A DNA stretch of 64,000 nucleotides, from contig JAWQUS010000010.1 of assembly GCA_036365455.1 (NCBI GenBank), positions 23,422,501-23,486,500 on the forward strand, given 5' to 3'. This stretch comes from Macrosoma leucophasiata. Lineage: Eukaryota > Arthropoda > Insecta > Lepidoptera > Hedylidae. Below the pieces are notes generated by a model. That model was given only the letters and a program-made list of their open reading frames with translations. It was not told where the DNA came from and made no database searches. The position numbers and the translations under genes were made by a program. Positions 1 through 64,000 of this stretch are shown here, one piece after another (within the stretch, counting starts at the first letter, position 1; each line of letters opens with the position of its first letter).

Positions 1-39
1 ATAATAATCCAAAGCTAATCACATACCCTCTACTTCCAG

Positions 40-98
40 ATGCCCCGAAGGCTTCAATGGGCAACGCTGCGAAAACAAGGACGTATCAAACAGGAGCA
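40..98 (+). CDS. EGF-like domain exon, partial gene
   Basis: An internal exon is bounded by a polypyrimidine/CCAG acceptor ending at 39 and a GTATGT donor at 99. Read with one leading base it gives the pattern C-P-E-G-F-N-G-x-x-C-E followed by a polar stretch. This is the C-terminal half of an EGF-like module (CxxGFxGxxCE). Such modules lie in extracellular parts of receptors, matrix proteins and EGF-family ligands. The exon is 59 nt and starts by completing a codon from an exon outside the window. The parent gene cannot be named. The reading is seen in the sequence; the domain name rests on family knowledge. Confidence 0.55.
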
Positions 99-2485
99 GT
101 ATGTATCATTCCTACACATGCAAACTGGGCCTCTCAACGTCATACTACTGTTAGCCAGTTGCTGCTTTACCCACCTTGTTCCAATTTTTAAATATTTTAA
201 ATGATAGACATGGAGGAATGAGTAAGCGTTCAAGATGGGTTTTCACGAGAGATTGTCTTCATACTAAATCCAAAGAGTAGAACGTCGTAGTAAGGATCCT
301 GTTATTCAAAATTTAATGCGCTGTCTATCGGTATCAAATATTGGAGTAATTTTAAAGCGAAAATGTACATTATGAAATGATAATATACCTAGTTATTAAA
401 CGATAGAAAGAGATAGAGCTCATTAAGTGTGGATATCTACCATAACTTTAATAGAATATGCAACACCATTTTCGTTTAAATGTCGTGCAATATAGAGTAG
501 CTTACCGTACTAAAAAATATCCATCTCTTTAAAAAATATAAAGAGATGGCTATTTTTTTCGAACTACCATCCTTTTTTATTACGCGGGGAAATCATCATG
601 GGCATCCACTTTTTAGGGGAACAGACAGCGGGTAATGTGAGAATCACAGTTCGGCCCCAATGGACCTTTCGTTCGAACCCCACCCACGTGGCCTACCACA
701 TCCCTATCAATAAACGGCGGGACCACCATTAAGCGGCTGAAGAGAGGATGCAGGGCCGACAACATACCCGTACACCTCTTCCCCAGCCGTCGCCTCGCCA
801 CAGCAGCGAGTGGTAGGCAGGGCCACGCCAAACGCCGGTCCCTCGTGGATTTCTCTTGGCTTCGTCGGTATGGGGACTACCACCAGCTCCTTAGCTTACT
901 TAGCTCCCCCTGCCACGACAAGATGGAAACGCTCGGGAGGGTCCGAACTACCTCATTCAAGTGTCTTATAATGTGAAATGCGACGAATAGAAGGTTTCAT
1001 GTTCTGTCATACATCGTGTATACAGGCATACATCGTGAAAACCCAGCTTTAAGGATAGACGAAAATTGTCTTTGTTGTGGAGACAAAATGTGAAGAATAC
1101 CTTCATGTTAGTATTATTATTGTAGCTCGTCTTAGTCATCATACAATTTTCGTGTACACATTTCTCTGTCTACTTGATTCTTACTTGTGTCGATTTGATA
1201 TTCATTTGCAGATTAAAAGAGTCGTTCTAGTCTTTCTTTTGGTAGGAGTCTTTGTTTCTTTTATAGCTAAATGCGTCTTCTCACTTCTTGTGAGTGGGTC
1301 TCGGGTCATATTGACGATGATCCGATAAACACAATGTTTAAAATTGTTTTGTAATAAGTAATTTATCAATGCTAATGCAATCGAAGAAATAGATCAGTGG
1401 TTATCTAAAACATGGCAAATAGCTCATAATGCTGAAATGCTGTAACAGCAGACCATGCTTGTAAATGCCCATAGAGGTGCGAGGAATGTCTTCCTAAATT
1501 CATATATTTACAAGATAATTAACATAAAGGTTTTATACTTTTCTTCTGAACAAAACATCAGATAACTCAGTAAAAAAAAACTGCTTGACAAAACTTAATT
1601 TTTAATTTCAAAGCAATTTGAGCACTGGAATTGGTCAGATTCAAAAAGGGGCAGCACAGTATGCTCCTATATTCGTGTAACTACTTAGCAATGTAACAGA
1701 AGTTAAACAATCAGTCTCAGAGGAAATCCTTCCTCTAAGGTCAAAGTAATATTTGTCTGAGTAGGTAATGTGGAATGTCTGTCATGTTAGTCGGAATTCA
1801 GTTTTAGGTAACTGATACTAAAACGACTCTTTTAATCGCAATTTTTCGATCGACAACCAAATGAAGATCGAAATATTCAATTCCGTTCCCTAGGGCCAGC
1901 TGTTTGCATGGCTACTTACTTATTAAAAAAATAACGATCCTCGTGTGTCTCGCTAGTGCTGAGAAAACATGGAGGTTCATTTTTTTATTAATTAATGGTT
2001 TTACAATCATTCAGCCTTACTCATTGCTTTTATTACTTAACTTCTTTTGCGAAGCTTTAAATTATTGTAGTTTTTAATAAATGATATATGAATAGCTGGC
2101 CCAGTGAGATTATAATTATAAGTTTATTTTAAGAAATCCCGGCATAACGTAATGTATATTTAAAATAAAATTCCAAGGTTTGGTTAGCTGAAACAAGTTT
2201 CGTCCAAAAAATTTTAACAGACTTTTTAAACTAATTCATAATTAACTGACGCACAAATCCGTTGGCGATTTAAAATATATAATATATTTCGTCCTATTTT
2301 TGAAGTTGTAAATATTTTACACATATTTGTAATTTTTCGATTTATTTTATTGTTATTAACTCTTAAGGTTTGATAACTCGTTTTAGTATGTAATATTCTG
2401 ATGAAGAGACTTGCAAGTATGTACATATCTATTAGGATAAGGTTTTTTGTTAAATCTAATAACATTCAGTATAATTTTATTGCAG
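99..2485 (+). other. putative intron or spacer after the EGF exon
   Basis: AT-rich non-coding sequence. At 521-549 there is a perfect 10-bp-stem hairpin (CCATCTCTTT ... AAAGAGATGG). At 600-960 a GC-richer block has an open minus-strand frame with no recognisable domain and may be an old unidentified repeat. Nothing else could be assigned. Confidence 0.4.
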
Positions 2486-2601
2486 ACCACCAACCTTGTT
2501 CGAAGTGCGTTATAAAATTCGTAAAATTTAATTGTATTTGCAAAACAGTCAAAAAATATTACGTAATTGCTTGCGCACTAAGCTTGGCCCCATGTGCGTA
2601 A
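2486..2601 (+). CDS. possible terminal exon of the EGF-domain gene
   Basis: A good acceptor (TTTTATTGCAG, ending 2485) precedes 116 nt whose phase fits the EGF exon donor at 98. It gives a short cysteine-rich tail ending in TAA at 2599-2601, and an AATAAA lies 8 nt further on at 2609. No homology is recognised, so the link rests only on phase, splice site and polyadenylation signal. It may be chance. Confidence 0.25.
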
Positions 2602-3002
2602 TGTTTTAAATAAAAACTAATTAAATAATTCCCACAATTAATTTTGTTAATCAGATATACTCCACCCACCTAGTCAAAGAGCAGTTTTAATACTTAAATT
2701 CTAGGTAGACATATATAAATAAATTTATGTATAATTTTTTATGAGTGTGGCTATTTGGACGGATGGTTGTGGATAGCGAAATCTTTTCTATTACCTTTTT
2801 TCCTTGTATTATTTTGATCCGATTCACTTTTATCATCTACTATTAACTCTGTAGGCATGACTCCGAATATTTAATACGAGGGTGGATCCAAAAGTTCGAA
2901 GCCTGACCAAGAAAATGAAAGAAAAGTGGGTCTAAACTTATTTTTATTTTTCGACATAGTTACCATCTAGCTCAACACACTTCTTCCACGTGAACTGCAA
3001 CT

Positions 3003-3302
3003 TGTTTTTTTTTATGTTATGGAAGTGGCAAGCAAGCATTCAGTTCACATTGATGTTAAGTGATGACTGCAGCCTATAGACACCCACACAAAGACCGAGG
3101 TCAAAATAAAGATGCGTTACCACTCCTGAGGCCTAAGGTGTTATGCCTCTGTGCCGGAAATTACAGGGCCGTACATTACCACCACCACCACCACCTGACC
3201 GGAACACGATAGTGCTGAACACTACCATTTAGCGGCAAGTATATTAGGTAATGCGGTGGTGCCTACGCCCGCGAGCTCCGTCACTGGTGCTCTACCACCA
3301 GT
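3003..3302 (-). repeat. SINE-like repeat A, full length
   Basis: About 300 bp. In sense orientation (minus strand) it starts ACTGGTGGTAGAG and ends GCCACTTCCATAACATAAAA. The same unit recurs more than a dozen times in this window. The layout (fixed 5' ACTGGTGGTAG, 3' A-rich tail) resembles SINE-like repeats known from silkworm and other Lepidoptera. It is inserted in the mariner. Confidence 0.75.
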
Positions 3303-3344
3303 TAGAGTTTTATCCATTAAGTTTGAAGAGTTTTATCCATTAAA

Positions 3345-4333
3345 TTAATTGTTTATCCATTCGAAAAAAAAAGATTCCGGAAGGTCGGCGAAATACTCGT
3401 TTACTGCGACTATCACCTCATCTTTGGTCGAAAATTTCGAGCCACCCAAATGTTTTTTAAATTTGGAAATAAATGATAATTTGAGGGGGCTAAATCCGGC
3501 GAATAAGGTGGGTGGGCAGCAATTCGTAGCCACAATTATGGATTACAGACATTGTATCAACCGAAGTGTGAACAGGTGCATTGTCTTGATGGAACAAAAC
3601 TTTCTTACACAACATTCCCGGCCTTTTTCCTTTTATTTCTTCTCGGAGTCTTCGTAAAAGGTTACAATAATAACTATAATTAATAGTTTGACCTTTCGGT
3701 AAATAATCTATAAAAATAATGCCCTTCGCATCCCAAAAAACAGAAGCCAGGCTTTGTTAGTCGACAAAACGACCTTAGCCTTTTTCGGTGTAGGTAAGTC
3801 AGATTTTTTCCACTGTTTGGATTGTTGCTTTGATTCAGGAATATGATGGTGAACCCAGCTTTCATCCATGGTAACAAATCTAGACAAAAAGTCCTCGGGA
3901 TCAGTCTCAAAAAGTTCCAAACAGTCTCGCGAAATTGTGAATCGAACTCGTTTTTGTTCAGCTGAAAGCAACCTCGGGACCTAGCGAGCAGAAACCTTAT
4001 GGAATCCCAATTCTTTCGTTATTATGTGTTGCACAAATAACTAATGTCTGTTGTCTCAGCTATCTTACCAATGATCAAACGTCGATCACCCAGTACGAGA
4101 TCACAAATTTTATCGATGTTTTCTTTCGTGGTAGAGGTTGTAGGCCGTCCACTCCTAGGATCATCTTCAATGCTCTCACGACCGCGCTTAAACTCAGCTA
4201 CCCACTTCTTGACACTGGAATACGATGGAACAGACTCCCCCAAAGTGCTCACCATATTTTGATGGATGTCTTTTGGTGACAGGCCTTTTTTATTAAGGTA
4301 CTTAATGACTGCATGATGTTCAATTTTCTCCAT
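3345..4333 (-). pseudogene. mariner transposase pseudogene
   Basis: The start ([13 protein letters not shown]) is at 4333. The N-terminal helix-turn-helix part includes a SxxxVxxWVxxFKRG stretch and the linker DPRSGRP. The frame breaks near 4020. It resumes at about 3970 with the first catalytic aspartate in TMDESW, then HQDNAPVH (second aspartate). A SPDLAPS motif (third aspartate) is present only in a shifted frame near 3500. The catalytic triad of the DD34D mariner family is recognisable, but at least two frameshifts disable the gene. It would have cut and pasted its own element in the nucleus. Confidence 0.8.
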
Positions 4334-4505
4334 TACTGAAAATCGCGTCAGAATAAACAAATAATCACAGAAAATTTATATTGTGCAGTATCAGAATGAA
4401 ACTGCGCACAATAAATCAATATGAGACATACTAACAAATGACGGTAAATTTAAAAAGATGTCATATCTCATTGTAGTTTGGGCCACGAACTTTTGGATCC
4501 ACCCT

Positions 4506-6796
4506 TACAATAGAACCCCTTGTGGTGTCGTTAAAGATTTTTTTTTTTCATTTTGTATAAAGTTCTTTTTATTTTTAAGTTCATTATTTATATGTAATTA
4601 AAGTAGAAAAGGGACTATTTATTTTAATGCAGTTTGAGGATATAGGGCATTACGAAAGGTACAGTGACATCATCGTTTCGTATTATTTAGGTTTATTTGA
4701 ACGCATCCTAATATTTAATTTTTTTGTTAATTTTACTTTTTTCTGATGACGTCACTATGCTTTATTCGAGTTTTGTAGTCTCACAACAAATACTACGGCG
4801 CAAAACGTGTTATGTAATGTAATAGAAATACCAAAATCACAATAAAAGAATGAGTGTTGGAATTAACAGAGAGGCGATAATTCATTTTTGTTTTTCTTTT
4901 ACACTCGCATATCCTAAATCCTAGAAAATAATTATAAACCGTGGAAGACAAGATGGTATGTATACCTGTTCAAAATTATTTTTTCGTTGTGCACTAAAAT
5001 GCTTTCCGCACTCATTTTCAAAATGATAACATGTAACATTGTTTTTATTTTTCATTTTTTGTTACATTTTCTCATTTTATTTGTTGTAATAATTATCTAC
5101 TAATGCTTTACTAATAGTATGGGAGAGCATGCTTACGCATGTATGGGATTTGTAGGTTGAAAAACTATTTGTTGTGAGATAACAGTAACTCATAAATTAT
5201 AACAAGGCATGCTGTAATATGTTTATGTAAAATAAATATTTTTATATATCTATATGTAGTTTTTTGAATGGTGGAAAAGGTAATTCAAGATACAATAGAC
5301 TAACGATATGTAACTACTGTAAGTTAAATGAGTTATTGTTAGTAGTGATAAAAAATTTGCAAATATTTTTTTATTTACATAAAAAAGTACCTAGAGTAAA
5401 AATAAATATTCATATAAAACAATCTCATTAAAATGTCTTGAAATATAATGAATTACCTGAACAAAAAAGTGTTAATATAAAATATATATTTCAAATATTG
5501 AGAGTTTTGTAATGTTTTTTCTTTTTTTACAGGTTTGGGCGAACGACTCTGGTGAACGAACGTTTTTTTTAAATATAGTAACTATTTATAGCTGAATTAT
5601 TGAACAAATAAGATGACAATAATACATTCCCTCGTTTTTTTTGTAAATATTTTTCAAAAGTTACTTATTAAATTCAATACTTTTTGTAATTCTCTTATTC
5701 ACGGATTGAGTTTATATATTGTGGAAATTTAATTTAGATGCTCTTGAAAATTTACTACGAACCAAATTAAATGATTTGACCGTCGACTAAGTTGAAAACT
5801 TCTGTAAATACTTTTATTATTTAAATAAGGAGACGTGTAACTACTTAAAAAACTAAACATGTGCCTATACTTAAATATTTACCTACCCACCTACATTTTA
5901 TAAAGCAAAAAATGTATATGATTCAATTAATGCCTTTGTGCCTGTAATGTATAGTGTAGTTTGTCTGACTAATCTAGGTAGGTACTCGAGTACGCTTTAA
6001 CCAAGGTCCGGCCTGACGGACGCTATATGTATATTAGGTATCTACATGTTTTACACGTTGAAACTTATGGTCTTTCTAGATCCGAATACCCTAAATTCGG
6101 TATCAGTCACAGTTTGCAAAAGTAAAATATTTTTTCGAAATCAAAAATGAAAATAGTTAAAAATGTTAGTTAGTTTGAAGTGTAGTCACATTAATAGTGC
6201 AGTCGCAATACTAGAGTTTTGTACCTCCTACCTTGGCATATTTATATGTATCTCTGTCACTCTCGCGTGGTAAATGTATTGATGTGCATAGAATCATAGC
6301 TATTTCCATATATTGATATGTAAGAAAAAAATGTATCTACTAGATGAAGCTTTGAAATATCTTGAAACTATATAAAAAAAACATTTTCTGGTATTAAAAA
6401 TAATTTTACCTCAACGGAATAAAAATATTATCTCCTGCCAATAGTAGGTAGAAGCCGTCCATATTAAACTTTAGTTTTAGAGTTTTTGTGCCGAGAAAGT
6501 AAAATATTTTAAATATTGGGCATTTTTCTTAAGGTTCTAAAATTAACATTTCAAAGCTGTTTGTTCTTTGTACCTACATTTTTTTTTCTAGAGAATAAAA
6601 AAATGGAGTTCAAGTTTAAGAAAGAAGATCGCAATGTTTTTTAAAATTATCTAGAAAAATTTCCAAATTTTCGAATGCGGAATGACCAAAACTTGGATAT
6701 TTATTACGGTATCATTATGTACTAAGTTATTTATGTATTAAAAAAAATTGACACAATTTGTCATGAATTAAAAAGAATCTAACCGTAATAAACGTA
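4506..6796. other. AT-rich spacer, no gene recognised
   Basis: No long reading frame. There is a possible two-exon micro-ORF (ATG at 4953 followed by a GTATGT donor; acceptor TTTTTTTACAG ending 5532; stop at 5593-5595), reported separately as speculative. No repeat family is recognised. Confidence 0.4.
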
Positions 6797-6934
6797 TTTC
6801 ATAAACGTATTTTAGCTAAAGTGTTGCTAATCTATCTTTTGTCTTTTTCTATCCTGCACATTTGACAATGCAACTGACAAAGACAAAACATTCTATAGCT
6901 AAAACGTATCTAATGTACGTTTATGAATAAGGGA
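6797..6934. mobile_element. MITE, TIR family ATTCATAAACGTA (copy 1)
   Basis: About 138 bp with inverted ends (TTCATAAACGTATTTTAGC versus GTACGTTTATGAATAAGG). It is closely similar to the copy at 11231-11376. No coding capacity. Confidence 0.7.
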
Positions 6935-7014
6935 GTAATCCTACAACGTTTGTAACTACCTACGCTTTTATCTTCAAAAATCTAAACTAATATTATAAAG
7001 AGGTAATAAGAGGA

Positions 7015-7508
7015 ATAGGCTCAATAACTACTGGACCGATTTAAAAAATTCTTTCACTATTCGAAAGCTACAACATTATCCACGGGTAACATAGGCTATA
7101 TTTTATTTTGGAAAAAATAGGGTTCCGTAAGATATTAGGGTTTTTCAGATACAAGGTGTAAAAAATCAACCAGAAAAGTTACTTATTTTGCGTACGCTGC
7201 CTAAACTATAAAAGATATCGAGGAATATATTTTATAGTTTATTTCACTATTCGAAAGCTACATTATCCACGGGTAACATAGGCTATATTTTATTTTGGAA
7301 TAAAAAGGGTTCCGTAAGATATTTGGGTTTTTCAGACACAAGGTGTAAAAAATCAACCAGAAAAGTTACTTATTTTGCTTACGCTGCCTAAACTATAAAA
7401 GATATCGAGGAAGACTTTAGGCTATATCTATGTATAATTATCACGCTAAGACGAATAGGAGAGGGTAGGCAACATTGCACCGCGCGAAGCCAGGGCGGGC
7501 CGCTAGTA
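7015..7508 (+). mobile_element. Helitron-like non-autonomous element with internal tandem duplication
   Basis: The sequence ends GGGCGGGCCGCTAGTA, the kind of CTAGT 3' end seen on many lepidopteran Helitron-like repeats. Inside, a segment of about 180 bp containing CTATTCGAAAGCTAC and AACCAGAAAAGTTACTTATT occurs twice in tandem (7059 and 7243 onward) with few differences. No protein is encoded. Confidence 0.5.
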
Positions 7509-8666
7509 AAAATATAAATTAAGTCTGAAAAGGCATATTTCATAAATCAACTCTTTAATTTTTGCGTGTGAGCTTTAGTGTTCACTGATCATCAACATGA
7601 TATGTATGCTGGTAAAGTTAAGAGATTAGATGTCAATACAATTCACAAGTGCGCTCGACGCTCGTTGTAGTATGTGTAAATGTGCGTGTGCATGCCAGAA
7701 CGAGCATGCGACTGGCCGATTTGTTAAGCACGCACACCGATATACCGTACACGTACACAATGTCGCGCCTAACCACAACCAAGCGCCTACCGCTCTCTAA
7801 ATTGCAAAACGGAAAGATATTACAATATAGCTAATTGATCTAATACAAAACTTGATCTAATATAAAAATAGCTTAACTTGATTCCACCAACTGCTTCGTT
7901 TTCGTTCGTAAATTAACCGATTGCTGACTTAATACAGAATTACAGGTGGTCTGTCAAATGTGTGACTTTCATACAACTAAGGATTTTTCCGTGATTTATG
8001 GACTAACAAAAATCGAATTAGTTTAATACTTCAGGTGGCTTGTGATTCGACACAGTTGAAAACTGAATGGCAATAAATTTATATCTATATTGAACTGCCT
8101 AATAAAAAATCTTTCTTCTGAAACTAATTTAAAGTATACAGAAATGTACAAATATAAATATCTATAAAATTATTTAGTTTTACAAAAGTATAAGTACCTA
8201 AGTGTATTTTATAAGCAACTCGACTTAATAAGTAATCCTGCCAACGAACAATTCAATCAATAACATTTCTCTTTTACTTACCAAAACCCCTTTTTGCCCT
8301 TTTAATGATTACTAGCAATTCTTCGTGACTTACCTCCTTGTCTTAATATCCTGGGTCCCCTAGGATAGCGCAGAGGGCGTCCATAATACTCCGTCATCGC
8401 GAACTATCTTGAGCTGCGCTCTTCATCTCGGACCATCATCAGCATCGATCGTATTAATTTCTTCCGCTACTGAATGTTTCGGTGTATTTGGGACAGCCAC
8501 GTTTCCTATTTCCTTGTGGAATCCATTCTGGAGCTTGTTAGGGATGTAATCGAAAAGGTATTCTGATAGTGTAGCCAATCAGAGTGGGACCGGGTGGGCC
8601 GTCCCGCAATGCCGACGCTAACTCCAGAATTAAGGCTGCAATTTGTCTCATTATTAACTTACTGTA
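7509..8666. other. spacer with unassigned old repeat
   Basis: Mostly AT-rich. 8330-8640 is GC-richer and may be an old retroelement remnant on the minus strand. No motif is clear enough to classify it. Confidence 0.3.
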
Positions 8667-8951
8667 TTTTTTTTTAATGGAATGGAAGTGGCAAACATTC
8701 ATGTAGTTCACATTGATGTTAAATTATGACTGCAGCCTATAGACACCCACACAGAGCAAGCTCAAAATGCAGATGCGTTACCACTACTGAGGCCTACGGT
8801 GTTATGTCTCTGTGCCGGAAATTACAGGGCTGTACATTACCGCCTGACCGGAACACGATAGTGCAGAACACTACCATTTAACGGCAAGTATGTTAGGTAA
8901 CGCGGTGGTGCCTACGCCCGCAAGCTCCGTCACTGGAATTCTACCACCAGT
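8667..8951 (-). repeat. SINE-like repeat A
   Basis: Near full-length copy of the ACTGGTGGTAG ... A-tail family, sense on the minus strand, slightly diverged (ACGGCAAGTATGTTAGGTAA). Confidence 0.75.
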
Positions 8952-9683
8952 ATATGATGCGGTGCGGTCCATTTATAGCGTCTGATTTGCGGACCGATTG
9001 GGGTTTCACGACACAGATCTTATAGTTCATTGGAAATCTTTTCTGGCAAGATGCCAAGGATCTGTCGAAGGCATATGTTCATGAAAACCTGTCTTGCACC
9101 CGTAAAACCCGTAGGACGCTTCTGACATTACAGAGAAAAATTCTCAGTTTTACAACGTACGACTTTTTCAAATTAGGTATCCATAGATTTATTTTTTTAG
9201 AGACAATTTATTTCACAATATTGCAACCTACTGTATAATATTTTTGCCAACTCTCAATTCATTTCGTTAATTGTTATAAGTGTTAAGATTGCCAGCAAAT
9301 GTAATAGACCGCTTAGCCGCCAACTGCCTTGGTTGCATCGACGCTTGTTCAAGCGAATTTTGAAATGTTAAGTTGTATTAACAATTTGTACAGTATTATT
9401 TGCTGAATAGATATTATTTATTGTAGCTTCTAGTGGCTATTTTGTAAGTGCTTTGTTATAATAAACGAATTGTGTAAAGTGTTTATTTATTTTGTTACCT
9501 ACTAACTATGAATAATAATGTATAGAAATGTAACTCGCATACATTTTTCTCATGGAAACGTGCAATAAGCTGACGCGCTGAGGTGTATCCTTTTTATGCC
9601 CCGCCCATTGTGTGTCTATTAAGATACGTGACATCATTTTATTGGTATAGTACGTTCTTTATATTATTATTCGTAGCCTACCA

Positions 9684-9790
9684 AGAAATTTATTTATTTA
9701 TTCAACTTTATTGCACACACAGAAATGTTATACAAAACACGGACTTAACGCTACTAAAAAGGCACTGTCTACATACTTGTATTACTTACT
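9684..9790 (-). repeat. LINE 3' end fragment
   Basis: On the minus strand this reads GTGTGCAATAAAGTTGAATAAATAAATAAA. That is the AATAAA-plus-(AAAT)n ending typical of insect Jockey/CR1-type LINEs. Only the tail remains. Confidence 0.5.
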
Positions 9791-10001
9791 TCTCATAAAA
9801 ATACGCTTACACTGAGTCACACTAGGTATAAACCTGTATCGTGGGTGCTCTTGTAGACACACGACACATACACAAACACCCAGATCCGAATCAAATATCT
9901 GTAGGTTGTAGGCCATACAAATGTTGTCCCGGTGCTGCGATCGAACCTGCGACCCTAAAAACAAGCGCTTGCCTCACACCGCTGGACTAACCGGGTCGTC
10001 A
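9790..10001 (-). repeat. tRNA-derived SINE B
   Basis: On the minus strand it opens with a tRNA-like head, GACGACCCGGTTAGTC (box A region), and has a box B-like GGTTCGATCGCAGC. It is the same family as the nested copy at 13303. Box B is diverged. Confidence 0.65.
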
Positions 10002-10009
10002 ACTGTCAA

Positions 10010-11230
10010 CAATACGAAAACGCAACCACTCTGCTGATAGAGTTTACTTTACTGGCGGTAGGCTACTTTAGTGACGGAGCTGGTGAGCGTGAGCATTACC
10101 TAACTCAGGTAATTTTGATGTAGATGTTCATAAGCTACAGCTACATACCAATAATGTGAACAGAATACTTGTTTACCACTGCATGATATAAAATATTATA
10201 GACGCAGAATTATATAATAATAATAATATGAAAATAAGTATCATATTTACAAATTTTAATAATATCAAAAATGTAAAAACCTGTTGTTACAAAATATTAT
10301 CCGATTTTCACAATATTAACCTTAGGGTAGATAAGACAAATGACTGTAATACAAACTGTCTGTAATGAAAACACTTGTCCTACTGGTGAACGGAGCGCGA
10401 ACCATGACGTCTTACTGCGCTTCAATTTAAAGAACTGATAATTTTTTGTTTTACTTTACATAATAATATATGACAGCGCGTATGAAGAAATGAGACAAAG
10501 CTAATAGCAATTCTGTTTAAATCGACAATAAGATCATGGTACGGCCTTAGGAATGAAATGAAGTAACAAAATTACAACACTATAGAAAAATCAGACGAAC
10601 TATCTCATAGCTTAGCTTTAAAGCACTTTCGCTCATTACAACTCGCTCATACGATATTCTATACTTACTAAGGTAGTAAAGCTTAAGAATTTGTGGGTTG
10701 TACACTCTAATCTCTGGAACTACTTATTTGAATTGAAAAATCTGTGTTAGACAGTCCATCCATGAGGAAGGCTAAAGGCTAGAACTTTTACACTATGACC
10801 AATAGGAGCAGAGCATCAATGAAAAATCTTTAAAGCATTATGATTTGTACAGGAAAAATGAAAAAAGGTAGATACTTGGTATAACATCTTAGAAATATTA
10901 TCAAGTGAACTAAAAGAACATTTCCTGGTATTTCAAATATTTTTAACTCTACTACTACCAACTTTTAAGTGAAAAAAAATAGATAGATAAGTAAGTAAGT
11001 AGATATACTACGCAGTTTTTACGGAATATTATATTGGTTAAAACTAGTTTCGATCGAATATCATTATGACTAACCAGATATTGATTGATGATTTCATATA
11101 TACAATGTACTCTGTGATCCATTTTCAATCATAAAAATGTACTTAGTAGTTATTTTATCTTCACTCAAGATGTATGTTAAACTTTTGTTTGCCTACCCAC
11201 ACACTAAAATACTATCACAGTAAACACTTA
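10010..11230. other. spacer, nothing assigned
   Basis: AT-rich. A degraded fragment of SINE-like repeat A may lie at about 10050-10110 (ACTGGCGGTAG ... GTGACGGAGCTGG). No reading frame or structure of note was seen. Confidence 0.3.
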
Positions 11231-11376
11231 CCCCCATATTCATAAACGTATTTTAGCTAAAGTGTTGCTAATCTCTCCTTTGTCTTTTTCTATCCTGCAC
11301 ATTTGACAATGCAACTGACAAAGACAAAGCATTCTATAACTAAAACCTCGCTAATGTACGTTTATGAATAAGGGGG
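11231..11376. mobile_element. MITE, TIR family ATTCATAAACGTA (copy 2)
   Basis: 146 bp beginning CCCCCATATTCATAAACGTA and ending with its near-complement. It is closely similar to 6797-6934, so the family is real and dispersed. Confidence 0.75.
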
Positions 11377-11471
11377 TTAATTGTTAAATACGTAAAAACA
11401 CACACAGACACACACTAAACATACAAACAGGCAAACATCATATAAATATTTATTTTATTGGTTGTAGAACC

Positions 11472-11572
11472 CCAGTGCCTCTGTTCCGTACATTACCTGA
11501 CAAGAACACGAGTGTTGAACACTACAATTTAGCAGCAAGTATATTAGGTAATGCGGTAAATTTACCACCAGT
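11472..11572 (-). repeat. SINE-like repeat A, fragment
   Basis: The 5' half (in sense) of the family, ending at ACCACCAGT with internal deletions. Confidence 0.6.
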
Positions 11573-12003
11573 TATATAGTTAGACAGTTTTAGTTGTAAA
11601 TGTTTAACAACTAAACCATCAAAACTTTCAAATCCAAAGTAGAATATTCCTACTGGTATGCCAGAGATCCCAGGTTCAATACAGGTCATGGAGAAAGAAA
11701 TTCTGGGATTTGTCTAACAGAGAAGACTACCCTCGAAGGTAAGTAATGTCTAAAGGCTTACCACCTATTGAGACAAGAAACCATACTGGCGCATATCATC
11801 AATGTATGCATGCATTCATGGATTATCTACAAGATTCCTTTTCCTTTCTTTTTTTTTACATTCATTTTTCCCATAATCACAGCAAAATATAAAAACAATC
11901 CATTCAACATGATTCAACACTACAATACACAATTGAAAATAATGCTATCCAAATTCTAACTTAAATCTAAACATGCTACCAAAATGTACAATATGACCAT
12001 ATC

Positions 12004-12410
12004 TTAATCAACAAGCTTATAACTAACAACAGTTTCCATTTTATGTAGACTCGTAGTAAATGACTTCAGTTGTACGTTCTGAGCATTTTCTATAGAAACC
12101 GGCTGGGCCTCGGACCATTTTTCTGGTATATCGCAATCCGGTTTAGCATGAACAAATATATCAAATGAACACCTGCAATCCAGGAATGGTAGGTAAGATA
12201 TTGTTGCTGCTACTTGAAGCATGACGTCTCGGATTTCCTGTTTTATCTTTTTAACGTCTTTACTGCCCACTGTTTCATTTTTCTCTTTCGATAATGCTGT
12301 ATCACCTTCTTCGTATTGTACATTGAAGTCCCAGCATTCGAGTATTTCTTTGTTAGCTACATTTATTATTACTAGTGACAGTTTCGTGACCTTTTTGTTT
12401 ATTATCCATT
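12004..12410 (-). CDS. MAD2L1: MAD2 exon 3 (C-terminal)
   Basis: 407 nt from the TTTTGCAG acceptor to TAA at 12006-12004. Encodes the WIINKKVTKL...VVSYKLVD end, including the mobile safety-belt region. Confidence 0.92.
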
Positions 12411-13912
12411 CTGCAAAATACAAGAGTAAATTTTTAATAACGAAAAATATTTTTATTTTATTTTTTGTAATGAAAGCGGCAAACAAGCATTCAGTTTACA
12501 TTGATGTTACGTGATGACTGTGGCCTATAGACACTTTCACAAAGACCAGAGGTCAAAATGCAGATGCGTTGCCACCTCTGAGACCTTAGCTGTTATGTCT
12601 CTGTGCTAGTTATTATTAGGGCCATAGATTACCATCTTACCGAAATATGATAGTGCTGAACACTACCATTTGGCGGCAGATAGCTTAAGTAATGTTGTAG
12701 TGACTACGCATTCGAGCTCCTGCACTGGAACTCCACCACCAGTTTATCTTTCTAGAACTAGTGAATTTTTTCCTTAGGTTTCAGTAGCTTGGTGCTAAAT
12801 CAGATGGGCTATTTATCCAGAGGTTACGCATTCAAATTAAAATTCAAAGTAGGATTATATTTCCATTTTTGTTAATGAGTTATGCAATGGGAGTTTTATA
12901 TTTAGAAATTCTTCTCACATTACATAAGAGATTTGTAAAAATACATTATTAATCTTTACCAACCTTCACTCTGAGACAGCAGACTGTCAATGAAGTTTTT
13001 GATGAGAGGTTCTTCAGATATCAACAATGTTATGCCATACTGCTGTTCAGCTTTAAACGTCTCCGGTGGATATAGACCTCTTTGGAATAAAACTGAGTTT
13101 ATTGCATATTCTGAAAAAAATACCTTTGTTAAATATAATTTTGTCTCCTCTGCTGTAATACAGCTTAGTTTAACTGGAGGAGTTCCAGTGTTTGAGCTAA
13201 AGAGTGTAGGATGATGTCCACAACCGCACCTAATCGCCATATTATCAAATCTATCTGCCTACCTGCTATATGCATAACCACTCTTGAGGCCTAAGGTGTT
13301 ATAAAATAAATATATAAATAAAATACGCTTAAACTCACATCCCCACAGTAGGTATAAACCTGTGCGTTGGTGCCGTTGTACACATACAACACACACAAAC
13401 ACACAGACCCGAAACAAATATCTGTAGGCCATACATATATTTGTTCCGGTGCGGGGATCGAACCCGCGACCCTTCGAATCAAACGGTGGTTTCGCACCGC
13501 TCGACTAACCGGGTCGTCAAGTTATACCTCTGTGCCGGCAATTACAGGGCCGTACATTACCACCTGACTGGGACACGATAGTGCTAAACACTACCATTTA
13601 GCGGCAAGTATATTAGGTAATGCAGTGCTGCCTACGCCCGCGAGCTCCGTCACTGAAGCTCTACCACCAGTCAAAATGTTCTATAGAAATAATAAAATGA
13701 CAACAGAGAGAACTCAGTCACTTGTCTAAAAAAACAGCCGGGGTGGCAACAATTCAAACGCATTACTCACTCTGAACTACTGAAATAAACCAAAAGATTA
13801 CAACAAATACTTCGTTTTAGGCTATAAATTGTAGTTACTCACTTAAATATTCGCAAATAATTTGCGCGGAGCCCCGAAGTGTGATACAATTTTTGGTTTG
13901 CTGTTGAGACAT
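12004..13912 (-). CDS. MAD2L1: MAD2 spindle assembly checkpoint protein (3 exons)
   Basis: HORMA-domain protein. At unattached kinetochores MAD2 changes conformation around MAD1 and CDC20 and joins the mitotic checkpoint complex that holds back the anaphase-promoting complex. The coding sequence joins 13912-13843, 13110-12964 and 12410-12004 (phases 1 and 1), giving 207 residues against about 205 in vertebrates. Family landmarks are ITLRGSAQII near the N-terminus, INSVLFQRGLYPPETF, YGITLL, and the C-terminal safety-belt end SFTTSLHKM...VSYK. Splice sites are GTGAGT/TTTTTTCAG and GTTGGT/TTTTGCAG. Both introns hold SINE-like repeats. The gene is head-to-head with SETD4. The identification is firm; the exon joins are inferred from phase and splice motifs. 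Confidence 0.93.
12460..12743 (-). repeat. SINE-like repeat A in MAD2 intron 2
   Basis: Diverged copy, in the same orientation as MAD2. It fills most of the 553-bp intron. Confidence 0.7.
12964..13110 (-). CDS. MAD2L1: MAD2 exon 2
   Basis: 147 nt between TTTTTTTCAG and a GTTGGT donor. Encodes the YAINSVLFQRGLYPPETF part of the HORMA fold. The frame stays open a few codons past the donor, but phase and homology place the junction at S-E-E-W. Confidence 0.9.
13276..13671 (-). repeat. SINE-like repeat A, split by SINE B (MAD2 intron 1)
   Basis: Two pieces (13276-13302 and 13522-13671) match contiguous parts of the family consensus and are separated by SINE B. The consensus GGTGTTATGCCTC is interrupted after GTTAT. 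Confidence 0.75.
13303..13521 (-). repeat. tRNA-derived SINE B, nested insertion
   Basis: On the minus strand it begins TTGACGACCCGGTTAGTCG, with box B GGTTCGATCCC, and ends in an AT-rich TTTATTTATAT-type tail. A GTTATA duplication flanks it. This supports target-primed insertion into the older repeat A. Confidence 0.8.
13843..13912 (-). CDS. MAD2L1: MAD2 exon 1
   Basis: Starts with ATG at 13912-13910, encodes MSQQQTKNCITLRGSAQII and ends before a GTGAGT donor, phase 1. Confidence 0.9.
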
Positions 13913-14759
13913 TTTATGACTGCAAATACCCTATCAATAAGTATTTTATTATTGATTCAAAATAGTCCAATTTAATTATTAAAACAAACTTTCGAGCTTT
14001 TGCGTATGCCCATACGAAAGTACGTTCGAATTTTAAAAACACAAGTAGCCGTTAACTGAAATGTCAATGTCAAAAATTAACTAACGTTCAGAATATGACA
14101 TGTAATGAGAATAGATTAATATTTTTGTCTCTTAAATAATATTTTGTTATAGTATTAGGTTATTAATATGTTATTTATATGACATTAAAATATTTGGAAT
14201 GCAGTTTTGGTGTTCAGTTTACATATTCTAATAAATTGATAGTGCCAAATGTGTTAAATCCACAGAGTTAAATCACTGATCTTCACTTCCTTAGCCCTGT
14301 AATGTTTAAAAAAAAATATTACGTTCAGAAATTGAGATAATTATTAATCTTTTGGGCACTTGAATATCTTTTTTAACTAAATGTTTTAAAAATGGCAAAA
14401 AATATACTCTTAAAAATAAAAAAGTATGGAATCAGAAAAATAATTGATAACCATCTTAGTCTAATGTTTCTATTTTCAGTATTGTGGATTTCAGGCGCCG
14501 TTTATTTACAGAGCATTTATAGCTGTAGTTTTTTTGGACGTTCTCTTAACTGTTATGGATTGACACTGACAACTGTGACAAGCAAGAGTAATCTGACATT
14601 TAACATTTCACTTCACTCACCATTTCATCAACAAAACAACACCCAAACAAAATCAATAAAGATAAATTAACGTGATATTGCAAACGATCAAGCCAAATTA
14701 TCACCATGTGGATTTTAGAGCCAAGTTAAAAGCTGTGAAAAGCCGTTGCTATTTACGCA
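13913..14759. promoter_or_regulatory. candidate bidirectional promoter MAD2/SETD4
   Basis: 847 bp separate the two divergent start codons. The stretch has no repeat that I recognise and a weak plus-strand ORF (14392-14670) without domain similarity. Shared regulation is inferred from spacing only; no TATA box or other core motif was pinned down. Confidence 0.4.
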
Positions 14760-16136
14760 ATGGGTCGAACTCAACGGAAGAGAAGGCATAGAAAACTTCG
14801 CGACTTCCACACATGTAGCGATGATAAACAAGTGGTATTATTGAACACTTGGCTTTCCCAACAAGGAGTAAGATGCAGTACAAAGTTAGCATTAGCCGTT
14901 TTCGATGACACAGGCCGCGGGGTGTTGACGAAAAAGAAGATTTTGGCAGGAGAAGAACTAATGAATCTACCCCTTAATGTTACTATTAATGTAGCTAGTT
15001 TACTAGCAGATGTGAATTTTTGTAGTATATTTTTAGAAAATAAAAAAGATTGTTTAGTAGAGTACAAGCAAACTGTCACATTTCAGGCTCTAATGGCACT
15101 ATATTTAGTATATTTAAAAGTACAGGGGATAGAATCAAAGTGGCATATTTACTTGGAGAGCTTACCGAAAGAATACACAGTTCCTTACTTTTTGCCAAAT
15201 GATATCAAATTTTATATTGACACGGAAATATTGTCTGTGGTGAATAAACAAAAAAATATTATTGAGACGACATTCAATATTTTTATGGATATTTTAAAAT
15301 GCAATTTGAGTGAAAACAAAATAAATATACAACTTAAGAATTTATTTAGGATGAGTGTGTATGAATGGGCTTATTTTACTGTGAACACTAGATGTGTATA
15401 CATGGACTTAACAAAAGTTTTAGACTTAGAGAACATACAGAGTTCAATTTTAGCACTAGTGAGTGATAATACAAAAATATCTCTATGTCCCTATTTAGAT
15501 ATGATTAACCACAGTCCAAACGCTAGAAATGAGACTAAGCTATTGATAAGTAAAGATATTGAGAATATTACAGTGAAGAATTTACAACAAGATCTATTTA
15601 CAGATGTTCGGTTTTCAATATACACAAAAAATAATTTCAAACAGTATACTCAAGTATTTATCTGCTACGGTGACAGTCATAACTTAAAATTGATTACAGA
15701 ATATGGTTTCTATCTACCATCAAATGATTTAGATTATGTATCCTTTGATTTTGAAAACATAAAAACTTTTTTAAATCTCAATGGCATAAGGTTGTCTGCT
15801 GATCAGATCATGTTTATAAACAGCCATAGTTTAAATAAAGATCTATACATCGATTTAAAAGGTCTAAGTTTTAATTTTTATGGTCTGTTGATGGTTGCTA
15901 AGTATTATTATAATAAAAATATGGATGTTAGTAGATTAATATACTCGGCTGCAATATGTTCCAATGATAGAATTCTAATAGATTTAATTTTACCTATGGT
16001 CCGAGAAAAACTTGTGAATGTAAAAGATTCTATTAATAAGCTAGGTAGTTTTAATAGTCAATGTGTAATTTTAAAGAATTGTGTAGAACTTATGTGTCAA
16101 TATGTTATTATTTTAGAGAAATTTATTAAATGTTAG
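14760..16136 (+). CDS. SETD4: SET domain-containing protein 4 (lysine methyltransferase), single exon
   Basis: 458 residues, uninterrupted. SETD4 proteins are nuclear/cytosolic SET-domain methyltransferases linked to H4K20 methylation and cell quiescence in crustaceans and mammals. Landmarks in order: basic N-terminus with R-T-x-R-x-R-R (3-12); the SET start TGRGV (51-55), a cofactor loop; LPKEYTVPYF (135-144); WAYFTVNTRCVY (203-214); the active-site block YLDMINHSPNAR (245-256); and VFICYGDSHN (299-308) plus EYGF (314-317), which close the SET domain. A helical Rubisco-LSMT-like substrate-binding region follows. Length fits the family (about 440). The ATG directly precedes the conserved basic motif. 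Lack of introns is notable but the gene looks intact. Confidence 0.9.
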   Translation: MGRTQRKRRHRKLRDFHTCSDDKQVVLLNTWLSQQGVRCSTKLALAVFDDTGRGVLTKKKILAGEELMNLPLNVTINVASLLADVNFCSIFLENKKDCLVEYKQTVTFQALMALYLVYLKVQGIESKWHIYLESLPKEYTVPYFLPNDIKFYIDTEILSVVNKQKNIIETTFNIFMDILKCNLSENKINIQLKNLFRMSVYEWAYFTVNTRCVYMDLTKVLDLENIQSSILALVSDNTKISLCPYLDMINHSPNARNETKLLISKDIENITVKNLQQDLFTDVRFSIYTKNNFKQYTQVFICYGDSHNLKLITEYGFYLPSNDLDYVSFDFENIKTFLNLNGIRLSADQIMFINSHSLNKDLYIDLKGLSFNFYGLLMVAKYYYNKNMDVSRLIYSAAICSNDRILIDLILPMVREKLVNVKDSINKLGSFNSQCVILKNCVELMCQYVIILEKFIKC

Positions 16137-17500
16137 GTGTCTGTATGTAATCTTTTTTTTATTTTTTAGACCAACTTACTGCCAAAATTTTAGAGTCTTA
16201 TTGGTAATAGACCTGAGGATCTGGCATTGATTGTGATTTAGGGAAATAGGTAAGTGAAACTGAGTTTTTTCTCCCATGCAAAATGTTCTGTTACTCATGG
16301 AGTTTTGAGGAATGGACCGTAATCAATTTCTACAGCCTCTGTATTTTCCCAAAATCCTAAAATGTAATAGACCTAAAAGTTAAAGGAATATTGAGGATAG
16401 TTATAGACCTCTGCCTATTATTCCTACTGAAAAAGATGGGGGTGTGTGGTGTTATTCAAAAGAAACATGAATGGCACCAAATTTAATAATAATTTTTATT
16501 TAATTTATTATACCCATATTATTCAATTTCACTTTTTAAACTTGCTGAAAAAATAACCCAATCTGTTCAGCGCCATCTATGATTAGCGGTGTACCTACCG
16601 TGCACTGGCTACTTATCTATTTTTAATAAAAGACAATAAAATTCGAGTTAGGTATAATTTTCCTAAAACGATAGAAGGCGATTAACCCTTAGGGCAGAGA
16701 ATATGTAATTAGGGTCAACTTGGACGAAGGACACGTCTGCCGCGACATACCTAATTAATAGCTGCGACTTAGATTATACTTCCCTTATTTTATATTTTAG
16801 CTAAATTTCATGGTTTTTAGCCTCGAGACACAGCGCAGCTCGCCTGAGGACGCGCGCGATTAATATTATGGTCGAAAATTCAAAATGGATTACAAATATT
16901 TGTGTAGTTATTGCTCTAACCAGACCCAAAACATCATACGTCATAATTTTAGGGTGACCAGATTTAGTGTTATTCTGCTAAGTTGGTTCGCCCTTGCCAA
17001 ACATAACTGCGAACTGAACCAAATCAAAAACGTAGCGAATTTAAAGCGAAACGGAGACGTTAAACTAAGGTCAGCTAACCGAACTCTTGGCGGAAGCGAA
17101 GCGTGTGCGGAGATAACGTCTTCACTCTTGTAAAATTGGATTAATACAACCGTCACAGTTTGCTTTCGCTTCGCGTACCACTCTCAGTCTTTGATTTGGC
17201 GTCGTGTATAGAAAGCCAGCTAATAGAACAATTTCGCGAATGCCTCACTTCGCGTGCCCATTTTGGTTTACTTTAGCGTTGCACGTCTTTCGGTATCGGC
17301 ACGCATTTGTTCGTATTTCATTACAAAATTAAAACACTTCGAAACGCTATCTGTCTGTAAATAAGGTCTAATTGACACCATCAGAATTTGATGTTATCCG
17401 TGGACCGCTTTTCCGACTTGAGGGGCAAAAAAACGCATGCGAACGCCGCTTTTTTTTGTATGTTAATGAACTTACTTTTTTGTTCATTAGAATAAATACA
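16137..17500. other. SETD4 3' flank and spacer
   Basis: AT-rich 3' flank with AATAAA-type signals near 16625-16640. 16900-17300 is somewhat GC-richer with no gene recognised. It ends at the LTR element target site TACA. Confidence 0.4.
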
Positions 17501-18196
17501 TGTAGCAGCCACTAACAGCAGAAACGGTGACGAAATAGTTCCTAAAAGAACTGTTTCAGTACAGCACGCATTGACGCACAAGAGACAGGAAAGTTCTTAA
17601 AAGAACTATATGCTGTACAGATGACGTTCGACAGAGACAGGATGGTAGCTCTGAAAAGAGCTGTTAGAGCTCTTCATCTGCAACCACGCTCTAACATCTT
17701 CAGTCTTCGACGTCTCCACTTCAATACTCACCGCACGACTTCAGATCCAGCTTGAACTCATAGCTACATCAGTCTCCGCTTCAGTCTACATCTTCGGCAC
17801 GCGTCATCAGCCGGCGAGCCCCCGCGACGCGTGCGTTCATGTTGCGAGCCCCGAGCGAAAGAGCGAGCCAGCGAGCGCCGCACATACTTATACTGGTGAC
17901 TGGCGCATGCGCACTGGAGTTCACCGAACTTCGAACGTATCGCGCATGCGCGCATTGCTCCCGCGCTGACCTTGACCGATAAATCGACACGTGCCGGAAA
18001 AGAGACAGAAATTGGGATAGCATTATCAATTATCTAAAATCCTATTGGTTGTTAATTATTTATCTGTTATTTTATTGGTTTTTCTTATTTTCCTTTTTTG
18101 TATAAATTGTGCTGTTTTTTGTGTAAAAATATATTCTACTACAACCTTCTGAAGAGTTTCATTATAATCAAAAACGAACACAAGTAGTCTTCAACA
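17501..18196 (+). repeat. 5' LTR
   Basis: Begins TGTAGCAGCCAC and ends CTTCAACA. It matches the 3' LTR at an offset of 4990 with no mismatch noticed. It should hold promoter and polyadenylation signals; TATAAATTGTGCTG near the end is a possible TATA region. Confidence 0.92.
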
Positions 18197-18214
18197 GTGG
18201 TGACGCCGACGTGA
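18197..18214 (+). other. primer-binding site (tRNA-Trp type)
   Basis: TGGTGACGCCGACGTG at 18198-18213 differs by one base from the sequence complementary to the insect tRNA-Trp 3' end. It primes minus-strand DNA synthesis. Confidence 0.75.
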
Positions 18215-18392
18215 TACCAAGGATCTCAAGAAAACCAGGCAAATCCCTGCCAGCCTGCCCAGCGACCTGCACACCTCAAAAAAAAAAAAGGCGAAGCTCT
18301 GCCCGGCTGTACAGCGACTTACTGCATACAGCCTGCAAAGAAAAAAAAGGAAGGCGAATCCCTGTCCGGCTGCCCATCCACACAACACCGTC

Positions 18393-19271
18393 ATGGAACC
18401 CACCCAGCCACTCGTCCCAGGACGCCTCCACGAAGCCGCCACACCAACGACGTCTCACGCACCACACGCCGATGGCATAGCGCTGTCCATGCGCATACCC
18501 CCATTCTGGCGCGACAATCCACGGCTGTGGTACATAAATTTCGAGACCGCCACTGAAGACCTAAAAAGAAGTACAGCCCAGCTCACGCAGATGGTCCTCG
18601 TCCAGCTCGATAAAGGGGACGTTGAGCAGATCGCCGACATCCTCTGCAACACACCACGGGACGAGCAATATCAGGCCATCAAGAAGCGACTGATCTCCGT
18701 TTATGAGGAATCAGATAGCCGGCAGCTACAAAAACTACTGGCCGAAATGGAGCTCGGTGACCAGAAGCCCACCCACCTACTACGACGTATGCGCATGCTA
18801 GCGAAGGACAAGGTCACCGACACAACGCTGCGCATGATGTGGACCAAACTCCTCCCAGCCCACGTCCGATCTGTCCTCGCCGTCAGCGAGACATTTAGGC
18901 ACCAAACAACTCTAGAAGAGCTAGCTTTGCTCGCCGACACTATGCTCGAGCAAACCCACGATGTCGCCGCTATCTCCGTGCAACCACCATCACCACCTAC
19001 CCCAGCACCAACCAGTCAAGCCACCCAATTCCTCATCGACGAGATCCGCAAGTTGACCTTGGAAATCAACGAGCTAAAAACAAGACCGCCGTACCACAAT
19101 AACAACAACATGCACCGGTACCGCCAGCGCTCCCGCCAACGAAGCACCTCTCGTCAGCGTTCCCGGACGCCCACTGACTCTCCGGCATACTGTTACTACC
19201 ATCGACGCTTCGGTAGTCAAGCGAGACGATGCACTACACCATGTACCTACAAGCAACAGTCGGAAAACTAG
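18393..19271 (+). CDS. gag: Gag of the CsRn1-like element
   Basis: 292 residues. The capsid-like N-terminal and middle part (IPPFWRDNPRLWYINFE; LLAEMELGDQKPTHLLRRM) is typical of Ty3/gypsy Gag in insects. The C-terminus is arginine-rich and ends in C-x2-H-x9-C-x3-C, the atypical CHCC zinc finger of CsRn1 elements. Gag packages element RNA into cytoplasmic particles. The frame overlaps pol by 43 nt. Confidence 0.88.
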   Translation: MEPTQPLVPGRLHEAATPTTSHAPHADGIALSMRIPPFWRDNPRLWYINFETATEDLKRSTAQLTQMVLVQLDKGDVEQIADILCNTPRDEQYQAIKKRLISVYEESDSRQLQKLLAEMELGDQKPTHLLRRMRMLAKDKVTDTTLRMMWTKLLPAHVRSVLAVSETFRHQTTLEELALLADTMLEQTHDVAAISVQPPSPPTPAPTSQATQFLIDEIRKLTLEINELKTRPPYHNNNNMHRYRQRSRQRSTSRQRSRTPTDSPAYCYYHRRFGSQARRCTTPCTYKQQSEN

Positions 19272-22200
19272 AACGAACGTTGGCAGAGGCGGATACCGGC
19301 GTTCCCAACTCAGCATACCGCCTATTCGTCCGTGACCGGAAGACGAATTACTCCTTCTTGGTAGACACTGGGGCTAACATATCCGTGCTACCAAGGAAGC
19401 AAGGCCAGACACCAACGCCGCTCCCATTCAAGTTGTACGCAGCAAACAACACAACGATAAATACCTACGGAGAGAAAACGCTCGAACTTGACCTGAATTT
19501 ACGACGACCATACAAATGGAAATTCATCATCGCCGACGTGTCGAAACCGATACTTGGAGCCGACTTCCTCAACCACCATCAATTGATCGTAGACATCAAA
19601 CATCGAAGATTGATTGATGGCGTCACAAACCTACAAGTCGCCGCTCCACTAATGTCTACAAACATACCTACAATACGCAGTATCGACATCCGCGAGTCCT
19701 ACCATGACATACTTGCGAAATACCCTGGCACTACGCGACTCACTTCAATGAATCTGAATTCGAAAATCAACGTCGAGCACTACATCGAAACCACCGGACA
19801 ACCAGTACACTGCCGTGCCCGTCCGATACCTCCGCATCGATACGAAACCGTTCGAAAAGAATTTGAGAACATGATGCAACAAGGTCTATGTCGTCCCAGC
19901 AAGAGCCCATGGTCATCACCACTACATATAGTACCGAAGAAAAATGGAGATATACGAGTGTGTGGTGACTACCGCCGCCTCAATACGATTACAACACCCG
20001 ATCGCTACCCAGTTCCCAGAATCAAGGACTTCACCTACCACCTCTCCGGAAAAAACGTATTTTCGACAATTGACCTGAACCGCGCATACGCCCAGATCAT
20101 AGTCCGAGAGCAAGATATCGAAAAAACCGCTATCATTACACCATTCGGTTTATTCGAATTCCCACGCATGTGTCCCGGCTTGAAGAACGCAGGCCAAACT
20201 TTTCAACGATATATACACGAAGTACTGCGTGGACTCGACTACGTTTTCCCGTTTATCGATGACGTCCTGATCGCCTCAACCAATGAAACGGAACACCGAG
20301 AGCACCTCAACACCGTACTGTCACGATTGGAAGAAAACGGCATCACAATCAATCCCGCCAAGTGTGTTCTCGGTCAGCCGCAAGTTAAATTCCTCGGCTA
20401 CATCGTGTCAAACGAAGGCATCAAACCACCTGAAGAAAAGGTCGAAGCCATCCTTAAATACACCAAGCCAAAGACAATCGAAGAACTACGACGCTTCCTC
20501 GGCATGCTGAACTTCTATCGCGATCACATACCTAACGCCGCTTTATTACAAGCTCCGCTGAACGCATACCTACACGATGCAAAGAAGCGCGATAAGACAG
20601 TCATCGAGTGGACCGACGCCGCGAATCAAGCATTTAACGCATGTAAAGTCAGCATCAGTAACGCAGCTTTACTCGCTCACCCGTCTCACCACGCCACTCT
20701 CGCAATATTCAGCGACGCCTCAGACAAGGCCGCAGGAGCAGTTCTTCAACAATACATAAACAACACATGGCAACCACTTGGATATTTTTCGAAGAAATTT
20801 TCCGATGCGCAACAAAAGTACTCTACCTACGATCGCGAGTTACTAGCTATACATATGGCAGTTACTCACTTCCGTAAAATCTTCGAAGGGCGACCACTCA
20901 TCATTTTCACCGACCACAAACCGCTGACATTCGCGATGAACAAAACGCAGAGTAACACCGAGACGCCACGGCGAACGCGACAACTACTCTTCATCAGCGA
21001 ATTCACCACGGATATCAGACACGTATCCGGATCAGAAAACGTTTGTGCCGACGCTCTCAGCCGCATCGAAGCCATATCCTGTCCATCATCCATCAACTAC
21101 GAAGAGATTGCAAAATCACAAGAAAAAGATCCGAGCATCCAACAATTAATGCAACAACCAAACCTATGCATTAAAAAAATCAGTATACCAAATACCAACA
21201 TCGAACTATACTGCGACACCTCCACTACATACGTGCGACCGTACATACCTACCGAATATCGCCAAGAAGTATTCAACAGTATACACAACATAAGTCATCC
21301 CGGAACGAGAACAACACGGAAACTTATTACGAGAAAATACTTTTGGCCGGCAATGAACAACGACATCGGAACGTGGACGAAGCAATGTATAAATTGCCAG
21401 AAAAGCAAAATACATCGTCACACCCACAGCGAGATCGGAACTTTCCCGCCAACCGAGCGATTCACTCACATTCACGCCGACATCGTAGGACCGCTACCTA
21501 CGACCGCTCAAGGACATCGCTACCTAGTAACAATGATCGACCGACACACCCGATGGCCCGAAGCTATACCTACTACCGACATCACCGCCGAAACAGTCGC
21601 CGAAGTTATATACAACAATTGGATTTGTCGATTTGGATGCCCTACAACAATAACTACGGATCAAGGAAGACAATTCGAGAGTAATTTGTTTACAAACCTA
21701 ATGAAAATAATGGGAGTAAACAGAATACGAACAACTCCGTATCACCCGCAGAGCAACGGAATCGTCGAAAGATGGCATCGCACGCTAAAATCATCTTTAC
21801 GCGCCAAATTATCAGACGCGCGAAGTTCCTGGAATCAAACACTGCCGACCGTAATGTTCGGTTTACGCGCCGCTCTCCGCTCCGATAGTGACGTAAGCGC
21901 CGCCGAATTAACCTACGGACATAACCTACGTCTACCCAGCGATTTCTTCGAGGCAAGCACATCGACCACGCCTACATCAATGGACTACGGCTACGTGCAA
22001 AACCTACGAGAAATCATCGCGCAAAATCGACCGCAACAACGTAACGCACGAAACAATAAACACATTTTCGTTCATCAAGACCTACATACCTGCAGTCATG
22101 TGTTTATTAGAGTCGACGCGATACGCACACCGCTTCAAACACCCTATGAAGGTCCCTACAAGGTCGTAAATCGCACAGACAAAGTGTTTACGATCCAGTT

Positions 22201-22480
22201 ACCTGAGCGTCAAACCAACATATCTATCGACAGACTCAAGCCTGCCTATGTTGTGGAAGACACTGAAAACTTACCTTTACCACAAATCCACTTACCTCAA
22301 AAACCTTTACCGTTATCTCAGAACCACATACCTTTACCTGAAAACCTTTTACCTTTACCTGAAAACCTTATACCTATACCTCAAGATCTGTTACCGAACA
22401 CTTCGAGCACATCACAGCAATCGACTCACCGAGTGACAAGTCGAGGCCGAGCTGTCAAACTGCCGGTACGTTTCACTTGA
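19229..22480 (+). CDS. pol: Pol polyprotein (protease, RT, RNase H, integrase)
   Basis: 1083 residues in the -1 frame relative to Gag. Domains in order: aspartic protease with VDTGA (45-49); reverse transcriptase with the catalytic FIDD box near 342-345; RNase H with SDAS, DREL and TDHKPL; integrase with an HHCC finger (H-x-H...C-x2-C), then DD35E residues in HADIVG (about 751), TDQG (811) and VERW (E847); and a GPY/F-like module EGPYKVV. The C-terminus has a proline/leucine-rich repeated tail (LPLPENL-type). All catalytic motifs are present and there is no internal stop. Expression probably needs -1 frameshifting or re-initiation in the overlap. Confidence 0.92.
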   Translation: MHYTMYLQATVGKLERTLAEADTGVPNSAYRLFVRDRKTNYSFLVDTGANISVLPRKQGQTPTPLPFKLYAANNTTINTYGEKTLELDLNLRRPYKWKFIIADVSKPILGADFLNHHQLIVDIKHRRLIDGVTNLQVAAPLMSTNIPTIRSIDIRESYHDILAKYPGTTRLTSMNLNSKINVEHYIETTGQPVHCRARPIPPHRYETVRKEFENMMQQGLCRPSKSPWSSPLHIVPKKNGDIRVCGDYRRLNTITTPDRYPVPRIKDFTYHLSGKNVFSTIDLNRAYAQIIVREQDIEKTAIITPFGLFEFPRMCPGLKNAGQTFQRYIHEVLRGLDYVFPFIDDVLIASTNETEHREHLNTVLSRLEENGITINPAKCVLGQPQVKFLGYIVSNEGIKPPEEKVEAILKYTKPKTIEELRRFLGMLNFYRDHIPNAALLQAPLNAYLHDAKKRDKTVIEWTDAANQAFNACKVSISNAALLAHPSHHATLAIFSDASDKAAGAVLQQYINNTWQPLGYFSKKFSDAQQKYSTYDRELLAIHMAVTHFRKIFEGRPLIIFTDHKPLTFAMNKTQSNTETPRRTRQLLFISEFTTDIRHVSGSENVCADALSRIEAISCPSSINYEEIAKSQEKDPSIQQLMQQPNLCIKKISIPNTNIELYCDTSTTYVRPYIPTEYRQEVFNSIHNISHPGTRTTRKLITRKYFWPAMNNDIGTWTKQCINCQKSKIHRHTHSEIGTFPPTERFTHIHADIVGPLPTTAQGHRYLVTMIDRHTRWPEAIPTTDITAETVAEVIYNNWICRFGCPTTITTDQGRQFESNLFTNLMKIMGVNRIRTTPYHPQSNGIVERWHRTLKSSLRAKLSDARSSWNQTLPTVMFGLRAALRSDSDVSAAELTYGHNLRLPSDFFEASTSTTPTSMDYGYVQNLREIIAQNRPQQRNARNNKHIFVHQDLHTCSHVFIRVDAIRTPLQTPYEGPYKVVNRTDKVFTIQLPERQTNISIDRLKPAYVVEDTENLPLPQIHLPQKPLPLSQNHIPLPENLLPLPENLIPIPQDLLPNTSSTSQQSTHRVTSRGRAVKLPVRFT

Positions 22481-22490
22481 GGGGGGTTAC
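22478..22490 (+). other. polypurine tract
   Basis: GAGGGGGGTTAC directly precedes the 3' LTR and would prime plus-strand DNA synthesis. Confidence 0.6.
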
Positions 22491-23186
22491 TGTAGCAGCC
22501 ACTAACAGCAGAAACGGTGACGAAATAGTTCCTAAAAGAACTGTTTCAGTACAGCACGCATTGACGCACAAGAGACAGGAAAGTTCTTAAAAGAACTATA
22601 TGCTGTACAGATGACGTTCGACAGAGACAGGATGGTAGCTCTGAAAAGAGCTGTTAGAGCTCTTCATCTGCAACCACGCTCTAACATCTTCAGTCTTCGA
22701 CGTCTCCACTTCAATACTCACCGCACGACTTCAGATCCAGCTTGAACTCATAGCTACATCAGTCTCCGCTTCAGTCTACATCTTCGGCACGCGTCATCAG
22801 CCGGCGAGCCCCCGCGACGCGTGCGTTCATGTTGCGAGCCCCGAGCGAAAGAGCGAGCCAGCGAGCGCCGCACATACTTATACTGGTGACTGGCGCATGC
22901 GCACTGGAGTTCACCGAACTTCGAACGTATCGCGCATGCGCGCATTGCTCCCGCGCTGACCTTGACCGATAAATCGACACGTGCCGGAAAAGAGACAGAA
23001 ATTGGGATAGCATTATCAATTATCTAAAATCCTATTGGTTGTTAATTATTTATCTGTTATTTTATTGGTTTTTCTTATTTTCCTTTTTTGTATAAATTGT
23101 GCTGTTTTTTGTGTAAAAATATATTCTACTACAACCTTCTGAAGAGTTTCATTATAATCAAAAACGAACACAAGTAGTCTTCAACA
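22491..23186 (+). repeat. 3' LTR
   Basis: 696 bp, apparently the same as the 5' LTR; followed by the TACA duplication. Confidence 0.92.
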
Positions 23187-23994
23187 TACAGTTTTGTTTC
23201 ACGTTGTTGTTGTTGGTGTAGGTGTAGGGTGTCGTGTCAAGTGCGCAAAACCTGAAAACCGTTTTTTCAGACGGTCAATCTGAACAACTTCCAGTCTTTC
23301 ATTAAGGAACCTACTTTGCAAAAAAGAAATTTAATACAATTAAATATTTTAATTTTTGTATGAATTAGCTGATATTTTTTCGCGATTTTAGTGTTAAATT
23401 ACTAAATACAAAAAAACAATTATATCAATAGAAAGATAGAAAACGTAACAAACACTATCACAAATCTACTCTATCACGAAAAACATGCGAAAAATCGTTA
23501 TGTAGTGCGCTACCCACAGCGCCAGACCCGCGCTTCAGACTCCGTGAGTACTACTAGGTAATACTAGGCGATTGAGGGGACGGGGCACGGGTGGCGAACG
23601 ATATTCTTTGTATGGACTCCGCATGCGCTGGCAGATGGGCATCGCTCGCCTCGGCTGCGTTTGGCGCTGACTGAACGCGACGACAATCGCGAGTTGCGTT
23701 CGTGATAGAATACCGCAGTGCTCATTTATTGTACCTAGGTCTAAGTAGGTAATTAGGTTGTAAATATATGAATATTTACATGTCAATGCTTAAAAATTAA
23801 GATATGGCGGCGCCATACGCGCCATCTTAGAGAAATCGCCTCTGTCTATTATATTCATAAGCGGTTAAAATATAATTTGACGAAGTTGTTATCCTATTTT
23901 TATCAGAATGTTTAAATTAGTCACCTCGTCACTGTTATTAAATTGTTTGTCTTATGTCACTTGTCATTTGTCATGTGTTTGTCACTTCTCGACC
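23187..23994 (+). promoter_or_regulatory. upstream region of ABCB7
   Basis: No gene recognised. Near 23800-23832 are GGCGGCGCCAT and GCGCCATCTT, which resemble GCCATCTT (YY1/Pho-type) elements common at housekeeping promoters. An in-frame upstream ATG at 23908 would add 29 residues to ABCB7. The recent LTR element ends about 800 bp before the start codon. Confidence 0.35.
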
Positions 23995-24147
23995 ATGGCG
24001 GCTGCATTGCTGTCAAATAGGAAATTCGCCAAAATATTTAGAAGTCATTTTAAATTTACTAAACCATTTTCTAACAAATCTGTAATCCTCAACAAACCGC
24101 AGTTTAGTATAACGTGCAAACAATGTGCTGCAGTGAGCCATGCCCGT
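23995..24147 (+). CDS. ABCB7: ABCB7 exon 1
   Basis: 51 codons, lysine/arginine-rich with few acids, like a mitochondrial targeting presequence. Ends at a GTAAAT donor. An in-frame ATG at 23908 is possible but has a weaker context. Confidence 0.85.
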
Positions 24148-27100
24148 GTAAATATCCTTCCTTATTTCATTCTAAACATTTAAAAAAAATGTTATTTTCT
24201 TGAATTATATTCACGTATTTCCCTAATTTGTACTGTTTTATATTTCCAGTTATATTCATCGAACCCCCCAAGCAATGCAGGTGGACAGGATACAGCAAAA
24301 AATGTTTTGGCGGCAGTTTTGGCTAATAAGCCAAAAACTGGGAAAATTCCAGTTGGTGAGTGACTATGAAGGTCTATATCATTATAACTTACTGAACATT
24401 ATTGAAGAAGGTACTACTTTTAACCAGAAATTATCAATCCCGCGCAAAATAGGTTGCGTAATGTAACACATAATAAACTTGACCTTGTGAGGTTTTGTGA
24501 ATCTGTTTGCATCAAATATGTAAATAGTAAATACATAATTCATCCACATAAAAACACAAATAGTAAAAAAAAGTTATCTTAATAATCTGTATACCTACTT
24601 CAGTATGTAATGTAGAAATCTATCAAAATATGGATGTGATTTCAATACAGACTCTTAGTCCATCAAAAATATCTTCGCCAGTAATCAAGTTATATGTTGG
24701 AATCTAAAAATCTAATCAAAACAAGGTAGTTTCAAGCATTGCCACTAAACAGCAAATATATTGCTTGATTTAAATACACAGTTTATCAAAATCTGTCAAA
24801 GGGACTTTTTTATTGAACTTGAATCAATTAATTAATGCCTGGAAGAAATCGCTGGCAGCGATAAGGCCGCCTGTTGTATTTACTGTCCATGTTTTGTGAT
24901 TCTGTTGAGTGTACAATAAAGAGTATTATTATTATTAATGTTTTATCACAACTAAAAAACCTGAAGAAAAAAACCTAAGAACATACTATTATCATAACTA
25001 TGTTGTTTATTAATCCTTCAAGGACCGTACGGCCACCGGCGGCAAGACACAATTGAATTTCAATTGTCATATTTTTCTCGTGTCTGGAGGTATTAATCAG
25101 TAGGATCAAAGTAACCATAGACAGCAGATTCAAAAGACTTAAAAAACAACAGAATTATAGTAGGTTCCATACATTCATTTATTAAAAAATGATGATAATT
25201 GAAGATAGGTGAAGGGTAGGACAAAGTGGAACAGCTATGGAACATATCTTGAAAACCCCTAGGCTGGATGTATGCGACCCAATGCGTACGCGCAATAAAT
25301 ATTTGTTGCTTGACACACAATTGTTTGGTTGACTGACTCCACTAGTGGAAAAATTTCTCCTCCACTTGTGGCAACTTGAACATTCTTTAGGTTCTCAAGA
25401 TCATTATTTTTAAAAAGTTTCACTTTGGCCTTTTTTTTCTTCAATACATATTTTGCCATGATTCAGCTGTTACCTTATCTACCCTTTCTGATCTTTGTTA
25501 GTTTGTTAGATATCCAATAACGGTATAATCAGATGGAACAAAGTACAATTCAGTGCTTGAAATGCAATATTAATTTGATGACTGATGAATCATGGGGCAT
25601 GGTAAAGGACATAATAAATCAGAATCATGAATAAAATATAAAAAAGTTAAATTACATAAACACTTAATAATATACTAATCCTTTATTTCTCTTCAAGTTT
25701 TTTTTGCAATGTAAATAATGTCGAAGTTTTGTACATAATAATACTCATACTTGTTGCCAAATAGATTCCTATATGTTGTAGGGCGAGTGCGTGAGAATAT
25801 CCTAAATTTTTGTAATTTTGCAGGAAAGTTTAGTCAAAAATGAAAGACTGGACGAGAATCTAGTATTGAGCTCTCTGTATTAATACGTTCCATGTTTCAC
25901 CAGTCATCTTGTATAATAATATGATAAAGCTTGTTATGTCAATCCCATTATTCTCATATAAGTCATAATTTTTTTATCACAATTATATTATTACTATCTA
26001 ATGCTTCGTGGCATTGTCTTTGTGTTGTGCATGTACCTTTTTCTCAACATTATCCGATATTCAACTGCAATGTTCATATTATAGTTTTGTCTTTAATTTT
26101 GTTCATATTCAAATAGGGTTCGAAGTTATGATGATAATAATTATTTTTTGATGATTATTATTTCTATGCTGATTATTAAATCAGCATGGAAATAATATGT
26201 GTTTGGATATTTTATTATTATCAAGATGTTTGTCAATGATAATCTTCACTTCGAACCCTGGCAGATAATACCTATTGATATTTTAATATCAACACTGTTG
26301 TTTTGTAAAAAATGAAATTGTAAACTAAATTTTATAATTGTAGATTGAATGAGTTGTGAGTTTTAGAAATAGTTAATTTTTTGTTTTGCTTGTTAGTAGT
26401 CTCCACTATTGCACATGAAATGTACATTGTAAATATTTGTTTATTTGTAGCAATCATAGAGCAACACCGGAGGGGAGTAGCCATATGCAGGCTTTCCCCT
26501 CTGTCAAAGTACAAGCCAAATGGGCCTATACCTGTCGCCTAGATGTTTAAATGTGTGCGTGAAATTGTTTCTGTATTTTGTTAAAGTCAAGGTGTGAGTT
26601 TCGTAGTAATAGAGGATTTTTGTAGTGTGCGTATGTGTCGCACGCATTTCTCCCCGCAAATAATGACAGACTGTTTTGTATCGGTAATAAACGCTATGGC
26701 TACTCCCCTCCAGTCCGCCGCGACCGGTGGCCCGTGTGGCTCTATGGTAGCAAATGTTAGGTGTAAAATGTATTCAAAATCAGGTCAGCTAAATATTTGG
26801 TTGTCTATATGAGTTTAATCCTTTTTTGCTTGTCGTGTTAAGTGGGAGTCATGCAAATAGTTCACATTGATGGTACAAATATACTGCATAGCTATAGATT
26901 AAAAAAAAACAACTTAATTCAGATAATTATGTGTTCTCTTCCCGAGGCCATAATTGTGTGGCTTTTCTGCCAGAAGATGGTAATATTTGTACAGTAACCC
27001 TAAATTATTACCATTTAAATATATTATGTAATGTGGTGCTACACCCAGGTGACTTTAGCTCTGCCACTAAAGATCTACCACTGAAAAGAAAATATATGGT

Positions 27101-30100
27101 GTTGAGAAAATCAAAACTGAGTTCTTTCTCAAGTTATTTTTTTAACGTAACTTCACGCTTGTAATCTCCGAAGAGGTAGCAGAGGTAAATGCATGCATTC
27201 AAGCATACATGCAAACACCCACGATTCGCCGGTTACGTTTTGGCCCATGTAACAGGTGGCGAGCCTGTTGACATCTCCGGGCACGTTACCAAACTTCGAC
27301 GTACTGGGAAACTCCCAGAAAATGGAAAAATCCCAATAGAACCAGAGATAAAGAACTTAACACCCTTATCTCTGATAACCCCCTACAAGGGAATCGAACC
27401 CAGGACCCCAGCGTAGTAGTAGTGACCTGCTATAGGTCGCGCCAGGTAAAAAGAACGCTGGCGGTCAAGCTGCGCAGTAGACGATTTATCGATCTATTTG
27501 GTGGTATGAGGTGCGGCGTTTTCAATCTGCCTACCAATACACGAAATCGCAAGCGAAAGCTAGATCAAAAATAAACCAATAGGGCTAGTACTTTCGTGCG
27601 CGAGTGTACCGATGCGCGAACACATCCCTTCTACTTTCTTCCAGCGTTCTTTTTACGTGGCGCGACTTATACCACTAGGCTACCGAGGCAGTTTAATTTT
27701 TTATGTTATGAAAATGGCAAATAAGCGTGCAATTTATGTTGATTACTGTATCCTGAAATATCTTCATAAAAACCTAACATGTTAGTCTCTCTGTCGGGGT
27801 CAGTGTTGCCAACCCAATCAACATAATGATCGTACGGGTTGGTAATAGGTACTAGTCGGTAGTTACGTATCCGCTTTACTGGAACACGAAATCGCTGAAC
27901 GCTACCATTTAGCACAAAGTGGACAAGCCAATCCGGTGCCCTTGAGCTGCTTCATCACTGAAGATCTACTGCCAGTAAACAAAAAAAAAACATTTATTTG
28001 GTTGACCGTCCATCACCATATTTAATCACATATGTTTCTTCACTCATTCATAATTTATGTTTTTAATTACCGTTTCTTTTGTTATTAATACTTGGTTGAC
28101 GCAGCTCTCTCCTGCATCCATCCCCCGCTTGCACCTTCCCTTCTAACCTTGCCTCCTACAATCGTCCTGATGAATTATCCCGTCCCTAGGTATCCAAAAG
28201 AGAGACTGCTTTCATCCAGGTGCCTCTGTTTTGTCCCGTGAAGATATAAACCTGGGTGATGCGAAGCCAGTCTCTGGGTCGGACATGGTTAGGGGCATGC
28301 TGGAATATGTTTGGCCTAAGGTAAGATTTTTCTTTTATATCAGTCATCATCATCATTTCAGCCAAAAGACGTCCAGTGCTGAACAAAAGCCTCCCCCAAA
28401 AATTGCCACAATGAACGGTCTTGGGCCGCCCTCATCCATCGATTTCCCGCGACTTTAACCAGATCGTCGATCGTCGATCGTCGATGCCTACGCTTCGTTT
28501 TCCGGTACGGTGTCGACACTCAAGAACTGTTCTGCCCCAACGGCCGTCAATTCTTCGAGCTATGTGCACATATGTGCCCTGCCCACTGTCACTCAAGGCT
28601 CGCTATTGGGTGAGCTATGTAGGTAACTTTGGTTCTCATGCGAATCGCTTCATTTTTGATTCGATCTCGCAGAGAAACTCCAAGTATAGCTCTCTCCATT
28701 GCTGCATTAGCGTGACCATGAGCCTTCTTATGATGCCCATAGTGAGCGACCACGTTTCTCTCCCATATGTCACTGGCAACACACTGGACAAAGACCTTTT
28801 ACGGTTTCTTAAAGTATGCAACAAGAACTCTCAATATAAATGAAGTGTATATAACTATAAAGATAAAATAGACTTTTGTAGTCTTATTAATAGTACCGAT
28901 CTTGATTTCAGCTAAACGACGTCCGGTGCTAGACAAAAGCCTCCTCAAGCATGCCCTATTATTAAGGGGACAATTATGAAATAATCCCCACGCTTTGGCC
29001 TGACACACCTCCCATGCGGGTTAGCGGTCGCAGATGGCAATGTTTTAGAACGGGACGCTGCTGCCCGGTTGCATTTACGGTACCTCATATAGGCAAGTAA
29101 GTAATAAGAGTCTGGTACCGGTGCCTCGGAGAGCACGTTAAGCCGTCGGTCCTGCGCCCGATCTCTCTCCAGTCGTGTCGGATTGCCGTCCCATCGGACT
29201 ATGAGAGTGAGAGAATAGAGAGTGCACCTGTGTTTGCGCATGCACCTGTGCACTATTATATCTCCCGCGCAGTTGGCTAGTCTCCGTTGAGATTGGCCGC
29301 CGTGACCGAAATTCGGTCTGGAGGACATTATTGGGTACCTCTCATTAGAATGGTTTGACCGTCATTTTTCGAGTCGATTTTTTTTCCTCTGAAATCTTTA
29401 CATTGCATGTGTGCACTGAGAAAATAAAATTTTAACAACAACAATTAATCTATCTCGCACAGGACAACCAAATGATAAGAAACCGCGTAATGCTGTCCCT
29501 CTCGCTCCTGTTCGGTGCGAAAGTGATGAACGTGTCGGTGCCGTTCCTATTCAAGTACGCGGTGGATGAGGTCAACAGCAGTATGGCGACGCCGGCGGGC
29601 GACGCTCTTTTGGGAATGGCCACGGTGCCGCAGGCTTTGGGCACTACAGCCTTTAGTTTGTTGCTGGGATGTAAGTAGTCTTTACCCATGCAATAAAGGT
29701 ACAGCCTGGCCATTTTTCGCTTATCCAAAAACAATAAAAAATAGGCGCTATTTAAATTGCGCACGTGGTCAAGCATTTATCTGATTATATCCATCTATTG
29801 ATTGCAAGTGAAAATACTGCAGGCTATATAAGAGATTCATTGCAATTTTTTGTAAACTATGAAGTTTTGACTCTGCTTGAGATTATACCTTTAATCCAAT
29901 TAACCATTCAATTCCTTCAGTTGTTAATATGTCGACTTGTGTTGCTAATTCCATAGCCCGATATTTGGTTTTACTCTGTCGGAGGGTGGGTCAAGAGTCT
30001 TAGATATCGGCGTGCGTGTATGAAGTGTATGTTGAATGTAGAACAAGCACCGGAGGTGTGTCAGGCCCCGGAGATCACTATTCTAAAGCGTTCTATTCCC

Positions 30101-33100
30101 AGATGGCATAGCGCGTGCCACAGCGGCGGGTTTCAACGAGCTCCGCAACGCGGTGTTCGCTAAAGTCGCCCAACACTCGATAAGGCGGCTCGCTTGCAAC
30201 GTGTTCACGCATCTTCACAACCTGGACCTGAGCTTCCACCTGGGTCGACAGACTGGCGCTTTATCCAAGGTAACGTATTTTGGTACTTCTTCGTGGTTGC
30301 CAATATTGAAGGAACTGCGTCAGTGCCAGATTAGGCATATAGCAGGAGGCAGCAAATGCTACGGGCCCCGCGCTTTGGGGGGCCTCGCGCCTGTGCCCAA
30401 AAAATAACCACAAATATGTAAAATATATATTATACGCGCGCATGGCCCGGCGGCTGGTGTAGATCGGAAGCGATCTACTCGGTTAAGCGATACGAGCGCG
30501 GGCGGGTGTGTGATGTGTGACCGCTAGTGGCAAATTAAAATGCGCGTTTCCGTGCTTCGGAGGGCACGTTAAGCCGTCGGTCCCGGTTGCTATCGATAGA
30601 TAGCAGTCGTTAAACCTTGTCGGGAGGCCTTATAGGTGGTTTGAAAACATCCGACAGCGGGTTGGCCACTAACCCTTGTCTCCACCAACCCGCATTGGAG
30701 CAGCGTGGTGAAGTAAGCTCTAGGCTTACCCCCAAAAAAGGGGAGAGACTCGTGCCCAGCAGTGGGACGTATAATGGGTTGCCATTATTATTTATTTATT
30801 TATTATTATATACCTTACCTATAGCCACCTTAGCTATTCTCAAAGTGAGCGTGGGCCACATTGTAATTATATAGGTATATTATTATGTTGCAAGTTGGCA
30901 ATTCCACAATACTGACGGGGAATCTCCTAATATTGTTTTCGATTCCTTTTCGTAAATGTTCTGTTTTATTTACATCCTAAATGTCAGAAGGCAATGTAAC
31001 TCTAGGGCCCCATGGTCACATTTGCTACGGACTCCGCACTGGCTTTATCCGGCACTGAACTGCGTCAGAGAATATGTAATAATACTACGTATAGAATGGA
31101 CACTTCGACGTCCCGCCCGATTTGCCCGCATCACTCAACCCCTTCCCCTCTTATGGGCGACGGTTGGTATTTTGTACGTGCTACGCACACAGGTGCGCGT
31201 GTAAATGCGTCACTGATTGATGTCTGGGTAATAGAAACCAAATTAAGCGTTTGTATGGAATTTTGGCGGAGTGTCCGCGGTGTGACTGCGTGTTCATTGG
31301 TGGAGGATAGAAATGAGAAATCCTTATGGTAAATATTATCCTTATGGTTGGTGGAATCCTTGGTGGTCCTCATTGATTGAAATAAAACTAGTTTTCGGAT
31401 TTATCTCAAGTATATTAAACTAAAACGATTATTTAAAATCGAACCCGAAGTTTCGGTCGCTTTTTAGCTTCCGTAGTCTCGGGCAGTCTGCCTGAATCAT
31501 TTTAATTTAATATACGCGAGATAAATCCGAAAACTAGTTTTATTTCAATCAATGAGGACCACCAAGGATTCCACCAACCATAAGGATAATATTTACCATT
31601 ATATTTATATAATGGTAAATATTAAGTCAAACTTTGATTCAAATTGTATGCGTTTCAACCCTGACAACAACAACTGACAGCTTATATCAGTCGAAGGTGA
31701 AAGCTGCGCGTATGTGCATAGTATGATTTGATTGTTGAGAGAGATGCTGCATTTCACACGCGTACCGTTCGCCTCACCGTCACCACGCACGGTATGTGTG
31801 TGTGAAATGCAGAAAGACTTCATTGGCGACTTGTTAATAATAATAAATAATAATGGCAACCCATTATACGTCCCACTGCTGGGCACGAGTCTCTCCCTTT
31901 TTTTGGGGGGAGGCCTGGAGCTTACTCCACCACGCTGCTCCAATGGGTTAGTGGCCAACCCACTGTCGGATGTTTTTCAAACCGCCCATAAGGCCTCCGA
32001 CAAGGTTTAACGACTGCTATCCATCGATAGCAACCGGGCACGGAAACGCGCATTTAATTTGCCACTAGCGGTCACCCATCACACTACCCGACCGCGCCCG
32101 TAGTGCTTAACCGAGCAGATCGCTTACGATCTACACCAGCCGCTGGGCCATGCGCGCTTCTTTTGTTGGAGGGTTGTTAAATAAAATAAAAAATATTTTT
32201 AAACTTTTTATGAAAATAAAGTAGTGATTTCATTCTTATTGTTTACGTTGATTGACTTGAAGGTTGATATAGATGGACATCTTCTACTATTATTGAACCA
32301 TTCCGGCTACACCTTGTATATACCTATTTCTTGCAGACAATAGATCGTGGTTCCCGCGCTATCAACTTCGTGCTCACGGCGATGGTGTTCAACGTGGTGC
32401 CGACTATATTCGAACTGGCCCTCGTTTCCAGCATCTTGGGTCTGAAGGGAGGCATTGCTTTTGCTGGTACGTATATTGTAAAAATGGAACTAGTTTAAAA
32501 ATAAAAATAGTTTAGCGACATTAAAAACTTTTTACTGGTGGTAGAGTTCTAGGTACGGTGCGAAAGAGATAACGCTATACAGACCCGAAATAAGCCGAAG
32601 TCTCCTTCCTAGGCTCGATGTGCAATATTTATTGTTGAGCACTGTCGAATAGGTTGACCGTCATTATTCGGTTGACTGATTTATATATTTATATTCGATA
32701 GCGTCAGAATTGTATTCTTCTAGTTGGCGGTGGGGTCGCCTCGTCCCAACGCCTCCAAGACTTGGATAATATCCGAAAATATCAACAATTTCATACCTTT
32801 TTTTTACTGATGGTAGAGCTCCAGTGACGGAGCTCGCGGGCGTAGGCACCACCGCATTACCTAATATACTTGCCGCTAAATGGTAGTGTTCAGCACTATC
32901 GTGTTCCGGTCAGGTGGTAATGTACGGCCCTGTAATTTCCGGCACAGAAGCATTACACCTAAGGCCTCAGGAGTGGTAACGCATTTGCATTATGACCTTG
33001 GTCTTCATGCAAGTGTCTATAGACTGCAGTCATCACTTAACATCAATGTGAACTGCATGCTTGTTTACCACTTCCATTACATAAAAAAAAGCAATGCGAA

Positions 33101-36100
33101 ATGTACCGAAGTTTATGTGTAGACATCACGCTCCTGACACACCTCCCGTGCTTTTACATTCTTCATTAAATTCGCACATGCATGCCGATGCCTAAGTGTG
33201 AGATTCACACACCGCATTACGACTTTACTTCCAGCAAAGTACGCTTAGAACTGTCAAAACTCATAATTTACTGACAGTTCTATCCATACTTTGCTCAAAC
33301 TAATTTCGTAGTGCGGTCTGTGAATCCCACCACAAGACTGGACCTACCCTCAGACAATACTCGACCTATTTGGTCAAAGTCGGTCAGTCATGGTCTTCCT
33401 GGACCTCTGCAACCATCCACATTCGCATTGTATATCTGTTTAGTCATTCGTTCATTCTGTATCTTTATGTCTCATTCGCAAGTCGCTTTCGTGTGATATG
33501 ATACAAAGTAGTGTATTGACACCTAGTCGCGATCCCTACTAACTTGCTAAACTTGCACTTATTTAAGAAAATTAATGACATACATACTTATAATACCAGA
33601 AATAAAAATAAATTTAGTTTCTTAACATGTTTACTGGTGGTAGAACTTCAGTGACGGAGCTCGCGGGCGTAGGCACCACCGCAGTACCTAATATACTTGC
33701 CGCTAAATGGTAGTGTTCAGCACTATCGTGTTCCGGTCGGGTGGTAATGTACGGCCCCGTAATTTCAGGCACAGAGGCCATAACACCTTAGGCCTCAGGA
33801 GTGGCAGCGCATCTGCATTTTGACCTCTGGTCATTGTGTGGGTGTCTATAGGCTGCAGTCATCACTTAACATCAATGTGAACTGCATGCTTGTTTGCCAC
33901 TTTTATTAAATAAAAAAAAACTTGTATACAGTTTTATAACAAAGTTTCGTCCAACATTCTTGAACTTACAGATAATAAATTCAAGTCATGTATTAAACGC
34001 ACACTATAGACTTGATGACTATCTAAAGGATAGAGATGCTTGGACAAATGCTGGTCAAGCTCCACAAGACTTTAAACAATAATTAAGTGAAATGAATTTG
34101 CATTGTACTAGATATTGTAAAACATAGGTTATTAAGTCATATTGTGAAAAAACATGTAAGGAACATATTTTGAAAAGACCCTACTGAGTTTTCTTTTGTA
34201 TTGGCAGGTTTTTTCTCAGTAATGTGGGCTTTGGAATTCTGCCAGTGAATGACAAAGAATGTCCCATATTCTTTTATTTAGTCTTATATTGCCAAATGTA
34301 AAAGAGAGTATGAAACATTCTGTTGATACCTATTTTTATTATTAAGTATTTTTGGACCTATATCTATCTTATTTTTGTTTACTTTGACATATTAATCAAC
34401 GTATCAGTTGTTATTCGCTTTTATTTTATATTTGTAACTAGCTGTGCCCGTGACTTCATCCCCGTGAGAATTTATGATTGTTCAGTACCTACCCGGACGA
34501 AGTCGTGGGCGAAGCAAAAGTAGCTTAGATACGCTTTATTACATTAGCTATCTGCCAGTGAAAGTCCCGTCAAAATCGGTCCAGCCGTTCCCGAAATTAG
34601 CCGGAACAAACAGACAGACAAAAAAAATAAATTGTTTTGGTATATGTACCGTATATACATACATATGCATTAAGTAAAAAGCGGTTATTTTTATATTACA
34701 AACAGACGCTCCAATTTTATTTATTTGTATAAATTTGACCTATCAAGCAAATTCTATTATTTCCAAGTGATTAAATAAATTTTTGATTTTTTTTTTACTT
34801 CAGGCGTGGCGTTCAGCTGCGTGGGTGTGTACGCGGCCTACACGCTGGCGGTGACGCAGTGGCGCACCAAGTTCCGCGTGCACATGAACCGCGCCGAGAA
34901 CGACGCCGGGAACAAGGCCATCGATTCGCTCATCAACTATGAGACCGTTAAGGTGAGGCGGAATTTTGGAGTGAAAACACGATTTCAAATCACGACGCTA
35001 AAGAAGCATCGTGATTTGAAAGAAGAAAACCGGTCGAGTGCGTGTCGGGCCACGCGCAGTGTACGGTTCCGTAGTATTAAGGTTTGATTGATGCGATGAA
35101 AAAAAAAAAATTTTCTAGCGAGTTTTCAAAAATTTCGAGTATTACATTTGGTCGACTGTTACTCGCAAACTAGTAAAGCCAACTTAAGTGTGATAGTTTT
35201 ACTTTTAATTTCTGATTTCTAACTATAAAGTACTAGTTTTTGCCCGCTACTTTGTCCGCGTGTACTTTTAATTATTGCAAATGTTAACCTCTATATGTTA
35301 TTCCAATGTATAAACCTATATTACTGTAAAGTTTTATCTAAATCCGCTTAATAGTGTTTTCGTGAAAGAGTAACAAACATCCATCCGTATTTAAAATATT
35401 AGCAGGATTACAAAATCTGTATTTCTAAAACAATCAAAATAGCGTAATCAGAAATGGTAAGATTTGTTTTTAAAGTTCAATCTTTGCTTGAAAAAGCCTT
35501 CTAATAATGAATCTCCGACCGAAACCTTAAAATTATACTCAATATATATAAATGCAACCCGTTTTTCTTGGTCACGGCATCACGCGTGAATGGCTGGACC
35601 GATTTGGCTAATATGGAAGTCCAGGGAATGTTTCAAAGGTAAGAAAATATGAAGAAATTGAAGGGAAATAGTAAAAACCACCATTTCATTTTCCCATACA
35701 AATAGTCCGTATTTATCAAACCTTTGACACATGTCATATTTTCACTCTGAGGCAATACGAAGTTTGCCGAGTCAGCTAGTACTCAATGTTAGCCGCCAAC
35801 ACATACAATCACACTTACACACACATACCACTTGACAGGCCCCACTCACCCGCATCCTACTGGGCGGGTTCGAGCCCCGTCCACTACCGGGTACAAGCCC
35901 TGGTCGAGGAACGGACTTGCCGATCGGGTCCGCCCGGCTTAGGCCAAAGAGACGGCGGACGTGTGGCCCCTCACAATAGAGAAAGTAAATATATTTAATT
36001 CTATTAATCAAGACCATTTGTGAGCGGCACGCGAGGGAATAACTTATAGGGAGGAAAAAAAAAAAGTTTGTATATATATGGCCTCCCTCAGTGAGTTTTC

Positions 36101-39100
36101 CCGCGTGCCACAATCCCCCATTTAGGACCACGCCCCCGACGCTTCGGGGGCAGGACCGGGGTACGAGGATTCGCCTCAATCCCCGAACCATCCCCCCCCC
36201 CCTCTGTTTCACTTCCCGCGCGGAGGGAGGGATGATGAAGATTCGTTTCGTTATGTTAGCTTTGAAAATTGAATAAATACATCGTTATTTAAATCTATTC
36301 AAGGGATGTTATGGATACGGATATAGGAATGATTATTATACCGGATACGGATATGAAATTATTTCGGCTTATCCGTTAGTTTCGGATAATTTCGGTTACG
36401 GATATTCGATTTTTAAGAAATTTCGAGAATGTAATTTTTAATTTAAGGAACTGAAATACAAATTTCGAGAATGTTAAATTGCTCACAAGTGAGGTTACGT
36501 ATACACAAGCCGCGCGCTTGTGTGACGCTTCTATCCGATACTATCCGAATTTTTTACTTCGATGTCGGTTACAGATAATTTTTTTATCGGATATCAGATA
36601 GTTTCGGTTACGGTTACTGAGCTCCCTAACATCCCTTATCTATTCATATCTCTTTGCAGTACTTCAACAACGAGAAATACGAGCTGGAGAAATACGACGC
36701 GAGTCTCAAGAAGTACGAAGACGCCTCTCTGAAGACCGCGTCTAGTCTCGCGCTCCTCAACTTCGGGCAACACGCCATATTCAGCGGTGGCCTAAGTCTT
36801 ATTATGATTATGGCTGCTAACGAAATCATTAAAGGTGAGTTTTTTAAGGTTTCGTAAGTGAGAAACCCTTATAGTTTCGCCATGTCCGTCTGTTCGTATG
36901 TTCGCAGCTTAGTTGCAGCAGACTAAATTCTCGATTTGCCGTCCATAATATACGTCACGCTAGAATAAGCCTTTTCTGACCCTTTCCTGACCCTTTCCCC
37001 TATTGTCACACTATCGGTGATACCCCTAAAATATTAGGTTGGGGAAAAAGTTTCTTCGCATTTCTTAAGATAATTCAAAACATTTTTTATTATAGTTTGT
37101 TTAAATTTAACTAAAGTATGTATGTACCATTTTGTTCGATAACCTTTTGCCATCTTGTAGGTAGGGACATGATCCCATTGCTATAAAAATTTTGGGACTT
37201 CTCATCAAAATACCGCGACAAGTGGATTTGGCAGTCCTCTCGTGATGTTAACCTAACATTGCATAGAGAATTCTGAAGAGACCGAAACAAGGTGGAAATC
37301 TGAAGGTGCAAGGTCAGGACTATACGGCGGATGCATTAACACCTCCCAGCCAAACTCTCTTAATTTTTGCTGAGTGGCTATAGATGTGTGAGGTTTAACG
37401 TTATCATGATGAAACACCACACACCTTCTGTTGATCAATTCCGGCCGCTTTCTCTCAACTTCTTGCTTTAATCTCATCAGTTGTTCGCAGTAGAGTTCAG
37501 AATCGATAGTCCTGCCTGGTGGTAATAGCACATAATGAATAATGCCCTTCCAATCCCACCACACACACAACATCACCTTATTGCGAGTTAACCCGGGTTT
37601 CGCCACAGTCTGTGAAGCCTGACCGGAGTTTGACCACGACCTTTTTCGCACGTTCTTGTCGTACGTGATCCACTTTTCATCACCAGTTATCAGCTTCTTC
37701 GAAAATGATTCGGTTTCATTACGTCGTAATAAAGAATCACAAATGAGTACACGGTTCATTAGGTTTCTTTCAGTGAGCTCATGAGGTACCCAAATATCGA
37801 GCTTTTTTTTGTACCCAGCTTTTTTCAAATGCGCCAAAACTGTTTTGTGATCAATTCTCAGTTCTTCAGCTATGTCGTAACTACTGATATGTCGAACTTG
37901 CTCCACTTTTTCAAAAATGGCATCCATTTTGTCCGTATTAGGGCGACCAGAGCGAGGTGCATCTTTGACATTAAAATTTCCGGATTGAAAACGCTTAAAC
38001 CAAATTTGTGCTACTCTCACAGACACTGCACTAGGTCCATAAACATCGCAATTTTTTTTCGCGGCTTGCGTTGCATTTTTACCTTTTTTGTAGTAAAATT
38101 TTAAAATGTATCGAATTTATTCATTAGATTCACTCATCTTGACAGTACGAAAAACAAATGAAAATCACACATTTGCCTAATTTGAATTTGGAATTATGTT
38201 CTTTAAAATTTTAACTTTCTATGATACCAAAACCAGCCAGATACAAATACTACAGCCAAAGAGATTTTATTACAAGTTCATACATACTATAATGCGAAAA
38301 GACTTTTTCCCCAACCTATTATTACGTCACATTTTTTTTTAAAAATCAGGAATAAGTAATAATAATAATAATGGCAACCCATTATACGTCCCACTGCTGG
38401 GCACGAGTCTCTCCCCCTTTTTTTTTTGGGGGGGGAGGCCCAATCGGGAATAGTCTAACGAAATATTAATTAAAAATATTTTAATGATATTTATATTACG
38501 TCACGTTTCCGTGGACTCCCCCGACCCTGTCACATTTTGTCACGCTCAGCGAGACCTCTCCCCCCTTTACAGTATGCGAACGTATTTGATGGACGGGACC
38601 TTAATAGATGAAGATATAAGAATCCATTAATGGTCTCCACAGGTAACATGTCGGTAGGCGACTTGGTGATGGTGAACGGGCTACTGTTCCAACTGTCCAT
38701 TCCACTCGGATTCCTGGGCTCCGTGTACCGCGAGGTGCGCCAGGCCCTCATCGACATGCAGACCATGTTCACCCTTATGACCGTCCGCCCAAGAGTCCAG
38801 GTAGGTCGAAAATCCCGTGCATTGCATGATATTAGTCTTGTACAAATCATATTTGCGGATTTTCTCGCGTATACTACTCCCAAATCACAGAGAGAGATGT
38901 TGGGAGTAGTATACGCGATTTCTACAATGTATGAAGCTCGCGAAAACTTAATAAGATAAACAGATAAAATAAACACATTACAATTATAAAACTTACATAA
39001 AACTATTACAAATGTTCAAAGATACAAACAGAAGTCAAGAAAAGCAAACATATTCAAAAAACTGTTAAATTATACAAAACAAAGTAATATTAAACACAAA

Positions 39101-42100
39101 CGAGCTTTAAGTGGCACAAGACTATTAATTATACTCTAAATTACACAAATATTACATAAAAAAGTCAAAATCTAAAAATAGAAGTTATACAATACTCTAA
39201 CGCTATTGGTCACTTAAGCTCTATCTACGTTCCGATAACGTATACTATTGTGTACTATGCTATTGACGACTACACAACGCGATTGTTATAGGTTGTCTAC
39301 GCGCTGAGAACGTACACTATTGAGGACTGTATGGCCGATCACTATCAAAACTGTTTTTTAATCACACACACTGTACACTGTACTTACGGCGTCGGGATGT
39401 GACGACCCCATCGCCCACTAGCACAAGAATTCCCTTCTGGTGGAGAGGAATTCTTCCGCTAGTGCAGTCAGTCCACCGAACAATGGCGGTCAAACCAGGG
39501 CGGTACAAGTACGTGGGATGGGCAGCAGCGTCCCGCGTAAAATTGCCGCCACTGCGATCGCCAACCCGCATGCCAAGCGTGGCGATTATGGCATTTTCCC
39601 TCCAAATGAGACACAACAAGAAAAAACGGCCCCTAGTCCCCGGCGGCTCCGCTATTCCTGACCATAGTGGTACCGGTCATGGTAACGGCGGGGCAGGGGG
39701 TGCGAAGAATCTCCGGCAGATGCCAGGGTACCACAAACAACGACAATTGGCCCTGGCAACATACAACATTCGGACACTGCGGACCGACGAGAAGGTAGCG
39801 GAACTAGAGGAAGAATTGAGCGGGTTACGATGGCACATTATAGGGTTATCTGAGGTCCGAAGACAGGGGGAGGACTCGATAACCCTCAAGTCTGGTAACC
39901 TGCTCTATTTCCGGGAGGGCGAACAACTGTCCCAGGGTGGTGTCGGTTTCATCGTCCACAAATCCCTCGTGAACAATGTTGTCAAGATCGAGAGTGTGTC
40001 GTCGAGAGTGGCGTACCTTATACTCAGAATAACCAAGCGGTATTCGTTGAAGGTCATACAGGTCTACGCCCCGACCTCAGCACACTCCGATGATGAGGTA
40101 GAAACTATGTATGAGGATATTTCCCGAGCCATACATAGTTCTAAAACCCACTACAACGTTGTCATGGGTGATTTCAACGCGAAATTGGGCGTTCGAGGCG
40201 ACCACGAGCTGAAAGTGGGGCAATTTGGATATGGGCGACGAAACACCAGGGGCCAGACACTGGCTGACTTCATGGAGAAAGAGAGCCTCTATATGATGAA
40301 CTCTTTCTTCGTCTTTCTTTCAAGAAGCGGGCGAAGTCTTTCTTCAAGAAGCGGGCTTGCCGGAAGTGGACCTGGATCAGTCCTGACGGTGCGACCAAAA
40401 ATGAGATAGACTTCATTATGTCCACAAGGCGGCATATATTCAGTGATGTCTCTGTGATCAATTCGGTAAAAACCGGCAGCGATCACCGAATGGTAAGAGG
40501 CACACTGAATATAAATGTCAAGATCGAAAGATCCCGACTAATGAAGTCTACGCTCCGCCCAGCACCGGCCCAAATCCAAAACCCCGAGAGCTTTCAACTC
40601 GAGCTACAAAATCGCTTTGAATGCCTGAGTGAGTGCGTAGATGTGGACGATTATAATAACAGGTTCGTGGAAACTGTCCGGACGGCGGGGTCTAAGTTTT
40701 TCAAGACCCGCCCTTCAAACAAGACCAAAAAGATCTCCAGCCCAACTCTCAAGCTCATGGAAGAGAGGCGAGGTATGGTTCTGAAGTCCTCTGAAGATGC
40801 TTTAGTGTACAGACGGCTCAACAGACAGATCTCCAAGTCATTGACTCGCGACCTTCGGCACTTTAATACTAATAGTATTCAAGCAGCCATAGAGCGGAAC
40901 CAGGGCTCTAAAGTGTTCGCCAAAGATCTGTCCTTAGGCCAAAGCCGTCTCACTAAGCTGAAGACAGAGGACGACAGAATCGTATCGTCGAAACCTGAGC
41001 TTGCAGAGGAGATCGAACGGTTTTACGGACAGTTATACACGACAGCACGACCACCTGTTAACAGTCCGGCAGCAGATCCTAGAGCCGGACTGACCCGACA
41101 CTACACCGAAGATATCCCGGACGTCAGTCTAGACGAGATTAGTACGGCTCTCAAACAGCTCAAAACAACAGGGCGCCGGGTGATGACGGAATCACTGCTG
41201 AACTCCTGAAAGCAGGCGGAAGGCCAGTATTAGAAGCTCTTCAGTTGATGTTCAATTCCGTCATATCCGAGGGCAAAACGCCACAGGCGTGGCACAGAAG
41301 TGTGGTGGTACTGTTCTTTAAGAAAGGCGACAATACCCTTCTAAAAAACTATAGGCCCATCGCACTTCTAAGCCACAGGCAGGGCACATAGCTCGACGAA
41401 CTGACGGCCGTTGGGGCAGAGCAGTTCTCGAGTGGCGACCACGTACCGGAAAGCGAAGCGTAGGCAGGCCTCCCACAAGATGGACCGACGACCTGGTGAA
41501 GGTCGCGGGCAATCGCTGGATGAGGGCGGCCCAGGACCGTTCGTTGTGGCATTCTTTGGGGGAGGCCTTTGTTCAGCAGTGGACGTATTTTGGCTGAAAT
41601 GATGATGATGATGATGACTGTACACTATTAATGAGCGTCCTGCACACTAATTATTTTAAAGAAAAATGGAAAGAAAAATTTGACTTCAGGCGAGACTCGA
41701 ACTCGCGGCCTACTGGGAATCTAGTCCAGCCGCTCTTCCAATTGAGCTACTGAAGTCCTGCCCGATTTGTCAAATCTTTTCTTCACATTTATTGCATTAC
41801 TTTATGGTAGTAGCAGCGCCATCTATTACCAACTATGCTAGTTAGGCAACCGATATAATAGACTTTTCAGTTTATTGAATATCGTAAAGAAGTCGCTTTT
41901 ACCCTTAATAATTGTTTTATATTATTTCGCATTAACACATGCTTGTGAAATATATTTTATTTTAAAGAACAAATCGGGCAGGACTTCAGTAGCTCAATTG
42001 GAAGAGCGGCTGGACTAGATTCCCAGTAGGCCGCGAGTTCGAGTCTCGCCTGAAGTCAAATTTTTCTTTCCATTTTTCTTTAAAATAAAATATATTTCAC

Positions 42101-44609
42101 AAGCATGTGTTAATGCGAAATAATATAAAACAATCCCTTATTCGTTCACTTTTTTACCTCCAACCCCTATTTTTTATTGCGGTATCGAGGTCGTTAACTA
42201 TCCATTTTTTTATACTGCTAAGGCGATACGAAATTCGTCGGGACAGCTAGTAAATTTCTGATTCTGATTCAGGAAAAAGACCAAGCGAAACCCCTCATAG
42301 TGGACGCGAATACGGCCACGATAGAGTTCCGCGACGTCAGTTTCAAGTACGTGAACGGGAAGCCGATATTCAACAACTTGAACTTCAGCATACCGGCCGG
42401 CAAGAAGATCGGCATCGTCGGTGGCTCCGGCAGTGGGTGAGTTTACTGTTTGTTAAATGGGTGACGGAGCTCCCGGCCGTAGGCACCACCGCATTACCTA
42501 ATATTCTTCTTCTCCGTCGTTCACTCTTGGTAGAGCGGTCGTGATTATGGGTCTCTCAATGTTGACCGCAGCCTTCGCGATTGCTCTTCACCGGTCTCTG
42601 TGTGGCACTGCGGGTAAACTCTGTGATGGAGAAGCCAGTTGTGGTTTTAATGAGGTCAGTCCACCTGATTGGGGACCGACCCCGTGATCTTCTGCCTTCC
42701 ACTCGTCCTTGTACTACTAGGCGATCCATAGAGTCGTGTTTACGGGTGACGTGACCAAAGAACTTGAGGACTCGTAGTTGGACAGTCGACGAGAGCCTTT
42801 GTTTTATTGTAAGTTCTTTAAGTATGGATGCGTTTGTTCTATGCGCAGTCCAACTTATCCTTAGAGGGCGTCGCCAGCACCACATCTCTAGGGCGTCAAT
42901 CTTCCTCCTATCTTGCATACTAAGCGTCCACGTTTCAGCTCCATAGAGGAAGATTGGAAAGACTAGGCAATTCGTATCCGACGGTCTTTCCATATCTTAG
43001 TGAGCTTTTACTACAGCACTACCGTGTTCCGGTCAGGTGGCAATGTACGGTCCTGTAATTTCCGGCACAAAGGCATAACACCTCAGGCCTCAGGAGTGGT
43101 AACACATCTGCATTTTGACCTTGGTCATTGTGTGGGTGTCTATAGGCTGCAGTTATCACTTAACATCAATGTGAACTGGACGCTTGTTTGCCACTTCCAT
43201 TACATAAAAAAAACTTGTTATTTTTTTTCTCCTAATTAATGATAGCTATGAAAGGCGTGTTTGTTTATGTATGACATTTGATTAAAACAATGTTTCATTT
43301 GTTAAATAGTTAGGTGTAGTCGACCTAGATTCGGATAGAGACTATGAAATCAATATTTTTTAAATACAAGTAACCTGCATAATATTTTATTATTTATCTT
43401 CAATGTAATTATTCGAATCAGTCAAATAATAAAGTGGCTTTCAAATTGATGGGCAGCGAGTCACAAGATATGCTTACTAGTCGAAATCAATATTTGCCTT
43501 TGATTCTAGCAAATCTACGATGGTGCGTCTGTTGTTCCGGTTCTACGAGCCGCAATCCGGTGAGATTCTTATCGCCGGACAGAACATCAAGGATTTAGAC
43601 TTGACTACTTTGAGGAAAGCCATCGCTATCGTACCACAGGTATGTGACAGGGATGTTACGGATGTCACATCTGATATAGAATAAAAGAAAGAATAAGAAA
43701 AAAATGTTGATTCGGATAGGCCGTTCCACACTAATAATAACAGAGAATAAAAGAATATTTAATTTTGTGATGAAAAAAATAAACAAGTAGGAAAAATAAT
43801 GCCCATACAATAAAACTCTTATAGATACTGAGTTTTCTTATGGCAGGTTTTTTCTCAGTAATGTGGGCTTTGGAACTCTGCCAGTGAATGACAAAGAATG
43901 CTCCATATTTTTTAATTTAGTCTTATCTTGCCGTTTGTAAAAATTGCGACTCAAGTCCTTTATTTCTTCATCAGGATTGCGTGTTATTCCACGACACGAT
44001 ATTCCACAACGTGCACTACGGAGACCTGTCTCGCTCGCCTGAAGATGTGTACCGCGCCAGCAAGATGGCCGAATTACACAACTCTGTTGTCACGTGGCCT
44101 AAGGTATATCCAACTTATTTTATTTAAAGAAAATTCACAAGCATGTGTTAATGCGAAATAATATAAAACAATTATATCCAACTTTACATTAATTGGTATT
44201 AGTGGTCCTTGGAATCGGATGTAAACCTGCGGTCTATGGATAATCAAAACCCCGCATTATTTTGTGTGTGACGACCGCTTGAACCGAGGTCTACGGGTTC
44301 GATATCCATTACAAGAATCGTGTCATCGTCGAAAACAATAATCTTACCACCGATATCATTTAGAGATATTTGACATAGTTCGTTAATAAATACTAAAAAC
44401 ATGGACGGCCCCAAGAGGCTGCCTTGTGGCACACCGTAGGTAACCGGCAAATCATCGCTTTGAATTATTAGCGATGCCATTTTGAATTTAAAAAAATATT
44501 TATTTATTTTATCAGTTAACCATAGGATAGTGAAGAGAATTATCAAAAAGGTGCAGAGGAAAAACTGAAAGTTAGATATAAAAACTAAAAGCAAAATTAA
44601 AATAAAGAG

Positions 44610-44669
<60 letters not shown>

Positions 44670-47600
44670 CTTCACGCCAGGTCCCTAACGGGGTAGGCAG
44701 AGAGTGTAGAGCGCCAGACATCCCGGTTCTGACAAACCTCTCGTGCCTCGTCTACCTTCATCATTCTCTTCATACATGCACGCGAGATAATAAATATATG
44801 TAATATATAACTAACATGCACGCGAGATAATAAATATATGTAATATATAACTAATAAATATAAATGGATATATACAATTATGAATTAAAATTTCCAATGA
44901 ATATACACACATAAATATATATATATGTATTTAATTATTATTTAGATAAACAAAAATACAAATACCTACTCAATAATAAGATTAAAATATGTACATGAAG
45001 TGCGCATGGCTCAGCGGCTGGTGTAGATCATAAGCGATCTACTCAGTTAGGCACTACGGGCGCGGTCGGGTAGAGTGATGGGTGACCGCTAGTGGCAAAT
45101 TAAATGCGCGTTTCCGTGCTTCGGAGGGCACGTTAAGCTGTCGGTCCCGGTTGCTATCGATAGATAGCAGTCGTTAAACCTTGTCGGAGGCCTTATGGGC
45201 GGTTTGAAAACATCCGACAGCGGGTTGGCTACTAACCTATCCATCTTCACCGATCCGCATTGGAGCAGCGTGGTGGAGTAAGGCCTTCAGGCCTCCAGGC
45301 CTTCCCCCAAAAAGGGAAGAGCAGAGCTCGTGCCCAGCAGTGGGACGTATAATGGGTTGCCATTATTATTATAACATGTGCAGAATCACTATACACATGT
45401 GCTCCCATTATAAATTCAAATCTAATCAATTTTCACAAATTTTCAAGTGTTTTACCATATAATTAATTGAATTGTTGGCTTGGGCACATAGTGAGAGGAT
45501 AAATTAGGCTTTAATGTCCTAGAATTTTTTTTTTTGCACTTACTTGCCGGCGACCTTTGATAGTATTTTACGTCACTTCACTTAGCGGTACTTAAATCAC
45601 TGCACTAAAACAATTCAACCCAGGAAGATGGCTTCCATTGCGAATGTAGCTGAGTTCCAGAGGACGGCAATGGCAGCTCTCAATCAGAGGATGGCAGAGT
45701 TCGAAGCCCACCTAAAAGCGTCGTCACCAGGTACTGACTTATCTTCACTAACTAAGGACTTCACTAGCTTCAAGGACCATGTTTGGTCAGTCCTGAATTC
45801 ACTGCAACAGCAAATAGCCGAAGTGAGCAAGCAACTTGACTCCATCGAGACTCATCACCGTAGAAAGTTCCTGTTGCTTGGTGGAGTCCCTGAAATCTCC
45901 AGTGAAGACACTACTCAGACAGTGCTTACAATTCTTCATTCCAACCTTGGTCTCACAAACTTGGATAAAAGCTCTATAGCTGTCTGTCATCGCTTAGGCA
46001 TCAACAGTGAAGGGAGGACACGGCCAATTCTCTTCAAATTTACAAATGTAGAAATGAAGGCCACGGTATGGGGTAAGAAAACCAAGTTGAAAGGTACCAA
46101 ATTAGTACTTTCCGAATTTCTGACCCACCAAAGACAAGTCTCATTTGCATTGGCTCGCAGACTCTTTGGAATTTCAAATGTTTGGACCATGAATGGGAAC
46201 ATCAATATAAAGTTGCCTAACGGCAAACGCCATAGACTGGTGGGCTATGATGATCTCATCGCTCTGGCCGCGTCTCATGGCAAATCCCCAGCCCATCTTT
46301 TGGAGGCCCCAGATAAAATGAGTTCCGTGAATAAAGCCTCCCAAGCTGAAGTGCCAACAAGATCGAGGCGGGATAAAAAGAAATAACCAATCTCGATGAT
46401 AATTTCTTGCTATTGTCTTCCAGTGTAGTTTATTTAGTTCCTTTCTAATGTGCAGTTTGTGTCCGTATTCATTAGCTCCGTATTGTCTTGAATGTCCTGT
46501 ATCCGTTTCACATAAATTTCTTCCACCGCCACTTGTACTTTTTTAAAATACGTGTTCGACTTGTTTGTTTTGTTTACAAATTGATTAGTAGGTAGATTTG
46601 TAATTTCTAACCACTTTGTCCAACTTTTCTATCTTTTAATTTGTACTATAATGTATTTTCGTTCGTTCATGTTTACTTTGCGTGCGTTTGGTATTGTCAA
46701 ACTTTCTGTCAAGTGACATCTGCCGTCACCTGTCATGTCAGATTAAATAGTCGTTTCTCATAGTCAATGGATCGGATACCTGTACATCACTGATCTGGAA
46801 GATGATTGTTTGTTTATTGACAAGTTATTGTGTGTTTTCTTACTGATTGTTAGCCGTCGACCGGCAGGTTATGCAAATCAATTTATTACTAAATCTTCTT
46901 TTTTTTTTTAATCTTTATTTAGTTTATATTTTTTAACTATATATATATATATTTTTTTTTATTACCATTTATTTTTATATATTTTTGGTACAATGTCTGA
47001 TGATGATGATGATAGCTTTTATTCTGCGCTTGATAGTTCTTCCATGTCCTGTTCTTCCCTTGATAGTTCTTTTACCCTAAGTCATCAACTGAACGCAGAA
47101 TTTTCTCGCAACTCTAATTGCCTAAATATCTGTCATATAAATGCTCAAAGCATACCTCAGCATCACTCGGAGCTTTTAAATATATTTTGTGACTCTATGG
47201 TTCATGTCATCCTTGTTTCAGAAAGTTGGCTCAAACCTGAACTTCCTTCTACCACTTTTAGTCTTCCTGACTTCGTCCTTATTCGGAACGATCGCATAGG
47301 TAAAAGAGCCGGGGGTGTGGCTATTTATTTACGTAGCAACATTCCCTTTCAGATTCTCACTTCTTCCCCGTCTCTCTATTCGGCTGCTCCTGAATATCTC
47401 TGTATTGAACTGAAAGTCAAAGGTGTCAAAGCTGTTCTCGGAGTTGTCTATTGTCCTCCTCTTATAGACTATTTTTCTTCTTTAGAGAGTCTTTTTATGT
47501 CCCTTTCCTCGGAATACAACCACATCGTACTCATGGGCGACTTCAATACAGATATGTTGAAATCTACCACCAGGTCTAGAATGCTCTCATCAATACTGGA

Positions 47601-50600
47601 GTCGTCAAACCTGGCTATGCAGAATCTTTATCCCACACATCATAACATTGGGTCTGACGACTCCTGGCTTGATCTTATACTGTCTGCTTCTCCTGACAAA
47701 ATTATTAACTCTGGTCAACTTGCGGTACCAGGTCTTTCAAGACATGACCTGCTGTTTATTTCTTATAAGATTAAGGCGCCTAAGATAAAGCCACCATTAG
47801 TTTGGATGCGCAACTTCTCTAAGATCGATTTTGAAAAGCTAAAACAGGATGCTTTAATGTTAGATTGGTGTCAAGTTGAAGCGGCAGAGACGGTAGATGA
47901 GAAAGTTTTATTTCTAAATAACTCAATTTTGAAGCTGTTTGATTCTCATGCTCCTCTTCACGCAGTTCGTGTTAAGCATCCTCCTGCCCCCTGGATTACT
48001 AGGGGAGTGCGGATGGCGATGTCTCGAAGAGACAAGGCTTTTCGAACCTATAGAAGGGATCGCTGCGTGGAGAAGTGGGACCTTTACAAGCGCGCTAGAA
48101 ATCGCTGTAATCAAATGGTAAGAGCAGCAAAACGCCGCTATATTCATGATAATGTAAAAAATTGCTCTTCGGCAGATGTTTGGAAGTTCCTAAAATCTAT
48201 AGGTTTCTCAAAATCCCCTTTAAATATGGCTTCTTTGAATTTTTCCATTAATGATCTTAATCATCATTTCGCTAAAGTGTTGCCTTTCGATCATAACATC
48301 AAGCTTGATACTCTTAATTACTTAACTTCCATGCCAAATTTTACTGATAGTATTTTTTCTTTTTCCTTTGTGACTAATGACGAGGTTCTCAAAATTTTTA
48401 TGTCGCTGAAATCAAAAGCAGTTGGTTGTGATGGAGTAGGTAGAACTATGTTACTACCTTTAATTGATATTATTCTTCCTGTATTGACCCACATAATTAA
48501 CTATTCGTTGGAATCTGGGACCTTTCCTGTTATTTGGCGCAAAGCGTTTGTTATCCCTCTTCCAAAAAAGCCTAATCCCAGCTCTTTCAACCATTTTAGA
48601 CCGATTTCAATTTTACCTTTCCTTTCAAAAATTTTGGAAGTCGTAGTTCATTCACAATTTAGCAAATACGTTCACAAAAATAACCTTCTGTCTCCTTTTC
48701 AATCCGGATTCAGATCTAGCCATAGCACAGCCACTGCTCTGCTCAAAGTTGTTGAGGATGTCAGATCCGGAATGGAAAATTCTGGTCTCACAGTGTTAGT
48801 CCTTATCGACTTCTCGAACGCCTTTAACACTGTGGACTACGACTTGCTACTTAAAATTTTTTCGAAAATTGGAACCTCGCCATTAGTCCAGAACTGGTTT
48901 TCCTCTTACCTTCGTGGTCGTCTGCAGGCGGTTCGAATCGATCGTGATTTCTCCGATTGGTGTGAATTGTCCTCTGGCGTACCTCAAGGCGGCATTCTTT
49001 CACCTTTATTTTTTTCACTTTTTATTAATACTGTCACGAACATTCTTAAATGCTCTTACCATTTGTACGCGGATGATCTTCAGATGTATGTTCAGGCTGA
49101 TTTTGATAATATTGATAGCGCTATTGCGTTACTAAATGATGACCTCAGTACCTTATCAACTTGGTCTCAAAATTTTGGTATTTCAGTTAATATTAGTAAA
49201 TGCCAGGCTTGCATTTTAGGCAGCCCTTATTTCATAAATAAATTGGATTATAATAACTTATCTCCTCTACTTTATAATAACAACCCAATTCCAGTAACTC
49301 GCGATGTAAAAGATCTGGGCTTATATGTTGACGCAACTTTAAATTGGAATTCTCAGATTACAAATGTATGTAAGGTCACCACTGCCACGCTGCGTTCTCT
49401 TTATAGGTTTAAGAATTTTTTACCTTCTAAAACTAAATTGCTCCTGGTACAATCACTTATTTTTCCCATCATTGATTACGCTGATGTTTGTTATTCCGAT
49501 ATTTCTCAAGAACTTCTCAATAAGCTGGATCGTATACTCAATAACTGCATCAGATTTATCTTCGGCCTCCGTAAGTTTGACCACATTTCCTCCTACCGTT
49601 CCAAGCTTAAATGGCTTTCTATCCGTCACAGAAGATGGATTAGAACTCTTTGTTTACTTTTCTCTATCCTCTACGATCCACAATCTCCTGCTTATCTTAA
49701 ATGTAAATTTAAACCCCTTGGTGGCTCCCACTCACTCAACCTGCGCTCGTCGGCAAATCTTATTCTTGAAATCCCTTCTCACCGTACTGGTTTCATCTCG
49801 AACTCCTTCGCTGTTACAGCGATTAAACTCTGGAATATGCTACCTATTGACATCAAAAAAGCTCCGAGTAAATTTGCTTTTAAACGTAAGCTTCGTAACT
49901 TCTTTCTGAATTCTTCTGACCTTCCATATTGCTTATAGCATGAATATGACGCGTTGGTATTAATTATGACACTTAAACAGCTGATTAATGAAATACTTGT
50001 ACTTCATATTTATTTATCAATATATTTTTATAATATTGTATGTTTATATTTGTGTAATATGTATGTATATTACATTTATTTATCTATGATGTATGTATGT
50101 CTATATAGTATATTATTTACATTGTATACAATTTTTCATAAGTATCTATTTCAAATTCTCGTATTATTTATAGCATTCTCACCTGTCAGCACTAGTTAAA
50201 TTTTCTACACTACCCAAAGGTTGACTGGTCGATAATGCCTTGTAGTAGCATTAAGTCCGCCTTATGTACCTTTTCTATGTGCATAGAAGTTAAATAAATA
50301 AATAAATAAATAAATGTGCATGTCTGGGCAGGGGTACTCGACGCAGGTGGGCGAGCGCGGCCTCAAGCTGTCGGGCGGCGAGAAGCAGCGCGTGGCCATC
50401 GCGCGCGCCATCCTCAAGGACGCGCCGCTCGTCGTCTTCGACGAGGCCACCTCCAGCCTCGACTCGCTCACCGAGCACGTGAGTCTAGCGCCCCTGAGGC
50501 ACACACAGAAGCGGCGCGTGGCCATCGCGCGCGCCATCCTCAAGGACGCGCCGCTCGTCGTCTTCGACGAGGCCACCTCCAGCCTCGACTCGCTCACCGA

Positions 50601-53600
50601 GCACGTGAGTCTAGCGCCCCTGAGGCACACACAGAAGCGGCGCGTGGCCATCGCGCGCGCCATCCTCAAGGACGCGCCGCTCGTCGTCTTCGACGAGGCC
50701 ACCTCCAGCCTCGACTCGCTCACCGAGCACGTGAGTCTAGCGCCCCTGAGGCACACACAGAAGCGGCGCGTGGCCATCGCGCGCGCCATCCTCAAGGACG
50801 CGCCGCTCGTCGTCTTCGACGAGGCCACCTCCAGCCTCGACTCGCTCACCGAGCACGTGAGTCTAGCGCCCCTGAGGCACACACAGAAGCGGCGCGTGGC
50901 CATCGCGCGCGCCATCCTCAAGGACGCGCCGCTCGTCGTCTTCGACGAGGCCACCTCCAGCCTCGACTCGCTCACCGAGCACGTGAGTCTAGCGCCCCTG
51001 AGGCACACACAGAAGCGGCGCGTGGCCATCGCGCGCGCCATCCTCAAGGACGCGCCGCTCGTCGTCTTCGACGAGGCCACCTCCAGCCTCGACTCGCTCA
51101 CCGAGCACGTGAGTCTAGCGCCCCTGAGGCACACACAGAAGCGGCGCGTGGCCATCGCGCGCGCCATCCTCAAGGACGCGCCGCTCGTCGTCTTCGACGA
51201 GGCCACCTCCAGCCTCGACTCGCTCACCGAGCACGTGAGTCTAGCGCCCCTGAGGCACACACAGAAGCGGCGCGTGGCCATCGCGCGCGCCATCCTCAAG
51301 GACGCGCCGCTCGTCGTCTTCGACGAGGCCACCTCCAGCCTCGACTCGCTCACCGAGCACGTGAGTCTAGCGCCCCTGAGGCACACACAGAAGCGGCGCG
51401 TGGCCATCGCGCGCGCCATCCTCAAGGACGCGCCGCTCGTCGTCTTCGACGAGGCCACCTCCAGCCTCGACTCGCTCACCGAGCACGTGAGTCTAGCGCC
51501 CCTGAGGCACACACAGAAGCGGCGCGTGGCCATCGCGCGCGCCATCCTCAAGGACGCGCCGCTCGTCGTCTTCGACGAGGCCACCTCCAGCCTCGACTCG
51601 CTCACCGAGCACGTGAGTCTAGCGCCCCTGAGGCACACACAGAAGCGGCGCGTGGCCATCGCGCGCGCCATCCTCAAGGACGCGCCGCTCGTCGTCTTCG
51701 ACGAGGCCACCTCCAGCCTCGACTCGCTCACCGAGCACGTGAGTCTAGCGCCCCTGAGGCACACACAGAAGCGGCGCGTGGCCATCGCGCGCGCCATCCT
51801 CAAGGACGCGCCGCTCGTCGTCTTCGACGAGGCCACCTCCAGCCTCGACTCGCTCACCGAGCACGTGAGTCTAGCGCCCCTGAGGCACACACAGAAGCGG
51901 CGCGTGGCCATCGCGCGCGCCATCCTCAAGGACGCGCCGCTCGTCGTCTTCGACGAGGCCACCTCCAGCCTCGACTCGCTCACCGAGCACGTGAGTCTAG
52001 CGCCCCTGAGGCACACACAGAAGCGGCGCGTGGCCATCGCGCGCGCCATCCTCAAGGACGCGCCGCTCGTCGTCTTCGACGAGGCCACCTCCAGCCTCGA
52101 CTCGCTCACCGAGCACGTGAGTCTAGCGCCCCTGAGGCACACACAGAAGCGGCGCGTGGCCATCGCGCGCGCCATCCTCAAGGACGCGCCGCTCGTCGTC
52201 TTCGACGAGGCCACCTCCAGCCTCGACTCGCTCACCGAGCACGTGAGTCTAGCGCCCCTGAGGCACACACAGAAGCGGCGCGTGGCCATCGCGCGCGCCA
52301 TCCTCAAGGACGCGCCGCTCGTCGTCTTCGACGAGGCCACCTCCAGCCTCGACTCGCTCACCGAGCACGTGAGTCTAGCGCCCCTGAGGCACACACAGAA
52401 GCGGCGCGTGGCCATCGCGCGCGCCATCCTCAAGGACGCGCCGCTCGTCGTCTTCGACGAGGCCACCTCCAGCCTCGACTCGCTCACCGAGCACGTGAGT
52501 CTAGCGCCCCTGAGGCACACACAGAAGCGGCGCGTGGCCATCGCGCGCGCCATCCTCAAGGACGCGCCGCTCGTCGTCTTCGACGAGGCCACCTCCAGCC
52601 TCGACTCGCTCACCGAGCACGTGAGTCTAGCGCCCCTGAGGCACACACAGAAGCGGCGCGTGGCCATCGCGCGCGCCATCCTCAAGGACGCGCCGCTCGT
52701 CGTCTTCGACGAGGCCACCTCCAGCCTCGACTCGCTCACCGAGCACGTGAGTCTAGCGCCCCTGAGGCACACACAGAAGCGGCGCGTGGCCATCGCGCGC
52801 GCCATCCTCAAGGACGCGCCGCTCGTCGTCTTCGACGAGGCCACCTCCAGCCTCGACTCGCTCACCGAGCACGTGAGTCTAGCGCCCCTGAGGCACACAC
52901 AGAAGCGGCGCGTGGCCATCGCGCGCGCCATCCTCAAGGACGCGCCGCTCGTCGTCTTCGACGAGGCCACCTCCAGCCTCGACTCGCTCACCGAGCACGT
53001 GAGTCTAGCGCCCCTGAGGCACACACAGAAGCGGCGCGTGGCCATCGCGCGCGCCATCCTCAAGGACGCGCCGCTCGTCGTCTTCGACGAGGCCACCTCC
53101 AGCCTCGACTCGCTCACCGAGCACGTGAGTCTAGCGCCCCTGAGGCACACACAGAAGCGGCGCGTGGCCATCGCGCGCGCCATCCTCAAGGACGCGCCGC
53201 TCGTCGTCTTCGACGAGGCCACCTCCAGCCTCGACTCGCTCACCGAGCACGTGAGTCTAGCGCCCCTGAGGCACACACAGAAGCGGCGCGTGGCCATCGC
53301 GCGCGCCATCCTCAAGGACGCGCCGCTCGTCGTCTTCGACGAGGCCACCTCCAGCCTCGACTCGCTCACCGAGCACGTGAGTCTAGCGCCCCTGAGGCAC
53401 ACACAGAAGCGGCGCGTGGCCATCGCGCGCGCCATCCTCAAGGACGCGCCGCTCGTCGTCTTCGACGAGGCCACCTCCAGCCTCGACTCGCTCACCGAGC
53501 ACGTGAGTCTAGCGCCCCTGAGGCACACACAGAAGCGGCGCGTGGCCATCGCGCGCGCCATCCTCAAGGACGCGCCGCTCGTCGTCTTCGACGAGGCCAC

Positions 53601-54657
53601 CTCCAGCCTCGACTCGCTCACCGAGCACGTGAGTCTAGCGCCCCTGAGGCACACATAGAGCAACACGGGGAGTAGCCGTAGCGTTTATTACCGATGCAAA
53701 ACAGTCTGTCATTTTTTGCGGGGGGAAATTTCGTGCGACACACGCACACTACAAAAATCGTCTATTACTACGAAACTCACACCTTGACTTTAACAAAATA
53801 CAGAAACAATTTCACGCACACATTTAAACATCTAAGCGACAGGTATAGGCCTATTTGGGCTTATACTTTGACAGAGGGGAAAGCCTATATAAAGCTACTC
53901 CCCTCTGGTGTTGCTCTATGGAGGCCTACCGTGCGTCCCGACTGACACGCTCAAGCTGAGCATACAGACGACCACACACCACGCACGGTATTCGTCACTT
54001 GAAAAAATGGCTCCGCCGAGGCGAGACGTGCAGATTGCAGCTGCTAACATAACGTCCGTCCACACGAAGCGCACGGCTCGCACCACAGAGTACTATAATC
54101 TATATTATAAAAATAAGTCGGCTTTTCCTTCCTGACGCTATAACTCCAGAACGCACGTACCGATTTCCACGGTTTTGCATTCGTTGGAAATGTCTCGGGC
54201 TCCGTGAGGCTTATAGTAAAGAAAATTGAGGAAAATTTTCAAGAGAAGCTGACTTGGAGAAAAAACATAGGCTACTTAGTTATATATAGAACGACATCCA
54301 CGCGAGCAAAACCGCGAGCAACAGCTAGCACATACTAAAATAGACACCAATTTTCAATATCAAAGAAAGCGACGGCTCACTTACGCCGTCTGGCGACTCG
54401 TTTTGGAACTAATAAAACTAATAAATAATTTGATATCATTCCAGGCGATTCTCCAAGCGTTAAAAGCGGCGACCGTCGGCCGCACTTCCATCTGTATCGC
54501 CCACCGTCTCTCCACGGTCGCGGACGCCGACGAAATACTCGTCCTAGAAAACGGGTCCATCTCCGAGAGGGGGCGCCACAGTGACCTCATCACCAACCCC
54601 AAGTCCCTGTACTACAGGCTTTGGGAGAAACAGAATAAAGACGCAGTGCCTAAATGA
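23995..54657 (+). CDS. ABCB7: ABCB7/Atm1 mitochondrial ABC half-transporter (14 coding exons)
   Basis: Inner mitochondrial membrane transporter that exports a glutathione-linked sulfur species needed for cytosolic iron-sulfur proteins. Exons: 23995-24147, 24250-24355, 28190-28320, 29463-29670, 30103-30269, 32337-32466, 34804-34952, 36660-36834, 38643-38800, 42273-42436, 43510-43639, 43975-44103, 50332-50478, 54445-54657. All phases agree and give 719 residues (human about 750). A basic presequence is followed by the transmembrane domain (exons 4-9) and one nucleotide-binding domain: Walker A GGSGSGKST (509-517, across exons 10/11), Q-loop Q557, signature LSGGEKQ (613-619), Walker B LVVFDE (633-638), D-loop SSLD, H-loop H669. 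ATG 23995 has a strong context (GACCATGG). Oddities are the exon 13 array and the LINE beside its acceptor. Confidence 0.95.
24250..24355 (+). CDS. ABCB7: ABCB7 exon 2
   Basis: 106 nt from TTTCCAG to GTGAGT, phase 1. Encodes a matrix-side linker ([18 protein letters not shown]). Confidence 0.8.
24830..24945 (+). repeat. LINE 3' end fragment
   Basis: GAAGAAATCGCTGGCAGCGATAAGGCCGCC... followed by GTACAATAAAGAGTATT, a 3' end common on lepidopteran non-LTR elements. Confidence 0.6.
26115..26259. mobile_element. MITE with AGGGTTCGAAGT ends
   Basis: 145 bp with inverted ends AGGGTTCGAAGT and a central palindrome (TGCTGATT ... AATCAGCA). No coding capacity. Confidence 0.6.
26455..26746. mobile_element. 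hAT-type MITE (CATAGAGCAACAC ends), copy 1
   Basis: Inverted ends CATAGAGCAACACC / GTGTGGCTCTATG, flanked by GTAGCAAT and GTAGCAAA. An 8-bp target duplication indicates the hAT superfamily. Related copies are at 53654 and 59614. Confidence 0.82.
27157..27690 (-). repeat. tRNA-derived SINE C, interrupted by a MITE
   Basis: On the minus strand it opens with a tRNA-like head (CTGCCTCGGTAGCCTAGTGG, box B GGTTCGATTCC). The same unit is intact at 55508-55816. The head is split by the MITE at 27435-27667. Confidence 0.75.
27435..27667. mobile_element. MITE with GTCGCGCCA-GTAAAAAGAACGCTGG ends
   Basis: About 233 bp with roughly 26-bp inverted ends differing at one or two positions, and TATA on both sides (27431-27434, 27668-27671). 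It sits inside SINE C; the empty site is seen in the copy at 55508. Confidence 0.8.
27697..27975 (-). repeat. SINE-like repeat A, diverged
   Basis: Recognisable from ATGTTATGAAAATGGCAAATA at one end and CTACTGCCAGT at the other; strongly mutated inside. Confidence 0.55.
28190..28320 (+). CDS. ABCB7: ABCB7 exon 3
   Basis: 131 nt after CCCTAG. Encodes the segment ending [12 protein letters not shown], matching the family's YVWPK before the first membrane helix. Donor GTAAGA. Confidence 0.88.
28342..28820 (-). mobile_element. RTE LINE 3' fragment
   Basis: On the minus strand it ends TTTGGCTGAAATGATGATG and encodes a degraded end of the RTE reverse transcriptase ([31 protein letters not shown]). 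It starts 21 bp after the exon 3 donor. A 7-bp microsatellite (ATCGTCG repeated) lies at about 28460-28485. Confidence 0.75.
28905..28965 (-). repeat. RTE 3' end relic
   Basis: TTTCAGCTAAACGACGTCCG...AAAAGCCTCCTCAAG is a second, short copy of the RTE terminal sequence. Confidence 0.5.
29005..29335. repeat. dispersed GC-rich repeat (SINE-like)
   Basis: Contains GAGAGCACGTTAAGCCGTCGG, a block shared with SINE D, and a 3' part (CGGTCTGGAGGACATTATTGGG). Its A/B boxes were not clear, so the class is uncertain. Confidence 0.5.
29463..29670 (+). CDS. ABCB7: ABCB7 exon 4
   Basis: 208 nt. Encodes membrane helix 1, including [18 protein letters not shown], a family signature. Donor GTAAGT. Confidence 0.93.
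30103..30269 (+). CDS. ABCB7: ABCB7 exon 5
   Basis: 167 nt. Encodes [18 protein letters not shown] and [18 protein letters not shown], strongly conserved in Atm1 proteins. Confidence 0.93.
30437..30800 (+). repeat. SINE D (RTE-tailed), copy 1
   Basis: Begins GCGCATGGCCCGGCGGCTGG (box A-like) and ends CCCAGCAGTGGGACGTATAATGG plus an ATT-rich tail. The CAGCAGTGGGACGTAT piece resembles the RTE LINE 3' end, so it may borrow RTE machinery. Confidence 0.7.
31322..31607. repeat. large perfect-type inverted repeat (fold-back)
   Basis: About 95-bp arms (31322-31420 and 31505-31607) are nearly exact reverse complements around a loop of about 84 bp. The arms include ACTAGTTTTCGGATTTATCTC and CCTTGGTGGTCCTCATTGAT. 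It lies in ABCB7 intron 5. Confidence 0.85.
31836..32160 (-). repeat. SINE D, copy 2
   Basis: Reverse-oriented copy of the family at 30437; box A region GCCGCTGGGCCATGCGCGC at the right end. Together with copy 1 it forms a long inverted pair in intron 5. Confidence 0.7.
32337..32466 (+). CDS. ABCB7: ABCB7 exon 6
   Basis: 130 nt after TTCTTGCAG. Encodes [20 protein letters not shown], membrane helices 3-4. Confidence 0.92.
32550..32647. mobile_element. MITE half (CAGTGCTCAA family)
   Basis: Matches the right half of the MITEs at 56409 and 62613 (GTGCGAAAGAGATAACGCT ... ATTTATTGTTGAGCACTGT). Confidence 0.6.
32806..33090 (+). repeat. SINE-like repeat A
   Basis: Near full-length, sense on the plus strand, from ACTGATGGTAGAGCTCC to ATAAAAAAAA. 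Confidence 0.78.
33198..33330. mobile_element. short MITE
   Basis: 133 bp with imperfect inverted ends GTGAGATTCACACACCGCA / CGGTCTGTGAATCCCAC, and inner inverted pieces ACTGTCA. Confidence 0.6.
33633..33920 (+). repeat. SINE-like repeat A
   Basis: Near full-length plus-strand copy with an A-tail, 540 bp from the previous copy in the same orientation. Confidence 0.78.
34190..34300 (+). repeat. dispersed repeat (pair with 43830-43935)
   Basis: About 105 bp (CAGTAATGTGGGCTTTGGAA ... GTCTTATATTGCC) recurs in intron 11. Family unknown. Confidence 0.6.
34438..34627. mobile_element. Helitron-like fragment
   Basis: ACTAGCTGTGCCCGTGACTTC at one end and GTCCAGCCGTTCCCGAAATTAG at the other are typical of abundant lepidopteran Helitron-like repeats (reverse orientation). 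Confidence 0.5.
34804..34952 (+). CDS. ABCB7: ABCB7 exon 7
   Basis: 149 nt. Encodes [20 protein letters not shown] and [18 protein letters not shown], with the glutathione-contact region of the family. Confidence 0.94.
35223..35775. mobile_element. Helitron-like fragments (two)
   Basis: ACTAGTTTTTGCCCGCTACTTTG starts one piece. A second ends GCCGAGTCAGCTAGTACT and contains TGGCTGGACCGATTTGGCTA. Both are of the CTAGT-ended type. Confidence 0.45.
35776..36240. repeat. GC-rich unassigned repeat
   Basis: GC-richer than its surroundings, with C- and A-homopolymer runs (12 C near 36190). The open minus-strand frame has no recognisable domain. Possibly a LINE fragment. Confidence 0.3.
36301..36638. 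mobile_element. MITE-like element rich in CGGATA/TTCGG repeats
   Basis: Ends AGGGATGTTA / TAACATCCCT are inverted. The interior is built of repeated GGATACGGATA and TTTCGGTTACGG motifs. The right end is 21 bp from exon 8. Confidence 0.55.
36660..36834 (+). CDS. ABCB7: ABCB7 exon 8
   Basis: 175 nt after TCTTTGCAG. Encodes [13 protein letters not shown] and [22 protein letters not shown] ends about 20 bp upstream of the exon. Confidence 0.94.
37031..38325 (-). mobile_element. mariner-type transposon, nearly intact
   Basis: Terminal repeats TTAGGTTGGGGAAAAAGT and complement with TA-rich flanks, about 1.3 kb, in ABCB7 intron 8 antisense to the gene. The encoded transposase has only two visible lesions. 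Confidence 0.9.
37111..38137 (-). pseudogene. mariner transposase pseudogene (one stop, one frameshift)
   Basis: Starts at 38137 (MSESNE) and meets a TAA at codon 7. It then runs open from 38116 with the helix-turn-helix [15 protein letters not shown], the DAPRSGRP linker, and all three catalytic aspartates in [17 protein letters not shown] and SPDLAPSDF (DD34D). A frameshift near 37295 moves the last 60 or so residues to another frame (LFRSLQNSL...QNGTYIL). The family length is about 340. Dead as it stands, but young compared with the element at 2880. Confidence 0.88.
38367..38440 (-). repeat. SINE D fragment
   Basis: Only the 3' end remains (ATAATAATGGCAACCCATTA ... CACGAGTCTCTCC), next to a G/T homopolymer run. 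Confidence 0.6.
38643..38800 (+). CDS. ABCB7: ABCB7 exon 9
   Basis: 158 nt. Encodes [20 protein letters not shown] and the last membrane helix, ending RPRVQ before a GTAGGT donor. Confidence 0.94.
39380..41616 (+). mobile_element. RTE-clade LINE, internally deleted, with 10-bp target duplication
   Basis: ACTGTACACT lies on both sides (39370-39379 and 41617-41626). The 3' end is TTTTGGCTGAAATGATGATG..., the RTE hallmark. Length is 2.24 kb. The reverse-transcriptase core is missing. Confidence 0.85.
39399..41385 (+). pseudogene. RTE ORF: endonuclease kept, reverse transcriptase truncated
   Basis: The endonuclease (exonuclease/endonuclease/phosphatase fold) begins [20 protein letters not shown], with [24 protein letters not shown] and [10 protein letters not shown] frameshift near 40310 (with a local CTTTCTTCAAGAAGCGGGC duplication) moves to a frame holding the GSDHRMV catalytic motif. 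A second shift occurs near 41170. The RT start ([18 protein letters not shown]) then joins abruptly at about 41385 to the element's 3' end, so fingers, palm and YADD are gone. It cannot retrotranspose alone. Confidence 0.85.
41682..41757 (-). tRNA. tRNA-like sequence (probable pseudogene)
   Basis: The minus strand folds as a cloverleaf: acceptor ACTTCAG/CTGAAGT, D-stem GCTC/GAGC, T-stem GCGAG/CTCGC with TTCGAGT loop. The anticodon loop is irregular (nine bases ACTAGATTC or a mismatched stem), so no anticodon is assigned. It is the inverted partner of the copy 300 bp on. Confidence 0.45.
41921..42132. mobile_element. palindrome-flanked tRNA-like element
   Basis: Arms of about 50 bp (TTGTTTTATATTATTTCGCA... 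and its complement at 42083-42132) enclose a tRNA-like sequence. Possible imperfect 8-bp duplication (CCCTTAAT / CCCTTATT). A lone arm recurs at 44120-44172. Confidence 0.6.
41982..42057 (+). tRNA. tRNA-like sequence (probable pseudogene)
   Basis: Same 76-nt sequence as 41682-41757 on the other strand, with intact A and B boxes (TAGCTCAATTGG; GAGTTCGAGTCTC) and the same irregular anticodon loop. Confidence 0.45.
42131..42254 (+). mobile_element. Helitron-like 3' end
   Basis: Ends GATACGAAATTCGTCGGGAC followed by AGCTAGTA, in intron 9 just before exon 10. Confidence 0.4.
42273..42436 (+). CDS. ABCB7: ABCB7 exon 10
   Basis: 164 nt. Start of the nucleotide-binding domain ([10 protein letters not shown]). 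Ends inside Walker A (GGSGSG), phase 2, donor GTGAGT. Confidence 0.93.
42460..43213 (+). repeat. SINE-like repeat A split by a LINE fragment
   Basis: Pieces 42460-42505 and 43013-43213 are consecutive parts of the family, in plus sense, in intron 10. Confidence 0.7.
42506..43012 (-). mobile_element. non-LTR retrotransposon fragment (RT C-terminal region)
   Basis: The minus-strand frame encodes [20 protein letters not shown], then [10 protein letters not shown] and [12 protein letters not shown]. This is the post-RT region of RTE-like elements. 5'-truncated and inserted in repeat A. Confidence 0.75.
43510..43639 (+). CDS. ABCB7: ABCB7 exon 11
   Basis: 130 nt. Completes Walker A (KST) and runs to the Q-loop (AIAIVPQ). 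Donor GTATGT. Confidence 0.93.
43830..43935 (+). repeat. dispersed repeat (pair with 34190)
   Basis: CAGTAATGTGGGCTTTGGAA ... AGTCTTATCTTGCC, about 90% alike by eye; it ends 40 bp before exon 12. Confidence 0.6.
43975..44103 (+). CDS. ABCB7: ABCB7 exon 12
   Basis: 129 nt, phase 0 at both ends. Encodes [19 protein letters not shown] and ends TWPK before GTATAT. Confidence 0.92.
44255..44470 (-). pseudogene. reverse transcriptase fragment of a LINE
   Basis: The minus strand encodes [20 protein letters not shown] followed by INELC and a damaged active site (FDDD where FADD is expected). About 70 residues remain. Confidence 0.7.
44610..44665. repeat. (TA)n microsatellite
   Basis: About 26 TA units. 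A further 40-bp unit (CATGCACGCGAGATAATAAA...) is repeated twice at 44776-44855. Confidence 0.9.
45002..45374 (+). repeat. SINE D, copy 3
   Basis: Full-length, from GCGCATGGCTCAGCGGCTGG to GGGTTGCCATTATTATT. Confidence 0.72.
45628..46386 (+). CDS. LINE ORF1 (RNA-binding protein)
   Basis: 252 residues. An N-terminal coiled-coil (about 10-80: [20 protein letters not shown]) is followed by [12 protein letters not shown], an RRM-like block with VCHRLG, and a basic C-terminus. The layout matches ORF1 proteins of L1/CR1-type elements and baculovirus FP-like domains, which coat element RNA. No CCHC knuckle. Intact. Confidence 0.75.
   Translation: MASIANVAEFQRTAMAALNQRMAEFEAHLKASSPGTDLSSLTKDFTSFKDHVWSVLNSLQQQIAEVSKQLDSIETHHRRKFLLLGGVPEISSEDTTQTVLTILHSNLGLTNLDKSSIAVCHRLGINSEGRTRPILFKFTNVEMKATVWGKKTKLKGTKLVLSEFLTHQRQVSFALARRLFGISNVWTMNGNINIKLPNGKRHRLVGYDDLIALAASHGKSPAHLLEAPDKMSSVNKASQAEVPTRSRRDKKK
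46993..49938 (+). CDS. LINE ORF2 (endonuclease and reverse transcriptase)
   Basis: 981 residues, open throughout. Endonuclease motifs: [57 protein letters not shown] motifs: [53 protein letters not shown], and the catalytic YADD near 692-695. The C-terminal thumb ends with [18 protein letters not shown] and FKRKLRNFF, as in the CR1/Jockey group. No RNase H seen. It nicks target DNA and copies its RNA in place. Confidence 0.88.
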   Translation: MSDDDDDSFYSALDSSSMSCSSLDSSFTLSHQLNAEFSRNSNCLNICHINAQSIPQHHSELLNIFCDSMVHVILVSESWLKPELPSTTFSLPDFVLIRNDRIGKRAGGVAIYLRSNIPFQILTSSPSLYSAAPEYLCIELKVKGVKAVLGVVYCPPLIDYFSSLESLFMSLSSEYNHIVLMGDFNTDMLKSTTRSRMLSSILESSNLAMQNLYPTHHNIGSDDSWLDLILSASPDKIINSGQLAVPGLSRHDLLFISYKIKAPKIKPPLVWMRNFSKIDFEKLKQDALMLDWCQVEAAETVDEKVLFLNNSILKLFDSHAPLHAVRVKHPPAPWITRGVRMAMSRRDKAFRTYRRDRCVEKWDLYKRARNRCNQMVRAAKRRYIHDNVKNCSSADVWKFLKSIGFSKSPLNMASLNFSINDLNHHFAKVLPFDHNIKLDTLNYLTSMPNFTDSIFSFSFVTNDEVLKIFMSLKSKAVGCDGVGRTMLLPLIDIILPVLTHIINYSLESGTFPVIWRKAFVIPLPKKPNPSSFNHFRPISILPFLSKILEVVVHSQFSKYVHKNNLLSPFQSGFRSSHSTATALLKVVEDVRSGMENSGLTVLVLIDFSNAFNTVDYDLLLKIFSKIGTSPLVQNWFSSYLRGRLQAVRIDRDFSDWCELSSGVPQGGILSPLFFSLFINTVTNILKCSYHLYADDLQMYVQADFDNIDSAIALLNDDLSTLSTWSQNFGISVNISKCQACILGSPYFINKLDYNNLSPLLYNNNPIPVTRDVKDLGLYVDATLNWNSQITNVCKVTTATLRSLYRFKNFLPSKTKLLLVQSLIFPIIDYADVCYSDISQELLNKLDRILNNCIRFIFGLRKFDHISSYRSKLKWLSIRHRRWIRTLCLLFSILYDPQSPAYLKCKFKPLGGSHSLNLRSSANLILEIPSHRTGFISNSFAVTAIKLWNMLPIDIKKAPSKFAFKRKLRNFFLNSSDLPYCL
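50288..50315 (+). repeat. (AAAT)n LINE tail beside the exon 13 acceptor
   Basis: Six or so AAAT units end 16-17 nt before the exon 13 start. They occupy where a polypyrimidine tract is expected. Confidence 0.85.
50332..50478 (+). CDS. ABCB7: ABCB7 exon 13 (signature motif and Walker B)
   Basis: 147 nt, phase 0, running from the AG at 50330-50331 to the GTGAGT at 50479. Encodes [20 protein letters not shown], then [20 protein letters not shown]. The acceptor has almost no polypyrimidine tract because the LINE tail lies just upstream. From 50381 the exon is part of the 126-bp array; only the first donor gives a normal protein. Confidence 0.88.
50381..53655 (+). repeat. ABCB7: 26-copy 126-bp tandem array of ABCB7 exon 13 plus 5' splice donor
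   Basis: Unit 1 (50381-50506) starts within exon 13 at AGAAGC and runs 98 nt to the exon end, then 28 nt of intron (GTGAGTCTAGCGCCCCTGAG...). Units 2-26 begin every 126 bp (50507, ... 53531). They differ from unit 1 by one base (AGAAGCA to AGAAGCG, Q to R). Forward-frame translations repeat exactly, so units appear identical. Each codes 42 residues: [18 protein letters not shown] then [20 protein letters not shown]. Three frames stay open for about 1,100 codons only because the period is divisible by 3 and GC-rich; these are not genes. Unit 26 is cut by a MITE. Either a recent expansion or an assembly product. Confidence 0.95.
53654..53920. mobile_element. hAT-type MITE, copy 2, at the array end
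   Basis: CATAGAGCAACAC ... GTGTTGCTCTATG with flanks GAGGCACA / GAGGCCTA (6 of 8 match). Its TAG at 53656 ends the open frame of the array. Confidence 0.8.
54090..54330 (+). mobile_element. Helitron-like fragment
   Basis: Ends CGCGAGCAACAGCTAGCA and contains ACCGATTTCCACGGTTTTGC, typical of lepidopteran Helitron-like repeats. It is in intron 13. Confidence 0.5.
54445..54657 (+). CDS. ABCB7: ABCB7 exon 14 (terminal)
   Basis: 213 nt including [17 protein letters not shown]...[15 protein letters not shown] gives the H-loop histidine. It joins exon 13 in phase 0 (TEH then AIL). The human C-terminal cysteine tail is absent. AATAAA-type signals lie at 54868 and 54896. Confidence 0.94.
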   Translation, partial: AILQALKAATVGRTSICIAHRLSTVADADEILVLENGSISERGRHSDLITNPKSLYYRLWEKQNKDAVPK

Positions 54658-55188
54658 TGGTTGTAGCTCAATTTTTGTATGGAACTTTGTTTGGTTCGTA
54701 GATGTAGAGAGGATTGCCAAGTGTAATTTTTGAGAGATGAAGCAATAGTTTGTTTGATAACATGAATTTTTTTTTTAATGATTTAGTCCGAAAGTTGCAT
54801 AGAAATGAAAAGTATAAACATGAAAAATATTAAAATCGGTGCATTATTGTAGAAGAGTTATAATAATAAAAAGTGTAAAAATCGATTAAGTTTTAAAATA
54901 ATAAAAGGTATTTATTTGTACAATTCCCGTTAACGTTTATTATGCAAACTATATACAAAAACGCAATATTAGCGAAGGTATTTTAAGATTTCTTGAATTC
55001 TTCATTAAACTCGTAGGTGTACAAGCATATGACGTCACAAGCCTGTACAATTTTGTATGACCAGTTTGAGTCTCAAAAACTATTAGTTATAGACTAGTGG
55101 TTCCAATGACGATATTTACTAACATTTATTATACTTTTTGAAATCACAATAAAAAAAATATTAGTCAAATACCCTATTGCATGGTTAG
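54658..55188 (+). other. ABCB7 3' UTR and flank
   Basis: AT-rich; AATAAA at 54868 and 54896 are likely polyadenylation signals. No other feature. Confidence 0.45.
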
Positions 55189-55467
55189 TTTTTTTTATGT
55201 CATGAAGTGGCAAACAAGGATACAGTTCACATTAATGGTAAGTAATACATTAGTAAACATTTAAATAAAACCAGAGATTTCAATGTAGATGTTCTGCCAC
55301 TCCTGAGGCCTAAGGTGTTATGCCTATGTGCCTGAATTAAAAGTGCCGTACATTACCACCTGACTGGAACAAGTTAGTGCTGGGCGCTACCATTTGGCGG
55401 CAGATAGAGTAGGTAATGCGGTGATGCCTACGCCCTCGAGTCTCTACACTCGAACTCTTCTACCAGT
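55189..55467 (-). repeat. SINE-like repeat A, diverged
   Basis: Recognisable at both ends (ATGTCATGAAGTGGCAAAC; TTCTACCAGT) with several internal changes. Confidence 0.65.
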
Positions 55468-55507
55468 ATTTTAGTTATGTAAAATAACATTTTTACATTT
55501 TATAAAA

Positions 55508-55816
55508 CGTAACTTCACGCCTTTAATCCCCGAAGGGGTAGGCAGAGGTAAATGCATGCATTCAAACATACATGCAAACACCCACGATTCGCCGGTTACG
55601 TTTTGGCCCATGTAACAGGTGGCGAGCCTGTTGACATCACCGGGCACATTATCAAACTTCGAGGTACTGGGAAATTTCCAGAAAATGGAAAAATCCCAAT
55701 TGAACCAGAGACAAAGGACTTTACACCATTATCTCTGATAACCCCCTACCCGGGAATCGAACCCAGGACCTCAGCGTAGTAGTAGTGGCCTGCTACCACT
55801 AGGCTACCGAGGCAGT
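55508..55816 (-). repeat. tRNA-derived SINE C, uninterrupted
   Basis: The minus-strand head CTGCCTCGGTAGCCTAGTGG, box B GGTTCGATTCC. Tail side is ATTAAAGGCGTGAAGTTACG. It shows the empty site of the MITE at 27435. Confidence 0.78.
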
Positions 55817-56060
55817 TGGCATTTTTACATTTTATGTATGATCTTAAATTATTATGTCCTCCTATGATTCCCCAGTCACCTAGTATATTCGTAGCCTGTG
55901 TCGCACCAAGATATTTGTTAAAGTTAAAGTTATTGTAACATTTCACATCCTTCTCTAACTTAAAGAAATCTGTTAAAGTTAGAGAAGGATTGTTTTTTTT
56001 TATATTTATAACAGATGCTAGTGAAAGATATTTTTTTAAAGAAAATGGAAAGAAAAAATT

Positions 56061-56128
56061 GACTTCAGGCGAGACTCGAACTCGCGGCCACTGGGAATCT
56101 AGTCCAGCCGCTCTTCCAACTGAGCTCT
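56061..56128 (-). pseudogene. tRNA-like pseudogene
   Basis: Third copy of the tRNA-like sequence of 41682, with the acceptor stem and D-arm damaged. The same AAAGAAAATGGAAAGAAAAA flank precedes it. Confidence 0.55.
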
Positions 56129-56408
56129 TCTACTGTCAAATCTTTCTTTAGAGATGGATGTGATTATGTTACAATAATTTTAGCAAATATCTTGCTGCAA
56201 CCCAGGCTTAATATCTCCGACTTGTATATTGCTCAGTCCATTCTCTACATCTATGTATTCAATGGTATAAATCTGAATGTTTGTATGTTAGTTAAATACG
56301 AATTAAATGGACCTGATATGATAATCAGGGTGAAGTTATTTGTAATGGTGTTGTTAATATTGTCACCAGTGAAATATATTTTTCCTAAGCTACCAAATAC
56401 TAAAAATA

Positions 56409-56657
56409 TAGTACTCAGCAATTAATATTGCACATCGAGCCTGCGAAAAAGACGATCAGCTCGTTTCGACTTTGTAGAGCGTTATCTCTGTTGCGCACTG
56501 CCTACGTCAGCACAAACAGTCCGGTACTGGTCAAAACTTGATCAAAATGGTCGACATCAAATAGGTACGGTGCGAAAGAGATAACGCTCTACAGATCCGA
56601 AATAAGCCGAAGTCTCCTTCCTAGGGTCGATGTGCATTATTTATTGTTGAGCACTGT
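56409..56657. mobile_element. MITE (CAGTGCTCAA family)
   Basis: About 249 bp. Ends TAGTACTCAGCAATTAATAT / TTATTGTTGAGCACTGTA are inverted; related copies at 62613 and 32550. Confidence 0.72.
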
Positions 56658-56861
56658 ACTTACTTTTTTAGAAAGTGTAAATCTAATGTGTTAATTATAT
56701 TTTAGATGAACAATTTGTCACAATATTGTATAAATTTTGTGAGGGCTGTGTCTGGACTGGAACTATTGACTTTGTGATTGTTTGATGTCCCTTTACCCTA
56801 CTACGTTTTAAATCATCAAAATTGAGTGCAGTTTGTTCTCGAAAAAAATATTTGGTGATAA

Positions 56862-57095
56862 GCCTTTGGTCTTTCAGCAAGCAATAGATATTTCACGAGT
56901 CTTAAGTAACTACATTGTGTAAACGCCCAAATGTGTTTATAAACAGCCTTTGGTCTTTAAACAACCAAAATATATGTCACGAGTCTAAATAACTACATTG
57001 TGTAAATGCCCAAATGTTTTTATAAACAGCCTTTGGTCTTAAAGCAAGCAAAACATATATCTCGCAAAACGTAAACGCCCAAAATTTTTTATAAC
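56862..57095 (+). repeat. three-unit tandem repeat of about 84 bp
   Basis: GCCTTTGGTCTTT starts each unit (about 56862, 56947, 57029), followed by CACGAGTCT, ACTACATTGTGTAAA and CGCCCAAA. Units diverge by point changes and deletions. Confidence 0.75.
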
Positions 57096-57255
57096 ACCTG
57101 TTATTTTTCTACGATTTGAATTAGTTTCATATATTGATTTAATATTACTATTGGCAAGCTAGGCAAAAGATTCTTAGTAGCGCAGTTGTTGGATTTTTGG
57201 ATAAAGATATCAAAATATCGGGACCTATCCCGCAAGGGATATTTGCGTGAAAATA

Positions 57256-57631
57256 TACAGGGTAAATTGAAATTAGCGCATCACCTCTTGCAGGCTGCCT
57301 CTCAACATCAATCTTAATAACATTGATTTATTATACGACTTTTTACAAATCTTGATAGATAACCCAAAAAATGTTTTCAATACATCGCGTAGGCGATGTA
57401 GGCAAAATAGGCAAAATATTGCCCCGCTGCACGCGGCGATATTTTGCCTACGCGAGGTGCGTGGCATGCCTATGCTCAGAGTAACTAAATGCCAGTTCAG
57501 AGGCAAAAAATAAATGTTGAAAATTTTAAATACTACATATTCATTTTAGAAAGTCGGTGTGGAAAATTATTGGGATTGGTGTAGAGAGGCTGCCTGCATG
57601 AGATGATGCGCTAATTTCAATCAACCTTGTA
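57256..57631. mobile_element. MITE with TACAGGGT/ACCTTGTA ends
   Basis: About 375 bp. Inverted ends include TTGAAATTAGCGCATCA and GCAGGCTGCCTCTC, flanked by TA. It carries an inner palindromic CGATATTTTGCCTA region. Confidence 0.75.
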
Positions 57632-58440
57632 TACATATTTTAAAATATGTTGAATCTCTTTTGCCAAATACGAATGACGTAAAACGTTAAGGTCGTTAAA
57701 CCACTGGATTTTGAGTACCTAAAAATTTGTGTATTACAAAATTATGTAATTTATTGCAGAAGTGTTATGTGTATGTAAATAATGAACAGATGTTGGTACT
57801 GTGTACATTGTATTGTTGAATAAGTATATTATTTTGTTTAAATATTTGTTTCAATTATTCTCCACAACAGTTAATGCTTCCATTTTTGGATTCCAAGCCT
57901 ATGACACAAAGATTCATGACAAAAATAAAAAAAAAAACGTATTTTAAAATTATTTAGTTTTGAAATATTACCACAGTCTAAAGACAACGAACATGTTAAT
58001 TACCTACAGTCATCCAACGAACGTGTAATGTCAGAGCAATCGTGCGGGGCGTGCGACGCGAGGGACGGAGGGGGCGGTACCAAGTAGCCCATATAAAAAC
58101 TGTCAACTACTCGGGACTGAGCGATAAGGGGTGCGACATTTAAATATTTCTTTGACTTAGTTTTTGGAAACAAGATAATATATTATCTTGTTTCATAGTA
58201 TATATATAATGTCTGTTTTATTTTTTACTTTATGTATTTACATAGTAGTTATTAGCACTGTACCTAGTGTCTTGTTTATAAATCTATACTTATATAGGCA
58301 CTGAATAGATTTCTGAGAGAAGTCGTATTTCTAGTTGTTCTCTGCAGATATTTTACTTCATTGTTTTTTTTTTATTTTTTTTATTCTCCATTTAAAGAGC
58401 TTGGTCAAAGACCATGACGCTCTATACGTTCACATGAATT
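57632..58440. other. AT-rich spacer
   Basis: Contains a perfect 24-nt palindrome built on AACAAGATAATA at 58168-58191. No gene recognised. Confidence 0.4.
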
Positions 58441-58676
58441 ACATTCTTCATAAAAAAAAAATAATTAAACAACATTAACTCATTGACAATTGATATAGTT
58501 GCAACAGTATTCTGGCGTCATCCGTAGTAGGATCTGCCAGGACACTGTTGCAATGTCCTATTTCTAATGAAGCCCTGCGATGAGCCTCACCTCGAACACA
58601 TTCAACCAAAATATGGTATACGTCTTCCACTTTACCACATATTTCTTTGTTATTCGGATGAACGTTGGAACTCATG
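58440..58676 (-). pseudogene. LINE reverse transcriptase C-terminal fragment
   Basis: The minus strand encodes CGKVEDVYHILVECVRGEAH, then GHCNSVLADPTTDDARILL. This cysteine/histidine C-terminal region is common in insect non-LTR elements. No more of the element is seen. Confidence 0.7.
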
Positions 58677-58870
58677 AACGGCAGATAATACGGTGGTGCC
58701 TATGTTCTCGACTCCCTTCACTGGGACTCTACCACCAGTAAAAAGCTTTTTTTTTGTGATGGCGGTAGCAAACGAGCAATGTAGTTCACATGAAAGTGCA
58801 CACTGCAGTCTATAGACATTTAGACTTAAAAACCGGAGGTCAAGATGCAGATGCGTTGCCACCCTTGAGG
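58677..58870 (-). repeat. SINE-like repeat A, two fragments
   Basis: 58677-58739 is the 5' end of one copy (in sense). 58746-58870 is the 3' part of another, side by side. Confidence 0.6.
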
Positions 58871-58899
58871 CGTATTTTGTTTTCCCTCTGTAATAGTTA

Positions 58900-59410
58900 T
58901 TGCGGGTTTTTTTCTTGTTTCTTTTTACCTATTTCGATAACCTACATCATAAACTGGCGTAAAACCTGATCGTAATTCACTAAATACTAAATGTGGCAAC
59001 CCTGAAGCATTTGGTTATATGTGGTTTTGGCGGGAACGCGGAAAAGAGCTGTGTCGCTGCGTGATATTATTTTCGAAATTTGTGTAAAGTCGCGTTTTTA
59101 TGTGTAAAAATGGTGGGATTTTTATTATAAAGCATTCGATAATGTTCACGAGTGTAAGAAAGTGATATTATAAAGTGAAAAGTGATTTTTCGTATTGCCT
59201 CCAAATCTTCGTAAAAACTAGTAAAGTCCCCATCGCTTTACTGGAGCCATCCCATCATCTCATCATATTCCTCATGGAAGCATTTAATCATCGTCACCTT
59301 CCTTAAGGATATTCATTAATTTAAAGAAATGTGAAATTCAATATGTATACGACTGAAAGACTTTGTATCTATGGTCATGAATAAACAAATTAAAAAAAAA
59401 AGGTAATATG
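58900..59410. other. spacer with a possible retroposed poly(A) sequence
   Basis: 59030-59410 has a UTR-like composition and ends ATGAATAAACAAATT plus ten A. It could be a retrocopy or an unknown LINE tail. No reading frame. Confidence 0.3.
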
Positions 59411-59613
59411 TGAAGGAACGCGGCATTTTGCAAAACTTCAAAGGCGATAAACTACTGTATGTACTTTATACTGTGATATTACTTTGACAATCCATTTAAA
59501 AAACATTTTGCAACGTTCATAATATTTTCACCTCTTGGGAATTAAAAGTTTGAATTAAAAATCTAAATCTTTTGTTTCCGGCGAGTTAAGTTCTATGCCA
59601 CAGTATGATACGG

Positions 59614-59899
59614 CATAGAGCAACACCGGAGGGGAGTAGCCGGCTTTCCCCTCTGTCAAAGTACAAGCCCAAATGGGCCTATACCTGTCGCCTAGATGTT
59701 AAATGTGTGCGTGAAATTGTTTATGTATTTTGATAAAGTCAAGGTGTGAGGTTCGTAGTAATAGACGATTTTTGTAGTGTGCGTGTGTGTCGCACGCATT
59801 TCCCCCTCCAAAAAAATTACAGACTGTTTTGCATCGGTAATAAACGCTATGGCTACTCCCCTCCAGTCGGCCGCGGCCGGTGGCCCGTGTTGCTCTATG
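59614..59899. mobile_element. hAT-type MITE, copy 3 (perfect 8-bp duplication)
   Basis: CATAGAGCAACAC / GTGTTGCTCTATG ends with TGATACGG exactly duplicated at 59606-59613 and 59900-59907. Confidence 0.92.
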
Positions 59900-60165
59900 T
59901 GATACGGTATGCTGAAGGCTGCCGTCTCGAATTATCCCTCGTCTATCTAACAGGAATTTAGTTATCACATAGGAGGGTAGTATCTCACATTTCCTTTAGT
60001 CTGAGCTCACATGTAAGTGCCTCTCTAGTTAATTCAGAAAGATTTCAGTAAAACTCGACGATACCACAATGAGATTAAATCGATAAAGTGCCAGAGCGAG
60101 CCGGTACTTTTCATGTAATCTGTTTATTTGGTACATGAAAACTACCGGTAGCCACAAACAGTGTA

Positions 60166-60436
60166 TTTTTTATCTGATGGAAGTGGCAAAAAGTCCTGCA
60201 GTTCACATTGCTGTTAAGTGATGACTGCAGCCTATAGACACCCACACACAGACCAAGGTCAAAATGCAGATTCGTTACCACTCCTGAAGCCTAAGGTGTT
60301 ATGCCTCTGTGCCGGAAATTACAGAGCCGTATATTACCACCTAACCGGAACACGATAGTGCTGAACACTACCATTTAGCGGCAAGTATTAGGTAATACGG
60401 TGGTGCCTTCGCCCGCGAGCTCCGTCACTGGAGCCC
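60166..60436 (-). repeat. SINE-like repeat A, missing its 5' end
   Basis: Runs from the A-tail side (TATCTGATGGAAGTGGC) to CCGTCACTGGAGCCCG; the ACTGGTGGTAG end is lost. Confidence 0.7.
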
Positions 60437-60717
60437 GTATTATGAGATAAAAGGCAATGTGGTACCTTTGCATTGACGATAGATATGTGTGGTCGATGGT
60501 GGTATGATTTCGAGTATAAGAGTTCAAGAAAACGACCATGAAGTATCACGTAAATAAATAGCATCTCTTTATTATCTATGGCACTAAAAAATTTCTCAAA
60601 TCGAATCGATTGACGTATGGGTTGTTATAGCAACGCGATACACAACAAAATAATCAGCAGGACTTTGTCCGAATTGTTTTTTCTATTCGTAGAAAATGGA
60701 TGCGTGTTTGTGAAATA

Positions 60718-60761
60718 ATGTCAGTTTTGAGTTTGGTGCCCGAAGAAAAACGTAGAGAAAG
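60718..60761 (+). CDS. LCA5: LCA5 exon 1 (inferred)
   Basis: 14 codons plus 2 nt before GTTGGT. Joins exon 2 to make arginine AG+A. A five-codon upstream ORF (ATGGATGCGTGTTTGTGA, from 60695) ends 5 nt before the start. Confidence 0.5.
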
Positions 60762-63700
60762 GTTGGTACATGTAGATATTTTTTATTTGTGATCACCTAT
60801 TGTGTCGCAACTTGGCATATTTGTAAATACTTGGTAGATACTAGACGCTGTCATAAAACTACTCATTATAAAATCTCTAGTTCACGAGTTGCTTATCGCG
60901 TTTTCAGTATAGATAATTATCATGGCGTATTGTGTAGATTTTTTTTATGTAATGGAAGTGGCAAACAAGCATGCAGTTCACATTGATGTTTAGTGATGAC
61001 TGCAGTCTATAGACACTTACACGAAGACCAAGGTCAAAATGCAGATGCGTTACCACTCCTGATACCTAAGGTGATATGCCTCTGTACAGGAAATTACAGG
61101 GCCGTACCAATGTGGCAAATAAGCATGCAGTGTTAAGTGATGACTGCAGCGGCAGCCTATAGACATCTACACAAAAACCAGAGGTCAAAATGCAGACGCG
61201 TTGCCACACTTGCCACCTCTGAGACCTGTTGTTATGTGTCTGTCATAGGTAGTTATTACGGGGTCATACATAACCGTCTAATCGGAACACGATTAAACAC
61301 TACCATTTGGGGGTAGTTAGATATGTAATGCGGTGGTGCCGTCGAGCTTCTACACTGGAAATCTACCACCAGTAACAGAACTCGATACCTATCTGCCATG
61401 CCACTTCTACTTTTATAACTCGTCACATATGCACGTCGAATTCAAAGACTTATGAACCCACTTTTTTTTTATGTAATGGGCGTGGCAAACAAGCATGCTG
61501 TTCACATTGATGTTAAGCGATGACTGCAGCCTATAGACACCCACATGAAGACCAAGGTCAAAATGCAGATGCGTTACCACTCCTGAGGCCTAAGATGTTA
61601 TGCCTCTGTGCCGGAAATTACAGGGCCGTACATTACCACCTGACCGGAACACGATAGTGCTGAACACTACCATTTAGCGGCAAGTATATTAGGTAATGCG
61701 GTGGTGCCCACGCCCGCGAGCTCCGTCACTGAAGCTCTACCACCAGTATAGCGGCAAGTATATTAGGTAATAACTTTCAGACAAAGTGGGGTCACTCTTG
61801 AGATTCAACCTGTTCTGGTTTTACGTTGAATATACCATTTGGTGGCCAAATGGTAGTCTTCACCACTATCGTGTCCCGGTTTGATGGTAATGTATGGCCC
61901 GTAATAACTATCACAGCGACATAACAACAGGTTTTTACTGGTGGTAGAGCTCCAGTGACGGAGGGCGGGTTTGGTTACCACCGCATTAGGTACCTATTTA
62001 GCTTGGATACAAGGCAAGCTCATAGCAAATACTTGCCACTAAATGATAGTGTTCAGCATTATCATGTTCCGGTCAGGTGATAATGTACGGCTCTTTAATT
62101 TCCGGCACAGAGGCATAACACCTTAGGCCCCAGAAGTGGTAACGTATCTGCATTTTGACCTCTGGTCTTTGTGTGGGTGTCTATAAATAGGTGTCATCAC
62201 TTTTGAACATCAATTTGAACTGCATGCCAGTTTGCCACCTTCATTAGATAAGAAAAAAATCTGTTTGAACTACTTTTGTGCCAACAAAACCCACCATACC
62301 AATGACAATTAATTACAGAAACTCCTTAGAATCAGTATACAGCAGCAACTCGCGGTTGACGTTGTTGAACAAGCGCAAGCGACTGAACCCGCTAACGCTG
62401 GACATGTCGAGCCAGTCGTTGAGAGCCGGTGACCGGTACGTGACACAGAGGGTGCTATCGGCGAAGACGCATCGGGTCAAACAACTACAGAACCAGCTGG
62501 CGGACGCACACTACCATTTGCAGGTGAGCTGGCGTGAAATTGTTTTCGGTATTGCATTTAAATCAGTCCGCTACTCACACTCAGTCTTAAAACTAAGGGA
62601 AAAAAAGTAAGTACAGTGCTCAAAATTAAATATTGCACATCGAGCCTAGGAACGAGACTTCGGCTTATTTCGGGTCCGTAGAGCGTTATCTCTTTCGCAC
62701 CGTACCTATTCGACGTTTGTCGACCAATTTGATCCAAGTTTTGCCGGACTGTCAGTGCTAACGTAGGCAGTGTGCAACAGAGATAACGTTCTACGAAGTC
62801 GAAACGAGCCGATCGCCTCTTTTGCAGGGTCGATGTGCAATATTTACTGTTGAGTACTGTAAACTCATTTACCATAATAGCAGTTTGTAGTTTTCTTTTA
62901 ATTAGAGCGTTCTCATTAGAGCGTACCTAAAATTAAATGAAATTTGAAAGGAAGGTTGTATGACACACTTTTATTTATGTTTTATTTTCAGGAGCTAAGT
63001 AATGAGAATCGTATTCTACGAGCTTTGCAAAAGAAACAAGAGATAGCATTACAGAGGTAAGAGTACTCGTATAAGTATATCGTATAGTATATAATGTTTA
63101 AGTATTTATTACTTTAGAGAATGTACACCCTACTGCTGCAATATGAACGATGATTCTGCTTCCACCGTAAGGTCAGGTTCAGCAAGAAGACCGCCTTATT
63201 GTATTGCCTTCTATTATTATTATAACATCTGTATTTCCTTAAATTCTGGTGTACAATAAAGAATATTCTATTCTATTCTATTCTATATCGTTTTCACTGA
63301 TGGTAGAGCTCCAGTGACGGAGCTCGCGGGCGTAGGCACCACCGCATTACCTAATATACTTGCCGCTAAATAGTAGTGTTCAACACTACTTTAATGGTTA
63401 AACCACCATTGTTCGGTTGACTGACTGCATAAGTAGATCTAAATAGTAGTGTTCAACACTACTTTAATGGTTAAACCACCATTGTTCGGTTGACTGACTG
63501 CATAAGTAGATACTTTTGGCACCACTAATGGGCGACGGGGTGCAAAAATAAATGAAATGCGTATACCTCAGATACGAGAACTCCAACGCCGAGCTGCCCC
63601 AAGTGTTGCACGCCCACAACGAAGAGATGAGAGTTCAGCAGACGAAGTACAAGCAAATGAAACAGCAGTACAAAGAAGTGGCGCAGAAGTTAAAGGAGCG

Positions 63701-63763
63701 AGATATGCAGTTGCAGCAGTTGAGGGATGAACACCAACACTTGTTGGAGCTGAGCAAGGACAG
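60718..63763 (+). CDS. LCA5: lebercilin (LCA5) homologue, 5' part, 4 exons, open at window end
   Basis: Lebercilin is a coiled-coil ciliary protein that links to intraflagellar transport. Exons 60718-60761, 62319-62523, 62992-63056 and 63572-63763 have matching phases (2, 0, 2, 2) and give 168 codons. The conserved core is YVTQRVLSAKTHRVKQLQNQ (exon 2), ELSNENRILRALQKKQEIAL (exon 3) and ENSNAELPQVLHAHNEEMRV (exon 4), all heptad-patterned coiled-coil as in vertebrate LCA5/LCA5L. Exon 1 (MSVLSLVPEEKRRE) is my inference from start, phase and donor. Introns hold several SINE-like copies. LCA5 versus LCA5L cannot be separated here. Confidence 0.8.
60939..61373 (-). repeat. two partial SINE-like repeat A copies
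   Basis: 60939-61107 (3' part) abuts 61108-61373 (a more diverged copy), in LCA5 intron 1. Confidence 0.65.
61462..61747 (-). repeat. SINE-like repeat A, best-preserved minus copy
   Basis: Full length from ATGTAATGGGCGTGGCAAAC to CTCTACCACCAGT; a good template for the family. Confidence 0.8.
61850..62258 (+). repeat. SINE-like repeat A, fragment plus near-full copy (opposite orientation)
   Basis: 61850-61931 is a fragment; 61937-62258 runs from ACTGGTGGTAGAGCTCC to an A-tail. With 61462-61747 it makes a head-to-head inverted pair in LCA5 intron 1. Confidence 0.7.
62319..62523 (+). CDS. LCA5: LCA5 exon 2
   Basis: 205 nt from TTAATTACAG to GTGAGC. Encodes a basic region (LNKRKRLNPLTL) and the lebercilin start VTQRVLSA. 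Confidence 0.82.
62613..62860. mobile_element. MITE (CAGTGCTCAA family), full length
   Basis: CAGTGCTCAAAATTAAATAT / ATATTTACTGTTGAGTACTG inverted ends with TA on each side; in LCA5 intron 2. Confidence 0.78.
62992..63056 (+). CDS. LCA5: LCA5 exon 3
   Basis: 65 nt from TATTTTCAG to GTAAGA; coiled-coil ELSNENRILRALQ. Confidence 0.85.
63176..63288 (+). repeat. LINE 3' end fragment
   Basis: CAGCAAGAAGACCGCCTTAT ... GTGTACAATAAAGAATATTC plus an (ATTCT)n tail, related to the tail at 24830. Confidence 0.55.
63296..63512 (+). repeat. SINE-like repeat A fragment followed by 73-bp direct duplication
   Basis: Repeat A 5' end (63296-63388) runs into a 73-bp unit (AAATAGTAGTGTTCAACACT...) present twice at 63368 and 63441 with almost no differences. 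Confidence 0.75.
63572..63763 (+). CDS. LCA5: LCA5 exon 4
   Basis: 192 nt from ATACCTCAG to GTAACA; coiled-coil rich in Q, K and E. Confidence 0.85.
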
Positions 63764-64000
63764 GTAACAAGGGAAAATACTGCTATAGACTTGAGGAAGG
63801 ATAAAAACCTAATGTCTATATCGCTTTCATTATTCTATCCAAGATTCGTTAAGATTGAATGATTGAATCGATGGTTAAAATGACTAACGCCTTCGGGGTT
63901 TTTATAAAAAAAGTTGTGACATAAATATTATCCAATTAGAGAACCCTAAATAATTTAAAATGTTACTGGTAATTAAAAAAAAAAACTAATATCACTGAAA

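What the first reader, a model, noticed from the sequence alone, without database searches (positions are those of the whole stretch)
50381..53655. ABC-transporter Walker B exon and its 5' splice site amplified 26 times in frame
A 126-bp unit (42 codons) made of the end of ABCB7 exon 13 plus 28 nt of intron is repeated head-to-tail 26 times. Each copy keeps the reading frame, the Walker B/D-loop code and an identical GTGAGT donor. Donor 1 gives a normal protein; donor n would add 42(n-1) residues with n Walker B copies, all in frame with exon 14. I know of no described case of a conserved transporter exon turned into a serial splice-donor array. It could be a young polymorphic coding satellite with an effect on ABCB7 splicing, or an assembly error.
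Basis: partly seen in the sequence, partly recalled or inferred. Interest (0 to 1): 0.93.

Follow-up and report, generated by a model that had tools for sequence, protein, structure and literature searches.

The report
Splice-donor minisatellite in moth/butterfly ABCB7
In a moth or butterfly genome, the end of one exon of the mitochondrial transporter gene ABCB7, together with its splice signal, is repeated 26 times in a row; some other butterflies and moths carry similar but separately formed arrays in the same gene, most likely a tolerated young minisatellite rather than a new protein device.

Summary
The array is real. The 126-bp unit (exon end, GTGAGT donor, 28-30 nt of intron) occurs 26 times at 50381-53659; 24 units are identical, the first and last differ by one edge letter each. 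It sits at exon 13 of an intact 14-exon ABCB7 (709 codons with donor 1), with no second DNA match seen in the genome. The open frame says little: two forward frames and one reverse frame are open. The array ends a few bases inside the terminal repeat of a hAT-type MITE, whose insertion probably came first. Annotated ABCB7 proteins of 5 of 57 named lepidopteran species, but 0 of 58 other named species, carry arrays, each at an exon 3' end; Vanessa cardui's is on the same exon but independent. Best reading: a young minisatellite across a 5' splice site, tolerated because the most upstream donor gives normal mRNA, as stated for 37-bp repeats of human factor VII intron 7 (PMC6627357, passage). So 'no described case' is wrong, while recurrence in lepidopteran ABCB7 looks new. 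No reads or RNA were available.

The parts
23995..54657 (+). ABCB7 gene, 14 coding exons: 23995-24147, 24250-24355, 28220-28320, 29463-29670, 30103-30269, 32337-32466, 34804-34952, 36660-36834, 38643-38800, 42273-42436, 43510-43639, 43975-44103, 50332-50478, 54445-54657; 709 codons, no stop inside (the start of exon 3 varies between isoforms of relatives)
   Evidence: tblastn with P0015; splice-joined translation; 83-88% identity to 24 of the 25 best proteins listed (the 25th, Manduca isoform with array, 77%)
50332..50478 (+). exon 13 with donor 1: signature LSGGEKQR, Walker B VVFDEA, D-loop, ends SLDSLTEH, phase 0
   Evidence: ABCB7 chains 7vgf and 23pg match residues 1-47 of its translation
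50381..53659 (+). tandem array, 26 units of 126 bp, each 96-97 nt of exon 13 plus GTGAGT donor and 29-30 nt counted from the donor
   Evidence: TRF, exact comparison
50479..53634 (+). 26 identical GTGAGT donors, first at 50479, last at 53629, every 126 bp
53654..53920 (+). MITE copy A, hAT-type by 8-bp target duplication and inverted ends CATAGAGCAACAC / GGTGTTGCTCTATG; the array junction lies 2-6 bp inside its left end
53646..53653 (+). left target-site duplication GAGGCACA of MITE A (the same letters occur in all 26 units)
53921..53928 (+). right target-site duplication GAGGCCTA of MITE A (6 of 8 letters equal to the left one)
46912..50315 (+). LINE part: endonuclease and reverse transcriptase frame (46912-49938) and a TAAA run (50291-50315) that is presumably its tail, ending 16 bp before exon 13; exon 13 has the lowest pyrimidine share of the 13 acceptors (0.44)
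54445..54657 (+). exon 14, in phase with all 26 donors; one match in the 616-Mb genome

Best explanation
A young minisatellite across the 5' splice site of ABCB7 exon 13. Shown: a hAT-type MITE sits in intron 13; the repeat junction joins the first bases of its terminal repeat to a point about 97 nt inside exon 13, at imperfect short homology (AGAGCAAC / AGAAGCAGC). Inferred: a break or stalled fork at the MITE end made one tandem duplication; two letters near the junction changed; slippage or unequal exchange then multiplied that one unit, so recently that no further difference has built up. Inferred: the array is tolerated because splicing uses the most upstream donor, which is transcribed first and gives the shortest exon, so copies 2-26 act as intron and the mRNA is normal. 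Rare use of later donors would add multiples of 42 residues between the D-loop and the H-loop, probably harming the ATPase. This also explains why the ABCB7 arrays seen lie at donors: an array over an acceptor would put extra copies into the mRNA if the first acceptor were used.
For: The array is exact, and its outer edges carry the exon letter on one side and the intron letter on the other. The gene is intact with donor 1 and no second DNA match of the unit or of exon 14 was found in the genome. The junction resembles the MITE-filled site and not the flank behind the MITE. Five other lepidopteran species have arrays that run from inside an exon to its conserved end; in four the translation goes on with V in phase 0 (Vanessa cardui 5 of 5, Manduca sexta 2 of 3 copies, the last joining the next exon) or C in phase 1 (Maniola jurtina 4 of 5, Phthorimaea operculella 19 of 21), as a GT donor demands, and in Mythimna separata the units are joined at the exon end. 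Manduca and Maniola also have isoforms without the array, listed on contigs of the same length. The V. cardui unit is not a multiple of three. PMC6627357 states that in human F7 intron 7 an oriented scanning mechanism uses only the most upstream 5' splice site (passage).
Against: No RNA or read data could be examined, so first-donor use and the reality of 26 copies are inferred. All 26 donors are identical, so the sequence cannot rank them. The intron share of the unit is short in the four other arrays where it can be read, which purely random placement would not favour, though annotation bias may explain it. In Phthorimaea one of 21 exon ends is followed by S and not C.
Confidence: 0.72

Rival explanations
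1. Assembly or library error: one or two real units inflated to 26.
For: Perfect identity of 24 units; no reads examined, sequencing method unknown.
Against: A 3.3-kb array is short beside long reads; the genome is chromosome-scale, 616 Mb in 61 contigs; the array edges carry the expected letters on the proper sides; annotated proteins of five other species, presumably from independent assemblies, show arrays of the same design, one of them (Phthorimaea) with substitutions between copies. Even under this rival at least one duplication would probably be real.
Confidence: 0.12
2. Functional serial donor array: the copies change ABCB7 expression, either by making a ladder of longer proteins or by strengthening definition of exon 13, whose acceptor may have been weakened by the LINE that ends 16 bp upstream.
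For: Unit in frame and open; lowest pyrimidine share of 13 acceptors; array isoforms are annotated in Manduca and Maniola; UBC shows that tandem splice units can yield ladders of isoforms (PMC10809524, abstract and section 7).
Against: Openness is not unusual for this composition; the V. cardui unit breaks the frame; extra copies would lie between D-loop and H-loop; copy number effect and LINE effect untested.
Confidence: 0.11
3. ABCB7 of Lepidoptera is a mutational hot spot for donor arrays, for example through R-loops at GC-rich exon ends, and this is one more case. (Compatible with the best explanation, so the odds do not sum to one.)
For: 5 of 57 lepidopteran species against 0 of 58 others, two-sided Fisher p 0.027; two independent arrays on the same exon; all six arrays, the window included, on the donor side.
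Against: Against a control gene, phenoloxidase, with 0 of 44 lepidopteran species, p is 0.067; without V. cardui, which could not return because of its length, p is 0.055 and 0.13. Background arrays of >=3 copies, 15 per Mb in a sample of only 0.2 Mb, could by a rough count give about 3 cases in 57 species.
Confidence: 0.25
4. Mini-exons: each 30-nt stretch GTGAGT...CACACACAG is spliced out, giving 32-residue repeats.
For: Each unit holds GT and, 30 nt later, CAG; the Mythimna separata model is joined at exon ends.
Against: 30 nt is shorter than known insect introns (recalled), with a poor pyrimidine tract.
Confidence: 0.02

Closest known systems
Human coagulation factor VII gene, intron 7 (37-bp repeats)
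   Same: A tandem array of variable copy number begins at an exon-intron boundary, the functional donor lies in the first unit, and the most upstream donor is used normally (PMC6627357, passage). That each unit carries a donor-like copy is recalled and fits the passage's 'highly homologous' repeats.
   Different: 37 bp and fewer copies (5-8, recalled); here 126 bp, mostly exon, 26 copies of which 24 are identical, in frame, in an insect ABC transporter.
Internal tandem repeats at exon-intron boundaries of human duplicated genes
   Same: Minisatellite expansion at boundaries that alters splicing, the repeat being kept or spliced out (PMC2812944, outline and passages).
   Different: Genes in young segmental duplications, not an apparently single-copy gene.
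UBC polyubiquitin with dual-specific splice sites
   Same: Tandem coding units with a splice site in each; isoforms with different unit numbers (PMC10809524, abstract and section 7).
   Different: AGGT serves as donor and acceptor and the units are whole proteins; here the site is a donor.
Intron gain by tandem duplication (potato RdRp)
   Same: A tandem duplication crosses an intron-exon boundary and copies splice signals (PMC4974935, abstract).
   Different: There one duplication at the boundary of intron 1 and exon 2 makes a new intron; here many copies at a donor and no evidence of a new intron.

Membership tests
ABCB7 / Atm1 half-transporter | ABC membrane and nucleotide-binding parts with Walker A, signature, Walker B, H-loop; close match to named ABCB7 | tested here: met
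   709-aa model 83-88% identical to 24 of 25 best proteins; [22 protein letters not shown] and AHRL read in the translation
ABCB7 / Atm1 half-transporter | mitochondrial iron-sulfur transport | not testable with these tools
   names of relatives only
Minisatellite | head-to-tail units of about 10-150 bp, high identity | tested here: met
   126 bp x 26
Minisatellite | variable copy number between individuals | not testable with these tools
   one assembly only
Exon-boundary 5' splice-site array (F7 intron 7 type) | first unit spans the true exon-intron boundary; each unit has a donor | tested here: met
   26 of 26 units; exon end conserved in relatives
Exon-boundary 5' splice-site array (F7 intron 7 type) | only the most upstream donor used | not testable with these tools
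   no RNA data
Dual-specific splice site array (UBC type) | AGGT at unit boundaries | tested here: not met
   read from the sequence: the unit has CACGTGAGT and, 30 nt on, CACACACAGAAG; no AGGT in it
hAT-type MITE | inverted ends, 8-bp target duplication, several copies | tested here: met
   three copies in the window; target duplications alike in 8 of 8, 7 of 8 and 6 of 8 letters; the family label is from general knowledge
hAT-type MITE | an autonomous hAT partner | not tested
   genome searches for the element did not complete

The most novel reading that the evidence does not exclude
In Lepidoptera the ABCB7 gene repeatedly and independently gains tandem arrays that multiply a 5' splice site (exon 4 twice, exons 7 and 9 once each, exon 13 twice), by a process tied to the exon end itself. 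Copy number then tunes splicing or exon definition of an essential iron-sulfur transporter, here perhaps offsetting an acceptor weakened by a LINE.
Probability: 0.15. Interest if true: 0.85.

Novelty: new variant of a known kind. Interest (0 to 1): 0.58.

Why it matters
It is a natural test of how a cell picks one of 26 identical donors, a question for which I know mainly the short human factor VII array (PMC6627357, passage) and minigenes (recalled). Arrays in six lepidopterans (the window and five others) in one gene would allow comparison of first-donor choice, tolerance of exon-boundary minisatellites and early steps of intron change. It also warns annotators: gene models that run on through the donors can give false repeat proteins, as probably in Vanessa cardui.

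Tried and rejected
Frame conservation as evidence of selection: rejected. Common descent of this array and the V. cardui one: rejected, since unit lengths (126 and 133), breakpoints and intron letters differ. A second ABCB7 copy that would free this one: no second DNA match for the unit or for exon 14 (the tool scores only its best candidates, so a diverged copy could be missed). RNA fold of the unit in two phases: z -1.97 and -2.28, not pursued. Target duplication of the LINE: none of 7 or more letters found between its downstream flank and 44104-46950. Pfam ABC_tran across the genome, to look for arrays in other ABC genes: 19 of 210 candidates were scored and the array's own exon was not among the rows, so it says nothing about rates. 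A genome-wide scan for regularly spaced donors got no answer. The species was not identified; among the 120 proteins its ABCB7 scores highest with Manduca sexta, Epargyreus clarus and Maniola jurtina, nearly equal. Paper searches in the open-licence PMC library showed, in their listings, no report of donor arrays in Lepidoptera or ABCB7. PMC3778950 (passages) said nothing on the F7 repeats.

How the counts were made: species were counted by hand from the listings, each capped at the best 120 of 7,994 and 7,576 matches (170 distinct proteins together; 57 named lepidopteran and 58 other named species; left out: proteins without a species name and P0002-P0006 and P0010, which are other ABC proteins) and (44 named lepidopterans among 120 listed). 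Repeats were sought in all 170 and all 120 proteins as exact 8-residue words. In the phenoloxidase control, four of 120 proteins have two-copy repeats: P0171 and P0198 (Papilio machaon), P0276 (Ceratina) and P0278 (Rhagoletis). They were counted as no array because they have fewer than three copies; counting Papilio machaon would make the control 1 of 44 and remove the contrast further.

Full report
WHAT IS THERE. The window lies at C10:23422501-23486500 of a 616-Mb, 61-contig genome, on a contig of 25.04 Mb. A tandem array of 26 units of 126 bp runs from 50381 to 53659. The donor stretch GTGAGTCTAGCGCCCC occurs 26 times at exact 126-bp steps; 24 of 26 units are identical, and the first and last differ by one letter each at the outer edge. 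A 140-base query covering the unit has 26 matches in the whole genome, all in this array.

THE GENE. tblastn of a lepidopteran ABCB7 (P0015) and inspection of splice sites give 14 coding exons from 23995 to 54657 with GT-AG borders and no stop in 709 codons when donor 1 is used. The protein is 83-88% identical to 24 of the 25 best-scoring proteins; the 25th is the Manduca isoform with its own array (77%). Exon 14 has one DNA match in the genome, so the gene appears single-copy, within the limits of a search that scores only its best candidates. Exon 13 carries the signature, Walker B and D-loop; the unit covers its last 96-97 nt, the donor and the start of the intron. Only copy 1 has the signature LSGGEKQR; the other copies read RHTQKRR.

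HOW MUCH THE FRAME SAYS. The unit is 42 codons and open, but two of three forward frames and one of three reverse frames are open, and 45% of 20,000 shuffled units are open in one given frame. The V. cardui array has a unit of 133 nt, so its frame changes with each copy. The frame is therefore no evidence for a long protein.

HOW IT AROSE. Just behind the last donor lies an element with inverted ends, of which two further copies are in the window. Aligning the ends gives CATAGAGC[A/C]ACACGGG...GGTGTTGCTCTATG, a length of 267 bp here (292 and 286 bp elsewhere), and 8-bp target duplications alike in 8/8, 7/8 and, for the copy beside the array, 6/8 letters; this is the pattern of hAT-type MITEs (label from general knowledge). 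The unit junction reads GAGGCACA-CACAGAAGC, the end of the last unit GAGGCACA-CATAGAGC: the junction thus lies 2-6 bp inside the MITE's end and resembles the MITE-filled site, not the flank behind the MITE (GAGGCCTA-CCGTG). So the MITE most likely came first and the duplication broke at its end, using AGAGCAAC/AGAAGCAGC as imperfect short homology (inference). The 25 junctions share the same new letters, so one duplicated unit was multiplied. With a recalled butterfly mutation rate of 2.9e-9 and no homogenisation, no change in 3,024 bases implies less than about 340,000 generations; with homogenisation the age is open.

RELATIVES. A search with the array's translation and one with the 709-aa protein, each listing its best 120, give 170 distinct proteins. 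Repeats were sought in all 170. Five of 57 named lepidopteran species have annotated ABCB7 proteins with arrays: Vanessa cardui (P0001, exon 13), Manduca sexta (P0037, exon 9, 3 copies), Phthorimaea operculella (P0052, exon 4, 21 exon ends, with substitutions), Maniola jurtina (P0086, exon 4, 5 copies), Mythimna separata (P0090, exon 7, 4 full copies and 5 exon ends). None of 58 other named species has one of three or more copies. The units begin inside an exon and reach its conserved end. In the four that are read through, the next residue is V in phase 0 (V. cardui 5 of 5; Manduca 2 of 3, the third joining the next exon) or C in phase 1 (Maniola 4 of 5, the fifth joining the next exon; Phthorimaea 19 of 21, one followed by S, one joining the next exon), as a GT donor demands; in Mythimna the units are joined at the exon end. 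Manduca and Maniola also have isoforms without the array (P0032; P0071, P0072) on contigs of the same listed length. For V. cardui the three reading frames fix all 133 bases of the unit: its exon part is nearly that of the window, its intron part GTGCGTACACTGTCTGTCAGTACTGT is different. The two arrays on exon 13 are therefore taken as independent.

IS ABCB7 SPECIAL? Two-sided Fisher tests: 5 of 57 against 0 of 58 non-lepidopterans, p 0.027; against 0 of 44 lepidopteran phenoloxidases, p 0.067. V. cardui could enter only through, because its length lies outside the range; without it p is 0.055 and 0.13. Two-copy repeats in Papilio machaon phenoloxidase (P0171, P0198) were not counted. Species are not independent, entries are 90% clusters, and names were counted by hand. 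Taken roughly, this rate would put about 3 such arrays on ABCB7 donors in 57 species without any hot spot. So a hot spot is possible and not shown. That all six arrays, the window included, are on the donor side has probability 0.016 if donors and acceptors were equally likely; the first-donor rule explains it, because an array over an acceptor would add copies to the mRNA.

HOW IT MOST LIKELY WORKS. [quoted passage not shown] The primary paper (Borensztajn 2006) was not held and seen only as a reference entry. I propose the same here: donor 1 is used, copies 2-26 are intron. This is inferred; no RNA was seen. Rare use of later donors would add 42(n-1) residues between D-loop and H-loop. Exon 13's acceptor has the lowest pyrimidine share of 13 acceptors (0.44 of 16 letters) and follows a presumed LINE tail by 16 bp, so an effect of many donors on exon definition is worth testing.

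VERDICT. It is a new variant of a known kind: a large, nearly perfect, exon-rich donor array in an insect gene. The surprise is less the single array than the repeats of the same design in the ABCB7 of other Lepidoptera, for which the listings of my paper searches (open-licence papers only) show no report.

Noticed in passing
26455-26746 (-) and 59614-59899 (-): Two more copies of the MITE that borders the array, 93% and 90% identical to it over 256 columns, with target duplications alike in 7/8 and 8/8 letters.
   Followed up: partly
17655-17969 and 22645-22959: Identical 104-aa reading frames flank a Ty3/Gypsy-like pol frame (19217-22480; RVT_1, RNase H and integrase in Pfam); probably the two long terminal repeats of a recent insertion.
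   Followed up: no
37253-38116 (-): 287-aa frame that looks like a mariner-type transposase (label from memory; sequence).
   Followed up: no
41681-41757 (-) and 41982-42058 (+): Two tRNA-Ser(AGA) genes in opposite orientation, about 224 bp apart, inside the ABCB7 intron between exons 9 and 10.
   Followed up: no
63366-63511: 73-bp unit present twice with 100% identity.
   Followed up: no
14739-16136: Intronless 465-aa SET-domain-like frame upstream of ABCB7 (Pfam SET 20.3 bits, cut-off 22.4); by eye the same neighbour is fused to ABCB7 in the model of Brenthis ino (P0051) and partly in Iphiclides podalirius (P0009).
   Followed up: partly
protein P0010: An ABC protein from a metagenome source has a 119-aa direct repeat (starting near residues 437 and 556) that includes its Walker B region; gene model or true duplication not checked.
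   Followed up: no
protein P0126 (Choristoneura fumiferana): ABCB7 model extended past the exon 4 end (SLLIG followed by CNKYPG...) without repeats; a read-through at the exon that carries arrays in two other species.
   Followed up: no
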